Shown here one piece after another: positions 1 to 44,175 of a stretch of 44,175 nt of DNA (positions are counted from its first letter, which is position 1; the number at the start of each line of letters is the position of its first letter). The stretch covers positions 1 through 44,175 of the forward strand of contig PHFX01000162.1 in the NCBI GenBank assembly GCA_007618135.1. The letters run 5' to 3'. Both the position numbers and the translations under genes were made by a program. This DNA is from Candidatus Brocadia sp. WS118 (GTDB lineage: Bacteria > Planctomycetota > Brocadiia > Brocadiales > Brocadiaceae). The notes beneath the pieces were generated by a model. The model was given only the letters and a program-made list of their open reading frames with translations, made no database searches and was not told the origin of the DNA.

Positions 1-58
1 GTTCCTGGAGTTCCCCCCCATAAGCAGGTAGCCTTCCCCACATTAACATATCAACCTG

Positions 59-415
59 ATGCGCCTTCCCCCAACCCTCCCGACCCGTTGGGTACGGGAC
101 AGGCTCTCCGAAGGAAGGGGAGTGGGCTATAAGGGGCGGCAAAATGGTGGTCTCCCCCCAACGCAATTGGGCGAATACATGGACAAGCTCGGCGAAAAAA
201 TTGGCTGGCTCGTATTCTTCGGCCGGGATGAAAGCTGTTGTCAACTGACAACTTGCATGCCTTCGCTACAAGCTACGGCAGCCGGAGAGGGTTATCTGCT
301 GTATGTACCCTCGGCCGCCTATGAACAAAAAACGGGTAAGCCTTATGACTATAGTCCGTCCTACCCCATAGAGACTTATAGCAATGAGAAGGGCTGGAAA
401 AAACAAGCGCCCTGA
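59..415 (+). pseudogene. Fragment with a possible PD-(D/E)XK nuclease-like tail
   Basis: An open frame of 118 codons starts in low-complexity, C-rich DNA. The only part that looks like protein is around residues 37-58 (LGEYMDKLGEKIGWLVFFGR). This resembles the C-terminal helix and strand of AAA-ATPase-associated PD-(D/E)XK nucleases (the 'YLDKLGLKEGWLVVFDR' type). An in-frame ATG at 179 begins just before this stretch. The next part (residues about 75-118, rich in Tyr, Ser and Pro) does not continue that family and I do not recognise it. I read the segment as joined remnants rather than a working gene. It lies in the eroded zone upstream of xisI. The family link rests on one short stretch and is uncertain. 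Confidence 0.25.
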
Positions 416-539
416 TCTTATATTCCATACACCTGTTGATAAAGGGGAAAAATTACCGTAAATTTGAATGAACCCCCAAGACAACTTTCAGCAGTAGCCT
501 CAGTAGCCTGCCTCTTAATAGTAAAAGGCTTCACAACCA

Positions 540-686
540 ATGGCGCACGATTTTTTTCACCATATAGTAAAAGCTGCTCTTGAAAAAGATGGTTGGGAAA
601 TTACACATGACCCCTATGAATTGCGGCTCGATAATGAAGAAAATAAAGCACTACGAAAAAATAATACTGGAAATACTTCAGAATGA
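540..686 (+). pseudogene. xisH remnant (N-terminal 34 codons only)
   Basis: The frame from the ATG at 540 reads MAHDFFHHIVKAALEKDGWE and then ITHDPYELRLDNEE. This matches the start of XisH-family proteins (fdxN element excision controlling factor; AHDxxHxxVKxALxKDGWxITxDPxxL). The family is normally about 135-140 residues. Here the homology stops near residue 34, exactly where the start of xisI (ATG at 634) begins in another frame. The frame then runs to a stop at 684-686 through XisI coding sequence. An internal deletion therefore removed about three quarters of xisH and fused its 5' end to xisI. XisH is related to the endonuclease fold, and the remnant lacks that fold's core, so it should be inactive. 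Confidence 0.7.
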
Positions 687-972
687 GGTCATAGAACGCC
701 CCCATTCTACAGTAGAAGACATTATTATTACTGATAACAGAGCGCACCACTACCAACTGATCAGAACCGGGTGGGAGGACAATCAACGCTTTGTATATAC
801 CATCGTTTTTCATTTTCACATCGATCCAAACGGCAAGATCTGGCTGCTGCAAAATAATACGGATATCCCGATTACGGATGAGCTGCTCCGGCGCGATGTA
901 CCGGCCTCCGATATCGTCCTGGGGTTTCATCCGCCGGAATACCGCCAGTATACGGGCTTCGCCGCTGCGTAA
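634..972 (+). CDS. xisI: XisI-family protein
   Basis: A 112-residue protein, full length for the XisI family (fdxN element excision controlling factor). Hallmarks include DNRAHHYQLIRTGW (residues about 32-45), the DPNGKIWLLQNNTDIPI stretch and a C-terminal DIVLGFHPPEYRQYTGFA. I chose the ATG at 634, giving MKKIKHYEK, because the 18 codons upstream (from 580) are xisH-derived DNA read in a different frame. XisI normally works with, or is encoded beside, XisH. XisH is broken here, so this is an orphan partner. In cyanobacteria XisH/XisI control excision of the fdxN element. Their role in Bacteroidota, where they are common and often near mobile DNA, is not established. Confidence 0.8.
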   Translation: MKKIKHYEKIILEILQNEVIERPHSTVEDIIITDNRAHHYQLIRTGWEDNQRFVYTIVFHFHIDPNGKIWLLQNNTDIPITDELLRRDVPASDIVLGFHPPEYRQYTGFAAA

Positions 973-1045
973 AAATCGTCACCAAATACCGAAGATGAAT
1001 TTCGGCATGCTGTTATTGCAGTCCAGAATAGTGGGAGTGTTCAAA

Positions 1046-1078
1046 GTTCCTGGGTTCCTGAGTTTCCGAGTTCCTGTA
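1046..1078 (+). repeat. GTTCCTG word repeat
   Basis: Short imperfect tandem words (GTTCCTGGGTTCCTGAG, then TTTCCGAGTTCCTG) occur in the spacer after xisI. The same word family is present at positions 1-14 (GTTCCTGGAGTTCC). It has no coding sense and is one of several word-like spacer repeats in this window. Confidence 0.5.
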
Positions 1079-1101
1079 AACCAGTGAGTTAGCGAAATAT
1101 C

Positions 1102-1188
1102 GAATTGCTGCAATCTTTTCAAGGATTAACTGCCGAGGATATTACCAATGCGATGCGCTATTACCAGGAGCATCTCGTTGCCAGATGA
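1102..1188 (+). pseudogene. DUF433 antitoxin-like C-terminal relic
   Basis: An open frame without a start codon encodes ELLQSFQGLTAEDITNAMRY followed by YQEHLVAR and a stop. The pattern of a 'FPGLTxEDIxxALxYYxxH' tail matches the end of DUF433 proteins, small antitoxin-like proteins usually paired with a PIN-like DUF5615 toxin. Nothing recognisable lies upstream and no toxin follows. I read it as the last 28 codons of a lost gene. The motif is short, so the assignment is moderate. The stop codon lies inside the left arm of the following inverted repeat. Confidence 0.4.
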
Positions 1189-1256
1189 CACCTTTCGCCT
1201 TTAAGCGATAGCGCTATCAGCTAAGGTTCAGTGAATAGGCGAAAGATGTCACCTGG
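1181..1256. repeat. Inverted-repeat element 4 (core TAGCGCT)
   Basis: The left arm CCAGATGACACCTTTCGCC (1181-1199) pairs with GGCGAAAGATGTCACCTGG (1238-1256), with 17 of 19 positions complementary. The 38-bp loop contains a perfect 12-bp palindrome, GATAGCGCTATC, at 1207-1218. The core resembles the TAGCGCT core of the element at 18001-18162. The left arm includes the stop codon of the DUF433-like relic. It could form a cruciform or RNA hairpin. The function is unknown. Confidence 0.6.
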
Positions 1257-1351
1257 CTGAGCACTAAACACATACTAAAGTTGTCGCCTCACAGGGCTTC
1301 ATCACTTCATCACCACATCACCACATCACTGCCTCCTTCACCCCTAAAAAC
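1257..1351. other. Spacer with CATCAC word repeat before the Wza-like gene
   Basis: The spacer upstream of the export lipoprotein holds repeated CATCAC/CACATCAC words at about 1300-1330. I see no reliable Bacteroidota promoter (TTG, about 19 bp, TANNTTTG) and no gene. The promoter of the export operon is probably here or further upstream, but I cannot locate it by eye. Confidence 0.4.
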
Positions 1352-2128
1352 ATGCTCAAATACCTCCTCTACATACTATTACTGATAATATCCCTAAGCT
1401 CCTGCGTCTCCCACGGCGACCTGCTCAACTTCTCCCAGGGCGCCGAATTCTCCGACGTGCCCGTCGACATCGACAACCTGCCCCAACTGGCTATACAGCC
1501 GGACGACCTGCTCTCCATCCGCATCAAGTCGCTCGACCCGGTGGCGGCAGAGCCGTTTAATGTGGACCCGCCGGGCATGGCGAATCTGCAGGCAGGCGGC
1601 GGCATGCGCCCCCTCATCGGCTACCTGGTGGCCCGCGACGGCACCATCGACTTCCCCATGCTGGGTTCTTTGACAGTAGCGGGGTTGAGCACCGATGAGG
1701 TGCGGCTGCTCCTGCTGGAAAAACTGGCGCCTTTCCTGAAAGACCCGGTGGTGATGGTGCGCTTCCTGAATTTTCGGATCACAGTATTAGGGGAAGTGGG
1801 AGGGCCAGGAACCTATTTCGTGGCCAACGAACGCGTCACCATCCTCGATATGATCGGCCAGGCCGGCGACATCACGCCCTACGGCAACCGCAGCAACGTA
1901 CTGGTTATCCGCGAACACAACGGGCAACGCACCTTCGGGCGGGTCAACCTGCAGGACCGGGATATCTTTAAATCTCCTTATTTTTACCTGCAGCAGAATG
2001 ATGTGGTGTACGTGGAGCCGCTGGAGATACGAACTGCTTCTATTCGGGACCAGTCGCAGCGGATACTGCCCTGGTTGTCGGCGATTACGGCCTTGACGAC
2101 GCTGGTGATTACGCTGAGTAGGCTGTAG
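1352..2128 (+). CDS. wza: Wza-like polysaccharide export lipoprotein
   Basis: An outer-membrane polysaccharide export protein of 258 residues. The N-terminus is a lipoprotein signal with hydrophobic residues 5-16 and a lipobox ending at Cys18 (SLSSC). A Poly_export domain begins near residue 47 (LAIQPDDLLSIRIKSLDP) and includes YLVARDGTIDFPMLGSLTVAG. An SLBB domain follows at about 143-205 (ITVLGEVGGPGTYFV and ILDMIGQAGDITPYGNRSNV). A hydrophobic C-terminal segment (about 239-256) ends the protein, as in short Bacteroidota Wza homologues. E. coli Wza is longer, at about 380 residues. It should form the export channel that partners the Wzc-like kinase encoded next. The ATG start is well placed before the signal peptide. 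Confidence 0.92.
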   Translation: MLKYLLYILLLIISLSSCVSHGDLLNFSQGAEFSDVPVDIDNLPQLAIQPDDLLSIRIKSLDPVAAEPFNVDPPGMANLQAGGGMRPLIGYLVARDGTIDFPMLGSLTVAGLSTDEVRLLLLEKLAPFLKDPVVMVRFLNFRITVLGEVGGPGTYFVANERVTILDMIGQAGDITPYGNRSNVLVIREHNGQRTFGRVNLQDRDIFKSPYFYLQQNDVVYVEPLEIRTASIRDQSQRILPWLSAITALTTLVITLSRL

Positions 2129-2146
2129 GGGGGATATGAGTTTAGA

Positions 2147-2200
2147 AGTTGAGGAGTTGAGGAGTTGAGGAGTTCAGGAGTTGAGGAGTTGAGGGGTTAG
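2147..2200. repeat. GAGGAGTT tandem words
   Basis: About six imperfect copies of an 8-bp unit (GTTGAGGA / GAGGAGTT), one carrying a T-to-C change (AGTTCAGGAG), directly follow the Wza-like gene. Reverse-complement copies (CCTCAACTCCTCAAC at 2439-2453, AACTCCTCAAC at 2480-2490) occur on the other side of the palindromic element at 2228-2406. The whole spacer 2147-2520 is therefore roughly symmetrical. It is non-coding. Confidence 0.7.
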
Positions 2201-2227
2201 ATGGGGATCAAAAACTTTGAAAATATG

Positions 2228-2406
2228 GTAACTATTTAGGTTGGCTTCCGAACGGCATTTTCTGCCTTTGTTCGCCCCAACCCTGAAGGGTGCAAAGGCA
2301 GAAAATGCCTGGCCTCCCTTTGCGCCGTCGCCGAAGCGGCTTTGGCGCATAGGCGACAGGGCTGGGGCAAAGCCGGGCATTTTCTGCCGCTGACCTAAAT
2401 AGTTAC
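2228..2406. repeat. Nested palindromic element 1 (core GCCCCAACCCTGAAGGG)
   Basis: The outer arms are GTAACTATTTAGGT (2228-2241) and its perfect complement ACCTAAATAGTTAC (2393-2406). Inside, a 17-bp word GGCATTTTCTGCCTTTG (2254-2270) is followed by the core GCCCCAACCCTGAAGGGTG (2274-2292). Next comes the perfect reverse complement of the word (2293-2309), then a complementary half-core CAGGGCTGGGGCAAA (2357-2371), then a third 13-bp copy of the word (2376-2388). The same word-core-word'-core'-word order occurs at 6736-6908 with different words but a similar core. It is non-coding and could fold into long hairpins. Terminator, cruciform or mobile-repeat roles are all possible. Confidence 0.75.
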
Positions 2407-2534
2407 GTTTTTTGAACAGTTTCGAGGGCTGAGTGAGACCTCAACTCCTCAACTACCCAAGCCCTACACATAGCCCCTAAACTCCTCAACTAAACAAGCC
2501 CTGACACAGCCCCTCAACTACCACAAACAACACC
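2407..2534. other. Leader region before the kinase gene, with CTCAACT repeats
   Basis: Two imperfect tandem copies of a roughly 36-bp unit (CTCAACTACCCAAGCCCTAC at about 2449 and CTCAACTAAACAAGCCCTGA at about 2486) lie between the palindromic element and the start of the kinase gene. They are complementary to the GAGGAGTT words at 2147-2200. I see no ORF and no clear ribosome-binding site or promoter. Confidence 0.45.
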
Positions 2535-4937
2535 TTGAATAATAATACCTTAAACAACAACAACCTACCCTCCCCCCCGGAGCAGCAGGACGACCCCATC
2601 GATGTGCGGGAGCTCGTCATGAGCATCCTGCGCAACTGGTACTGGATTGGGCTTTGCGTGGGCATTGCTTTCTTTGCGGCGCGGTTTTACCTGCGCTACT
2701 CCGTGCCCTTGTACCAGGCCAGCGGGCAGATTCTCATCAAAGAAGACGCCAATAGCGGAGGCGCGCTCTCGGAAGAAGCCGTGCTGCAGGAAATCGGCAT
2801 CCTCAAATCCGGCAATAAGTTGGTGAATGAGATACAAATCCTGAAATCGCGCACCCTGATGCAGGAAGTCGTCAACAAGCTGGGGCTGGACGTGCAGTAC
2901 GTCGGGCAGGGGCGGATAAAGGATAGCGAGCTGTATGGCAACTCTCCCATTGTAGTGGATTCCGTACACTGGGGGGATGAAAAGCAAAGCGCAACGCTTG
3001 AAGTAGATATGCAGGGGGAATTGGACTACACCTACTTTGGGGAAGAGGAGGAGAAGAGCACCCACAATTTTGGACAAGCGCTTATCATCAAAAAGGATAC
3101 CTTCTGGCTAAGCCGGAACCCCAGCGCGGAAAGGAATATCCGCCTGCAGATCAAAATTGGGCAGGGGCCAGGGAGATACCTGCAAAAACTGAAGATCAAT
3201 ACCGTAGGCGATTATTCAAATGTGCTTGCGCTCGAAATGCAAGATCCCGTACCCCAAAAAGCCGCCGACATCTTGAATACACTGATCGAAGAGTACAATC
3301 AGGCGGCTATCGACGATAAAAACCAGGTGGCCAAAAAGACGCTGGAATTTATCGACGAGCGGCTGCGATTGCTGACGGATGAGCTCGGTAGCGTAGAGGG
3401 CGGGTTGGAAAGCTATAAAGAACGCAATAATATCCCCGGTGAAACCAGTACAGCCGTTAGTTTTGTGCTAGGTGAAGTTGCGCGGTACGACAACGAACTA
3501 ACGCAGCAACAAATCAAGCTCGAACTGCTGCGCTCGGTGGAAGAGATGTTGAGCGGAGATGTGGAGCAATACGAGCTCATCCCCGCCAATATTGTGCTGG
3601 GCGATGCCGCCGGGCTCGACCAGCAGATTGCGAGCTACAACGGATTGCTGCTCGAGCGCGAGCGCTTCAAGCGCTCCGCCGGGACGGGCAACCCGCAATT
3701 GCAGAGCCTCAACCAACAACTGGCCGGCATGCGGCAAAATATTGTGCAAAGCGTACGGGCGCTGCGGCAGAACCTGCAACTGTCGGCCCGGGAGACACAG
3801 CAAAAGCTCAGCCAACTGCAAAACCGCATCGACCAGGTTCCCCGGCAGGAGCGGGAACTGCTGGAAATCAAGCGGCAGCAGAATATCAAGGAAGCGCTTT
3901 ACCTGTTTTTGCTGCAGAAGAAAGAAGAAACTGCGCTTTCGGCGGCGATTACAGTGCCGAATGCGCGGGTGATCGATCCGGCGATAGCAAGCGGTGCGCC
4001 GATCTCGCCCAAGCCCATGCAAATATATGCAATATTTCTAATGCTTGGCTTTACGCTGCCGGTTGGGCTCATTTTCCTGAGAGAAATGCTCGATGATAAA
4101 ATCTACAGCGAAGCCGACATCAAGGGGCTGACCGCAACTCCGGTATTGGGCGCCATCGCGCAGAATAAAACTGATAATCCTATTGTTGTTAAAGCCAACA
4201 GCCGTACCGCCATTGCGGAGATGTTCCGCTTGCTGCGCACCAACCTAAACTACCTCTCCGGAGGGAATGCACAACAGAGCATATTGATCACTTCGGGCAT
4301 GGGTGGCGACGGGAAAACCTTTATCGCTATTAATCTGGGCATCAGCCTTTCGCTGGCAAAGAAAAAGGTGGTCATCCTGGGCATGGACCTGCGCAAGCCC
4401 AAACTCAGTAAGTATCTGATGGAGCAATCGGATTACGAAAATGTGGGGCTAACCAATTATCTGGTAAGCGAAATGATCCCGCAGGAGATTATTTACCCGA
4501 CCGGCATCAATGATGAGCTTTACTTTATGCCCAGCGGGCCGGTGCCGCCCAACCCGGCGGAATTGCTGAGCACGCCCAAGTTGAATATTTTATTTGAATA
4601 CCTCAGGGAGCAGTTTGACTACATCGTCATCGATACGGCGCCGGTGGGGCTGGTGGCGGATGCCTTTTTGCTGGAGCCTTATACCGATATCTCCCTCTTT
4701 GCGGTGCGCTACGCTAATACGCCAAAGGAGATGATTAAAGGGCTGGAGGAAATGCGGCGGGATGGGAAACTGAAAAACCCGGCCATCGTGCTGAATGGGG
4801 TGAAGAAGGGAAAGGGGTATGGGTATGGATATGGGTATGGGTATGGGTATGGGTATGGATATGGATATGGGTATGGGTATTATGAAGAGGATGGCAAAAA
4901 AAGCTGGATTCGTAAATTGATGCGCAAAAAATCTTGA
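2535..4937 (+). CDS. wzc: Wzc-like tyrosine autokinase / polysaccharide co-polymerase
   Basis: An inner-membrane protein of 800 residues that controls chain length and export. A Wzz domain opens with a first membrane segment at about residues 35-55 (WYWIGLCVGIAFFAARFYL), then a periplasmic coiled-coil region (about 250-470). A second membrane segment (about 495-515) follows the Pro-rich GAPISPKPMQIYA. The cytoplasmic BY-kinase has Walker A GMGGDGKT (588-595, Lys594), Walker A' around Asp618 (ILGMDLRKP) and Walker B IVIDTAP (Asp700). The C-terminus is a run of eleven Gly-Tyr pairs plus one Tyr (761-783), then 17 residues. This is the tyrosine cluster where BY-kinases autophosphorylate. The start is TTG at 2535, because homology covers the region upstream of the first in-frame ATG (about 2619). 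The stop overlaps the start of the next gene. Confidence 0.93.
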   Translation: MNNNTLNNNNLPSPPEQQDDPIDVRELVMSILRNWYWIGLCVGIAFFAARFYLRYSVPLYQASGQILIKEDANSGGALSEEAVLQEIGILKSGNKLVNEIQILKSRTLMQEVVNKLGLDVQYVGQGRIKDSELYGNSPIVVDSVHWGDEKQSATLEVDMQGELDYTYFGEEEEKSTHNFGQALIIKKDTFWLSRNPSAERNIRLQIKIGQGPGRYLQKLKINTVGDYSNVLALEMQDPVPQKAADILNTLIEEYNQAAIDDKNQVAKKTLEFIDERLRLLTDELGSVEGGLESYKERNNIPGETSTAVSFVLGEVARYDNELTQQQIKLELLRSVEEMLSGDVEQYELIPANIVLGDAAGLDQQIASYNGLLLERERFKRSAGTGNPQLQSLNQQLAGMRQNIVQSVRALRQNLQLSARETQQKLSQLQNRIDQVPRQERELLEIKRQQNIKEALYLFLLQKKEETALSAAITVPNARVIDPAIASGAPISPKPMQIYAIFLMLGFTLPVGLIFLREMLDDKIYSEADIKGLTATPVLGAIAQNKTDNPIVVKANSRTAIAEMFRLLRTNLNYLSGGNAQQSILITSGMGGDGKTFIAINLGISLSLAKKKVVILGMDLRKPKLSKYLMEQSDYENVGLTNYLVSEMIPQEIIYPTGINDELYFMPSGPVPPNPAELLSTPKLNILFEYLREQFDYIVIDTAPVGLVADAFLLEPYTDISLFAVRYANTPKEMIKGLEEMRRDGKLKNPAIVLNGVKKGKGYGYGYGYGYGYGYGYGYGYGYYEEDGKKSWIRKLMRKKS
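4815..4883 (+). repeat. GGGTAT hexanucleotide repeat encoding the Tyr tail
   Basis: Eleven tandem copies of GGGTAT or GGATAT, followed by one TAT, encode the alternating Gly-Tyr tail of the Wzc-like kinase. The unit is two codons, so slippage adds or removes one Gly-Tyr pair without a frameshift. The GGA variants are at units 3, 8 and 9. Confidence 0.95.
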
Positions 4938-6733
4938 AGCCACTGAAAAGGCTCCTTAAAAGCACGCTCCCTCACCTCGCCTACTTCTATAGCCACCTCC
5001 GCTATCGGTTGTTGCTGTTGCTGGCCGTCAGCATCCTGGTGGGGTTGCTGGACGGTCTGGGCCTGGCTATGTTCCTCCCCTTGTTGGAACTGGTGGCCGA
5101 TAAAGATGCTACCGCCACTTCAGAGCAGATGGGGAACCTGGCTTTTATCCTGGATGGTTTGAAAGGGTTGGGGTGGGAACTCAATCTTTCAGTAGTTTTA
5201 TTCACCATGCTTTTCTTTTTTGTCCTGAAGGGAGCAGCAAAGTGGCTCGAAACCTATTTAGGGGTCGTTTACCAACAATATTTCATCAGTAAAGTACGAG
5301 TTGAGAACATCGATGCCCTCACGAATTATAGCTACCATGCTTTTGCGACGGCCGATGCCGGCGCCATTCAAAACACGCTGAGCGGGGAAGTAGAGCGCGT
5401 TGTGCAAGCGTACAGGAATTATAGCCAAATAATGCAGCAGCTCGTTATGGTCGTCACCTATGCGGCCTTAGCTTTTATAGCCAACCCGGAATTTGCTGCA
5501 CTTGTAGTTGTCGGCGGAACTGTATCAAATTTTTTGTTTAGTGCCCTGTATAAAAAGACAAAACAATTATCAAAACAATTGGTCATCAGCAACCACTCTT
5601 TCCAAGGCTTACTAATCCAGAAAGTGGCTTTTTTTAAATACCTGAAAGCCACCGGAAGTATCCGGCAATATGCCCGAAATTTAAAAGAAAAGGTATATGA
5701 GATAGAAGATGCTGTAAGAAAAATTGGCATACTCAACAGTATTATGGCAGGGGTGCGCGAACCGCTAATGATTGGCATTGTGGTTGCCGTGATACTGATA
5801 CAGGTAAAAGTGTTCGGAGGGAGCCTCGCTACCATTATCCTCAGCTTGCTTTTCTTTTATCGCGGTTTGAATTCAGTAATGACGCTGCAAACGTCCTATA
5901 ATAAATTTTTGAGTTTTTCCGGTTCTTTGATCAACATGACCGATTTTGTTACCGGACTCAGGGCACATAAGGAAAAAACCGGCAGTTTAAAAGCTTCTGG
6001 CTCAAGCCAGATTGTATTAGAAAATATGTCCTTCAGCTATGTCGGTGACGAATGGATTGTACGGGATATCAATGTGTCTGTGCACCGGAACGAAACCCTG
6101 GCCCTCGTTGGTGAAAGCGGCTCAGGAAAAACGACCCTGATGAATATTCTGAGCGGATTGCTGGCCCCCACAGAAGGGCGAATGCTGATTGATAATGTGG
6201 ATAGCCGGGAGATTTATATGCCCGGCTTTCAAAAACGCATCGGCTATATCACCCAGGAACCCGTGATCTTTGATGATACCATCTTTAATAATGTCACCTT
6301 CTGGGCGAAAAAAACACCGGAAAACCAGCAGCGATTCACGGAAGCCTTGTGGAAAGCCAGCATCCTCAATTTTGTGATGGAGCAGCCGGAACAAGAAGAT
6401 GCCCGACTGGGAAATAATGGGATCAACCTTAGCGGAGGGCAAAAGCAACGCATCTCTATTGCCCGTGAATTGTACAAAGAAGTAGATTTCTTGTTTATGG
6501 ATGAAGCGACCTCTGCCTTGGATTCTGAGACGGAACGAGCCATACAGGAAAATATCGATCAACTGAAAGGGCATTATACCATCCTGATTATTGCGCACCG
6601 CTTGTCGACTATAAAGAATGCAGACCGGGTAGTGGTGTTAAGTAAAGGCGAGATTGAACGGATCGGCTCCTATCGGGAGTTGATTATACAATCAAGTGCA
6701 TTTAAACGTATGGTGGAACTGCAAGAACTGTAG
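4934..6733 (+). CDS. ABC exporter (fused membrane and ATPase domains), candidate flippase
   Basis: A 599-residue half-transporter with an N-terminal six-helix ABC_membrane domain (about 20-320) and a C-terminal ATPase. Walker A is GESGSGKT (393-400), the signature is LSGGQ (499-503), and Walker B ends at Asp523-Glu524 (FLFMDEA), followed by a His switch (IIAHRLS). The architecture is that of MsbA/PglK/Wzk lipid-linked glycan flippases. The TTG start at 4934 overlaps the kinase stop (TTGA), so the two are translationally linked. There is no in-frame ATG before the first helix region. Because the window has no Wzx, I infer that this protein may flip the lipid-linked repeat. A general exporter role cannot be excluded from sequence alone. 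Confidence 0.85.
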   Translation: MKPLKRLLKSTLPHLAYFYSHLRYRLLLLLAVSILVGLLDGLGLAMFLPLLELVADKDATATSEQMGNLAFILDGLKGLGWELNLSVVLFTMLFFFVLKGAAKWLETYLGVVYQQYFISKVRVENIDALTNYSYHAFATADAGAIQNTLSGEVERVVQAYRNYSQIMQQLVMVVTYAALAFIANPEFAALVVVGGTVSNFLFSALYKKTKQLSKQLVISNHSFQGLLIQKVAFFKYLKATGSIRQYARNLKEKVYEIEDAVRKIGILNSIMAGVREPLMIGIVVAVILIQVKVFGGSLATIILSLLFFYRGLNSVMTLQTSYNKFLSFSGSLINMTDFVTGLRAHKEKTGSLKASGSSQIVLENMSFSYVGDEWIVRDINVSVHRNETLALVGESGSGKTTLMNILSGLLAPTEGRMLIDNVDSREIYMPGFQKRIGYITQEPVIFDDTIFNNVTFWAKKTPENQQRFTEALWKASILNFVMEQPEQEDARLGNNGINLSGGQKQRISIARELYKEVDFLFMDEATSALDSETERAIQENIDQLKGHYTILIIAHRLSTIKNADRVVVLSKGEIERIGSYRELIIQSSAFKRMVELQEL

Positions 6734-6735
6734 CG

Positions 6736-6908
6736 AAGGGTTTTCTCATAAAAAATATTTGCGCTAAAAAACGACCCGAAAGGTCAAAAATCGCTGAAAT
6801 TTGCCCCAGCCCTAAAGGGAGTTTCAGCGATTTTCAACCTTTCTCCCTTTAGGGCCGGGGCAAAAAAGGTTGAAAATTGCTGAAACGGATTTTTATGAGA
6901 AAGCCCTT
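6736..6908. repeat. Nested palindromic element 2 (core GCCCCAGCCCTAAAGGGAG)
   Basis: The outer arms AAGGGTTTTCTCATAAAAA (6736-6754) and TTTTTATGAGAAAGCCCTT (6890-6908) match with one mismatch. The word AAAATCGCTGAAA (6787-6799) is followed by the core GCCCCAGCCCTAAAGGGAG (6803-6821). Next come the inverted word (6822-6834), the inverted core CTCCCTTTAGGGCCGGGGC (6843-6861, one mismatch) and a third word copy AAAATTGCTGAAA (6873-6885). AACCTTT/AAAGGTT also flank the second core. The element follows the ABC exporter stop closely and may also terminate its transcript. It shares design and core with the element at 2228-2406. Confidence 0.75.
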
Positions 6909-7009
6909 AAACTTTAGCGTTATGTTATCAAGTATCAACTTGTAAAAACAGGTGCAAATTACGAAGAAACCCAAATACCCCCTCTTAAACTTTCCCCTTA
7001 TCCCTTTAA

Positions 7010-8029
7010 ATGAACCTAACTAACAAAGCCCTGCTCATCACCGGCGGCACCGGCTCTCTCGGAAAGGCCTTGACATCACATATCCTGAAATCTAACCCGG
7101 ATATCAAACGCCTGGTCATCTTCTCCCGTGACGAACAGAAGCAGTATCAGATGGCGCAGGAGTTCCCAACCAACCAATTCCCCCAAGTCCGGTATTTCAT
7201 CGGTGATATCCGGGATTATGACCGCCTCAAGCGGGCCCTGAAGGGCATTCATTACGTCATCCACGCTGCGGCCATGAAACACGTCCCCATCGCGGAGTAC
7301 AACCCGATGGAATGCGTGAAGACAAATATCCTTGGAGCAGAAAATCTCATCAATGCCTGCCTTGAAACAGAAGTGGAGCGCGTAGTAGCGCTTTCTACCG
7401 ACAAGGCGGCCGCGCCGATCAACCTGTACGGCGCCACGAAGCTGGCTTCCGATAAGCTGTTCGTAGCCGCCAACAACATCACCGGCTGGAACCCGATCCG
7501 GTTCAGCGTGGTGCGCTATGGGAACGTCATGGGCTCCAACGGTTCTGTCATCCCCTTCTTCCTGAAAAAGCGCAAAGAGGGCGTGCTGCCGATCACTGAG
7601 CCGAAGATGACGCGATTTAACATCAGCCTGCAAGGGGGCGTGGATATGGTGATGCACGCGCTGGAACATGCCTGGGGAGGAGAGATTTTTGTGCCCAAGA
7701 TTCCTTCCTACCGCATTTTGGATGTAGCAGAAGCCATAGGGCCGGACTGTGAAAAGCCGGTCGTCGGCATCCGGCCGGGAGAAAAGATCCACGAGGAGAT
7801 GATCACTTCTTCCGATTCTTATTATACCTACGACTTAGGTAAATACTACGTTATTTTGCCTTCAACGCATAAGTGGAAGTTAGCTGATTTCATTGAAGCT
7901 TTTGGCGCTCAGAAAGTATCTCCTGAGTTTTCTTATAATTCCGGAAAGAACACGGAATGGGAGACGGTGGAAAGCCTTAGAATGCTCATTCAGGAGCATG
8001 TGGATCCGACGTTTGATGTTTATGTTTGA
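7010..8029 (+). CDS. pseB: PseB: UDP-GlcNAc 4,6-dehydratase (inverting)
   Basis: The first enzyme of CMP-pseudaminic acid synthesis. It converts UDP-GlcNAc to the UDP-4-keto-6-deoxy-L-arabino sugar with C5 inversion. It is an extended SDR of 339 residues with an NADP-binding TGGTGSLG (11-18). The PseB/FlaA1-type catalytic region STDKAAAPINLYGATKLASD has Asp131, Lys132, Tyr140 and Lys144. The HAAAMKHVPIAEYNPMECVK segment is diagnostic for the family. The length is normal. The gene starts the Pse module, 276 bp after the ABC exporter and beyond a palindromic element. Its last four codons and stop fall inside one copy of an exact 56-bp tandem duplication. The base composition is more GC-rich than the pse genes downstream of pseC. 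Confidence 0.95.
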   Translation: MNLTNKALLITGGTGSLGKALTSHILKSNPDIKRLVIFSRDEQKQYQMAQEFPTNQFPQVRYFIGDIRDYDRLKRALKGIHYVIHAAAMKHVPIAEYNPMECVKTNILGAENLINACLETEVERVVALSTDKAAAPINLYGATKLASDKLFVAANNITGWNPIRFSVVRYGNVMGSNGSVIPFFLKKRKEGVLPITEPKMTRFNISLQGGVDMVMHALEHAWGGEIFVPKIPSYRILDVAEAIGPDCEKPVVGIRPGEKIHEEMITSSDSYYTYDLGKYYVILPSTHKWKLADFIEAFGAQKVSPEFSYNSGKNTEWETVESLRMLIQEHVDPTFDVYV

Positions 8030-8126
8030 TCCACGGATTTACACTGATTGGGACACAGATTTACACAAATGATGTTTATGTTTGATCCACGGATTTACAC
8101 TGATTGGGACACAGATTTACACAAAT
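8015..8126. repeat. Exact 56-bp tandem duplication including the pseB 3' end
   Basis: Positions 8015-8070 and 8071-8126 are identical 56-bp copies starting GATGTTTATGTTTGATCCAC. The first copy contains the last four codons and stop of pseB (Asp-Val-Tyr-Val-stop), and the second copy repeats them outside the gene. The perfect identity indicates a recent duplication, or an assembly artefact. The body of the unit is made of the ATTTACAC/GATT word family. Confidence 0.95.
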
Positions 8127-8154
8127 TTAGATCACAGATTTTCGCAAGATTGGG

Positions 8155-8556
8155 GTGGATTTGGATGAGCTGAACTTTGCAGAGGAAGAATTTCTACTGG
8201 GTGAGGAAACTTATCAGATTATTGGGGCGGCGATGGCTGTGCACCGAGAGCTAGGTCATGGTTTTCTGGAAGCGGTTTATCAGGAAGCGCTGGCTTTAGA
8301 GTTTTTGGAAAAGCACATTCCGTTTGAACAAGAAAAGCCACTGGAAGTCCAATACAAAGGCAGGCCGCTCAGGAAAAAGTATTTTACAGACTTCCTTTGC
8401 TTTGATCAAATCATCATAGAACTTAAGGCGATGGATGGCATACATGATGATCACCTGGCTCAGGTTTTGAACTACCTCAAAGCTACCAACCTGCGCCTTG
8501 GCCTTATTTTGAATTTCGGCACGCCAAGCCTCCAATACAAAAGAGTCATCCTCTAA
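8155..8556 (+). CDS. GxxExxY protein
   Basis: A small protein of 133 residues of the GxxExxY family, PD-(D/E)XK-like. It contains HRELGHGFLEAVYQEALALE (residues about 29-48), which holds the name-giving G-x-x-E-x-x-Y, then FEQEKPLEVQYKGRPLRKKY and a nuclease-like strand pair LCFDQIIIELKA. The start is GTG at 8155, since the first in-frame ATG would fall in the middle of the conserved first helix. The function of the family is unknown. Members are scattered through accessory DNA and often flanked by low-complexity words, as here. The gene sits between pseB and pseC, two steps of one pathway, with repeat-rich DNA on both sides. This suggests a later insertion. Confidence 0.8.
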   Translation: MDLDELNFAEEEFLLGEETYQIIGAAMAVHRELGHGFLEAVYQEALALEFLEKHIPFEQEKPLEVQYKGRPLRKKYFTDFLCFDQIIIELKAMDGIHDDHLAQVLNYLKATNLRLGLILNFGTPSLQYKRVIL

Positions 8557-8704
8557 GCCAATCTGTGCATTGTCCGAAAAAAATTGTACCCCCCTCAAAA
8601 TCTGTGCTAATCAGTGCGTAATCTGAGAAAATCTGTGGAAAACAAAAAAAATTGTAGCCCCCAATAAAAATCTGAGAAAATCTGTGAGTAATCTGAGAAA
8701 ATCT
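8557..8704. repeat. AATCTGTG / AATCTGAGAAAATCTGTG word repeat
   Basis: The spacer between the GxxExxY gene and pseC consists of imperfect repeats of AATCTGAGAAAATCTGTG (around 8618, 8668 and 8689) and two copies of an AAAAATTGTAxCCCCC segment (around 8578 and 8647). The last copies run into the possible N-terminus of PseC. No gene is seen. Confidence 0.7.
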
Positions 8705-9919
8705 GTGGACCCCATCCCCTACGGCCGCCAACACATCACCGACGAAGACATCCAGGCCGTCGTTGATACCCTGCGCTCCGACTACCTCACACAAGGGCCC
8801 CGCATCCCCCAATTTGAGGAAGCCTTCGCGGAATACATAGGCAGCGAGTATGCCGTAGCCGTAGCCAACGGCACCGCTGCCCTCCACCTTTGCACCCTGG
8901 CGCTAGGCGTCAAGGCCGGCGATAAAGTCATCACTACCCCGATCACCTTTGCCGCTTCCGCCAACTGCGTGCGCTACTGCGGAGGCGAAGTGGCCTTTGC
9001 CGATATCGATCCGGAGACGTACCTCCTGGATATTGATAAAGTCCGCGAATTGCTGGAAGCCGCTCCCAAAGGCGCCTATCAGGGGATTATCCCGGTAGAC
9101 TTTGCCGGGCGGGCGGTGGATATGGAAGCTTTTCGGCAACTGGCAGATGAACACGACCTTTGGATCGTCGAAGACGCCTGCCACGCTCCCGGCGGATACT
9201 TCATCGATAGCCAAGGGCAGCAACAGCTGTGCGGCAACGGCAATTTCGCCGACCTGGCCATCTTCTCCTTCCACCCGGTCAAGCACATCGCCACGGGCGA
9301 AGGGGGAATGATCACTACGAATAATAAAGAGCTGTACGAAAAGCTCCAGGTGCTCCGCACTCATGGCATCACTAAAGACAGCAGCCAGTTTCAAAACGGC
9401 CTTGAATTTGCCCTCGGCCAACCGCCAACCGCTAACAGCCAATGGCCAGGCTGGTACATGGAAATGCAAACCCTCGGCTACAACTACCGCCTGACCGACT
9501 TCCAGGCAGCCCTCGGCCTCAGCCAACTCAACCGGGCAGAGGAAGGGCTGAAGCGCCGCCATGAAATCGCAGCAAGATACTATGAAGCATTCAAAAACAT
9601 ACCTCAAATCACCGACCGCAACCACGAATCAGTCAACAGCCGACAGCCAACCCTCAACCCCCACGCCCACCACCTCTACGTAATCGAAGCACAAGGCCGC
9701 TTAGGGTTATACAACTACCTGCGGGAGCACAAAATATATACCCAAATCCATTACATCCCCTGCCATTTAATGCCTTACTATCGGAAGCAAGGATGGAAAG
9801 AAGGGGATTTGGCGAATGCGGAAGCGTATTATAGGGGGTGTATTAGTCTGCCGATGTATCCGGCATTGACTGAGGATGAGCAACTCCTGGTCATTGACAC
9901 AACAACAAACTTTTATTAA
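8705..9919 (+). CDS. pseC: PseC: UDP-4-keto-sugar aminotransferase
   Basis: A PLP-dependent aminotransferase of the DegT/DnrJ/EryC1 family. It makes UDP-4-amino-4,6-dideoxy-N-acetyl-L-altrosamine from the PseB product. The start IPYGRQHITDEDIQAV and the segment LTQGPRIPQFEEAF are typical of PseC. The PLP lysine is Lys193 in SFHPVKHIATGEGG. I chose GTG at 8705, giving about 404 residues. Another GTG at 8684 would add seven residues (MSNLRKS) encoded by the upstream word repeat. Two segments look inserted compared with usual PseC proteins: around GQPPTANSQWPG (9413-9448) and DRNHESVNSRQPTLNPH (9613-9663). Both are encoded by related low-complexity words (AACCGCTAACAGCCAA, CAACAGCCGACAGCCAA) but keep the frame. 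Confidence 0.93.
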   Translation: MDPIPYGRQHITDEDIQAVVDTLRSDYLTQGPRIPQFEEAFAEYIGSEYAVAVANGTAALHLCTLALGVKAGDKVITTPITFAASANCVRYCGGEVAFADIDPETYLLDIDKVRELLEAAPKGAYQGIIPVDFAGRAVDMEAFRQLADEHDLWIVEDACHAPGGYFIDSQGQQQLCGNGNFADLAIFSFHPVKHIATGEGGMITTNNKELYEKLQVLRTHGITKDSSQFQNGLEFALGQPPTANSQWPGWYMEMQTLGYNYRLTDFQAALGLSQLNRAEEGLKRRHEIAARYYEAFKNIPQITDRNHESVNSRQPTLNPHAHHLYVIEAQGRLGLYNYLREHKIYTQIHYIPCHLMPYYRKQGWKEGDLANAEAYYRGCISLPMYPALTEDEQLLVIDTTTNFY

Positions 9920-9925
9920 GAATTT

Positions 9926-11692
9926 ATGACAACGTTTATTATCGAAGTGGCTAACTGCCATGGCGGCGACAAGAACTATCTATTTTCTTTAATAGAGGAA
10001 TTTGAACGTTTCGACGGACATGGTATGAAGTTTCAGCCTTTGCATCCTGACCAAATAGCTACCAAAGACTTTGAATGGTACCCTGTATATCAAAAGTTAT
10101 TATTCAACGCTTCAGAGTGGTCAGAAATAATTTCAAAGGCTGCTCAAACAAAAAAGATTTGGCTAGACCTGTTTGACACCTACGGGGTACAGATATTGAA
10201 TGAAAATTTGTCTTTGATTTCGGGCATTAAGCTGCAAGCTTCAATTTTGTATAACGAACAGGTAATTAATGCCCTTAAAGTCACGGACTGCTCAAATCTT
10301 CGCCTAATAATAAACGTAAGCGCGCTAAGCATAGATGAAATCCGGGAAAGGTTAGAGAGCCTTGAAGCGGGCATTGCCCCCAAAGAAATATTATTGGAAG
10401 TAGGCTTTCAGTCTTATCCCACCTTGTTAGAAGATAGCGGGCTCAATAAACTGCATGCTTTGCGTTCTCAATTTGAGAACAGCTTGGTTTTTGCAGACCA
10501 CGTCGAAGGAACATCAGAAGATGCCATAACTTTACCCTTAATTGCGAGTACGATGGGGGCGGATATCATTGAAAAGCATGTAATGCACAGTAAGTTCGAG
10601 ACCAAATACGATCATTTTTCAGCAATAAAACATGATGTGTATGAAAAGTTGGTGACAAAAATCAACCAGTATGCTGAACTCCCTCATAAACCATTCATAA
10701 ACGATAAGGAGAAGCGGTACCTGAGCAATAGTATACAAATACCCTTAGCCGGCACCGGCCTGCCTAAAGGGCATGGGATATCCGTTTCTTCAGACCTTAA
10801 TTTCAAGAGGAGCGGGCAAAAAGGATTAAGCGTCACAGAATTAAAAAAATTAATCAATGAAAAAAATATTCTGGCAGTTTCAGTGGACGAAGGAAGTTCA
10901 TTTAAAAAAGAATACTTTAAAAAAGCTACCATAGCTACAATTATTGCGGGGCGATTAAAGTCTTCAAGGTTAAAGCGAAAGGCAATCCTGAAAATCGGAG
11001 ATTTGCCTTCTATTGAAAAATGTATTCAGAGCTGTTTAAGAATCAAAGACACCAATTATACGGTACTTGCAACGTCAACTGTGGAAGAGGATGCAGAGCT
11101 GGAGCAGTACACTTATTCATCTGCTGTCCACTTTCATCGCGGCCATCCTGAAGATGTTATTCAACGCTACCTGGACGTTACCGATAAATACAATATTGAC
11201 GTGGTAATCAGGGTGACAGCCGATATGCCTTATGTATCACCGGAAATTGCTGAAATTCTTCTGAAGTCCCATTTTGAATCGGGTGCAGACTACACCGCAG
11301 CTAAAGCGTTTTCTGTCGGAACAGCTCCCGAAATCATCAATACACAGGCATTACAAACAGTTAAGGAACATTTTCCAAGCGCAGACTACTCCGAATACAT
11401 GACCTGGTATTTCCAAAATAACAAAGAGCATTTCAGGGTAAATATAGTGGAGTTGCCTGCTCGTCTTGTAAGAGATTACAGGTTGACCGTGGATTATCAG
11501 GAGGACCTGGATATGATGAACAAACTTCAGGACTACTTTGATGAACATAAGATGGAGGGTACCACGGAAGAGTTGTTTAGCTTTTTAGACGCGCATAAAA
11601 CAGTTGCAGAAATCAATGGGCATATTGGGTTAAAATACAAAACGGATTCAGATTTAATTAATACACTTAATATAGTTACAAAAATATCATAG
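9926..11692 (+). CDS. NeuB-like synthase fused to SpsF/PseF-like cytidylyltransferase
   Basis: A two-domain protein of 588 residues. Residues about 1-265 follow the NeuB/PseI sugar-acid synthase family. They have EVANCHGGD (7-15), MKFQ (34-37), and GADIIEKHVMHS (211-222), equivalent to the GAxVIEKHF motif. A divergent SAF-like stretch lies at about 270-330. Residues about 335-588 are a cytidylyltransferase of the SpsF/PseF type, with IIAGRLKSSRLKRKAI (339-354) as the nucleotide-binding loop, GHPEDVIQRYLDV and TADMPYV (Asp433). It is the only PseF-like domain in the Pse module, so I infer that it activates Pse to CMP-Pse. A canonical pseI exists separately at 14292, so the role of the synthase half is unclear. 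The region is AT-rich compared with pseB and pseC. Confidence 0.75.
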   Translation: MTTFIIEVANCHGGDKNYLFSLIEEFERFDGHGMKFQPLHPDQIATKDFEWYPVYQKLLFNASEWSEIISKAAQTKKIWLDLFDTYGVQILNENLSLISGIKLQASILYNEQVINALKVTDCSNLRLIINVSALSIDEIRERLESLEAGIAPKEILLEVGFQSYPTLLEDSGLNKLHALRSQFENSLVFADHVEGTSEDAITLPLIASTMGADIIEKHVMHSKFETKYDHFSAIKHDVYEKLVTKINQYAELPHKPFINDKEKRYLSNSIQIPLAGTGLPKGHGISVSSDLNFKRSGQKGLSVTELKKLINEKNILAVSVDEGSSFKKEYFKKATIATIIAGRLKSSRLKRKAILKIGDLPSIEKCIQSCLRIKDTNYTVLATSTVEEDAELEQYTYSSAVHFHRGHPEDVIQRYLDVTDKYNIDVVIRVTADMPYVSPEIAEILLKSHFESGADYTAAKAFSVGTAPEIINTQALQTVKEHFPSADYSEYMTWYFQNNKEHFRVNIVELPARLVRDYRLTVDYQEDLDMMNKLQDYFDEHKMEGTTEELFSFLDAHKTVAEINGHIGLKYKTDSDLINTLNIVTKIS

Positions 11693-11763
11693 TTTTTGTA
11701 CAGGACGCAATTTTGCATTACTAAGCAAGCTTTTCGCTTTTTAAACGTGTTAAATAAACAAGT

Positions 11764-12390
11764 ATGAATTTTAAAACCGAACAAGAAAACTTTTGGGCAG
11801 GTGATTTCGGCAATGAATATATCAAACGCAACCAAGGTGAAATGCTATTAGCTTCTAATCTGAATTTTTTTACGAAAGCACTGCGTCAAGCAGATAAAAT
11901 CAACTCATGCATCGAGTTTGGAGCAAACATTGGAATGAATCTCAAGGCTTTGAAGTTGTTACAGCCTGGCTTAAAGATAAAAGGAGTAGAAATCAATGAA
12001 ACAGCAGCCAAACAACTTAAAGCCGTAATTGGAATGGACAACGTCTACAATCAATCTATACTTGATTTTGAGCCAATTGAAAAAGTGGATTTATCTTTAA
12101 TTAAAGGTGTACTGATTCATATCAATCCAGATATGTTGCCTGTTGTATATGAAAAATTATACTATGCCAGCAGCCGATATGTTTTGATAGCAGAATATTA
12201 TAATCCATCACCTGTCACCATAAATTACAGAGGGCATACAGATCGTTTATTTAAAAGGGATTTTGCGGGAGAAATGTTAGACACCTATTCTGATTTAAAA
12301 TTAGTTGATTATGGATTTATATACAAGAGAGATGTAAAATTCCCACTTGACGACATTACCTGGTTTTTATTGGAAAAGAGAAATCATTAG
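11764..12390 (+). CDS. Pseudaminic acid biosynthesis-associated methylase
   Basis: A class I SAM-dependent methyltransferase of 208 residues that matches the Pse-associated methylase family (TIGR03587 type). The N-terminal signature is EQENFWAGDFGNEYIKRNQG (6-25). The SAM-binding motif is CIEFGANIGMNL (49-60), followed by GVEIN and the VLIHINPDMLP motif. Family members sit in Pse clusters and are thought to act on the nonulosonic acid or its precursor, but the methylated position is not known. It lies between the synthase fusion and the broken pseH. The ATG start is well supported because the signature begins at residue 6. Confidence 0.85.
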   Translation: MNFKTEQENFWAGDFGNEYIKRNQGEMLLASNLNFFTKALRQADKINSCIEFGANIGMNLKALKLLQPGLKIKGVEINETAAKQLKAVIGMDNVYNQSILDFEPIEKVDLSLIKGVLIHINPDMLPVVYEKLYYASSRYVLIAEYYNPSPVTINYRGHTDRLFKRDFAGEMLDTYSDLKLVDYGFIYKRDVKFPLDDITWFLLEKRNH

Positions 12391-12415
12391 TTATGCAGTC
12401 CAACAATGTGTTTTA

Positions 12416-12641
12416 ATGCCATTTCCCTATCAATACCAGTGCCTTTCGCAGCAAATCTTTAGCAATAGCCTATTTTCCATAGTACCTATACGCTATGAAG
12501 ATCGACATATTATCATGCAATGGCGCAATGAGCAAATTTATCATCTGCGGCAAAACAAACCACTAACCAAAGAAGAACAAGGCCGCTATTTCAATGAAGT
12601 GGTCGCCACACTAGTCGATGAAGGATAACCCGATCAGATAA
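12416..12641 (+). pseudogene. Truncated pseH (GNAT N-acetyltransferase)
   Basis: The ATG at 12416 opens a 70-codon frame matching the N-terminus of PseH-type GNAT enzymes: VPIRYEDRHIIMQWRNEQIY followed by HLRQNKPLTKEEQGRYFNEV. A TAA at 12626-12628 interrupts the frame at DEG-stop. The same frame continues with PDQII, the expected next residues of the family (xxQPDQIL), so TAA replaces a codon such as CAA. Homology ends there and the pseG start follows at 12642. The acetyl-CoA-binding core (about the last 90 residues) is deleted. PseH would acetylate the 4-amino group of the PseC product, so that step must be done by something else, perhaps the formyltransferase at 13667. Confidence 0.8.
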
Positions 12642-13673
12642 TTGAATCCCTTAGCAGATACATCACGTATATTATTCCGGGTAGACGCCAATGCTCAGAT
12701 TGGCTGGGGTCATTTTTATCGGTGCCTGGCACTAGCTCAGATGTTGCAAAAGGATTTCGACATTTGCTTTGCCATGGCCGCTCCGGAGGCTGCAACTCTT
12801 TCTGCGCTTTCTGAAAAGGGCTTTGAAGCCATAGCGTTGCCGGCTCAGGAATATACCGTGCCGGATGAGCGAGGAACACAAGAACTGTCTTTTGATTTAG
12901 GCAATCAACTTGATAAAATAGACATTGTCGTATTAGATGGCTATTGGTTTGGCCCCGCCTATCAACAAGCACTGCGTAAATATCCCGTTAAAATTGCCAT
13001 TATAGAAGATGACGGCAAGGGGTGCTATTGGGCCGATTTAATCATCAATCATGCTCCTGGTATTATGCCACAGGCTTATTATGCGCAACCTTATACGCAA
13101 TTTGCCCTTGGTCTTGAATACGCCTTGCTCCGGCCGGCTTTTCTTGAACAAGCCAGGAAAGTACGCAGCTTTGATAAAATTGAAACTCTGTTCATTTGCT
13201 TTGGCGGTTCCGATTTTAAAAACCTGACTCAAAGCACCCTTGAGGTAGCTCTTGAATTCAAAGGGTTTAAAAAAATCATCGTTGTAACCGGGGCTGCTTA
13301 TCAATTTACCGAAGGTTTCACGTACCTTGTAGCACTTGACCAACGCATCGACCATCGCCATAGCTTAGGCGAGCCACAAATGCTACATGCTATGCTGGAA
13401 GCTGAGCTGGCTATTGTTCCGGCAAGTGGAATTTTGTTTGAATGCCTTGCAGCTCGTTTACTGGTTATTAGTGGCACTTATACGGAAAACCAATTAAAAA
13501 TATATGAAGGTTTTCGAAAATTGAATATTTTTTTTGACGCCATCGATTTCAGTCCAAGCAATCTATCTATGGCTTTAAAAGCAGTTTTCAGAAGCAAAAA
13601 CGAGAATCAGGTTACTACGATTGACGGGCGATCTTATATACGGCTTCAGCAAATTTTTTCTGCTTTATGCTAA
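12642..13673 (+). CDS. pseG: PseG: UDP-sugar hydrolase
   Basis: A GT-B-fold hydrolase that removes UDP from UDP-2,4-diacylamino-2,4,6-trideoxy-L-altropyranose. It has 343 residues. The N-terminus has RVDANAQIGWGHFYRC (13-28, with His24 in the catalytic G-x-GH motif). The UDP-binding half has LFICFGGSDFKN and later LAIVPASGILFECLAA. The start is TTG at 12642, 12 codons before the conserved RVDA. There is no in-frame ATG before the motif. The gene follows directly on the pseH remnant, with 13 bp between that frame's stop and the TTG, and it overlaps the next gene by 7 bp. Confidence 0.93.
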   Translation: MNPLADTSRILFRVDANAQIGWGHFYRCLALAQMLQKDFDICFAMAAPEAATLSALSEKGFEAIALPAQEYTVPDERGTQELSFDLGNQLDKIDIVVLDGYWFGPAYQQALRKYPVKIAIIEDDGKGCYWADLIINHAPGIMPQAYYAQPYTQFALGLEYALLRPAFLEQARKVRSFDKIETLFICFGGSDFKNLTQSTLEVALEFKGFKKIIVVTGAAYQFTEGFTYLVALDQRIDHRHSLGEPQMLHAMLEAELAIVPASGILFECLAARLLVISGTYTENQLKIYEGFRKLNIFFDAIDFSPSNLSMALKAVFRSKNENQVTTIDGRSYIRLQQIFSALC

Positions 13674-14305
13674 AGGTGCAAATACTAGTCGATAATCCAA
13701 CTTCTTGGATTATCCCATACGCTGAGAAATTAGTTTTGTTGCTCCAGCAAAAAGGCTGCCAAGCTAATCTAATTCATGAACATGAAGAGGTGATAAAAGG
13801 AGATATTTTATGCTTACTCTCCTGTGAGCGAGCCTTCAAAAATTTAACCCTAAATCGTCATAATCTTGTTGTTCACGAAAGTGCCCTGCCCAAAGGAAAG
13901 GGATGGTCGCCGGTAACCTGGCAAGTATTGGAAGGTAAATCTACCATACCAGTAACCCTCTTCGAGGCAATAGAAGAAATTGACGCAGGAGAAATTTACA
14001 GCCAATTATTCATTGAACTCAATGGCCATGAACTACTTCCAGAAATAAAACATCAACAAGGGGAAAAAACCATACAACTCATTCTCGATTTTATCATTCA
14101 ATATCCCAATATAAAAGGTGTCCCTCAGAAGGGTATTTCTTCGTTTTATCCAAGGCGAAAACGGAAAGACAATCAACTTGATATACACAAAACCATTGAA
14201 GAACAATTCAATCTGCTTAGAGTATGTGATAATGAGCGCTATCCGGCTTTCTTTATTCGAAATGACAGAAAATACATAATCAAAATATACCATGGTGTTG
14301 AATGA
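13667..14305 (+). CDS. Formyltransferase-like protein, candidate replacement for PseH
   Basis: A 212-residue protein with a formyltransferase core (Formyl_trans_N). The motif VVHESALPKGKGWSPVTWQV (68-87) contains His70 in H-x-S-x-LPxGxGxxP. EAIEEIDAGEIY (100-111) supplies the conserved Asp106. The enzyme would use 10-formyl-tetrahydrofolate to N-formylate an amino sugar. The gene lies between pseG and pseI and overlaps both, in a pathway where pseH is broken. I infer that it formylates the 4-amino group of the PseC product, giving a 7-formamido Pse. 5-acetamido-7-formamido Pse is known from some Pseudomonas aeruginosa glycans. The substrate is not proven by sequence. Confidence 0.75.
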   Translation: MLKVQILVDNPTSWIIPYAEKLVLLLQQKGCQANLIHEHEEVIKGDILCLLSCERAFKNLTLNRHNLVVHESALPKGKGWSPVTWQVLEGKSTIPVTLFEAIEEIDAGEIYSQLFIELNGHELLPEIKHQQGEKTIQLILDFIIQYPNIKGVPQKGISSFYPRRKRKDNQLDIHKTIEEQFNLLRVCDNERYPAFFIRNDRKYIIKIYHGVE

Positions 14306-15347
14306 AATAAAAATCGAAGGCTTTACAGTAAGCGATAAATACAAGCCGTTTATTGTTGCCGAAATGTCCGGCAACCATAATCAATCGCTTGAAAAAGCTT
14401 TGGAAATCGTAGATGCAGCAGCGGAAGCTGGAGCTAGTGGTCTGAAGATTCAGACCTACACAGCTGACACTATGACTATACCTCACAATAAAGGTTTGTT
14501 TTACATTGATGATCCGAAATCTTTGTGGCATGGAAAAACTTTATTTGACCTTTATCAAATAGCATATACTCCCTGGGAATGGCACCAGCCGATATTTGAA
14601 CGTGCTAGGAAAAAAGGGCTAATTCCTTTCAGTACTCCATTCGATAGCAGTTCAGTTGATTTCTTGGAAGGCCTGGATATACCCGTATATAAAATTGCTT
14701 CATTCGAAAATAAGGATTGGCCATTATTAAAAAAGGTCGCTTCGACCGGCAAACCGATTATTATGTCTACGGGAGCCTCTAACTTAAGTGATATTGCTGA
14801 ATCGGTAGCCATCCTCAGCGAAGCTGGATGTGATCAACTTATCTTATTAAAATGTACAAGCACCTATCCTGCCAGCCCGGAGAACACGAACTTATTGACT
14901 ATTCCTCACATGAGAGAAATGTTCAATTGCCATATCGGCTTATCGGATCACACAGGAGGAATAGGAGCGGCTGTGGCTTCGGTAGCACTGGGCGCAAGAG
15001 TAATCGAAAAGCATTTTACAATTTCTCGCACTGAGGGGGGGGTAGATTCTGCCTTTTCGATTGAACCGGATGAACTAAGAGCCTTAGTAGTAGAAAGTGA
15101 ACGAGCATTTAAAGCTTTAGGTAGTATACGCTATGACATTTTAAAGGACGAAGAAGCGAGTTTGCGCTTCAAGCGATCCATTTACGTAGTTCAGGATATT
15201 CGGAAAGGGGAAAAATTCACTTCAAAAAACGTCCGAATCATTCGACCCGGGGATGGGTTAGAACCTAAATATTATGATAGGATTCTTGGAAAGGCCGCCT
15301 CCTCAGACTTCGAACGCGGCACCCCTTTAACTTGGGAAAATATTTGA
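14292..15347 (+). CDS. pseI: PseI: pseudaminic acid synthase
   Basis: Condenses phosphoenolpyruvate with the PseG product to form pseudaminic acid. It has 351 residues. The NeuB-type TIM barrel begins with FIVAEMSGNHNQSLEKA (20-36), and a C-terminal SAF (antifreeze-like) domain contains RSIYVVQDIRKGE and VRIIRPGDGLEP. FSTPFDSSSVDFLE and SLWHGKTLFDLY are PseI rather than NeuB variants. ALGARVIEKHF is the family's metal- and substrate-binding region. The ATG start at 14292 overlaps the formyltransferase gene by 14 bp, which fits a co-translated operon. It is the second of three NeuB-family synthases in the window and the clear Pse-specific one. Confidence 0.94.
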   Translation: MVLNEIKIEGFTVSDKYKPFIVAEMSGNHNQSLEKALEIVDAAAEAGASGLKIQTYTADTMTIPHNKGLFYIDDPKSLWHGKTLFDLYQIAYTPWEWHQPIFERARKKGLIPFSTPFDSSSVDFLEGLDIPVYKIASFENKDWPLLKKVASTGKPIIMSTGASNLSDIAESVAILSEAGCDQLILLKCTSTYPASPENTNLLTIPHMREMFNCHIGLSDHTGGIGAAVASVALGARVIEKHFTISRTEGGVDSAFSIEPDELRALVVESERAFKALGSIRYDILKDEEASLRFKRSIYVVQDIRKGEKFTSKNVRIIRPGDGLEPKYYDRILGKAASSDFERGTPLTWENI

Positions 15348-15348
15348 T

Positions 15349-16023
15349 ATGAGGTATATTCTTTTAACCGAAAAAACATGGCACGATAAACTCTTCGACC
15401 ATCTTTTAAACAGAAAGGAAGAAGACTGGTTTCGGATAACCCAAAAAGAAAATTTCAACTTAAGTGAACTTAACAAAACTAATCCAGAAAAAATATTTAT
15501 CCCCCACTGGTCTCATATCATTCCCGCTGAAATATATGAACGATATGAGTGCATTGTCTTCCACATGACCGACCTGCCATACGGAAGAGGTGGGAGTCCT
15601 CTACAAAACCTAATTGTTCGGGGGCATCAAGAAACAAAGATTTCCGCAATCCGCATAAATCAAGGAATTGATACGGGCAAAATCTACTTAAAAGCCCCTC
15701 TTTCTTTACTTGGGACTGCCGAAGAGATATTCCTGCGAAGTTCAGAGGTGATCCAAAGGATGATCGCAAAAATTATAGAAACGAATCCAGAACCGCAAGA
15801 ACAAAAGGGGGATGTAGTAAATTTTAAGAGACGTAAAGCGGAGGAAGGAGATATAAGCAAACTTGAAAGCCTTGAGCAAGCCTATGACTATATCCGTATG
15901 CTTGATTGCAATGGCTATCCTTCTGCCTTTCTGGAAACAGAAACTTTCCGGTTTGAATTTTCACGGGCATCACTTAAGGCAGATCAATCTATAATTGCTG
16001 ATGTTAGAATCACTAAGAAATAA
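15349..16023 (+). CDS. Formyltransferase-like protein
   Basis: A 224-residue formyltransferase-family protein of a different subgroup from the one at 13667. The motif VFHMTDLPYGRGGSPLQNLI (70-89) has His72, and INQGIDTGKIY has the conserved Asp109. The tail (KRRKAEEGDISKLESLEQAY, then DYIRMLDCNGYPSAFLET) is a small C-terminal domain that recurs in sugar-locus formyltransferases, including the one at 13667 (LLRVCDNERYPAFF). It starts 1 bp after pseI stops and overlaps the PIG-L deacetylase gene. The pairing suggests that deacetylation followed by formylation of Pse or its precursor is possible. The substrate is not known. Confidence 0.75.
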   Translation: MRYILLTEKTWHDKLFDHLLNRKEEDWFRITQKENFNLSELNKTNPEKIFIPHWSHIIPAEIYERYECIVFHMTDLPYGRGGSPLQNLIVRGHQETKISAIRINQGIDTGKIYLKAPLSLLGTAEEIFLRSSEVIQRMIAKIIETNPEPQEQKGDVVNFKRRKAEEGDISKLESLEQAYDYIRMLDCNGYPSAFLETETFRFEFSRASLKADQSIIADVRITKK

Positions 16024-16780
16024 GAAAATAATGCTGGTGGTGGCTCATCCTGATGATGAGGTTTTGGGTCCCGGCGGAAGTATGCACCGTATCATTAACG
16101 AATATAATTGTACTACGAGAGCATTGATCTTAGGGGAAGGCATAACTTCTCGTTCCGACGAGCGCGATACAGAGAAATGGAAAAAAGAACTCTCCCAACA
16201 TCGCGCCAATATTGAATCCGCTCGTGAGGCTATCGGCTATGGATCGGTTGGGATTTATGATTTCCCGGACAACCGATTCGATATTGTCGCCTTGCTGGAT
16301 ATAATAAAAGTTGTTGAAAAAGAAAAAGAGCAATTTCAACCTGAAGTCATTTTCACCCACCATGGTGGAGACGTAAATATTGACCATCAACGAACGTTTG
16401 AGGCAGTAATCACTGCTTGCCGTCCGATGCAGCACGAAATTGTAAAGACGATCATTGCATTCGAGACAATGTCGGGTACTGAATGGCGGGCTTCTTCCGA
16501 TCCTCGGCATTTTATTCCCAATCTTTTTATAGAAATCACAGAAAAAGACTTGGAAGCAAAAATTAAAGCTATGGAAGCTTATGAATTTGAGCGCCGAGCC
16601 TATCCCCACCCGCGGTCTCCTGAAGCTTTGGAAATCAGAGCAAAAATGTGGGGAGTTGCCAATGGGATATCTATGGCGGAAGCTTTCCAAATAATAAGAG
16701 CAATAAATCAGCATTCTGATGAAAATGATTGCCTCAGTTGGGGGAATTCAAATTTAACAAGAGATAAAAAAACCAGATGA
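16001..16780 (+). CDS. PIG-L family (LmbE-like) deacetylase
   Basis: A zinc-dependent N-deacetylase of 259 residues. AHPDDEVLGPGG (16-27) carries the metal- and catalytic-site residues His, Asp, Asp and Glu. FTHHGGDVNIDHQRTF supplies the further conserved His residues. The ATG at 16001 is preferred over the TTG at 15995, and it overlaps the preceding gene by 23 bp. Family members remove N-acetyl groups from sugars. Located between a formyltransferase and a sialyltransferase-like protein, it probably acts on Pse or a Pse precursor. A paralogue in the Leg module (23100) also follows a formyltransferase. Confidence 0.85.
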   Translation: MLESLRNKKIMLVVAHPDDEVLGPGGSMHRIINEYNCTTRALILGEGITSRSDERDTEKWKKELSQHRANIESAREAIGYGSVGIYDFPDNRFDIVALLDIIKVVEKEKEQFQPEVIFTHHGGDVNIDHQRTFEAVITACRPMQHEIVKTIIAFETMSGTEWRASSDPRHFIPNLFIEITEKDLEAKIKAMEAYEFERRAYPHPRSPEALEIRAKMWGVANGISMAEAFQIIRAINQHSDENDCLSWGNSNLTRDKKTR

Positions 16781-18018
16781 TACTAGGTGCTTATAATGTT
16801 TTGATCAGCCGGACAAGCAAGCGGCATGCCTTGTTGCTTAAATTTTTTAAAAATAGAAGGCCCAATGCTACGAGAGCGCATGCTTGCCTTAAGAAGGATA
16901 TAGAAACTGATAGTACAAGCCTGCATTTCCTGTTTGAGCACTTAGACAATATAGGATTGAGGCATGGCAAGCTAGGGGAAGAATTCTGGGAAGCGTTTAC
17001 AGAAACGATCATCCAAAAAAAGAGGTCGCCCTTAGTCCTCAAATCACTCGCAAATCTGGATTCAAAGGACTTGACGCCTGGCGAGTGGAATGAGCTGGGG
17101 ATGTACTTGCTTAGCTTCGGCTTGTTCCGGGAGGCTGTTACCTGCAGGCATCATTCTCATCGAGCGTTAGATACGACATCCTCTAAGTTTGTCTATGGTG
17201 TTATCTTCCCTATACTCAAATTAGCATCGCTTTTCGATCAAGGGCTTTGGGAAAACGGTGCAAAAATTGTTGAGCGCCAACTACTGCTTCACAGGAACAA
17301 CCCATTCTATCGAAAGTTTTTTCTGAATGAGAAAGCGGTTGGCCAATCATTGCATGAAGACTACTACCATCATATCAAAGGGAAACGTATTGCAGTTATC
17401 GGCCCCCTTGAGTTTGACCAGGATTATAGCGATGAAATCGCCCAGACCGATCTCGTAATTGAATTGAATGGTTTGGAATCGGCCCGAGAAGCAGCAAAGA
17501 TGAAGTATCACGGCCGCCCCGACATAGTTTATTACAACAATAGCCGGAATGCAGGAAATGCCAAAGGCGATTTCAGCGATGTAGTTCAAGGCGCTTCTTA
17601 TTTCGTCATAAAAAATGACCGATTTCTTAATAAATTAAATGAATTCACCCCTTGCCGGGTGACGCCTCAATCGAATAGCCTCACCTGGAACGGCACCTTT
17701 TCCATGATGGAAATCACCCTTTCTGATCTGCTTTTATTTGACCCTGCTGAGGTGAAGGTCTATGGAGTTGATCTGTATCTGAGCTTTAATTATTCTAGTT
17801 CCTATGGAAACAAACCTCCTGATTCGCTGAAAGGCATCACTATGAATTTTACGGTTCATGATATTTTTACCCAGTTCTTATTTATGAAGAAGTTGTTTGA
17901 CGGAGGTTATATAAAAGCGGATCAAAGATTATCAAATGTGCTCAGGCTCAGCCTGGAAGAATATGCCGCCAAATTGGAGTCCTTATATCCGGTATATTTA
18001 GAGCATGTTTGGAGGTAG
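16777..18018 (+). CDS. Putative GT29-like (sialyltransferase-like) nonulosonate transferase
   Basis: A 413-residue protein. Residues 1-195 are helical and unrecognised. From 200, KGKRIAVIGPLEF followed by QTDLVIELNG (223-232) resembles the sialyl-motif arrangement of GT29-like proteins (GKxVAIVGN...DxVIRxN). GRPDIVYYNN (246-255), WNGTFSMMEITLSDLLLF (304-321) with VKVYGVDLYLS, and VHDIFTQFLFMKKLFDGG (360-377) fit the later motifs (S/VS-type region and HD). I infer transfer of CMP-Pse to the glycan. The ATG start overlaps the PIG-L stop (ATGA). The last codons (EHVWR-stop) form the left arm of the palindromic element that follows. Confidence in the fold is moderate; the substrate is inferred only from position. 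Confidence 0.5.
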   Translation: MILGAYNVLISRTSKRHALLLKFFKNRRPNATRAHACLKKDIETDSTSLHFLFEHLDNIGLRHGKLGEEFWEAFTETIIQKKRSPLVLKSLANLDSKDLTPGEWNELGMYLLSFGLFREAVTCRHHSHRALDTTSSKFVYGVIFPILKLASLFDQGLWENGAKIVERQLLLHRNNPFYRKFFLNEKAVGQSLHEDYYHHIKGKRIAVIGPLEFDQDYSDEIAQTDLVIELNGLESAREAAKMKYHGRPDIVYYNNSRNAGNAKGDFSDVVQGASYFVIKNDRFLNKLNEFTPCRVTPQSNSLTWNGTFSMMEITLSDLLLFDPAEVKVYGVDLYLSFNYSSSYGNKPPDSLKGITMNFTVHDIFTQFLFMKKLFDGGYIKADQRLSNVLRLSLEEYAAKLESLYPVYLEHVWR

Positions 18019-18162
18019 TCATTTGGGCTGCAAATGACCGCTTTTGGAACCTCATTTCGGCTATTTTCTCGCCCGTAGCGCTGCTATGGGCGAGAAAATG
18101 AGCCTCATGAGAACCCAAAATCAGCCATTTTCGCCTCCAAAGCACCACCTCCAAACATGCTC
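18001..18162. repeat. Nested palindromic element 3, arm inside the preceding CDS
   Basis: The outer arms GAGCATGTTTGGAGGT (18001-18016) and ACCTCCAAACATGCTC (18147-18162) are perfect complements. The left arm is the 3' end of the transferase gene, including most of its stop codon. Inside, ATTTTCTCGCCC (18063-18074) and GGGCGAGAAAAT (18088-18099) flank the core GTAGCGCTGCTAT (18075-18087). A third word copy, AGCCATTTTCGCC, is at 18123-18135. The plan matches the elements at 2228 and 6736, while the TAGCGCT core matches the element at 1181. It could act as a terminator for the Pse operon. Confidence 0.75.
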
Positions 18163-18204
18163 TTAGATGGCGACAAGAACTAACCGGAAAATGAGGAAGC
18201 AAGG

Positions 18205-19203
18205 GTGAAACTCCATTCAAAAAAAATACTCGTCACCGGAGCCGATGGCTTCATCGGTTCCCACCTTGTAGAAGCTTTGTTGAAAGAAGGGGTCAAGGTC
18301 AAAGCCTTCTGTTACTATAATTCCTTTAATTCCTGGGGATGGCTTGACAGCCTGCCTAAGGAAAAGCTGGAGAAGGCGGAAGTCTTTACAGGCGATATAC
18401 GAGATCCCAATGGTGTGCGCACAGCGATGAAAGACGTAGATATGGTCTTTCATTTGGCTGCCCTGATTGCTATTCCCTTTAGCTACCATTCACCGGATGT
18501 TTATATAGATACAAATGTAAAAGGTACGTTGAATGTCATTCAGGCAGCCCGCGATTTGGGTACGAAGCGGATATTAGTCACTTCCACATCTGAAGTTTAT
18601 GGCACAGCGCAGTATATCCCCATTGACGAAAAACACCCCCGGCAACCACAGTCGCCCTATTCAGCTTCCAAGATTGCCGCTGATTGCATTGCCGAGTCTT
18701 TTTATCGTAGCTTTGATTTGCCGATAACGATCGTCCGGCCCTTTAATACTTATGGGCCCCGGCAATCGTCGCGAGCGGTGATCCCCACCTTGATCACCCA
18801 ACTGCTCAATGGAAAGACGGAAATACAATTAGGCGACCTCTCCCCTACTCGTGACTTCGTTTATGTAAAGGATACGGTACAAGGCTTCCTGGCTATCGCA
18901 CAATCCGACACCCTGATCGGCGAGGATTGCAACATCGCAACCCAATCTGAAATCTCTATCGGCCGGCTCGCGGAAGAGATAATCCGACAAATCAATCCGG
19001 CAGCCCGGATCATACAGGACGAAGCCCGGCTACGTCCCCCTAAAAGTGAAGTCTTCCGGCTCTATGGCTCGGCGGAAAAGATAAAAAAACATACGGATTG
19101 GGCTCCAAAGTATGACCTTGGCCAGGGTATAGCCGAGACCATCCAATGGTTTAGCAACAAAGAAAACTTAGGGAGATACAAAGCCGATATCTATAACATC
19201 TGA
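18205..19203 (+). CDS. legB: LegB: NDP-GlcNAc 4,6-dehydratase (retaining)
   Basis: An extended SDR of 332 residues of the LegB type, the first dedicated step of legionaminic acid synthesis. NAD binding is at TGADGFIGSHL (11-21). The catalytic region has VTSTSEVYGTAQ (125-136) and PYSASKIAAD with Tyr152 and Lys156. RPFNTYGPRQSSRAVIPTLI is typical of the family. The start is GTG at 18205, with the nucleotide-binding strand following within seven residues. It begins the Leg module right after a palindromic element. The ptmE-like gene downstream suggests that the substrate may be GDP-GlcNAc, as in Campylobacter, but a UDP route cannot be excluded. Confidence 0.9.
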   Translation: MKLHSKKILVTGADGFIGSHLVEALLKEGVKVKAFCYYNSFNSWGWLDSLPKEKLEKAEVFTGDIRDPNGVRTAMKDVDMVFHLAALIAIPFSYHSPDVYIDTNVKGTLNVIQAARDLGTKRILVTSTSEVYGTAQYIPIDEKHPRQPQSPYSASKIAADCIAESFYRSFDLPITIVRPFNTYGPRQSSRAVIPTLITQLLNGKTEIQLGDLSPTRDFVYVKDTVQGFLAIAQSDTLIGEDCNIATQSEISIGRLAEEIIRQINPAARIIQDEARLRPPKSEVFRLYGSAEKIKKHTDWAPKYDLGQGIAETIQWFSNKENLGRYKADIYNI

Positions 19204-19396
19204 ATTGAATCGCAAGGCCTCAAACTTTTATCCGCAAGCCATATCATAGCTTGCTGGACCACTAAAAAAAAACGGGATTATGACCCACCCCATATCGCAG
19301 TTGATGCACCGCCTGCCTATTATGATTAGCATTGCCTATGCGGAAAGCAGGAGAATGCAGTATATCTGGAAGAGAGAATCGTAAATACTCCACACA

Positions 19397-20032
19397 ATGC
19401 TCCCGCTATCCTCTAAAATATGCTTGCTAGGCTTTTCCGGTCATGGTTTTGTTGTTGCGGAAGCATTAAAAAGTCTCGGATATACCTCATTGTATTATGC
19501 AGAAGAACAAGAACAGTTGAGCAATCCCTTTGGCTTATCTTACGTTGGCTTCGAACAAGAGGCAAGTTTCGATTGGAGCCAATTTAACGCTTTTGCCTTG
19601 GGCGTAGGCGATAATCAGGCCAGAGCGAGGATTGCTCAAAAAATAAAAGACAAAAACGCCACCTTGTTATCCGTGGTACATCCCCAAGCCCATATTGCTA
19701 TAGAAATAGAAATCGGAGCAGGTGCTTTTATCGGTCGTGGTGCTTGCGTTAATTCCCTTGTAAAATTGGGAGTGGGTACAATAATCAATACAAGTGCCGT
19801 CATTGAACATGAATGCCAGATTGCCGATATGGCGCACATCGCTCCCGGTGCCGTTCTGGCAGGCAATGTCAAAGTTGGCAAGTTTGCTTTTGTAGGAGCC
19901 AATGCAGTGGTTAAGCAAGGAGTGCGAATTGGAGACTACGCTACCATTGGAGCAGGTACGGTAGTATTGCAAGATATCCCCAACAACAGTACCGTAGTAG
20001 GTAACCCCGCAAAAGCATTAAGCCGTGGGTAA
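19397..20032 (+). CDS. NeuD/PglD-family acyltransferase (LegH candidate)
   Basis: A sialic-acid O-acetyltransferase (NeuD) / PglD-family protein of 211 residues. The N-terminal Rossmann-like PglD_N domain starts CLLGFSGHGFVVAEAL (9-24). It is followed by a left-handed beta-helix with hexapeptide repeats (IGAGAFIGRGACVNSL through IGAGTVVLQDIPNNST) ending VVGNPAKAL. In Leg clusters this type commonly acetylates the 4-amino group of UDP- or GDP-4-amino-6-deoxy-GlcNAc. I infer the LegH role from its place between legB and legI. The upstream spacer (19204-19396) contains no legC. Only a 34-codon open frame without recognisable similarity is present there. Confidence 0.8.
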   Translation: MLPLSSKICLLGFSGHGFVVAEALKSLGYTSLYYAEEQEQLSNPFGLSYVGFEQEASFDWSQFNAFALGVGDNQARARIAQKIKDKNATLLSVVHPQAHIAIEIEIGAGAFIGRGACVNSLVKLGVGTIINTSAVIEHECQIADMAHIAPGAVLAGNVKVGKFAFVGANAVVKQGVRIGDYATIGAGTVVLQDIPNNSTVVGNPAKALSRG

Positions 20033-21050
20033 AAAGGTTCTCATTATAGCAGAAGCTGGTGTAAATCACAATGGCAATATCGAAACTGCCAAAGAATTGA
20101 TTGATGCCGCTGCGGAGGCCGACGCTGACCTTGTTAAATTCCAGACCTTTTCAGCAGACCGCATTGTAAGCCCCACTGCACAGAAAGCCAATTATCAGCA
20201 AGTCAATATCGGAGAGGATGATACCTCTCAGTACAATATGCTAAAGCGGCTGGAATTATCAGAAGCTATGCATCACGAATTAATCAGCTACTGCCGACAA
20301 AAAGGAATTGGTTTCTTCTCTACCGCATTTGACCCGCAGGGATTGGACTTTCTTCACAACCTGGGCTTCAATCAGTTCAAAGTCCCCAGCGGAGAAATCA
20401 CCAATTACCCCTATCTGAAGAAACTTGGCAGGTTTAAAAAACCTGTAATCCTTTCAACCGGCATGGCTACCCTCGGCGAAATAGAAGCAGCGTTGAATAT
20501 CCTTACTTTGGAAGGGCTAGATCGCCGGCAGATCACTGTCCTGCACTGCAACACAGAGTATCCTACCCCGATGGAGGAGGTCAACCTTAAAGCCATGCTG
20601 GCCATACAGCGGGCCTTTCAAGTAGAGGTCGGCTATTCCGACCATACCCTGGGCATTGAGGTGCCAATTGCCGCAGTCGCCCTTGGCGCTTCCGTCATTG
20701 AAAAGCACTTTACCCTGGACCGCAACCTGCCTGGCCCCGATCATAAAGCCTCCCTGGAGCCGGATGAACTGAAAGCGATGGTCGCAGCAATAAGGAATAT
20801 AGAAAAAGCGATTGGCGGGCATGGGCGGAAGGAACCTAGTAAAAGTGAGAAAAAAAATAAAGAAGTCATACGAAAATCAATTCACATTAAAAACCCAATT
20901 GAATCTGGTCAAGTGATCAACGAAGAAGACCTTATTGCTTTAAGACCTGGTGATGGGATTTCTCCCATGCAATGGAATGAAATAGTAGGGCGGAAAGCAG
21001 CGCATAACCTGAATAAATCACAGAAACTTCAATGGCTGGACCTACTTTAA
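20025..21050 (+). CDS. legI: LegI/NeuB: legionaminate or sialate synthase
   Basis: A NeuB-family synthase of 341 residues that condenses phosphoenolpyruvate with a 2,4-diacylamino-6-deoxymannose. IAEAGVNHNGNIETAKELID (8-27), DLVKFQTFSAD and GVGYSDHT-like VGYSDHTLGIEV are canonical. ALGASVIEKHFTLDR and a C-terminal SAF domain (RKSIHIKNPIESG, ALRPGDGISP) complete the fold. The start is GTG at 20025 and overlaps the NeuD-like stop by 8 bp. Assignment to Leg rather than Neu rests on legB and the ptmE-like gene nearby. Confidence 0.92.
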   Translation: MGKKVLIIAEAGVNHNGNIETAKELIDAAAEADADLVKFQTFSADRIVSPTAQKANYQQVNIGEDDTSQYNMLKRLELSEAMHHELISYCRQKGIGFFSTAFDPQGLDFLHNLGFNQFKVPSGEITNYPYLKKLGRFKKPVILSTGMATLGEIEAALNILTLEGLDRRQITVLHCNTEYPTPMEEVNLKAMLAIQRAFQVEVGYSDHTLGIEVPIAAVALGASVIEKHFTLDRNLPGPDHKASLEPDELKAMVAAIRNIEKAIGGHGRKEPSKSEKKNKEVIRKSIHIKNPIESGQVINEEDLIALRPGDGISPMQWNEIVGRKAAHNLNKSQKLQWLDLL

Positions 21051-22216
21051 AACGGCATATTAGAAAAATTGGAGTAATCACAGGAACTAGGGCAGAGTTC
21101 GGTCTTATGTATTGGCTAATTAAAGAAATTCAAGAGGATCCTGAACTAGAACTTCAACTTATTGTCACAGGAATGCACCTTTCGCCCGAGTTTGGACTCA
21201 CCTATCGCGAAATCGAGAACGCTGCAATCCCTATTGCAGCAAAAATCGAAGTAGTTCTATCCTCGGATACGGCAGTTGGCATTTCCAAATCTATGGGTTT
21301 GGGAATGATTTCTTTTAGTGAAGCATTTGAACGACTTAACCCTGATATTGTCGTGGTTCTGGGAGACCGATTCGAAATTTTTTCTGCAGCCGCTGCAGCT
21401 ATGATATCCCAAATTCCGATTGCTCACATTCATGGCGGAGAGGCCACGGAAGGACTAATTGATGAACCTATCCGCCATTCGATATCTAAGATGGCTCATT
21501 TGCACTTTACGGCTACCGAAACTTATAGAAAAAGAGTCATTCAGTTAGGGGAATCTCCTGAACGCGTTTTTAATACAGGAACTCCTGGATTGGACAATAT
21601 TACCAAACTGCAGCTACTGAATCGGCAGGAACTGGAACAGTCCCTCAACTTTAAACTTGGATCCCCAACCTTTTTGGTAACATTCCACCCAGTAACCTTG
21701 GAAGCAGATACTGCTTCCTCTCAATTCGAAGAGCTTCTAGCTGCTATTGATCATTTTCCGGCCGCAAAAGTTATTTTCACCAAACCTAATGCGGACACCT
21801 TTGGACGAAGCATTATTACTTTGATTGATAACTATGTAAAGCAAAATCCTGAAAAGGCTGTTGAATTCATTTCCTTGGGCCAACTTAGGTATTTATCTGC
21901 ATTATCCCATGTAGATATTGTTATCGGGAATTCCTCTAGCGGACTTACCGAAGCCCCCACCTTTAAAGTGCCAACAATTAATATCGGGGATCGACAGAGA
22001 GGTCGAATAAAAGCAGCTTCTGTAATTGATGCAAACCCTAAACAGTTAGAAATAGTTGAAGCTATCAACAAGGCACTCAGTGAAAGCTTTCAACAAATCC
22101 TACCCTCTGTAATGAATCCTTATGGGGAGGGGGGAGCATCCTGGAAAATCAAAAATATTATAAAGAGTTTTAATCTTGAAGATATTCTCAAAAAATCTTT
22201 CCACGACCTAAACTAA
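21032..22216 (+). CDS. legG: LegG/NeuC: hydrolysing NDP-GlcNAc-type 2-epimerase
   Basis: A GT-B-fold hydrolysing 2-epimerase of 394 residues that frees the 2-epimer sugar and the nucleotide before the LegI step. GVITGTRAEFGLMYWLIKEI (13-32), VVLGDRFEIFSAA, HIHGGEATEGLIDEPIRHSI and IGNSSSGLTEAPTF are characteristic of NeuC/LegG. It overlaps legI by 19 bp and ends on the A of the next ATG. Family members accept UDP-GlcNAc (NeuC) or the diacetamido-trideoxy sugar (LegG); context favours the latter. Confidence 0.92.
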   Translation: MAGPTLKRHIRKIGVITGTRAEFGLMYWLIKEIQEDPELELQLIVTGMHLSPEFGLTYREIENAAIPIAAKIEVVLSSDTAVGISKSMGLGMISFSEAFERLNPDIVVVLGDRFEIFSAAAAAMISQIPIAHIHGGEATEGLIDEPIRHSISKMAHLHFTATETYRKRVIQLGESPERVFNTGTPGLDNITKLQLLNRQELEQSLNFKLGSPTFLVTFHPVTLEADTASSQFEELLAAIDHFPAAKVIFTKPNADTFGRSIITLIDNYVKQNPEKAVEFISLGQLRYLSALSHVDIVIGNSSSGLTEAPTFKVPTINIGDRQRGRIKAASVIDANPKQLEIVEAINKALSESFQQILPSVMNPYGEGGASWKIKNIIKSFNLEDILKKSFHDLN

Positions 22217-23103
22217 TGAGGGCATTTTTTATAGGTACAGTCGATTTTTCTAAAAACCTACTTTTGACTACTTTGGAATTAGGGGAGGTAGAAATAGTAG
22301 GAATAGGGACTAAATCAAAATCCACATTTAATACTGACCATTCAGACTTGTCTGATTTGGCAATTGCAAATGGTATTCCTTACAAGTATATAAATGACAT
22401 AAATGCGCCCCACATCACTGAATGGATAGCCTCCCTGAAGCCTGACGTAATATTTTGCTTTGGTTGGTCTTCTTTAATTAAAGCCCCCCTATTGAAACTA
22501 GCAAGAAAGGGAGTGATCGGATATCACCCTGCCAAACTTCCCAAAAATCGAGGGAGACACCCGGTTATCTGGGCTCTGGCGTTAGGGCTCGACAAAACGG
22601 CGTCTACCTTTTTTAAAATGGATGAAGGTGCAGATTCAGGTGATATAGTTTCCCAAAAGGATGTGAACATCGAGCCCTCCGATAATGCGCAAACTTTATA
22701 TAATAAATTAATTGCCACCGCCCAACAGCAGTCTAAAGAATGGATTCCTTTAATGGCACAAAATAAGCTGAACTTAACTCCACAAGATAACTCAAATACT
22801 AATTATTGGAGAAAAAGGGGCAAAAAAGACGGCGAAATCGATTTCAGAATGAGCACTCAGACAATTTACAACTTAACAAGAGCATTGACAAAGCCTTATG
22901 TTGGGGCACATGTAATTTTCCAATCTAAAGAATTTAAAGTTTGGTCCTGTGAGATCGGACCAAATTTTGCTCCTAATTTGGAACCTGGCAAAGTATTAGA
23001 GGTTTCAGAAAAAGGAATATTAGTTAAAACTGCAGATAGCAGTATATATCTACTCAACCATGAAATTGATGTCACAATAAACGAAGGAGATTATTTCGAA
23101 TGA
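22216..23103 (+). CDS. Formyltransferase of the Leg module
   Basis: A 295-residue methionyl-tRNA-formyltransferase-like sugar enzyme with an N-terminal Formyl_trans_N domain and a C-terminal Formyl_trans_C-like domain (about 215-295). IGYHPAKLPKNRGRHPVIWA (101-120) has His104, and KMDEGADSGDIV has Asp140. The position two before His104 (Asn in classical enzymes) is Gly102, a pattern I associate with sugar formyltransferases. It starts on the stop of legG and its stop overlaps the start of a PIG-L deacetylase gene (ATGA). I infer N-formylation of a Leg amino group, but which nitrogen is unknown. Confidence 0.82.
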   Translation: MRAFFIGTVDFSKNLLLTTLELGEVEIVGIGTKSKSTFNTDHSDLSDLAIANGIPYKYINDINAPHITEWIASLKPDVIFCFGWSSLIKAPLLKLARKGVIGYHPAKLPKNRGRHPVIWALALGLDKTASTFFKMDEGADSGDIVSQKDVNIEPSDNAQTLYNKLIATAQQQSKEWIPLMAQNKLNLTPQDNSNTNYWRKRGKKDGEIDFRMSTQTIYNLTRALTKPYVGAHVIFQSKEFKVWSCEIGPNFAPNLEPGKVLEVSEKGILVKTADSSIYLLNHEIDVTINEGDYFE

Positions 23104-23783
23104 GTAAAAAAATAATAATCATATCCGCCCACCCCGATGACGAAATACTCGGTGCGGGGGGTACTTTAGTTCGACATTACTTGGCAGGAGATGAAATAGG
23201 TTGGCTTATAGCCACAAAGATCACTGAGCAACAAGGCTTTTCAAAGGAGCGTTGTATAAAAAGGCAAGAAGAAATTGAAAAAGTAGAATCAGCCTTAAAA
23301 ATAATCAGAACCTATCAACTTGGGTATCCCACAATGACACTTGATACAAGAGATTTGCAAAAGTTAATTCCAAAAATAGCTGAAATATTCCATGATTTTA
23401 AACCCGAACGAATTTATTGTGTAAACCGCTCTGATTCCCACTCCGACCATCGCATTCTATTTGATGCAGTAATGGCTTGTACGAAGTCCTTTCGCTATCC
23501 CTATATCAGGGAAGTTTTGATGTATGAGTGCATTTCAGAAACAGAGTTTGCCCCTGCCTTGCCTGAGAAAGCCTTTATACCCAATTGTTTTGTTGACATA
23601 TCTGAACAGCTTGAGAAAAAATTAGAACTCATGCGCATTTACAGTTCAGAATTAGGTGAACATCCCTTCCCCAGGTCTGAAAAAAATATTGAGGCACTTG
23701 CAACTTTCAGAGGAGCTACTGCAGGAGTAAAGTATGCTGAAGCCTTCCAAGTCCTGAAATCCCTACGCCTTGAGGAATTATAA
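23100..23783 (+). CDS. PIG-L family deacetylase of the Leg module
   Basis: A 227-residue LmbE-like deacetylase with SAHPDDEILGAGGT (9-22) and NRSDSHSDHRILFDAV for zinc binding. It is homologous to the protein at 16001, and both share the tail pattern ELGEHPFPRS...AEAFQVL / ERRAYPHPRS...AEAFQII. It probably removes an N-acetyl group, so that the preceding formyltransferase can act, or else leaves a free amine for another acyl group. The start overlaps the formyltransferase stop, and the stop lies within the ptmE-like start region. Confidence 0.85.
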   Translation: MSKKIIIISAHPDDEILGAGGTLVRHYLAGDEIGWLIATKITEQQGFSKERCIKRQEEIEKVESALKIIRTYQLGYPTMTLDTRDLQKLIPKIAEIFHDFKPERIYCVNRSDSHSDHRILFDAVMACTKSFRYPYIREVLMYECISETEFAPALPEKAFIPNCFVDISEQLEKKLELMRIYSSELGEHPFPRSEKNIEALATFRGATAGVKYAEAFQVLKSLRLEEL

Positions 23784-24816
23784 AGAACATCTGATACCCA
23801 GTGGAGCGCCAATCAAACAGGCCTTATCCCAGCTCAACACCCTGGCTGCGGATGCCATCCTCTTCGTGGTGGATGAAGCAGGCCGGCTCGTCGGCAGCCT
23901 TACGGACGGAGATGTCCGGCGCGGGTTGATCCGGAACCTGAGCACTGAAAACCCGGTCGATGATTTTATACAACCTGACCCCAAATACATCCGGAAAGGC
24001 CAATACTGTATTGAAGACATCATCGAACTGAGGCGCCGGCAGTTCAGGATCATCCCCGTACTTGATGGGGATAACCGCATTATCAACGTCATCAACTTCC
24101 GCTACCTGCGTTCCTATCTGCCGCTTGACGCCATCATCATGGCAGGCGGGCGAGGTTCCCGCTTGCGCCCTATGACCGATACTGTGCCTAAACCACTCCT
24201 AAAAATTGGCGACAAGCCTATAATCGAACACAATATCGACCGGCTTGCCCAGTTTGGCGTGGATGATTTCTGGATTTCGCTGCGCCACCTGGGCGAACAG
24301 GTAGAAACCTATCTGGGCGACGGCCGCGCCAAAGGAGTACAGATTCAATACATCTGGGAAGATGAGCCGCTCGGGACTATAGGCGCCGTCAGCAAAATTG
24401 AAAACTTACAGCACGATTATGTGTTAGTGACCAACTCGGATATACTGACCACACTGGATTACGAGGATTTCTTCCTGGATTTCCTGGAAAAGGACGCAGA
24501 TATGGCAGTAGCCACTATCCCCTATGCTGTAGATATACCCTACGCGGTTTTGGAGACGTCCAATCATCATGTGCTGTCGTTTAAAGAAAAGCCAACGTAC
24601 ACCTACTATTCCAATGCCGGTATCTACCTGATCAAACGAGAATTGCTGGAGCATATCCCCCGAAATACCTGCTTCGATAGCACCGACCTGATGCAACGCC
24701 TCCTGGAATCCGGAAAACGGCTCATCTCCTACCCTATGCGGCAGTACTGGTTGGATATCGGGAAGCCAGAGGATTTTGAAAAGGCGCAGGAAGATATCAG
24801 GCATTTAGACTTATGA
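23770..24816 (+). CDS. ptmE: PtmE-like CBS-nucleotidyltransferase
   Basis: A 348-residue protein with two CBS motifs (about 8-118) and an NTP_transferase domain. The pyrophosphorylase signature is IIMAGGRGSRLRPMTDTVPK (122-141). The fold continues with LVTNSDILTTLDYEDF and FKEKPTYTYYSNAGIYLI. In Campylobacter PtmE this arrangement makes GDP-glucosamine from glucosamine-1-phosphate for the GDP-linked legionaminic acid route. The TTG start at 23770 overlaps the preceding gene by 14 bp, and the conserved CBS begins at once. The gene is more GC-rich than its neighbours, so it may have a different origin. Exact nucleotide preference is inferred. Confidence 0.85.
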   Translation: MRNYKEHLIPSGAPIKQALSQLNTLAADAILFVVDEAGRLVGSLTDGDVRRGLIRNLSTENPVDDFIQPDPKYIRKGQYCIEDIIELRRRQFRIIPVLDGDNRIINVINFRYLRSYLPLDAIIMAGGRGSRLRPMTDTVPKPLLKIGDKPIIEHNIDRLAQFGVDDFWISLRHLGEQVETYLGDGRAKGVQIQYIWEDEPLGTIGAVSKIENLQHDYVLVTNSDILTTLDYEDFFLDFLEKDADMAVATIPYAVDIPYAVLETSNHHVLSFKEKPTYTYYSNAGIYLIKRELLEHIPRNTCFDSTDLMQRLLESGKRLISYPMRQYWLDIGKPEDFEKAQEDIRHLDL

Positions 24817-25493
24817 AACCTTTAGTGGTCATTCCGGCAAGAGGTGGGTCTAAAGGCATACCACGCAAAAACATTAAAAAATTAGGTGAAAAACCTCTAA
24901 TTCAATATACGATTGAAGCGGCCCGGCAGGTATTTGATGATGAACTGATATGTGTATCTACCGATGACCCGGAGATAAAAGAAGTCGTAGAAACTCTAGG
25001 GCTTGTTGTGCCTTTCCTTCGGCCAGCAGAACTGGCAACCGATGATGCGGGTACTTATGAAGTCCTATTGCATGCAGTTGATTTTTACGAGAAAGAAAAA
25101 AATAATTATCCTGATACCCTTATCCTTCTGCAAGTGACGAGCCCTTTCAGAACGAAACGGCATATTAAAGAGGCACTAGATCTTTTCGATAAGGATTGCG
25201 AAATGGTCGTTTCTGTTAAGGAAACCAAATCCAATCCATACTATGTGCTTAGAGAGGAGGATGAGGATGGTTGGTTGGTTAAGTCCAAAGAAGGGAACTT
25301 TACTCGGCGCCAGGATTGCCCTAAAGTTTGGGAGGTAAATGGCGCCATATACATTATAAATATTGCCACTTTGAAAAAGACGCCTCCTCACCAAATGGCA
25401 AAAGTGCGTAAATATGTAATGGATGAGAGGAGTTCGCATGATATTGATAGTCAGTTTGATTGGGCTTTGGCAAAAGTGTTGCTGGAAAATTAA
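24813..25493 (+). CDS. legF: LegF/NeuA: CMP-nonulosonate cytidylyltransferase
   Basis: Activates the nonulosonic acid as its CMP derivative. It has 226 residues and a CMP-sialate synthetase fold: VIPARGGSKGIPRKNIKKLG (6-25), LLQVTSPFRTKRHIKEAL and WEVNGAIYIINI. The length fits LegF and short NeuA forms without an extra esterase domain. It overlaps the ptmE-like gene by 4 bp. It is the only separate CMP-synthetase in the window. The other candidate activation domain is in the fusion at 9926. Confidence 0.92.
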   Translation: MKPLVVIPARGGSKGIPRKNIKKLGEKPLIQYTIEAARQVFDDELICVSTDDPEIKEVVETLGLVVPFLRPAELATDDAGTYEVLLHAVDFYEKEKNNYPDTLILLQVTSPFRTKRHIKEALDLFDKDCEMVVSVKETKSNPYYVLREEDEDGWLVKSKEGNFTRRQDCPKVWEVNGAIYIINIATLKKTPPHQMAKVRKYVMDERSSHDIDSQFDWALAKVLLEN

Positions 25494-26549
25494 ATGAAGC
25501 ATCTCTTCACCGTTCATTCTCCTATTACTTTTTTATGTGCTTACGGAGTCATTCAAAAAGAGCAGATACCAGAAGAAAAAGTAATTATCCTTGCTTCCGG
25601 TTACAAAGTGCCATTTGAAATTGGCCGGGTCGTGCCAGCCTTTCAGGATACTCAACGGAGCATTTGGAGTAAAATAGTCAACTGGAATGTGCCTAATGCT
25701 TATGATCAATACATAAGCTACCTGACAAAAGGAGAATGCTTTATTGCCTATATTGATTTAATGCACGCTTATCAACGGATTTTGGTTACACATCCTAACT
25801 GCAAACAGTTTCATTTTATAGAGGAGGGGACTGCGAGCTATGTATTGGGTACAACCTTTGAAACATTGAGTTATATGGCAGCAGATTCTGAGTTCAGACA
25901 TAAAAACACTTCTTCATTTTTCAAAAGTTTGATGCGTGTGCTGCGAGGCCACAGTCTTAGAGTTTTGAGTTTGCCCTACCAAGCTCACGCATATGCACAT
26001 TTCAACAATATAAAATTTTATACTTTTTCCGAATTTTGCTACCCGGGAGTCGCTAAGGAAAAAAAATCCGTTGTAAGGTTTGACTCGGCAGATCAGGGAA
26101 TTGGGAAAATGACCAATGGGCTACAGATTAATCATGCTGTTATTTGGGTTGAAGAGTCTTATCCCCAAGTATACGGGGTTGAAAAAGCGGACTATGAGCA
26201 GGCATTAGTAAAATCTGTTACTTATCTACAGGAATTGTACCCTTCTTATAAACACTATGTTAAATTAAGGCCTAAACAGCTAAAGGAAACTTCAGCTATG
26301 CTTAAAGTATTACATAAGCAAGGTCAAAAACATACCATTCTAAATGAAGATATAATGATTGAACCTCTATTGATCCAAAGCACAGCTTGCATAACGATAG
26401 GTTGTGTGTCTTCTGTGTTGTTTTATGCTTCTATATACGGACATACTGCTTTGTCCTTTTATGATTTGATTGTTAAGAAGCCGAGGTCAATTTTTGATGA
26501 TTTGGGTGTTTATTGGAAAAATGTAGATAGAATCTCAAAAGAACAGTAG
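25494..26549 (+). CDS. Polysialyltransferase-like (GT52/polyST-type) protein
   Basis: A 351-residue protein with features of bacterial sialyltransferases of the GT52/polysialyltransferase type. These are FHFIEEGTASYVLG (106-119, equivalent to the E/D-D/E-G motif), YVKLRPKQLKET (255-266) and IQSTACITIGCVSSVLFYAS (294-313), equivalent to the HP and S-S motifs that bind CMP-sugar. It follows the CMP-synthetase gene immediately, with 0 bp between. I infer that it transfers the Leg residue. The overall match is remote, so the fold is a moderate call and the linkage unknown. Confidence 0.55.
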   Translation: MKHLFTVHSPITFLCAYGVIQKEQIPEEKVIILASGYKVPFEIGRVVPAFQDTQRSIWSKIVNWNVPNAYDQYISYLTKGECFIAYIDLMHAYQRILVTHPNCKQFHFIEEGTASYVLGTTFETLSYMAADSEFRHKNTSSFFKSLMRVLRGHSLRVLSLPYQAHAYAHFNNIKFYTFSEFCYPGVAKEKKSVVRFDSADQGIGKMTNGLQINHAVIWVEESYPQVYGVEKADYEQALVKSVTYLQELYPSYKHYVKLRPKQLKETSAMLKVLHKQGQKHTILNEDIMIEPLLIQSTACITIGCVSSVLFYASIYGHTALSFYDLIVKKPRSIFDDLGVYWKNVDRISKEQ

Positions 26550-26550
26550 C

Positions 26551-27732
26551 ATGAATATATGCTTCTTCTTAGGAAAGCCAGTGGAACCCACCAAAGGAGG
26601 CGTTCAGCGGATAACGCATGTACTTGGCGCTGAATTATCCTCTCTTAAGCATTCTGTTGTTTTTTTATCAATAAACAACTCCAAAAGCACGGTAAGCGGC
26701 CAGAAAGAAAAGCAGTTTTATTTACCAGATGAAACCGTAAATAGCCGTGAAAATAAAAATGCCTTAGTAGCGTTTGTCAAGAAGTTTGATATTGATATAT
26801 TCGTTAATCAAGCCGGCGTTTACGCCGATGTTATAGATTTAGTGCGTGAAGTAAAAAACTTAAAAGTCCAACTTATAACCGTTCATCACAATTGTATTGC
26901 TTGTCTGCACAAAATGTACAAAGACATTGTGATGTCCAATCGAAAAGATTCTTTCCTCTGGAATATTTTAAATCCGCTGCCTATTTGGGGAGTATTGAGT
27001 TCCCTGAGTAGGCAAAAGTATCGAAGGCTATTTTTGTCCGCGATTGAAAAGTCGGACATTGTTGTTCTTTATTTTCAAGAGTTTGTAGAAGAATTAGCAT
27101 CTTTAACAGGAAATACCTTTGATGCAAGTAAAGTTCGAACAATAGCTAACCCATCTTCATTTGATGCTGATAAAACATCTTTACAGCACAAGAAGAAGCA
27201 AATAGTTTATGTTGGCAGGATTGTTTTAACGCAAAAGAGAATTGACAGGCTTTTAAGAGTATGGCATATTTTACACGATAAGTATTTGGATTACAGTTTC
27301 GATATAGTGGGTGAGGGTTCTTATTTAACATCAGTTAAGGAATACTTAGAAAAAAATAGCCTGCATCGCATACATGTGCATGGAAGGCAAGACCCGGTAC
27401 CCTATTTAAAGCACGCTCAAATTTTCACGTTGACCTCTGATTTTGAAGGTTATGGAATGGTTTTGATGGAAGCCCAAGCCTTCGGTGCAATACCAATATC
27501 GTTTAGGTGTTTTTCTGCAATCGACGAAGTTATTTTACACAATAAAACAGGTTTTATTATTGATAACTTTGATGAAGATCATTATCTCCGAGCAGTAAAT
27601 TACCTCATCGCCGAAGAGTCGGTCAGAAATAAGATGATGCAGGATGGCCTTGAACATGTAAATAAGTTCAATGTAAAGGATATTACCTATCAATGGATAC
27701 AGTTGTTCTCAGAATTAAGCTCAGGTAATTGA
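26551..27732 (+). CDS. GT4 glycosyltransferase
   Basis: A retaining GT-B glycosyltransferase of 393 residues. The N-terminal half begins MNICFFLGKPVEPTKGGVQR with the Gly-Gly acceptor loop. The C-terminal half has VYVGRIVLTQKRIDRLLRVW (211-230) and the E-x7-E motif in DFEGYGMVLMEAQAFGAIPI. It probably adds a neutral hexose or N-acetylhexosamine to the repeat unit. The donor cannot be read from sequence. The coding DNA is AT-rich, as is typical for the glycan-specific core of such loci. Confidence 0.88.
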   Translation: MNICFFLGKPVEPTKGGVQRITHVLGAELSSLKHSVVFLSINNSKSTVSGQKEKQFYLPDETVNSRENKNALVAFVKKFDIDIFVNQAGVYADVIDLVREVKNLKVQLITVHHNCIACLHKMYKDIVMSNRKDSFLWNILNPLPIWGVLSSLSRQKYRRLFLSAIEKSDIVVLYFQEFVEELASLTGNTFDASKVRTIANPSSFDADKTSLQHKKKQIVYVGRIVLTQKRIDRLLRVWHILHDKYLDYSFDIVGEGSYLTSVKEYLEKNSLHRIHVHGRQDPVPYLKHAQIFTLTSDFEGYGMVLMEAQAFGAIPISFRCFSAIDEVILHNKTGFIIDNFDEDHYLRAVNYLIAEESVRNKMMQDGLEHVNKFNVKDITYQWIQLFSELSSGN

Positions 27733-27787
27733 GTCATAATACCCATTCACTGGGCTGTACAAATTATTAAATATAATATAAAAATCA

Positions 27788-29098
27788 TTGTCATTGCCTA
27801 GAACGAAAACGGCTCATTTGATTATTTCAGGCTTTTTTATACCCGGTATTACTTTCTGGGCTTTTTTGAAGCGTAAGCAAAGGAGCTGGTTTATTTTATT
27901 CTTTTTAATAATAATTTATGGGTCGACACTTTATATAAATAAATCCAATGACAGTTACGCCCACCTTCAGCACATGGACTTTTCCTATAGAAATATGCCC
28001 TTCGAGTTGTTTTGGGAAGATTTAGTTTCTATTTTCCAATTGCAAGGAAGTTCAAGTGGTTACAAAGAGCCCTTTATTCATATTTTGTCCTATTTATTAG
28101 GATCTGTATTTCATCTAACGGGGCTGTATTTTGTTATCGTATCCGCTGTATACGGCTACTTTTTTTCAAAATCAGTGTTTCTTGTTCTGCATCACACCAA
28201 TCTCTTTAAAAAAATCTGGATTTTTTGGGGATTCACTTTGGTGTTTTTGCTAATCCGTAATATTGAAGGGCTACAAGCGGTAAGAATGTGGACCGGCATG
28301 TGGATTTTATTTTACGCCACCTTTAGATATGTGGAAACAAAAGATTGGAAGTATTTACTCTTAACGCTCGGTGCACCTTTTATGCATTTAAGCTTTCTAG
28401 CTATTCTTCCTGCGGTTATTCCTGTTTTACTTTTCCGGGTCCTGAATACCCGAATTATGGCCATTGTTTTTATCCTGTCCTTTATAGTTAATACTGGGAA
28501 TATAAGCAATACTCTTAAAGAAAAAATAACTACTACAACCGAATTTACGAATAAATGGTCGAAGGGCTACGAACTAGAAGAAAAAAGAGGGTTTCAGGAT
28601 AGGATAGAAGCACAAACTCAGTCAAAATATGAAAATAGATGGTACAAGGACTATTTAGGCCTTGGAATACAGAATTACACTTTAACCCTCTTTATTTGTA
28701 TATTGGTGTTATTCAACATATTCCCTGGAATTATGAGTTTAATCCAGCGTCAGTTATTTTCAGTTGGCCTTTCGCTCCTTACCCTTGCTAATTTAACCTG
28801 GTTCAATTCGGCCCTGAGTGGTAGGTCTCAGGAAATAGGTATGTTGTTTGTACTCGCAGCATTTGTACTCCTGCTGCAAACGGAAAGGTTCAATATTGAC
28901 TACTGGCGTAAAATGCCATTATTGCGATTTGCTTGTGGAAGTTGCGTGATACTCTGGATACCCTTTATTATAGCTAAGCTATCAACTAATCTGGATAATC
29001 TAAGTGTATATGCACTTATGCTCCCACCAGTCGTTTGGGTCGAATCGAGTGTGAATTATTCTGTAAAAGAGCTGCTACGTTTTATATTCCGGGTTTGA
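27788..29098 (+). CDS. EpsG/Wzy-like polysaccharide polymerase
   Basis: A multi-pass membrane protein of 436 residues with about ten to twelve predicted hydrophobic segments, and with a family resemblance to EpsG (Wzy-type). The N-terminal part has YINKSNDSYAHLQHMDFSYR, then GYKEPFIHILSYLLG, as in EpsG proteins (SxDxYxY...E.g...l). LQAVRMWTGMWILFYATFRY followed by PFMHLSFLAILPAVI fits the EpsG core (RxxxA...hxS). It should join repeat units at the outer face of the inner membrane. The start is uncertain: TTG at 27788 is the longest option and the next in-frame ATG is far inside. It is the only polymerase candidate in the window. Confidence 0.7.
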   Translation: MSLPRTKTAHLIISGFFIPGITFWAFLKRKQRSWFILFFLIIIYGSTLYINKSNDSYAHLQHMDFSYRNMPFELFWEDLVSIFQLQGSSSGYKEPFIHILSYLLGSVFHLTGLYFVIVSAVYGYFFSKSVFLVLHHTNLFKKIWIFWGFTLVFLLIRNIEGLQAVRMWTGMWILFYATFRYVETKDWKYLLLTLGAPFMHLSFLAILPAVIPVLLFRVLNTRIMAIVFILSFIVNTGNISNTLKEKITTTTEFTNKWSKGYELEEKRGFQDRIEAQTQSKYENRWYKDYLGLGIQNYTLTLFICILVLFNIFPGIMSLIQRQLFSVGLSLLTLANLTWFNSALSGRSQEIGMLFVLAAFVLLLQTERFNIDYWRKMPLLRFACGSCVILWIPFIIAKLSTNLDNLSVYALMLPPVVWVESSVNYSVKELLRFIFRV

Positions 29099-29240
29099 TG
29101 GTCATCAAATGCGATATGTACAAGCCTTAGATTTGAAAGGAAATTATTATCCACTGGCGAAACAGAAAGTAATCCCACATCCACGTTTACGAAAGTAATT
29201 TTCCGATAGTATCCCTTTTTTCTTCCCAAGAAAGTTTTCT

Positions 29241-30347
29241 ATGATAAATAACAAAACCATTGCCGTCGTCGTCCCAGCTTATAACGAGGAATCCCAAATT
29301 GGTATGGTCATTGAGACTATGCCGGAATTTGTCGACCGCATCGTGATCGTCAATGATTGCTCAACGGATACAACGGCCGACAAAGTAAAAGAGTACATTA
29401 TTCGTTCTCCGGTGGAGGAAGTGGTAGTGATCAAGGACCAACTGAAAAAAAAGCCGACTCCCACTATTTACAACCCGGCAGAGATCATCGTTTATGAGCA
29501 GAACCTCGCAGAACGAAAAAGGTTCACGCCCGCTGAAATTTTTAATTCCAGACAGGAGCAGGACCGCATCATCCTCATCAACCACACTCGAAACGGAGGG
29601 GTAGGCGCCTCCATTGCCACCGGTTACAAATGGTGCAAAGACCATGGCATCGACTGCACTGCCGTCATGGCTGGCGATGGCCAGATGGATCCCGCCGAAC
29701 TGGAAAGTATTTGTCGACCGGTAGTCGAAGAAGGGATCGACTACGTTAAAGGTAACCGGCTCATCCACCGCAGCTCCTGGCTGGTGATCCCTCGGGTACG
29801 CTATTTCGGCAACTCGATCCTTTCTATCCTCACCAAAATTGCCTCGGGCTACTGGCACGTGTCGGATACACAGACCGGTTATACCGCCATATCCCAAAGT
29901 GCCCTTAATGCTATTTGTTTGTATGATATTTACCGCAGTTACGGCATGCCGAACGATATGCTGGTGAAACTCAATATTGCTTTTTGTACCCTGAGGGAGG
30001 TAGAAATCAAACCAGTGTATAATGTAGGTGAAAACTCCAAAATGAAAATTTTAAAAGTCGTACCACGAGTATCATGGTTGTTGATCAAATCTTTTTTTAA
30101 GCGGCTGTGGATTAAATACTTGTTTCGCGATTTTCATCCGCTGTTTATATTGTATAACCTAAGTTTTTTGCTTGGTATACTGGCATTAATGTATGGAGGG
30201 AAAATAGCGTATTTGAAGCTTTGGAATATCCGGGAAGTGGATGATGCTACAATCCTTGCCTTTATGTTTCTATTTACAAGTGCTTTTCAATCATTACTTT
30301 TTGCCATGTGGATGGATATTCAGGATAATGAAAGATTAAACAAATAA
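29241..30347 (+). CDS. GT2 glycosyltransferase with C-terminal membrane segments
   Basis: A GT-A glycosyltransferase of 368 residues, similar to dolichyl-phosphate-mannose-type and other polyprenyl-phosphate GT2 enzymes. AVVVPAYNEESQIGMVIETM (8-27), IVNDCSTDTT and MAGDGQMDP carry the nucleotide and metal motifs. SDTQTGYTAIS follows. Two membrane segments are at about 298-318 and 335-355. Between the second and third strands is an unusual insertion of about 45 residues (about 62-107, DQLKKKPTPTIYNPAEIIVY and beyond), absent from typical members. The gene is more GC-rich than its neighbours. A 142-bp spacer precedes it. Confidence 0.87.
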   Translation: MINNKTIAVVVPAYNEESQIGMVIETMPEFVDRIVIVNDCSTDTTADKVKEYIIRSPVEEVVVIKDQLKKKPTPTIYNPAEIIVYEQNLAERKRFTPAEIFNSRQEQDRIILINHTRNGGVGASIATGYKWCKDHGIDCTAVMAGDGQMDPAELESICRPVVEEGIDYVKGNRLIHRSSWLVIPRVRYFGNSILSILTKIASGYWHVSDTQTGYTAISQSALNAICLYDIYRSYGMPNDMLVKLNIAFCTLREVEIKPVYNVGENSKMKILKVVPRVSWLLIKSFFKRLWIKYLFRDFHPLFILYNLSFLLGILALMYGGKIAYLKLWNIREVDDATILAFMFLFTSAFQSLLFAMWMDIQDNERLNK

Positions 30348-30350
30348 AAA

Positions 30351-30947
30351 ATGGCTGCTCTCATAACTGACAAAAACAAGTACACAAAAAAGCTCCATGG
30401 CTTTTTTGTAAATGGTTTCCTTAATAAATTTTTTTACCTTTTCAATAAAACAGATGGAAACACTTTGCTTGATGCAGGTTGCGGAGAAGGAGCTATTTTG
30501 AATTATTTGAATCAAAGAACAAAAATCCCTAAGGAATGCCATGGAATTGACTTTAACCCTCAAGAAATTGAAATGGCAAAATCAAACATCTCTTTTTGTC
30601 ATTTGCAAGTAGCTTCAATTTACAATCTTCCGTTTCCAGATAAAAGTTTCGATATTGTAATTTGTACAGAAGTTCTTGAACATTTGCATCACCCGGAGGA
30701 AGCTCTTTGCGAATTAAAACGAATTTCTGCCAAATACGTAATCCTTTCTGTACCTAGAGAGCCCTTATGGCGTATTTTAAATATGGTGCGTTTTAAGTAC
30801 CTCTCCCAATTTGGTAATACTCCTGATCATAAAAATCATTGGAGCAAAAAGCATTTCCAAAAGTTTGTTAAAAGCAAATTCGACATCATAGAAACAAGTT
30901 CTCCGATACCATGGACCTTAGTTTTATGCCAAGTCAAGAATAACTAA
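30351..30947 (+). CDS. Class I SAM-dependent methyltransferase
   Basis: A 198-residue Methyltransf_11-type protein. The SAM-binding motif is LLDAGCGEGAILNYL (39-53), with GIDFNP as the acidic strand end and FDIVICTEVLEHLHHPEEAL as motif III and helix. The target may be a glycan hydroxyl or lipid carrier group; sequence does not decide. It lies between a membrane-anchored GT2 and a flippase-like protein, and these three may form a functional set. Confidence 0.8.
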   Translation: MAALITDKNKYTKKLHGFFVNGFLNKFFYLFNKTDGNTLLDAGCGEGAILNYLNQRTKIPKECHGIDFNPQEIEMAKSNISFCHLQVASIYNLPFPDKSFDIVICTEVLEHLHHPEEALCELKRISAKYVILSVPREPLWRILNMVRFKYLSQFGNTPDHKNHWSKKHFQKFVKSKFDIIETSSPIPWTLVLCQVKNN

Positions 30948-30964
30948 ATATTTGATAAATCCAA

Positions 30965-31867
30965 ATGAAAAACGCAGGAAAAATATTTATTTACGTTTCT
31001 CTCGCTTTTCTGATTTATTATCTTTACAAAAAGAATTTTCTTCAATATCCAACGGTTTCTTCCTTAACAATTCTTTCGTTTTCAATTGTTTTTCTCATCA
31101 TTGGTTTTCTATTTAGCGTACTTCAATGGCAAGCATTATTACTATTAAATGGGTGCCAGCTTTGCATAAAAAAATCTTTAATCAGTTTTGGGCTAACCAT
31201 TTTTGGAAAATACATTCCCGGCAAGCTGTGGATGATTGTAGGTAGAGCAACCTACGTTGCACAAGCCACGAAGTTTTCAATCAGCCAACTTTCTCTAATT
31301 TCTTTACAATCTCAGTTTGTCACCCTATGGGCTGGATTACTTTTAGGTATTATTGGTGTACTACTAATGGGAGGGAAAATCAGTTGGGGTTGGATAATAT
31401 TCCTACTTTGGACATGTCTTTCATTTGTTACATTTTCCAAATATTTGAATACCTTAACCGCTAATACTTTAAGTGCTATTCTAAAAAAGAAAATAGTTAT
31501 CCCTTTTTTGTCTTTCTTTCAAATTGCAAAAATCTTACCGCTTTTTTTTATTACTTGGATAAGCTGGATCGTCGGATTTTACCTATTGGTGGTATCGATA
31601 GCTCCTGAAAATCCTGGCTTAATAGTGGGTTTTATTTTCCCATTGGCAAGCTGCTTAGGGATACTGGCTATCATAGCTCCTGGAGGACTAGGGATAAGGG
31701 AGGGTGTTATCACTTCTTTTCTAAGCATGTCAGGGATGTCTTTAGAGGTGAGCGTAATGATTTCGGCAGTCCAAAGAATGTGGTTTTTATTCGGGGAATC
31801 GACATTTTTTTTAATTGGTTTCCTGTTGAACGACTTTAGGCTATCTCTATCTCTTAAGCATGAATAA
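30965..31867 (+). CDS. Lysylphosphatidylglycerol synthase TM region / UPF0104 (AglD-like) membrane protein
   Basis: A 300-residue protein with about eight hydrophobic segments. The conserved APGGLGIREGVITSFL near residue 238 and GKYIPGKLWMIVGRATY near 77 are hallmarks of the LPG_synthase_TM (UPF0104) family. Such proteins are often linked with GT2 enzymes in archaea and bacteria (AglD-like). A lipid-linked sugar transport role has been suggested for some members but not proven here. It overlaps the following deacetylase gene by 8 bp. Confidence 0.8.
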   Translation: MKNAGKIFIYVSLAFLIYYLYKKNFLQYPTVSSLTILSFSIVFLIIGFLFSVLQWQALLLLNGCQLCIKKSLISFGLTIFGKYIPGKLWMIVGRATYVAQATKFSISQLSLISLQSQFVTLWAGLLLGIIGVLLMGGKISWGWIIFLLWTCLSFVTFSKYLNTLTANTLSAILKKKIVIPFLSFFQIAKILPLFFITWISWIVGFYLLVVSIAPENPGLIVGFIFPLASCLGILAIIAPGGLGIREGVITSFLSMSGMSLEVSVMISAVQRMWFLFGESTFFLIGFLLNDFRLSLSLKHE

Positions 31868-32762
31868 AATTGCCTTTACAATTGATCTGGATGACTGGTA
31901 TTACACACCACTCATAGCCGGCGCTAATTTCTCCCATTACCCCACCGTAGAAGCTTTTTTTGCCAATTGGAATCAACGTTTTGATTACGTTACAACACCA
32001 AGTTTTCGTTTATTTGAATTGTTGAAAAATTATAATGTCAAAGCTACCTTTTTTATCATTGCTGACATGGTAGACCGGTACCCTGAATTAATGCAAGCCC
32101 TTAAAGACTCCGGGCATGAAATAGCACACCACAGCCTGCACCACACCATACCGTACAATACCAAGACCAAGGAACAAACCCAGAGTACCCAGGAATGGGA
32201 GACTGAACTTGTCAAGGCAAAACAAATATTAGAAACACATTTCGCCAGAGAAATTGTTGGCTATCGCGCTCCGGGAGCTTATTTCGCGGATTGGATGGTT
32301 CCGGTATTGATCCGCAACGGATTTGAATATGACTCCTCTCTTGTAAGCAACTCTGTATACAATAAGTCTAATCGCCCATTAAGCCATTTTCCCAAAACGC
32401 CATTTTATCTGAATGCCGATTTTGAAGAAACAGAAGCAAAAGAAAATTCCATTTTTGAGATCCCCTGGGTGAGCTGTAAAGTTGGCCCTTATCATCTACC
32501 GGGCGGTGGCGCTTTCTTTTTCAGGCTGTTTGGCGCCAGGTATTTTATCAAAATGCTTACAAGCCATCTGAAGCAGGGTGACGGCGTTTTTTATATTCAC
32601 TCCCTTGACCTTTCAAATGAAAAGTTCCCAATGTCTAATTTTCGGCACAGGCCATTTTATTGGGTCAATAAAGGAGATTATACTTTAAGGCAACTGGAGA
32701 AATTCCTTGCAGCCTTCAAGGGAAATTTTTGTGCCTGCCGGGATTTATTGCCCACCAAATAA
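31860..32762 (+). CDS. NodB-type polysaccharide deacetylase
   Basis: A 300-residue protein with the NodB homology domain. Asp11-Asp12 (IDLDDWYY) and His91-x3-His95 in [11 protein letters not shown] form the metal and catalytic site, with [10 protein letters not shown] between and YRAPGAYF (motif 3) after. FYIHSLDL (near 265) is motif 5. It has no signal peptide, so it probably acts on a lipid-linked or nucleotide-linked sugar in the cytoplasm. The resemblance is to polysaccharide deacetylases with a DUF3473-like tail. Confidence 0.88.
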
Positions 32763-32776
32763 GTTTTTCATCGATT

Positions 32777-33346
32777 ATGCCAAAACTTAGCATCACCTAT
32801 AAGATACTAAAAAAACTGGGTATACATCTGTCGCCTGTTAAATATGGAGAAATAAACCCATTTGAATTGCTCGGCAAGGCAATCAGGCTTTGGAAAAATG
32901 AGATACTGCAAATGCTGGCAAAGAGTAGTGTAATCATTATCCCGGCTCCTTTGGCTGTCAGGGTCTTAAGGCCCATGCTTCATCGTTGGCGGGGGGTGAA
33001 GGTGGGTAGAAATGTATCCATAGACCAAGAAGTCATTTTTGATAGCGTCTACCCAGAAAAAATCCACTTAGCAGATGGGTGTATAATCGCCAATGGTGTA
33101 CAAATTATTGTGCATAAGAGAGATTTTTCTGATTACAAAGAAGGAGATAATGTTAACGATTTGGGATATATTATTACAGACACCTACGTGGGGAGAGGGG
33201 CTACGATTGGTATCGGGGCGATCATTCTCGGTGGGATTACAATTGGTGATGGAGCGGTAGTCGCCGCAGGCGCTTTAGTGACGAAAGATGTTGAACCATA
33301 CACTTTGGTAGCAGGAGTACCCGCAAAGCTAATACGTAAATTTTGA
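32777..33346 (+). CDS. Hexapeptide-repeat (LbH) acyltransferase
   Basis: A 189-residue left-handed beta-helix acyltransferase. After a helical N-terminus (1-60), repeats run from [20 protein letters not shown] to [20 protein letters not shown], and [11 protein letters not shown] is the catalytic-His loop typical of the maltose-/galactoside-O-acetyltransferase group. The C-terminus, [12 protein letters not shown], is standard. The ATG at 32777 is preferred over TTG at 32729, since the longer form only adds sequence overlapping the deacetylase gene. It probably O-acetylates a glycan residue. Confidence 0.85.
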
Positions 33347-33348
33347 CA

Positions 33349-34710
33349 ATGAGAAAGATAAAAAGGCATAGCAGTGCTTTTTTAAGCTATTCCACTTTGA
33401 GGCAGTTTTGGTTAATTTTTGGAGCTGCTATATTTATAAGAGCTATCGCTTGTATCTTTTTAATCCACACCCGAGGCGTATTGACAATAGCAGACCCTGC
33501 AGATTACATCCAGTATGCTCAGTATATTTTAGACCAGGGAGTATTCGTGTTAAATATAGAGGGGCTCAGAGCTCATGCTGGCCCAGGGTATCCACTTCTT
33601 GTGGCATTAAATTTTATTATTGCAGGAGACAACTCTTATTGGTTCGCATTATTATTGAATATCATATTCAGTTCTATTGCAGTTCCAATTGTATATTTCA
33701 TTGGAAGAAAGTTTTTAAAACATGAATGGGCATTTCTTGCCACGCTTTGGTACTTGGTGTACGTACCGCAGATATGGCAGGTCCAATTCTTAGGAAAGGA
33801 AAACATAGTATTTGGGCTTTTTACCTTGTGTATTTATGCGCTGATCATACTTGACCAAGCAAAAAGGATAGATTGGAAGTGGATATTGGTGTTTTCGATT
33901 TCTTATTTTTACCTGATACATAGTGATGAGCGGTATTTCTTTTACCTACCCTTCTTTTTGATTTTCCTCCTTTGGGGCAAAAGCACCTGGCAAACAAACT
34001 TCAAAAAGGCGAGCTGGTTAACTGTAGCTATTTTTTTGTTGATGGTACCGTGGACTTATCGCAACTATTTAGTTTTTAAACGCCCTGTCATTTTAACTGA
34101 ACGCACGGCCAAGTTTACAGATAAGCTGTTGGGATATGAAGCTCCTCCCAATCCGTATAGAAACAGATGGCTTTTATTTCAGCCTGGAACGCCGGAAGGC
34201 AATGCATATTACTTGAGTGCTGCAGACTCTATAGCCAACGGTTTGCAGCCTACTCATCCAAGAGCAAACGGCTATGTGCTTATGTACCTGAAAAAAGGCA
34301 TATCCGAAGGAAACTATCCAAAAGCTTATTCTCCGCTAGAGGAAAAGTGGTCTTATTTTACCGAATTCTGGCGCCCGGCAAGATTCCAGTCGGGCTTTTA
34401 TGGCCATGGGTTTCGGTATTTTGAGAAATGGAATCCGGATAGATGGATCTTTAGCGTGTTGCAATATGGGGTTTTATTGCCCTTTTTAGTATTGGGTGTA
34501 TATGTAGGGATGAAAAGGATGGATCGGGTTGCCCTATTTCTATCTGCAATAATTTTTATACACTGTATTATTCACGTAATCCTAGCAAACAATGCTTTTG
34601 AACGCTATCGGCTTCCGATAGACCCCTTTATCATTTTATTGGCTTTCCTGGGGCTATCTGTACTATACCTGCAAAATAAGCACCTGACGGGGAATTCACC
34701 CCAGCCATGA
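33349..34710 (+). CDS. GT39/ArnT-like membrane glycosyltransferase
   Basis: A 453-residue integral membrane protein with about ten to eleven hydrophobic segments and the PMT/ArnT-like fold (GT-C). The first loop has ADPADYIQYAQYILDQGVFV, the acidic motif following the first membrane segment. AGPGYPLLVALNFI is the typical following stretch, and FERYRLPIDPFIILLAF is the last-helix pattern. It should use a polyprenyl-phosphate sugar as donor at the periplasmic face. The ATG at 33349 is preferred to TTG at 33343. It overlaps the next gene by 4 bp. Confidence 0.78.
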   Translation: MRKIKRHSSAFLSYSTLRQFWLIFGAAIFIRAIACIFLIHTRGVLTIADPADYIQYAQYILDQGVFVLNIEGLRAHAGPGYPLLVALNFIIAGDNSYWFALLLNIIFSSIAVPIVYFIGRKFLKHEWAFLATLWYLVYVPQIWQVQFLGKENIVFGLFTLCIYALIILDQAKRIDWKWILVFSISYFYLIHSDERYFFYLPFFLIFLLWGKSTWQTNFKKASWLTVAIFLLMVPWTYRNYLVFKRPVILTERTAKFTDKLLGYEAPPNPYRNRWLLFQPGTPEGNAYYLSAADSIANGLQPTHPRANGYVLMYLKKGISEGNYPKAYSPLEEKWSYFTEFWRPARFQSGFYGHGFRYFEKWNPDRWIFSVLQYGVLLPFLVLGVYVGMKRMDRVALFLSAIIFIHCIIHVILANNAFERYRLPIDPFIILLAFLGLSVLYLQNKHLTGNSPQP

Positions 34711-35834
34711 TCAAAGCAGCAATTCGTTCTACCTTAGGCTATTTAAAAAACATTCCCGGGTTTACCACAAACCGGCGCATTGTGGTTCTAGAATCGGATG
34801 ATTGGGGGTCCGTGCGCATGCCGTCGAAAAGCGCCTTTGCTATCCTGAAGAAGAAGGGCTATGACATAGATAGCGATGCTTATTGTCTTTATGATACCTT
34901 AGCCACAGAGAAAGACCTGACAAGGTTGTTTGAACTCTTGTTAAAATATAAAGATGCAAATGGAAATCATCCCATCATAACAGCTAATGCGGTTGTAGCA
35001 AACCCCAATTTCGCCCAGATTAGAGCCGACGAGTTCGAACGGTATAGCTATGAACTCTTCACCGAAACGCTTAAATCCTATCCGAATTGCGAGCGCTCCT
35101 TTGAACTATGGCAGAAGGGGAGAGCAGAGGGTTTATTTCATCCCCAATTCCATGGTAGAGAGCATTTAAATGTCAGGTTATGGATGAAAGCGCTGAAGAT
35201 GGGGTTAAAACCTGCCCTTGATACCTTTGAGCTAAACATGTTTGCTGTCAATAGCGATGAAACGCTAGGTAATAGAGACAACTATATGGCCGCTTTTGAC
35301 TTTTATGATAAACTGCATGAACAAGAGGTGCTGGCTATAGTAGAAGAGGGCATGAGGTTGTTCAAAAATATTCATGGCTACGCTTCAAAGACTTTTATTG
35401 CACCTTGTTATACATGGAGCAACAGCGTCGAAAAAAAAATGGCCGAATTAGGGGTTGAGTCTGTCCAAGGAATTGTAAAAAGAAAAGTACCTAAGGGTAA
35501 TAAGTCAAGTAGGTACAGGACAGTTTATAATTATATGGGGAAAAAAAACAAGTATGGTCAACATTACTTAATGCGCAATGCTTTTATGGAAGCGAGCCAT
35601 AACAAAAATTGGGGAGCGGACTACTGCTTAAAAAGTGTTGAACAAGCTTTCAAATTAAATAAACCAGCGATCATCAGCTCTCACCGGGTTAACTTCCTAG
35701 GTTCTTTAGAGGAAAGAAATCAGGTATATAATTTCAAAGAGTTTGAGAAAATTTTTAGCACAATTTTAAAGAAGTGGCCCTCCACGGAATTTATGAGTTC
35801 CGACGAATTGGGCCGCATCATGGGAAGCAAATAA
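34707..35834 (+). CDS. 'Polysaccharide (de)acetylase' family protein, paralogue 1
   Basis: A 375-residue protein of a family found in Bacteroidota glycan loci and usually annotated as polysaccharide (de)acetylase. Asp31-Asp32 in VLESDDWGSV and His149-x3-His153 in PQFHGREHLN look like a NodB-type metal site, but they are about 117 residues apart (about 50-80 in NodB). IISSHRVNFLG (322-332) could be the C-terminal catalytic His motif. No signal peptide is seen. A paralogue at 40153 shares all three motifs at the same spacing. Enzymatic function is inferred and has not been shown to my knowledge. Confidence 0.7.
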   Translation: MIKAAIRSTLGYLKNIPGFTTNRRIVVLESDDWGSVRMPSKSAFAILKKKGYDIDSDAYCLYDTLATEKDLTRLFELLLKYKDANGNHPIITANAVVANPNFAQIRADEFERYSYELFTETLKSYPNCERSFELWQKGRAEGLFHPQFHGREHLNVRLWMKALKMGLKPALDTFELNMFAVNSDETLGNRDNYMAAFDFYDKLHEQEVLAIVEEGMRLFKNIHGYASKTFIAPCYTWSNSVEKKMAELGVESVQGIVKRKVPKGNKSSRYRTVYNYMGKKNKYGQHYLMRNAFMEASHNKNWGADYCLKSVEQAFKLNKPAIISSHRVNFLGSLEERNQVYNFKEFEKIFSTILKKWPSTEFMSSDELGRIMGSK

Positions 35835-35838
35835 TATC

Positions 35839-36420
35839 GTGATAAAGACCAAGCCGCAATTGAGGTATTATTTGGAGCAAGACAGAATTGCATTGAAAAG
35901 GAAGAAACCTACTCTTAAGTCCAGGTTGATCAGTTTTTTTTTCCCTGATCACATTTACAGGTTTCAGCGTACATTACGGCATGCCGAGTATTATCATAAT
36001 AAAAGGAAAACACTATTGACGCTTCCCTTTTATGCTTATTACTTTATCCGGTACAAGCGAGAGGGGCTTCGATTGGGATTTTCAATCCCGTTAAATGTGT
36101 TTGGGCCAGGTTTGGCTATTGTGCATATAGGTACTATCGTTATCAACCCGCAGGCGAGAATAGGAGCTAATTGCCGAATTCACGTTTGCACAAATATTGG
36201 CACCTCAACAGGTAGTGCTGTAGCACCCATTATTGGCGATAATGTTTACATTGCTCCAGGTGTTAAGATTTATGGTGAAATCACAATTTGTAATAATGTA
36301 GCCTTTGCAGCAAATGCAGCAGTTTCAAAAAGTATTTCTGAGGAGAATTGTCTATACGGTGGAGTCCCGGCAAAGAAGATTGCAGGAATAGATATGAAGA
36401 AACTCTTAAAACATTTATGA
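35839..36420 (+). CDS. Serine-acetyltransferase-like hexapeptide acyltransferase
   Basis: A 193-residue protein with an N-terminal helical part (1-75) and a beta-helix of the serine O-acetyltransferase type. Repeats include FGPGLAIVHIGTIVINPQAR, then IGANCRIHVCTNIGTS with the catalytic-type His, and IGDNVYIAPGVKIYGEI. It ends LYGGVPAKKI. Glycan-locus members acetylate sugars rather than serine. The start is GTG at 35839, 4 bp after the previous stop. Confidence 0.85.
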   Translation: MIKTKPQLRYYLEQDRIALKRKKPTLKSRLISFFFPDHIYRFQRTLRHAEYYHNKRKTLLTLPFYAYYFIRYKREGLRLGFSIPLNVFGPGLAIVHIGTIVINPQARIGANCRIHVCTNIGTSTGSAVAPIIGDNVYIAPGVKIYGEITICNNVAFAANAAVSKSISEENCLYGGVPAKKIAGIDMKKLLKHL

Positions 36421-36456
36421 GTATCTAACTTAGTACATTAGTACAACTTTTAAACC

Positions 36457-37563
36457 TTGACCAGCCAGCACACTAAAATCTGCTTAATCATTCATTCACT
36501 AGGGCCGGGTGGCATGGAGCGGGTGATGGTCACCTTAGCCAATCAGTTTATTAATAAGGCAAATACAACTGTAGACATAGCCCTTTGTGGCCGGAACCGC
36601 GATGTATTTTACAAGTTACATGAAAATATTCAGGCACATTATCCCTCCTTTGTTTTTAATAATAAGTATCGAATATGGCATACCATCAAAACGCTTGTTT
36701 TTCTGAGGGAAAAAGTCCTGGCACTAAAACCTGATACTGTTCTGGTTTTTGGTGAAATGTGGAATAACTTAGCCCTACTCGCGCTATTGGGCCTTGAAAT
36801 ACCCGTTTTTGTGTCGGATCGAAGTACTCCTGGAAAGAACCTGGGAGGGCCCCATAATCTTTTAAGAAAAATTTTATACCCAACTGCGTCTGGATACATT
36901 GCTCAAACCCAGATAGCAGCTGATTTGGCTCTGAAGAAAAAATGGAATGGCAATATTGCAGTTATTGGCAATCCCATATTGCCATTTCAATCAAATAGCG
37001 AAAGGAGGAAAGAAAAAATAGTGCTTTCTGTTGGAAGATTGATAAACACAAAGCACTATGATGAGTTAATAAAATTATTTGTTGCCTTGGACCATCCTGA
37101 ATGGAAGCTGATCATTGTCGGAGGAAATGCGAAAAAACAAAAGAACCTAGAGAAGCTTAAGCAGCTAATAGTTGAATATAAAGCTGAACACAGAGTTTTT
37201 TTAGAAGGAACTCAACCAGATGTCGCCAGTTACTACCAAAAAAGCTCGATTTTTGCCCTCACATCTAGTTCTGAAGGTTTTCCCAACGTAGTTGGAGAAG
37301 CCTTATCCGCAGGATTGCCGGTAGTCTCATTCGATTGTGTAGCTGGCCCTAAAGAAATGATCGAAGAAGGGAAAAATGGTTTTTTGGTTCCCATCCTCGA
37401 TTTCAAAAAATTTCAAAAGAGGCTGGAACAGCTTATGACAGATGATGTTCTTCTAGAACGCATGGCAAAATATGCTCCCAAAAGCATAGAAAAGTTTTCC
37501 GCAAAGCAAATATCCAATCGCTTTTTAAATTTCATCACAACAAAAGGTGAAAATAATAATTAA
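36457..37563 (+). CDS. GT4 glycosyltransferase
   Basis: A 368-residue GT-B enzyme. The N-terminal CLIIHSLGPGGMERVMVTLA (8-27) is the GPGGxE acceptor loop of the GalNAc-/galactosyl-transferase group (PglH/PglJ-like). VLSVGRLINTKHYDELI and the E-x7-E motif in SSEGFPNVVGEALSAGLPVV follow. The start is TTG at 36457, eight codons before the first strand. It overlaps the next gene by 17 bp. Confidence 0.9.
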   Translation: MTSQHTKICLIIHSLGPGGMERVMVTLANQFINKANTTVDIALCGRNRDVFYKLHENIQAHYPSFVFNNKYRIWHTIKTLVFLREKVLALKPDTVLVFGEMWNNLALLALLGLEIPVFVSDRSTPGKNLGGPHNLLRKILYPTASGYIAQTQIAADLALKKKWNGNIAVIGNPILPFQSNSERRKEKIVLSVGRLINTKHYDELIKLFVALDHPEWKLIIVGGNAKKQKNLEKLKQLIVEYKAEHRVFLEGTQPDVASYYQKSSIFALTSSSEGFPNVVGEALSAGLPVVSFDCVAGPKEMIEEGKNGFLVPILDFKKFQKRLEQLMTDDVLLERMAKYAPKSIEKFSAKQISNRFLNFITTKGENNN

Positions 37564-38671
37564 TACTGCTCACCAACGCTTCGGTGGTGCCATACAAGTC
37601 GCCCTATCCTTCATTTACGAATGTCGAAATTTCCCTGAACATGAATATCACGTTTTGCTGGGGCAAGGCGTGAGTGAATTTCTAAAAAAACAGGATTTCC
37701 CAAATAACTTCTTTTTTTACGACTTTGATTTTGGGATCATTAGTTTTAATATTATAAAAAATATTCAAGCCACACTAGGTCCATTGGAGAAACAAATAAA
37801 GCCTGATGTCATTATTTCTACATCAGGACCTACCTACTTTCACTCCAAAGCGCCACAAATCATAGGTTTTAATTTACCCTTGTACATTTATCCGGAGTCG
37901 CCGTTTATCCAAAACTTGCGATGGAGAAAAAGGCTTAAATTGTGGTTGAAAAAACAAGTGCACTTTTATTATTTTAAAAGGGATGGATCAGCTTATGTAA
38001 CGCAAACTGATGATGTCAATCAGCGCGTACGTAGGGCGCTCGGGATCGAAAATGTTTATACTATTACCAATACCCACAGCAATTTTTATACTGAGAACTT
38101 GCAATATCCAAATCGACTTGGGGAGAAAAAAGAAGGAGAAATCCGTTTGTTGACAGTCAGTTCATATTATCCACACAAAAACTTAGAGATCATTCCAAAA
38201 GTTTTGAAGGAACTGAGAAATAGAGGGCTGGAAAACATTCGTTTCATTTTAACACTCAAAGAACAAGATTTCACTAGGAATGTTAAGGGTTTTCCTGGAA
38301 TCATCAATGTAGGCCCTTTACCGCCACAGGAATGCCCTTCACTATACAGAGAATGCGATGTGATGTTTTTGCCTACCCTTGCCGAGTGTTTTTCTGCTTC
38401 TTATCCAGAAGCAATGGTTATGGGAAAGCCGATCATAACAACTGATTTAGGGTTTTCAAGGAGCATCTGCGGGGATGCAGCCATATATTTCAAACCGCAG
38501 CAAGCTAGTTCTGCAGCAGATGCAATAGAAAAATTGCTGAAAGATTCTACACTGTATAAAAAACTTGTAATTAGAGGCAAGAAAAGATTAAAAGCATTCG
38601 ATTCTCCTGAACAACGGACTCGAAAGTACTTGGACCTTTGCCAACGATTTGCGTTGGAAAGGCAAGATTAA
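37547..38671 (+). CDS. GT4 glycosyltransferase
   Basis: A 374-residue GT-B enzyme. The N-terminus, IIINTAHQRFGGAIQVALSF (3-22), has the acceptor-side glycine loop. The C-terminal domain has LLTVSSYYPHKNLEIIPKVL and AECFSASYPEAMVMGKPIIT with E-x7-E. The start is GTG at 37547, overlapping the previous glycosyltransferase gene. The donor is not readable. Confidence 0.88.
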   Translation: MKIIINTAHQRFGGAIQVALSFIYECRNFPEHEYHVLLGQGVSEFLKKQDFPNNFFFYDFDFGIISFNIIKNIQATLGPLEKQIKPDVIISTSGPTYFHSKAPQIIGFNLPLYIYPESPFIQNLRWRKRLKLWLKKQVHFYYFKRDGSAYVTQTDDVNQRVRRALGIENVYTITNTHSNFYTENLQYPNRLGEKKEGEIRLLTVSSYYPHKNLEIIPKVLKELRNRGLENIRFILTLKEQDFTRNVKGFPGIINVGPLPPQECPSLYRECDVMFLPTLAECFSASYPEAMVMGKPIITTDLGFSRSICGDAAIYFKPQQASSAADAIEKLLKDSTLYKKLVIRGKKRLKAFDSPEQRTRKYLDLCQRFALERQD

Positions 38672-38685
38672 GAAAAAAAACAGAT

Positions 38686-39840
38686 GTGAAAAAACTAATC
38701 TTCGTCGATCAAGCCACAGGCTATCTGAGCATCGATCTGATGAATGAGTTTGCCAAACAGTACGATGAGATTACTTTGTTGGCGGGAAGCATCAGATTAC
38801 AAGATGCAGAACTGTCACCAATAGTACAGCGGGTCAAAATAGCCCGCTATAACCGACAAAGTTTTTTACTTAAGTTTATTACCTGGTTGCTCGGATTTGC
38901 TCAAATCGCCTATCATATCTTCATTCGAAATAATGAGCACGATATTTTTTTTACAACCAAACCTCCTTTTGCCTATTTTCTGGGTTTAATTACCAGAAAA
39001 AAGTTTAGCATTCAGGTCCTCGATGTTTATCCCAACGCACTAAAGCTGTACAATATGAGCGAAGGACACATCATTTATAAAATATGGACCTATCTAAACA
39101 AATTTATTTTTAAAAAAGCCTCGAGAATTTATACGATCAGTGGCAAAATGAAGGAATTGCTCCTGGCTTACACGCCCGAGGACAAAATAAAAGTCATTCC
39201 GCTTTGGTCAGGGCTTTTAAATCTGAAAAGTGTCCCCCGCGAGCATAACGAATGGGCCATTAGCCAGGGTATACAAAATAAATTTGTCGTTCAATATTCC
39301 GGAAATATTGGATACACTCATAACGTAGAAATACTGATCGACCTGGCAAAACAAATGGCTGAAAATAAAAACGCCCATTTTCAAATTATCGGACGGGGAG
39401 AAAGATATGATCTAATAAAGGAAAAAGTAGAAGAGGAAAAGTTGGGCAACTGTTCGGTTTTACCTTTTCAACCAGATGAGGTACTGAATCAGTCACTGGC
39501 TGCTGCGCACCTGGGCGTGATCTTATTAGATGAAAAGATAGCCCATGTCAGTTTACCCAGCAAAATATACAACTTACAAAAAGTAGGGGTACCCTTGCTT
39601 TGTTTCGCTCCGGAAGACTCTGAATTAAGAAATCACATCAATAAATACCAAAATGGGGCTTGCTTCAAAGAGAACGAGATAAGTGATGTGTGCACTTTTA
39701 TTTTGGATTTATCAAAGGATAAGCCTCGATATGAATGGTTATCCAACAATTCGCGTTCTGCTTCGCAAGAGTTTACAACAGAGAACGCAAAAAAATATGT
39801 GGCCGACTTTGTGGAAGATGAATTTTGCATCAATAAATAA
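38686..39840 (+). CDS. GT4 glycosyltransferase (WcaI/WbuB-like)
   Basis: A 384-residue protein with the WcaI/WbuB-type GT4 layout. KKLIFVDQATGYLSIDLMNE opens the acceptor domain, YTISGKMKELL ends it, and VVQYSGNIGYTHNVEILIDL begins the donor domain. SLPSKIYNLQKVGVPLLCF replaces the classical E-x7-E region, as in WbuB-like fucosamine transferases. GTG at 38686 is chosen because the 16 codons from TTG 38638 lie in the 3' end of the preceding gene. The donor sugar is unknown. Confidence 0.85.
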   Translation: MKKLIFVDQATGYLSIDLMNEFAKQYDEITLLAGSIRLQDAELSPIVQRVKIARYNRQSFLLKFITWLLGFAQIAYHIFIRNNEHDIFFTTKPPFAYFLGLITRKKFSIQVLDVYPNALKLYNMSEGHIIYKIWTYLNKFIFKKASRIYTISGKMKELLLAYTPEDKIKVIPLWSGLLNLKSVPREHNEWAISQGIQNKFVVQYSGNIGYTHNVEILIDLAKQMAENKNAHFQIIGRGERYDLIKEKVEEEKLGNCSVLPFQPDEVLNQSLAAAHLGVILLDEKIAHVSLPSKIYNLQKVGVPLLCFAPEDSELRNHINKYQNGACFKENEISDVCTFILDLSKDKPRYEWLSNNSRSASQEFTTENAKKYVADFVEDEFCINK

Positions 39841-39849
39841 ATTCGATTC

Positions 39850-40160
39850 ATGAAGACAGCATTAGTTCTCGGCGGTGGTGGCTTTATTGGCGGCCACCTA
39901 GGCAAGCGGCTGAAGGAAGAAGGTTTCTATGTTCGGGTTGTTGACATAAAGCCAGAGCATGAATTTTGGAAGCATGAAGAAATTTGCGATGAATACATTC
40001 AGGCAGATCTGAGAGATTCTCGGAAAGTTGAATAGATCATGCATGCAAAAGAAGCCTCCGATGGCTTTGACGAAGCCTACCGATAAAAATGGGTATGGTG
40101 AAAACATTTAAGTGGATAAATGAGCAAGTGATAAACCCCAAAGTTCTTGAGGATGCGTAA
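39850..40160 (+). pseudogene. Relic of a GDP-mannose 3,5-epimerase-like NAD-dependent epimerase
   Basis: The ATG at 39850 starts a Rossmann epimerase N-terminus, ALVLGGGGFIGGHLGKRLKE (4-23), then YIQADLRDS. A TAG at 40033-40035 stops it after 61 codons. The same frame goes on with IMHAKEASDGFDEAYR, recalling GFDEVYQLAADM of the family. The frame then shifts: 40082-40111 reads DKNGYGENI and 40131-40160 reads INPKVLEDA, like GAGYIFTGEND and INLNVLEAA. At least one premature stop and two shifts, with the C-terminal two thirds missing, make it a dead gene. Its end overlaps the start of the next gene. The family call is from these fragments and is moderate. Confidence 0.7.
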
Positions 40161-41283
40161 GGTTTTAATCGATAACCTCAAGAATCTATTTGGCTGGCGT
40201 GCTAAACAGAAATTAGTCGTATTTGCAGTAGACGACTACGGGAATGTCCGCTTGGGCTCAAAGGTTGCACGACAAAATATGGACCGCCTGGGGCTCAAAG
40301 TTTGGAACCGGTTTGATGCTCACGACACCCTGGAAACCAGAGAAGACCTTGAGGCTCTCTATGAAACCTTACATTCGGTAAAAGACAAAAATGGCAGAGC
40401 TGCTGTATTCACGCCTTTCGCCTTACCCTGCAACATCGACTTTGAGCGAATTGCACAGGAAAACTATAGCTGTTATCAATACGAACTATTACCAACTACC
40501 TACAAGAAACTGAGCGCGATAGACGCCAAAGCATACGACGGCGCATGGCAACTTTGGAAAGAAGGAATTGAGAAAGGATTACTTCGCCCTCAATTTCACG
40601 GCAGAGAGCATTTAAACATTAAAGTATTCGAGGAAAAACTGGCAAAAAAAAACCAGGAACTGATGTCCGCTCTTGAAAACCGCTCTTACGCCAGTATCTC
40701 CGATACCGGCTATTCTTCTATTGGTTACACTGCTGCTTTTTCCTTTTGGTCACCCGACGAACTCAGCCGCTTCGAAGAAATCTTAATAACCGGACTAGCT
40801 GCCTTTAAAAAGGTCTATGGCTACCAAGCTAAGGTTTTTACTCCTCCTGCACGGCAATTTCATTCTTCTTTAGAAGGCGTTTTATGGAATAATGGTGTAC
40901 AAGCAATTGATAAACCCTTTACGATTAACCGACACCTAGGTTATGGTAAATACCGAAGGGAATTGAACTCTACTAGATTTCAAAAAAACACACAGACTGC
41001 CACAATAGTCCGAAATGTTGTATTTGAGCCGACTGATGCGCGAGGAATAGATTGGGTAAACTATACCCTAGAACAAATCGAAGCTGCATTCCGCTGGAAT
41101 CGCCCGGCCATCATCAGTTCTCACCGCGTAAACTACTGTGGGCATATTGATCCAAGGAACCGGGAGGAAGGGTTGTCTACCCTTAAAACATTGCTTAAAA
41201 AGATTGTCCGGCGTTGGCCGGCTATTGAGTTCATTTCGGCAGGGGAATTAGCGAAAATTATTATTGAAGAGAAGCATGTATAA
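40153..41283 (+). CDS. 'Polysaccharide (de)acetylase' family protein, paralogue 2
   Basis: A 376-residue paralogue of the protein at 34707. Asp27-Asp28 (FAVDDYGNV), His149-x3-His153 in RPQFHGREHLN and IISSHRVNYCG repeat the motif layout of the first copy. Overall identity appears modest outside the motifs, so the duplication is old or the copies came separately. The ATG at 40153 is preferred over TTG 40147. The 5' end overlaps the last codons of the epimerase relic, and the 3' end overlaps the sugar transferase gene. Confidence 0.7.
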   Translation: MRKVLIDNLKNLFGWRAKQKLVVFAVDDYGNVRLGSKVARQNMDRLGLKVWNRFDAHDTLETREDLEALYETLHSVKDKNGRAAVFTPFALPCNIDFERIAQENYSCYQYELLPTTYKKLSAIDAKAYDGAWQLWKEGIEKGLLRPQFHGREHLNIKVFEEKLAKKNQELMSALENRSYASISDTGYSSIGYTAAFSFWSPDELSRFEEILITGLAAFKKVYGYQAKVFTPPARQFHSSLEGVLWNNGVQAIDKPFTINRHLGYGKYRRELNSTRFQKNTQTATIVRNVVFEPTDARGIDWVNYTLEQIEAAFRWNRPAIISSHRVNYCGHIDPRNREEGLSTLKTLLKKIVRRWPAIEFISAGELAKIIIEEKHV

Positions 41284-41878
41284 AACAGTAAAATCTGTTT
41301 TGGATATTTTAGCGGCTTTCATAATCCTGCTTTTCTTATTTCCTTTATTAATTTTGATCACAGCCATCTTATATTGCCAGAATTCAGGCCAACCCTTTTT
41401 CAGGCAGGAGCGTCCCGGTTATCTGGAACGCCCCTTTTTAGTGATCAAATTTAAATCCATGGCTGATAAAAGAGATGTCGCTGGCAACCTCTTACCAGAT
41501 AACGAACGGATGACCAAATTCGGAATATTCCTCCGGAAAACCTCAATTGATGAATTACCTCAATTATACAATGTGTTGAAAGGAGAAATGAGCATCGTAG
41601 GCCCCCGCCCTTTACTCTTTAAATATCTTCCACTCTATTCAGAAAACCAGCGCAGAAGGCACGACGTCAAGCCCGGCATCACCGGCTGGGCCCAGGTCAA
41701 TGGCAGGAACAGTATCAGCTGGACTAAAAAGCTGGAATACGATGTGTACTATGTAGATCACCAATCCTTTGCCTTTGATATTAAAATTCTCTGGATGACC
41801 GTCCTGAAAGTACTCCGGCGAGAAGGTATCAACCAAAGCCCCGAGCGCCCCATGCAACCATTTAATGGCCGGAATTAA
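41276..41878 (+). CDS. PglC-type initiating phosphoglycosyltransferase (bacterial sugar transferase)
   Basis: A 200-residue monotopic phosphoglycosyltransferase that transfers a sugar-1-phosphate to undecaprenyl phosphate to begin the repeat unit. A single N-terminal re-entrant membrane segment (about 7-32) is followed by the conserved RQERPGYLERPFLVIKFKSM, then the catalytic-type segment TSIDELPQLYNVLKGEMSIV and GPRPLL, then RHDVKPGITGWAQVNGRN. The short form fits PglC rather than WbaP. The ATG at 41276 is preferred over TTG 41264. Together with the NeuD/PglD-like gene at 42889 it suggests a bacillosamine-like or acetamido initiating sugar. Confidence 0.92.
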   Translation: MYKTVKSVLDILAAFIILLFLFPLLILITAILYCQNSGQPFFRQERPGYLERPFLVIKFKSMADKRDVAGNLLPDNERMTKFGIFLRKTSIDELPQLYNVLKGEMSIVGPRPLLFKYLPLYSENQRRRHDVKPGITGWAQVNGRNSISWTKKLEYDVYYVDHQSFAFDIKILWMTVLKVLRREGINQSPERPMQPFNGRN

Positions 41879-41890
41879 AAAAGGATTCCA

Positions 41891-42892
41891 TTGAAGCGCC
41901 TTATCTATTTGGGATACTACCTGAGGCAGTTAGACAGGGCAAAGTTTCTTCACTTTTTTCAGCATGCCCGGGCTATTTCGAGGAAAGGTGCATTTGGTAT
42001 TATTGCAGATGTGGTACAATCCAGCCTGAAATACAATATATCGATATTGGACTATTTTTACTTCAGGTTTTTCGAAAGGGACAAGGCAGATCGAGCCACC
42101 TATGCCGGTACCGGGTTTATGTATGAGTACCAACTCAAGATGAATCCACCTTTCTGTCGAAACATCCTCGAAAACAAGATATTGTTCAACCAAGCGTATC
42201 GGCAATTCATCCGGCGAATAACCTTTCCTCTTTCTGCTATGCAGGCTGATGAAACTACAGCGAATAAATTACTGGAAAACCCAAGCGGGAAGCTGGTGCT
42301 GAAAGGCGCCACCGGGCAAGTAGGCGCGGAGGTGAAAGTGGTAAAAACAAGTGCTTTTACCACGGATAGCCTTATTTCCTTTATGGAAACGAACCATTTC
42401 GACCTGGCTGAAGAATTCGTTCTTCAACATCCGAGCCTGATGCAGCTATCTGACACCGGATTAAATACTATTCGCATATTCAGCCAACTCGACAAAAACA
42501 ATGAAGTCGTCTGGCTGGGCGCCCGGCTACGGATAACCGTCAACTCCGAAGTAGACAACATGGCCGCCGGCAATTTGGCCGCGCCCATTGATATAGCCAC
42601 CGGTAAGGTTTCCGGGGCCGCAGTTTATAGTGATATAACCAAAAAAGAAGTAGGGAATCATCCAATAACCAAAGCCCCTATAGTAGGTTTTCAGGTTCCA
42701 TATTGGCAGAAGGCCTTGCAGATGGTCAGGGAGGCCGCCCTGTTACACCCGGAAAACCGTTCTATAGGCTGGGATGTGGCCATTACTTCAGAAGGCCCGG
42801 AACTGATCGAAGGCAACCACAACTGGTGCAAATTGCTCTGGCAGCTACCCGTAAAAAAAGGATTGAAGACCGAACTGGAGAAGTATTTATGA
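41891..42892 (+). CDS. Sugar-transfer-associated ATP-grasp protein
   Basis: A 333-residue protein matching the ATP-grasp family associated with sugar transfer (ATPgrasp_ST). KLVLKGATGQVGAEVKVVK (134-152) is the nucleotide-binding loop, QLSDTGLNTIRIFSQL (about 185-200) the middle motif, and GWDVAITSEGPELIEGNHNW (about 298-317) the C-terminal Mg-binding E-x-N motif. It probably joins an amino acid or similar carboxylate to an amino sugar, as ATP-grasp enzymes form amide bonds. The specific substrate is unknown. The start is TTG at 41891, 12 bp after the sugar transferase stop. It overlaps the next gene by 4 bp. Confidence 0.82.
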   Translation: MKRLIYLGYYLRQLDRAKFLHFFQHARAISRKGAFGIIADVVQSSLKYNISILDYFYFRFFERDKADRATYAGTGFMYEYQLKMNPPFCRNILENKILFNQAYRQFIRRITFPLSAMQADETTANKLLENPSGKLVLKGATGQVGAEVKVVKTSAFTTDSLISFMETNHFDLAEEFVLQHPSLMQLSDTGLNTIRIFSQLDKNNEVVWLGARLRITVNSEVDNMAAGNLAAPIDIATGKVSGAAVYSDITKKEVGNHPITKAPIVGFQVPYWQKALQMVREAALLHPENRSIGWDVAITSEGPELIEGNHNWCKLLWQLPVKKGLKTELEKYL

Positions 42893-43512
42893 AAGAGTTG
42901 GTCATCATCGGAGCCGGCAGTGTGGGAGGGCACATCGCTGTCAACTACAAAGAATATGGCCTCCCCTATTCCCTGATAGGATTTCTGGATGATGACCCCA
43001 ACAAAATAGGGAAAGAGGTATTTGGACTTCCGGTGTTAGGCCCGGTCTCCGATATTCTGGAAATGAAAAACCTGGCCGTTGTCATCGGCATTGCTTTCCC
43101 TAGAATTAAAGAAAAGATCATTGCAAATATCAGCCGGAATAAAACTTTAGAATATCCTACAATTGTCTCACCCAAAGCTTGGGTCTCCAAACAAACGAAT
43201 GTAGGGGAAGGCACAATCATTTATCCGGGTTGCTCTATAAACTATGGCTCCCGGGTAGGAAATTTCGTGGTCATGAATATGAATTGCGCCATCGGCCATG
43301 ACTGCCAGCTGAGCGACTTTTCCAGTTTTGCGCCGGGTGTTAACTTGGGGGGGCACACTGTGATCGGGAGAGCTGCTGATATCGGAATCGGAGCGGCAAC
43401 CAAACAGTTTATTACCATTGGTGATAATGCGGTCGTAGGCGGTCAAAGTATGGTCATTCAAAATATTAAAGCCAATGTAAAGGTTGTAGGAGTCCCCGCC
43501 AAAGAAATTTAG
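42889..43512 (+). CDS. NeuD/PglD-family acyltransferase
   Basis: A 207-residue acyltransferase. The N-terminal PglD_N domain begins ELVIIGAGSVGGHIAVNYKE (3-22), followed by LIGFLDDDPNKIGKEVFGLP. The beta-helix has IVSPKAWVSKQTNVGEGTII, then the His loop MNMNCAIGHDCQLSDFSSFA. The ATG at 42889 overlaps the ATP-grasp stop (ATGA). It may acetylate an amino sugar made for the PglC-type enzyme, although no matching aminotransferase gene is visible here. Confidence 0.88.
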   Translation: MKELVIIGAGSVGGHIAVNYKEYGLPYSLIGFLDDDPNKIGKEVFGLPVLGPVSDILEMKNLAVVIGIAFPRIKEKIIANISRNKTLEYPTIVSPKAWVSKQTNVGEGTIIYPGCSINYGSRVGNFVVMNMNCAIGHDCQLSDFSSFAPGVNLGGHTVIGRAADIGIGAATKQFITIGDNAVVGGQSMVIQNIKANVKVVGVPAKEI

Positions 43513-43515
43513 GTC

Positions 43516-44007
43516 TTGCGTCCCCTCGCCCACTTCCTCCTCAACCCCTTCACCCACTTCTGGCTCGTCCTTCTCGTCGGGCTTTTTTTATTTTGGCGGA
43601 AAAGGAAAAAGGCCGCGCACATCCTTTTTGCCTACGCCGTTTCCTGGCTTTTCCTGATCTCCGTCTCGCCCCTGCCCACCTGGCTGGCCTTTCAGCGGGA
43701 AAGCCGCTACCCCGTCCTCCACCAGGTTCCCGACAGCATGCAGGCGCCTCATATCCTGGTGCTTGGCGGAGGGCACAGCATCTCCCCCACCCTACCTCCC
43801 AATAATCAACTATCCGATCAGGCGCTTGCCCGTTTGTGTGAAGGCATCCGCCTGTACCGGCAGCGGCCGGGCAGCAAGCTGGCCTGCTCCGGCCATTCTG
43901 CTTCCGGGCGGACTACCCAGGGCATCCTCAAAAAAGATACTACTTTGCTAAAAGCCTTTTTGAATAAGGTATTGCACGTAAAAAAACATTATGGATCGAA
44001 GGCCTAA
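43516..44007 (+). pseudogene. Truncated DUF218 (YdcF/ElyC-like) membrane protein
   Basis: The frame from TTG 43516 encodes two membrane segments (about 13-27 and 34-52), then the start of a DUF218 domain: HILVLGGGHSISPTLP (79-94), QALARLCEGIRLYRQ (102-116) and KLACSGHSASGRTTQ (121-135). Family proteins run to about 250 residues. Homology stops after Gln135 (43920), and the remaining 28 codons are unrelated and lead into DNA just upstream of a transposase gene. I infer that an insertion element entered at about 43920 and cut the gene. DUF218/ElyC-like proteins act in cell-envelope polysaccharide metabolism; the exact role here is unknown. Confidence 0.6.
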
Positions 44008-44175
44008 GTGCACATAAAATACGTACCTTGTGCAAAAATCCCTGCACTTCGATGATCAAGTATACCCCTGCAAGCGAACGAAAATTATCCCTTTTCCGGA
44101 CTTCCTTTGAGGGAGGGCTGGACGCCAACAACCGCTGGGCGAGGATGGCGGAGTTGGTGCCTTGGGACGATATGG
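43921..44175 (+). mobile_element. Left part of a likely insertion sequence
   Basis: From the point where the DUF218 homology ends, the sequence has no relation to the interrupted gene. After about 130 bp it reaches a transposase start at 44052. The distance is typical for a left end of an IS of the IS5/IS1182 kind. I cannot define the inverted repeat or target duplication because the right end lies beyond the window. Confidence 0.45.
44052..44175 (+). CDS. Transposase, N-terminal part (IS5/IS1182-like), cut by the window edge
   Basis: The ATG at 44052 opens a frame to the end of the window. It contains MIKYTPASERKLSLFRTSFE, then a segment ending DANNRWARMAELVPWDDM. The pattern 'KYTxxxQLxLxxFxTPF...LDPxNRWVxLAxLIPWDxL' is the start of DUF772-type IS5/IS1182 transposases common in Bacteroidota. 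About 41 residues are visible. It supports reading the preceding DUF218 gene as interrupted by an IS. Confidence 0.75.
   Translation, partial: MIKYTPASERKLSLFRTSFEGGLDANNRWARMAELVPWDDM

Follow-up and report, generated by a model that had tools for sequence, protein, structure and literature searches.

The window, by which we mean the whole 44,175-nucleotide stretch of Candidatus Brocadia sp. WS118 DNA that was analysed, carries near its start a wza-like gene, a gene for a putative BY-kinase of the PCP-2a type and an ABC transporter gene, and the kinase gene ends in an array of hexanucleotide repeats. The features of this region are as follows.

1352–2128, forward strand: Wza-like outer-membrane polysaccharide export protein, the partner of the kinase (PF02563, SLBB)
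2535–4937, forward strand: Wzc-like BY-kinase (PCP-2a), 801 codons or about 800 aa, with an uncertain TTG start codon at 2535 (PF02706, PF13807, AAA_31, TIGR01007)
4296–4319, forward strand: Walker A motif of the kinase, GMGGDGKT, intact
4368–4394, forward strand: Walker A' region, VVILGMDLR, with Gly in place of the first Asp of the DxDxR consensus
4620–4643, forward strand: Walker B motif of the kinase, YIVIDTAP, intact
4815–4880, forward strand: eleven in-frame GGGTAT/GGATAT hexamers encoding (Gly-Tyr)11 (read from the letters, Tandem Repeats Finder and a period-6 score)
4881–4883, forward strand: an extra TAT codon that ends the tyrosine tail and brings it to 12 Tyr (read from the letters)
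4934–6733, forward strand: ABC transporter (MsbA/PglK-like), overlapping the kinase stop

In the kinase, Wzz (PF02706, E = 8e-11) and GNVR (PF13807, E = 3e-14) domains, each over its gathering score, lie N-terminal to a P-loop kinase domain (AAA_31), and the protein scores 122.9 bits with the TIGR01007 model (polysaccharide biosynthesis tyrosine autokinase), above the model's threshold of 108.05. Its sequence matches to solved structures are Wzc, CapB, Etk, BceF, and VpsO, with Wzc (7nhr, E = 5e-44) as the top PDB match. Together with the Walker A and B motifs, the wza and ABC transporter neighbours, and a C-terminal cluster of 12 tyrosines within the final 40 residues, these matches identify the product as a predicted PCP-2a BY-kinase and the array as its putative tyrosine tail; a preliminary description of this DNA had likewise taken the array for the tyrosine tail of a BY-kinase. 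The glycine of the Walker A' region (LGMDLR) is shared by 53 of the 110 GY-tail kinases in which the motif was found; Asp stands at that position in 38 and Glu in 12.

The same description had counted eleven GGGTAT/GGATAT units encoding Gly-Tyr pairs, and this count stands, in frame, with the correction that the hexamers stop at 4880 and are followed by a lone Tyr codon. The 66 bases comprise GGATAT at units 3, 8, and 9 and GGGTAT at the remaining eight, and the count of eleven is taken from one assembly of 299 contigs. The C-terminus reads VLNGVKKGK-(GY)11-YYEEDGKKSWIRKLMRKKS-stop, or, written with the lone tyrosine set apart, eleven GY pairs followed by Y-EEDGKKSWIRKLMRKKS, so that 17 residues remain between (GY)11-Y and the kinase stop. 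Tandem Repeats Finder reports period 6, 11.0 copies, 93% matches, and a score of 111. The period-6 run score is 44, whereas none of 100 windows simulated with a first-order Markov model exceeded 10. The array is thus far beyond chance, and the gene's own codon use does not explain it: all 12 tail tyrosines are encoded by TAT, against 7 TAT and 21 TAC codons elsewhere in the kinase gene; the third-position difference between units is 0.22, where the codon use of the gene itself predicts 0.57 (z = -5.05); the joint probability of the tail codons given the usage of the window is about 6e-7; and simulation with the gene's own codons gives p < 0.001 for the homogeneity of the tail. Relative to own-gene codon use, this homogeneity ranks fourth among 101 GY tails. 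No more than four identical units nonetheless follow one another (units 4–7, 24 bp), and with its three GGATAT interruptions the array is not the long uninterrupted tract expected of a contingency locus.

The closest kinases found, L311 and L312, come from two genomes of the order that holds G103, are 67% identical to the kinase of the window, and group with it with clade support of 100/100. The gene order wza-kinase-ABC transporter is common to all three loci, the Wza-like protein upstream of the kinase being 77% identical, and the flanks of the tails are alike (VLNGVK-GKG and YYEED). Between these flanks the tails differ in length: KGK-(GY)11-YEED in the window corresponds to KGK-(GY)5-YEED in L312, with four GGGTAT units and one GGCTAT, and to KGK-GNGYGYGYGYGNGYGY-YEED in L311, with eight G[Y/N] units. 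Three units separate L311 from L312, although these two kinases share 87% identity. Unit number therefore differs among related alleles, as it would at a contingency locus, but here as 11 against 5 against 8 at 67% identity, and in-frame variation in length is real on an evolutionary scale; among 30 kinases of the same order the longest GY run spans 1–12 units. Since the unit is 6 bp, changes in its number keep the frame, as the preliminary description had pointed out. Pure or near-pure runs recur in three further kinases of the clade, and identical neighbouring hexamers are not avoided there (48 observed against 45.5 expected; lag 2, z = +4.1). The absence of scrambling in the window tail and in several tails of its clade fits recent duplication, and the codon sequences suggest that hexamer duplication has acted repeatedly in this lineage. 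Expansion rather than contraction is the probable direction, as judged from the codon homogeneity of the window tail in a comparison of three close kinases.

Gly-Tyr tails as such are common. Scanning of species genomes returned at least 120 stretches of at least seven GGNTAY units; the majority of the stretches listed form the C-terminal ends of BY-kinases, in Bacteroidota, Bacillota, Pseudomonadota, and other phyla, and at least five units occur in 69 of 395 genomes evenly sampled from the phylum that holds Agaribacillus (G066). What distinguishes the window tail is therefore its purity rather than Gly-Tyr itself. The poly-GY BY-kinases of Bacteroidota and other phyla, for example those of Chryseobacterium, Winogradskyella, and Hymenobacter, likewise carry (GY)n after a VLN(D/G)-like motif, with n mostly 5–15 in the sets examined, but the units of these tails are scrambled by synonymous changes and adjacent hexamers are seldom identical, whereas the window array is near-pure. 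Across the tails collected, with the window included once, 187 adjacent identical hexamers were observed against 241.6 expected under random order (z = -5.0). After removal of the window and of relatives above 70% DNA identity, and with Tyr-Gly codon context weighted, the remaining 94 tails hold 150 identical neighbours against 191.9 expected (z = -4.64), 61 tails lying under expectation and 30 over it. By genus, the avoidance amounts to z = -4.4 in Chryseobacterium and z = -3.8 in Winogradskyella, where congeneric species are non-independent.

Codon-pair context is ruled out as the cause of this avoidance because the z of -4.64 persists after weighting, and a general alternation of nearby codons for the same residue is ruled out as well, Gly being slightly positive and Tyr neutral outside the tails. 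In Chryseobacterium and Winogradskyella, the Tyr third base was not found to differ more often when the Gly third base is the same, and in the diverse set this interaction has the opposite sign, which argues that avoidance acts on both positions and not solely on exact hexamer identity. An excess at lags 2 and 3 indicates that 12- and 18-bp duplications may also contribute. The simplest inference from these sequences is that runs of identical hexamers would lack stability, so that tails with interruptions last longer or are favoured by selection; synonymous break-up of GY repeats should stabilise the tails that carry it.

Other kinase tails indicate how fast such lengths change. Among 29 Chryseobacterium orthologs, which have 7–10 units, unit number is equal within each of the five pairs that exceed 90% identity (the same three species supply three of these pairs), although their third positions already differ by 20%, while about two thirds of the pairs at 83–90% identity differ, by about one unit (mean below one). 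Among plasmid kinases of lactobacilli, two Lentilactobacillus buchneri alleles that are 96.6% identical both have nine units, and five Levilactobacillus alleles with a related Gly/Tyr tail, 98–99% identical, are constant in length. In Companilactobacillus, by comparison, plasmid kinases that are 98.7–99.0% identical stand exactly one 12-bp in-frame tail unit apart, the alignment placement of this indel differing in two of the comparisons. Most plasmid kinases of L. plantarum, like those of the Lactococcus pNZ4000 type, lack a GY array and were uninformative here. Unit-sized change thus occurs, though not rapidly everywhere.

The function of such tails has been described in other species. The tail of E. 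coli Wzc inserts into the active site of the neighbouring subunit, the octamer disassembles on phosphorylation, and sequential phosphorylation from the C-terminal end has been proposed (PMC8285477). According to a review, total tail phosphorylation must pass a threshold to drive the cycle, with no single Tyr decisive; polymers tend to be longer or more uniform when phosphorylation is lower, and species differ in how many tyrosines the tail has, this number being poorly conserved (PMC12220298). By analogy with these systems, tail phosphorylation may likewise influence polymer length here (PMC12220298; PMC8285477). The kinase of the window shares with the PCP-2a BY-kinases E. coli Wzc, V. cholerae VpsO, and P. 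gingivalis Ptk1 the Wzz and GNVR domains, the Walker A and B motifs, a Tyr-rich tail, and a wza neighbour; the E. coli Wzc tail, however, is irregular, with Tyr 708, 713, 715, and 717 (PMC8285477), whereas the window encodes (GY)11 in near-identical codons. A short Tyr-Gly repeat also forms the autophosphorylation tail of S. pneumoniae CpsD/Wze, a role only predicted for the window array, and among natural 19A subtypes one differs from others by a single repeat in wze, [YGX]3 against [YGX]4 (PMC8519296). CpsD/Wze, though, belongs to a PCP-2b split kinase with three to four 9-bp units, as opposed to a single chain with eleven 6-bp units. Threshold behaviour together with the natural wze variation makes it plausible that a change in unit number could shift the kinase cycle, although eleven units may instead sit on a plateau.

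Close orthologs of the kinase were found neither in the assembly's own genus nor in its family or order (best match about 29% identity), phage records gave no match, and no paralog with a tail of this kind is present in the assembly. Four BY-kinases native to the family have KYYYQYYYQYYY-type tails with periodic Tyr and no glycine, and the tails native to the assembly's own relatives are of the YYYQYYYQYYY type rather than GY. The first 4 kb are compositionally atypical for the bin (GC 0.525; tetranucleotide correlation 0.36, against 0.81–0.97 for other contigs), whereas the contig beyond 8 kb resembles it. The ABC transporter is syntenic in the two nearest relatives, and in the nearest syntenic locus PglD-like and NeuB genes come next, an arrangement that the window shares farther downstream. 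The locus was either horizontally acquired or the contig misbinned; neither affects the reading of the repeat.

Several other features of the window were recorded. GC content drops near 10 kb, from about 0.5 over positions 1–10000 to about 0.40 over 10000–44175. Positions 9926–27732 hold three NeuB-like synthases, cytidylyltransferases, a UDP-GlcNAc 2-epimerase, PIG-L deacetylases, formyltransferases, and a polysialyltransferase-like protein, and constitute a locus for a nonulosonic-acid polysaccharide in which modules have been duplicated. The spacer between wza and the kinase contains about seven octamers GAGTTGAG (2138–2198) and, 240 bp on, units of the inverted complement CCTCAACT (2439–2519), which flank a palindromic stretch at 2212–2422; this arrangement is possibly a mobile or regulatory element, and no further copy of the stretch was found elsewhere in the assembly. 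Intergenic repeats also occur at 8014–8126 (a 56-bp tandem in two exact copies) and at 8577–8709 (a 70-bp unit in about 1.9 copies), both composed of CACAGATTTA- and AATCTGAGAAAATC-like decamers.

Four accounts of the array were weighed. A contingency-type rheostat on polysaccharide length or output had been suggested in the preliminary description; on this account, frequent slippage would let cells with 10, 11, or 12 units coexist in a population and differ in the length or amount of their polymer. The divisibility of the unit by three, the exceptional purity of the array, the labile tail lengths of its clade, and the natural unit variation of pneumococcal wze all speak for it, and simple-sequence contingency loci do resemble the window in carrying a short tandem repeat within a surface-polysaccharide gene. 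The window repeat, however, is in frame and therefore allows no on/off switching of the kind seen in the Wzc-like gene Amuc_1413 of Akkermansia, where a G9/G10 frameshift is at work (PMC13055324); it is also interrupted and known from one assembly. Because no pure run exceeds four units, because the close alleles of Chryseobacterium, Levilactobacillus, and Lentilactobacillus usually keep the same length, and because most GY tails avoid identical adjacent hexamers and so look protected from slippage, where a hypermutable tract would require the reverse, we do not favour this account and regard it as unlikely. Of the earlier proposal, the BY-kinase tail, in-frame change by units, and variation in tail length between relatives are supported.

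It is very unlikely that selection at the protein level alone accounts for the array, with Gly-Tyr kept for function and uniform codons arising by coincidence or local bias with no history of slippage: GY tails are indeed widespread and conserved as protein in BY-kinases across many phyla, but the gene favours TAC three to one beyond a tail that uses only TAT, the codon probabilities given above run against coincidence, and L312 carries the same GGGTAT unit half as many times. An altered unit number introduced by the assembler, which the fragmentation of the assembly might suggest, appears highly improbable, since an array of 66 bp, interrupted three times internally, is short enough for reads of common length to cross as a rule, and its flanks are intact and in frame.

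We consider it probable that the locus encodes an ordinary Wzc-type BY-kinase and that duplication of hexamers has recently extended its tyrosine tail. Matched flanks around differing unit numbers, codon homogeneity, and unit-sized indels in other BY-kinase tails support length evolution of the slippage type, although the homogeneity of the units could also stem from gene conversion. Under the favoured reading, a GGGTAT founder would have been the starting unit, tandemly duplicated in recent time by strand slippage or unequal exchange, taking an ancestral tail of perhaps 5–8 Gly-Tyr units to eleven with the frame and flanks undisturbed. As in other PCP-2a kinases, the tail of each subunit is most likely phosphorylated by its neighbour in the ring; the build-up of phosphotyrosine would loosen the octamer, a phosphatase would reset it, and polymer length and export would be paced by this cycle. 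A longer tail would offer more sites and a longer reach, so that unit number would be at most a slow evolutionary tuning knob. A broader life cycle of GY tails, in which duplication resizes a tail and slippage-preventing synonymous scrambling then locks it, so that the window tail would still be resizable and its length a heritable dial for polymer size in the lineage, is a more doubtful though possible extension.

Literature searches returned no report of repeat-number variation in GY tails. The natural series of 5, 8, and 11 units within conserved flanks provides ready-made alleles for testing the number of tail tyrosines against polymer length in Wzc-type systems, and the avoidance of identical neighbours suggests that selection guards the length of the tail from slippage; if so, length would matter.
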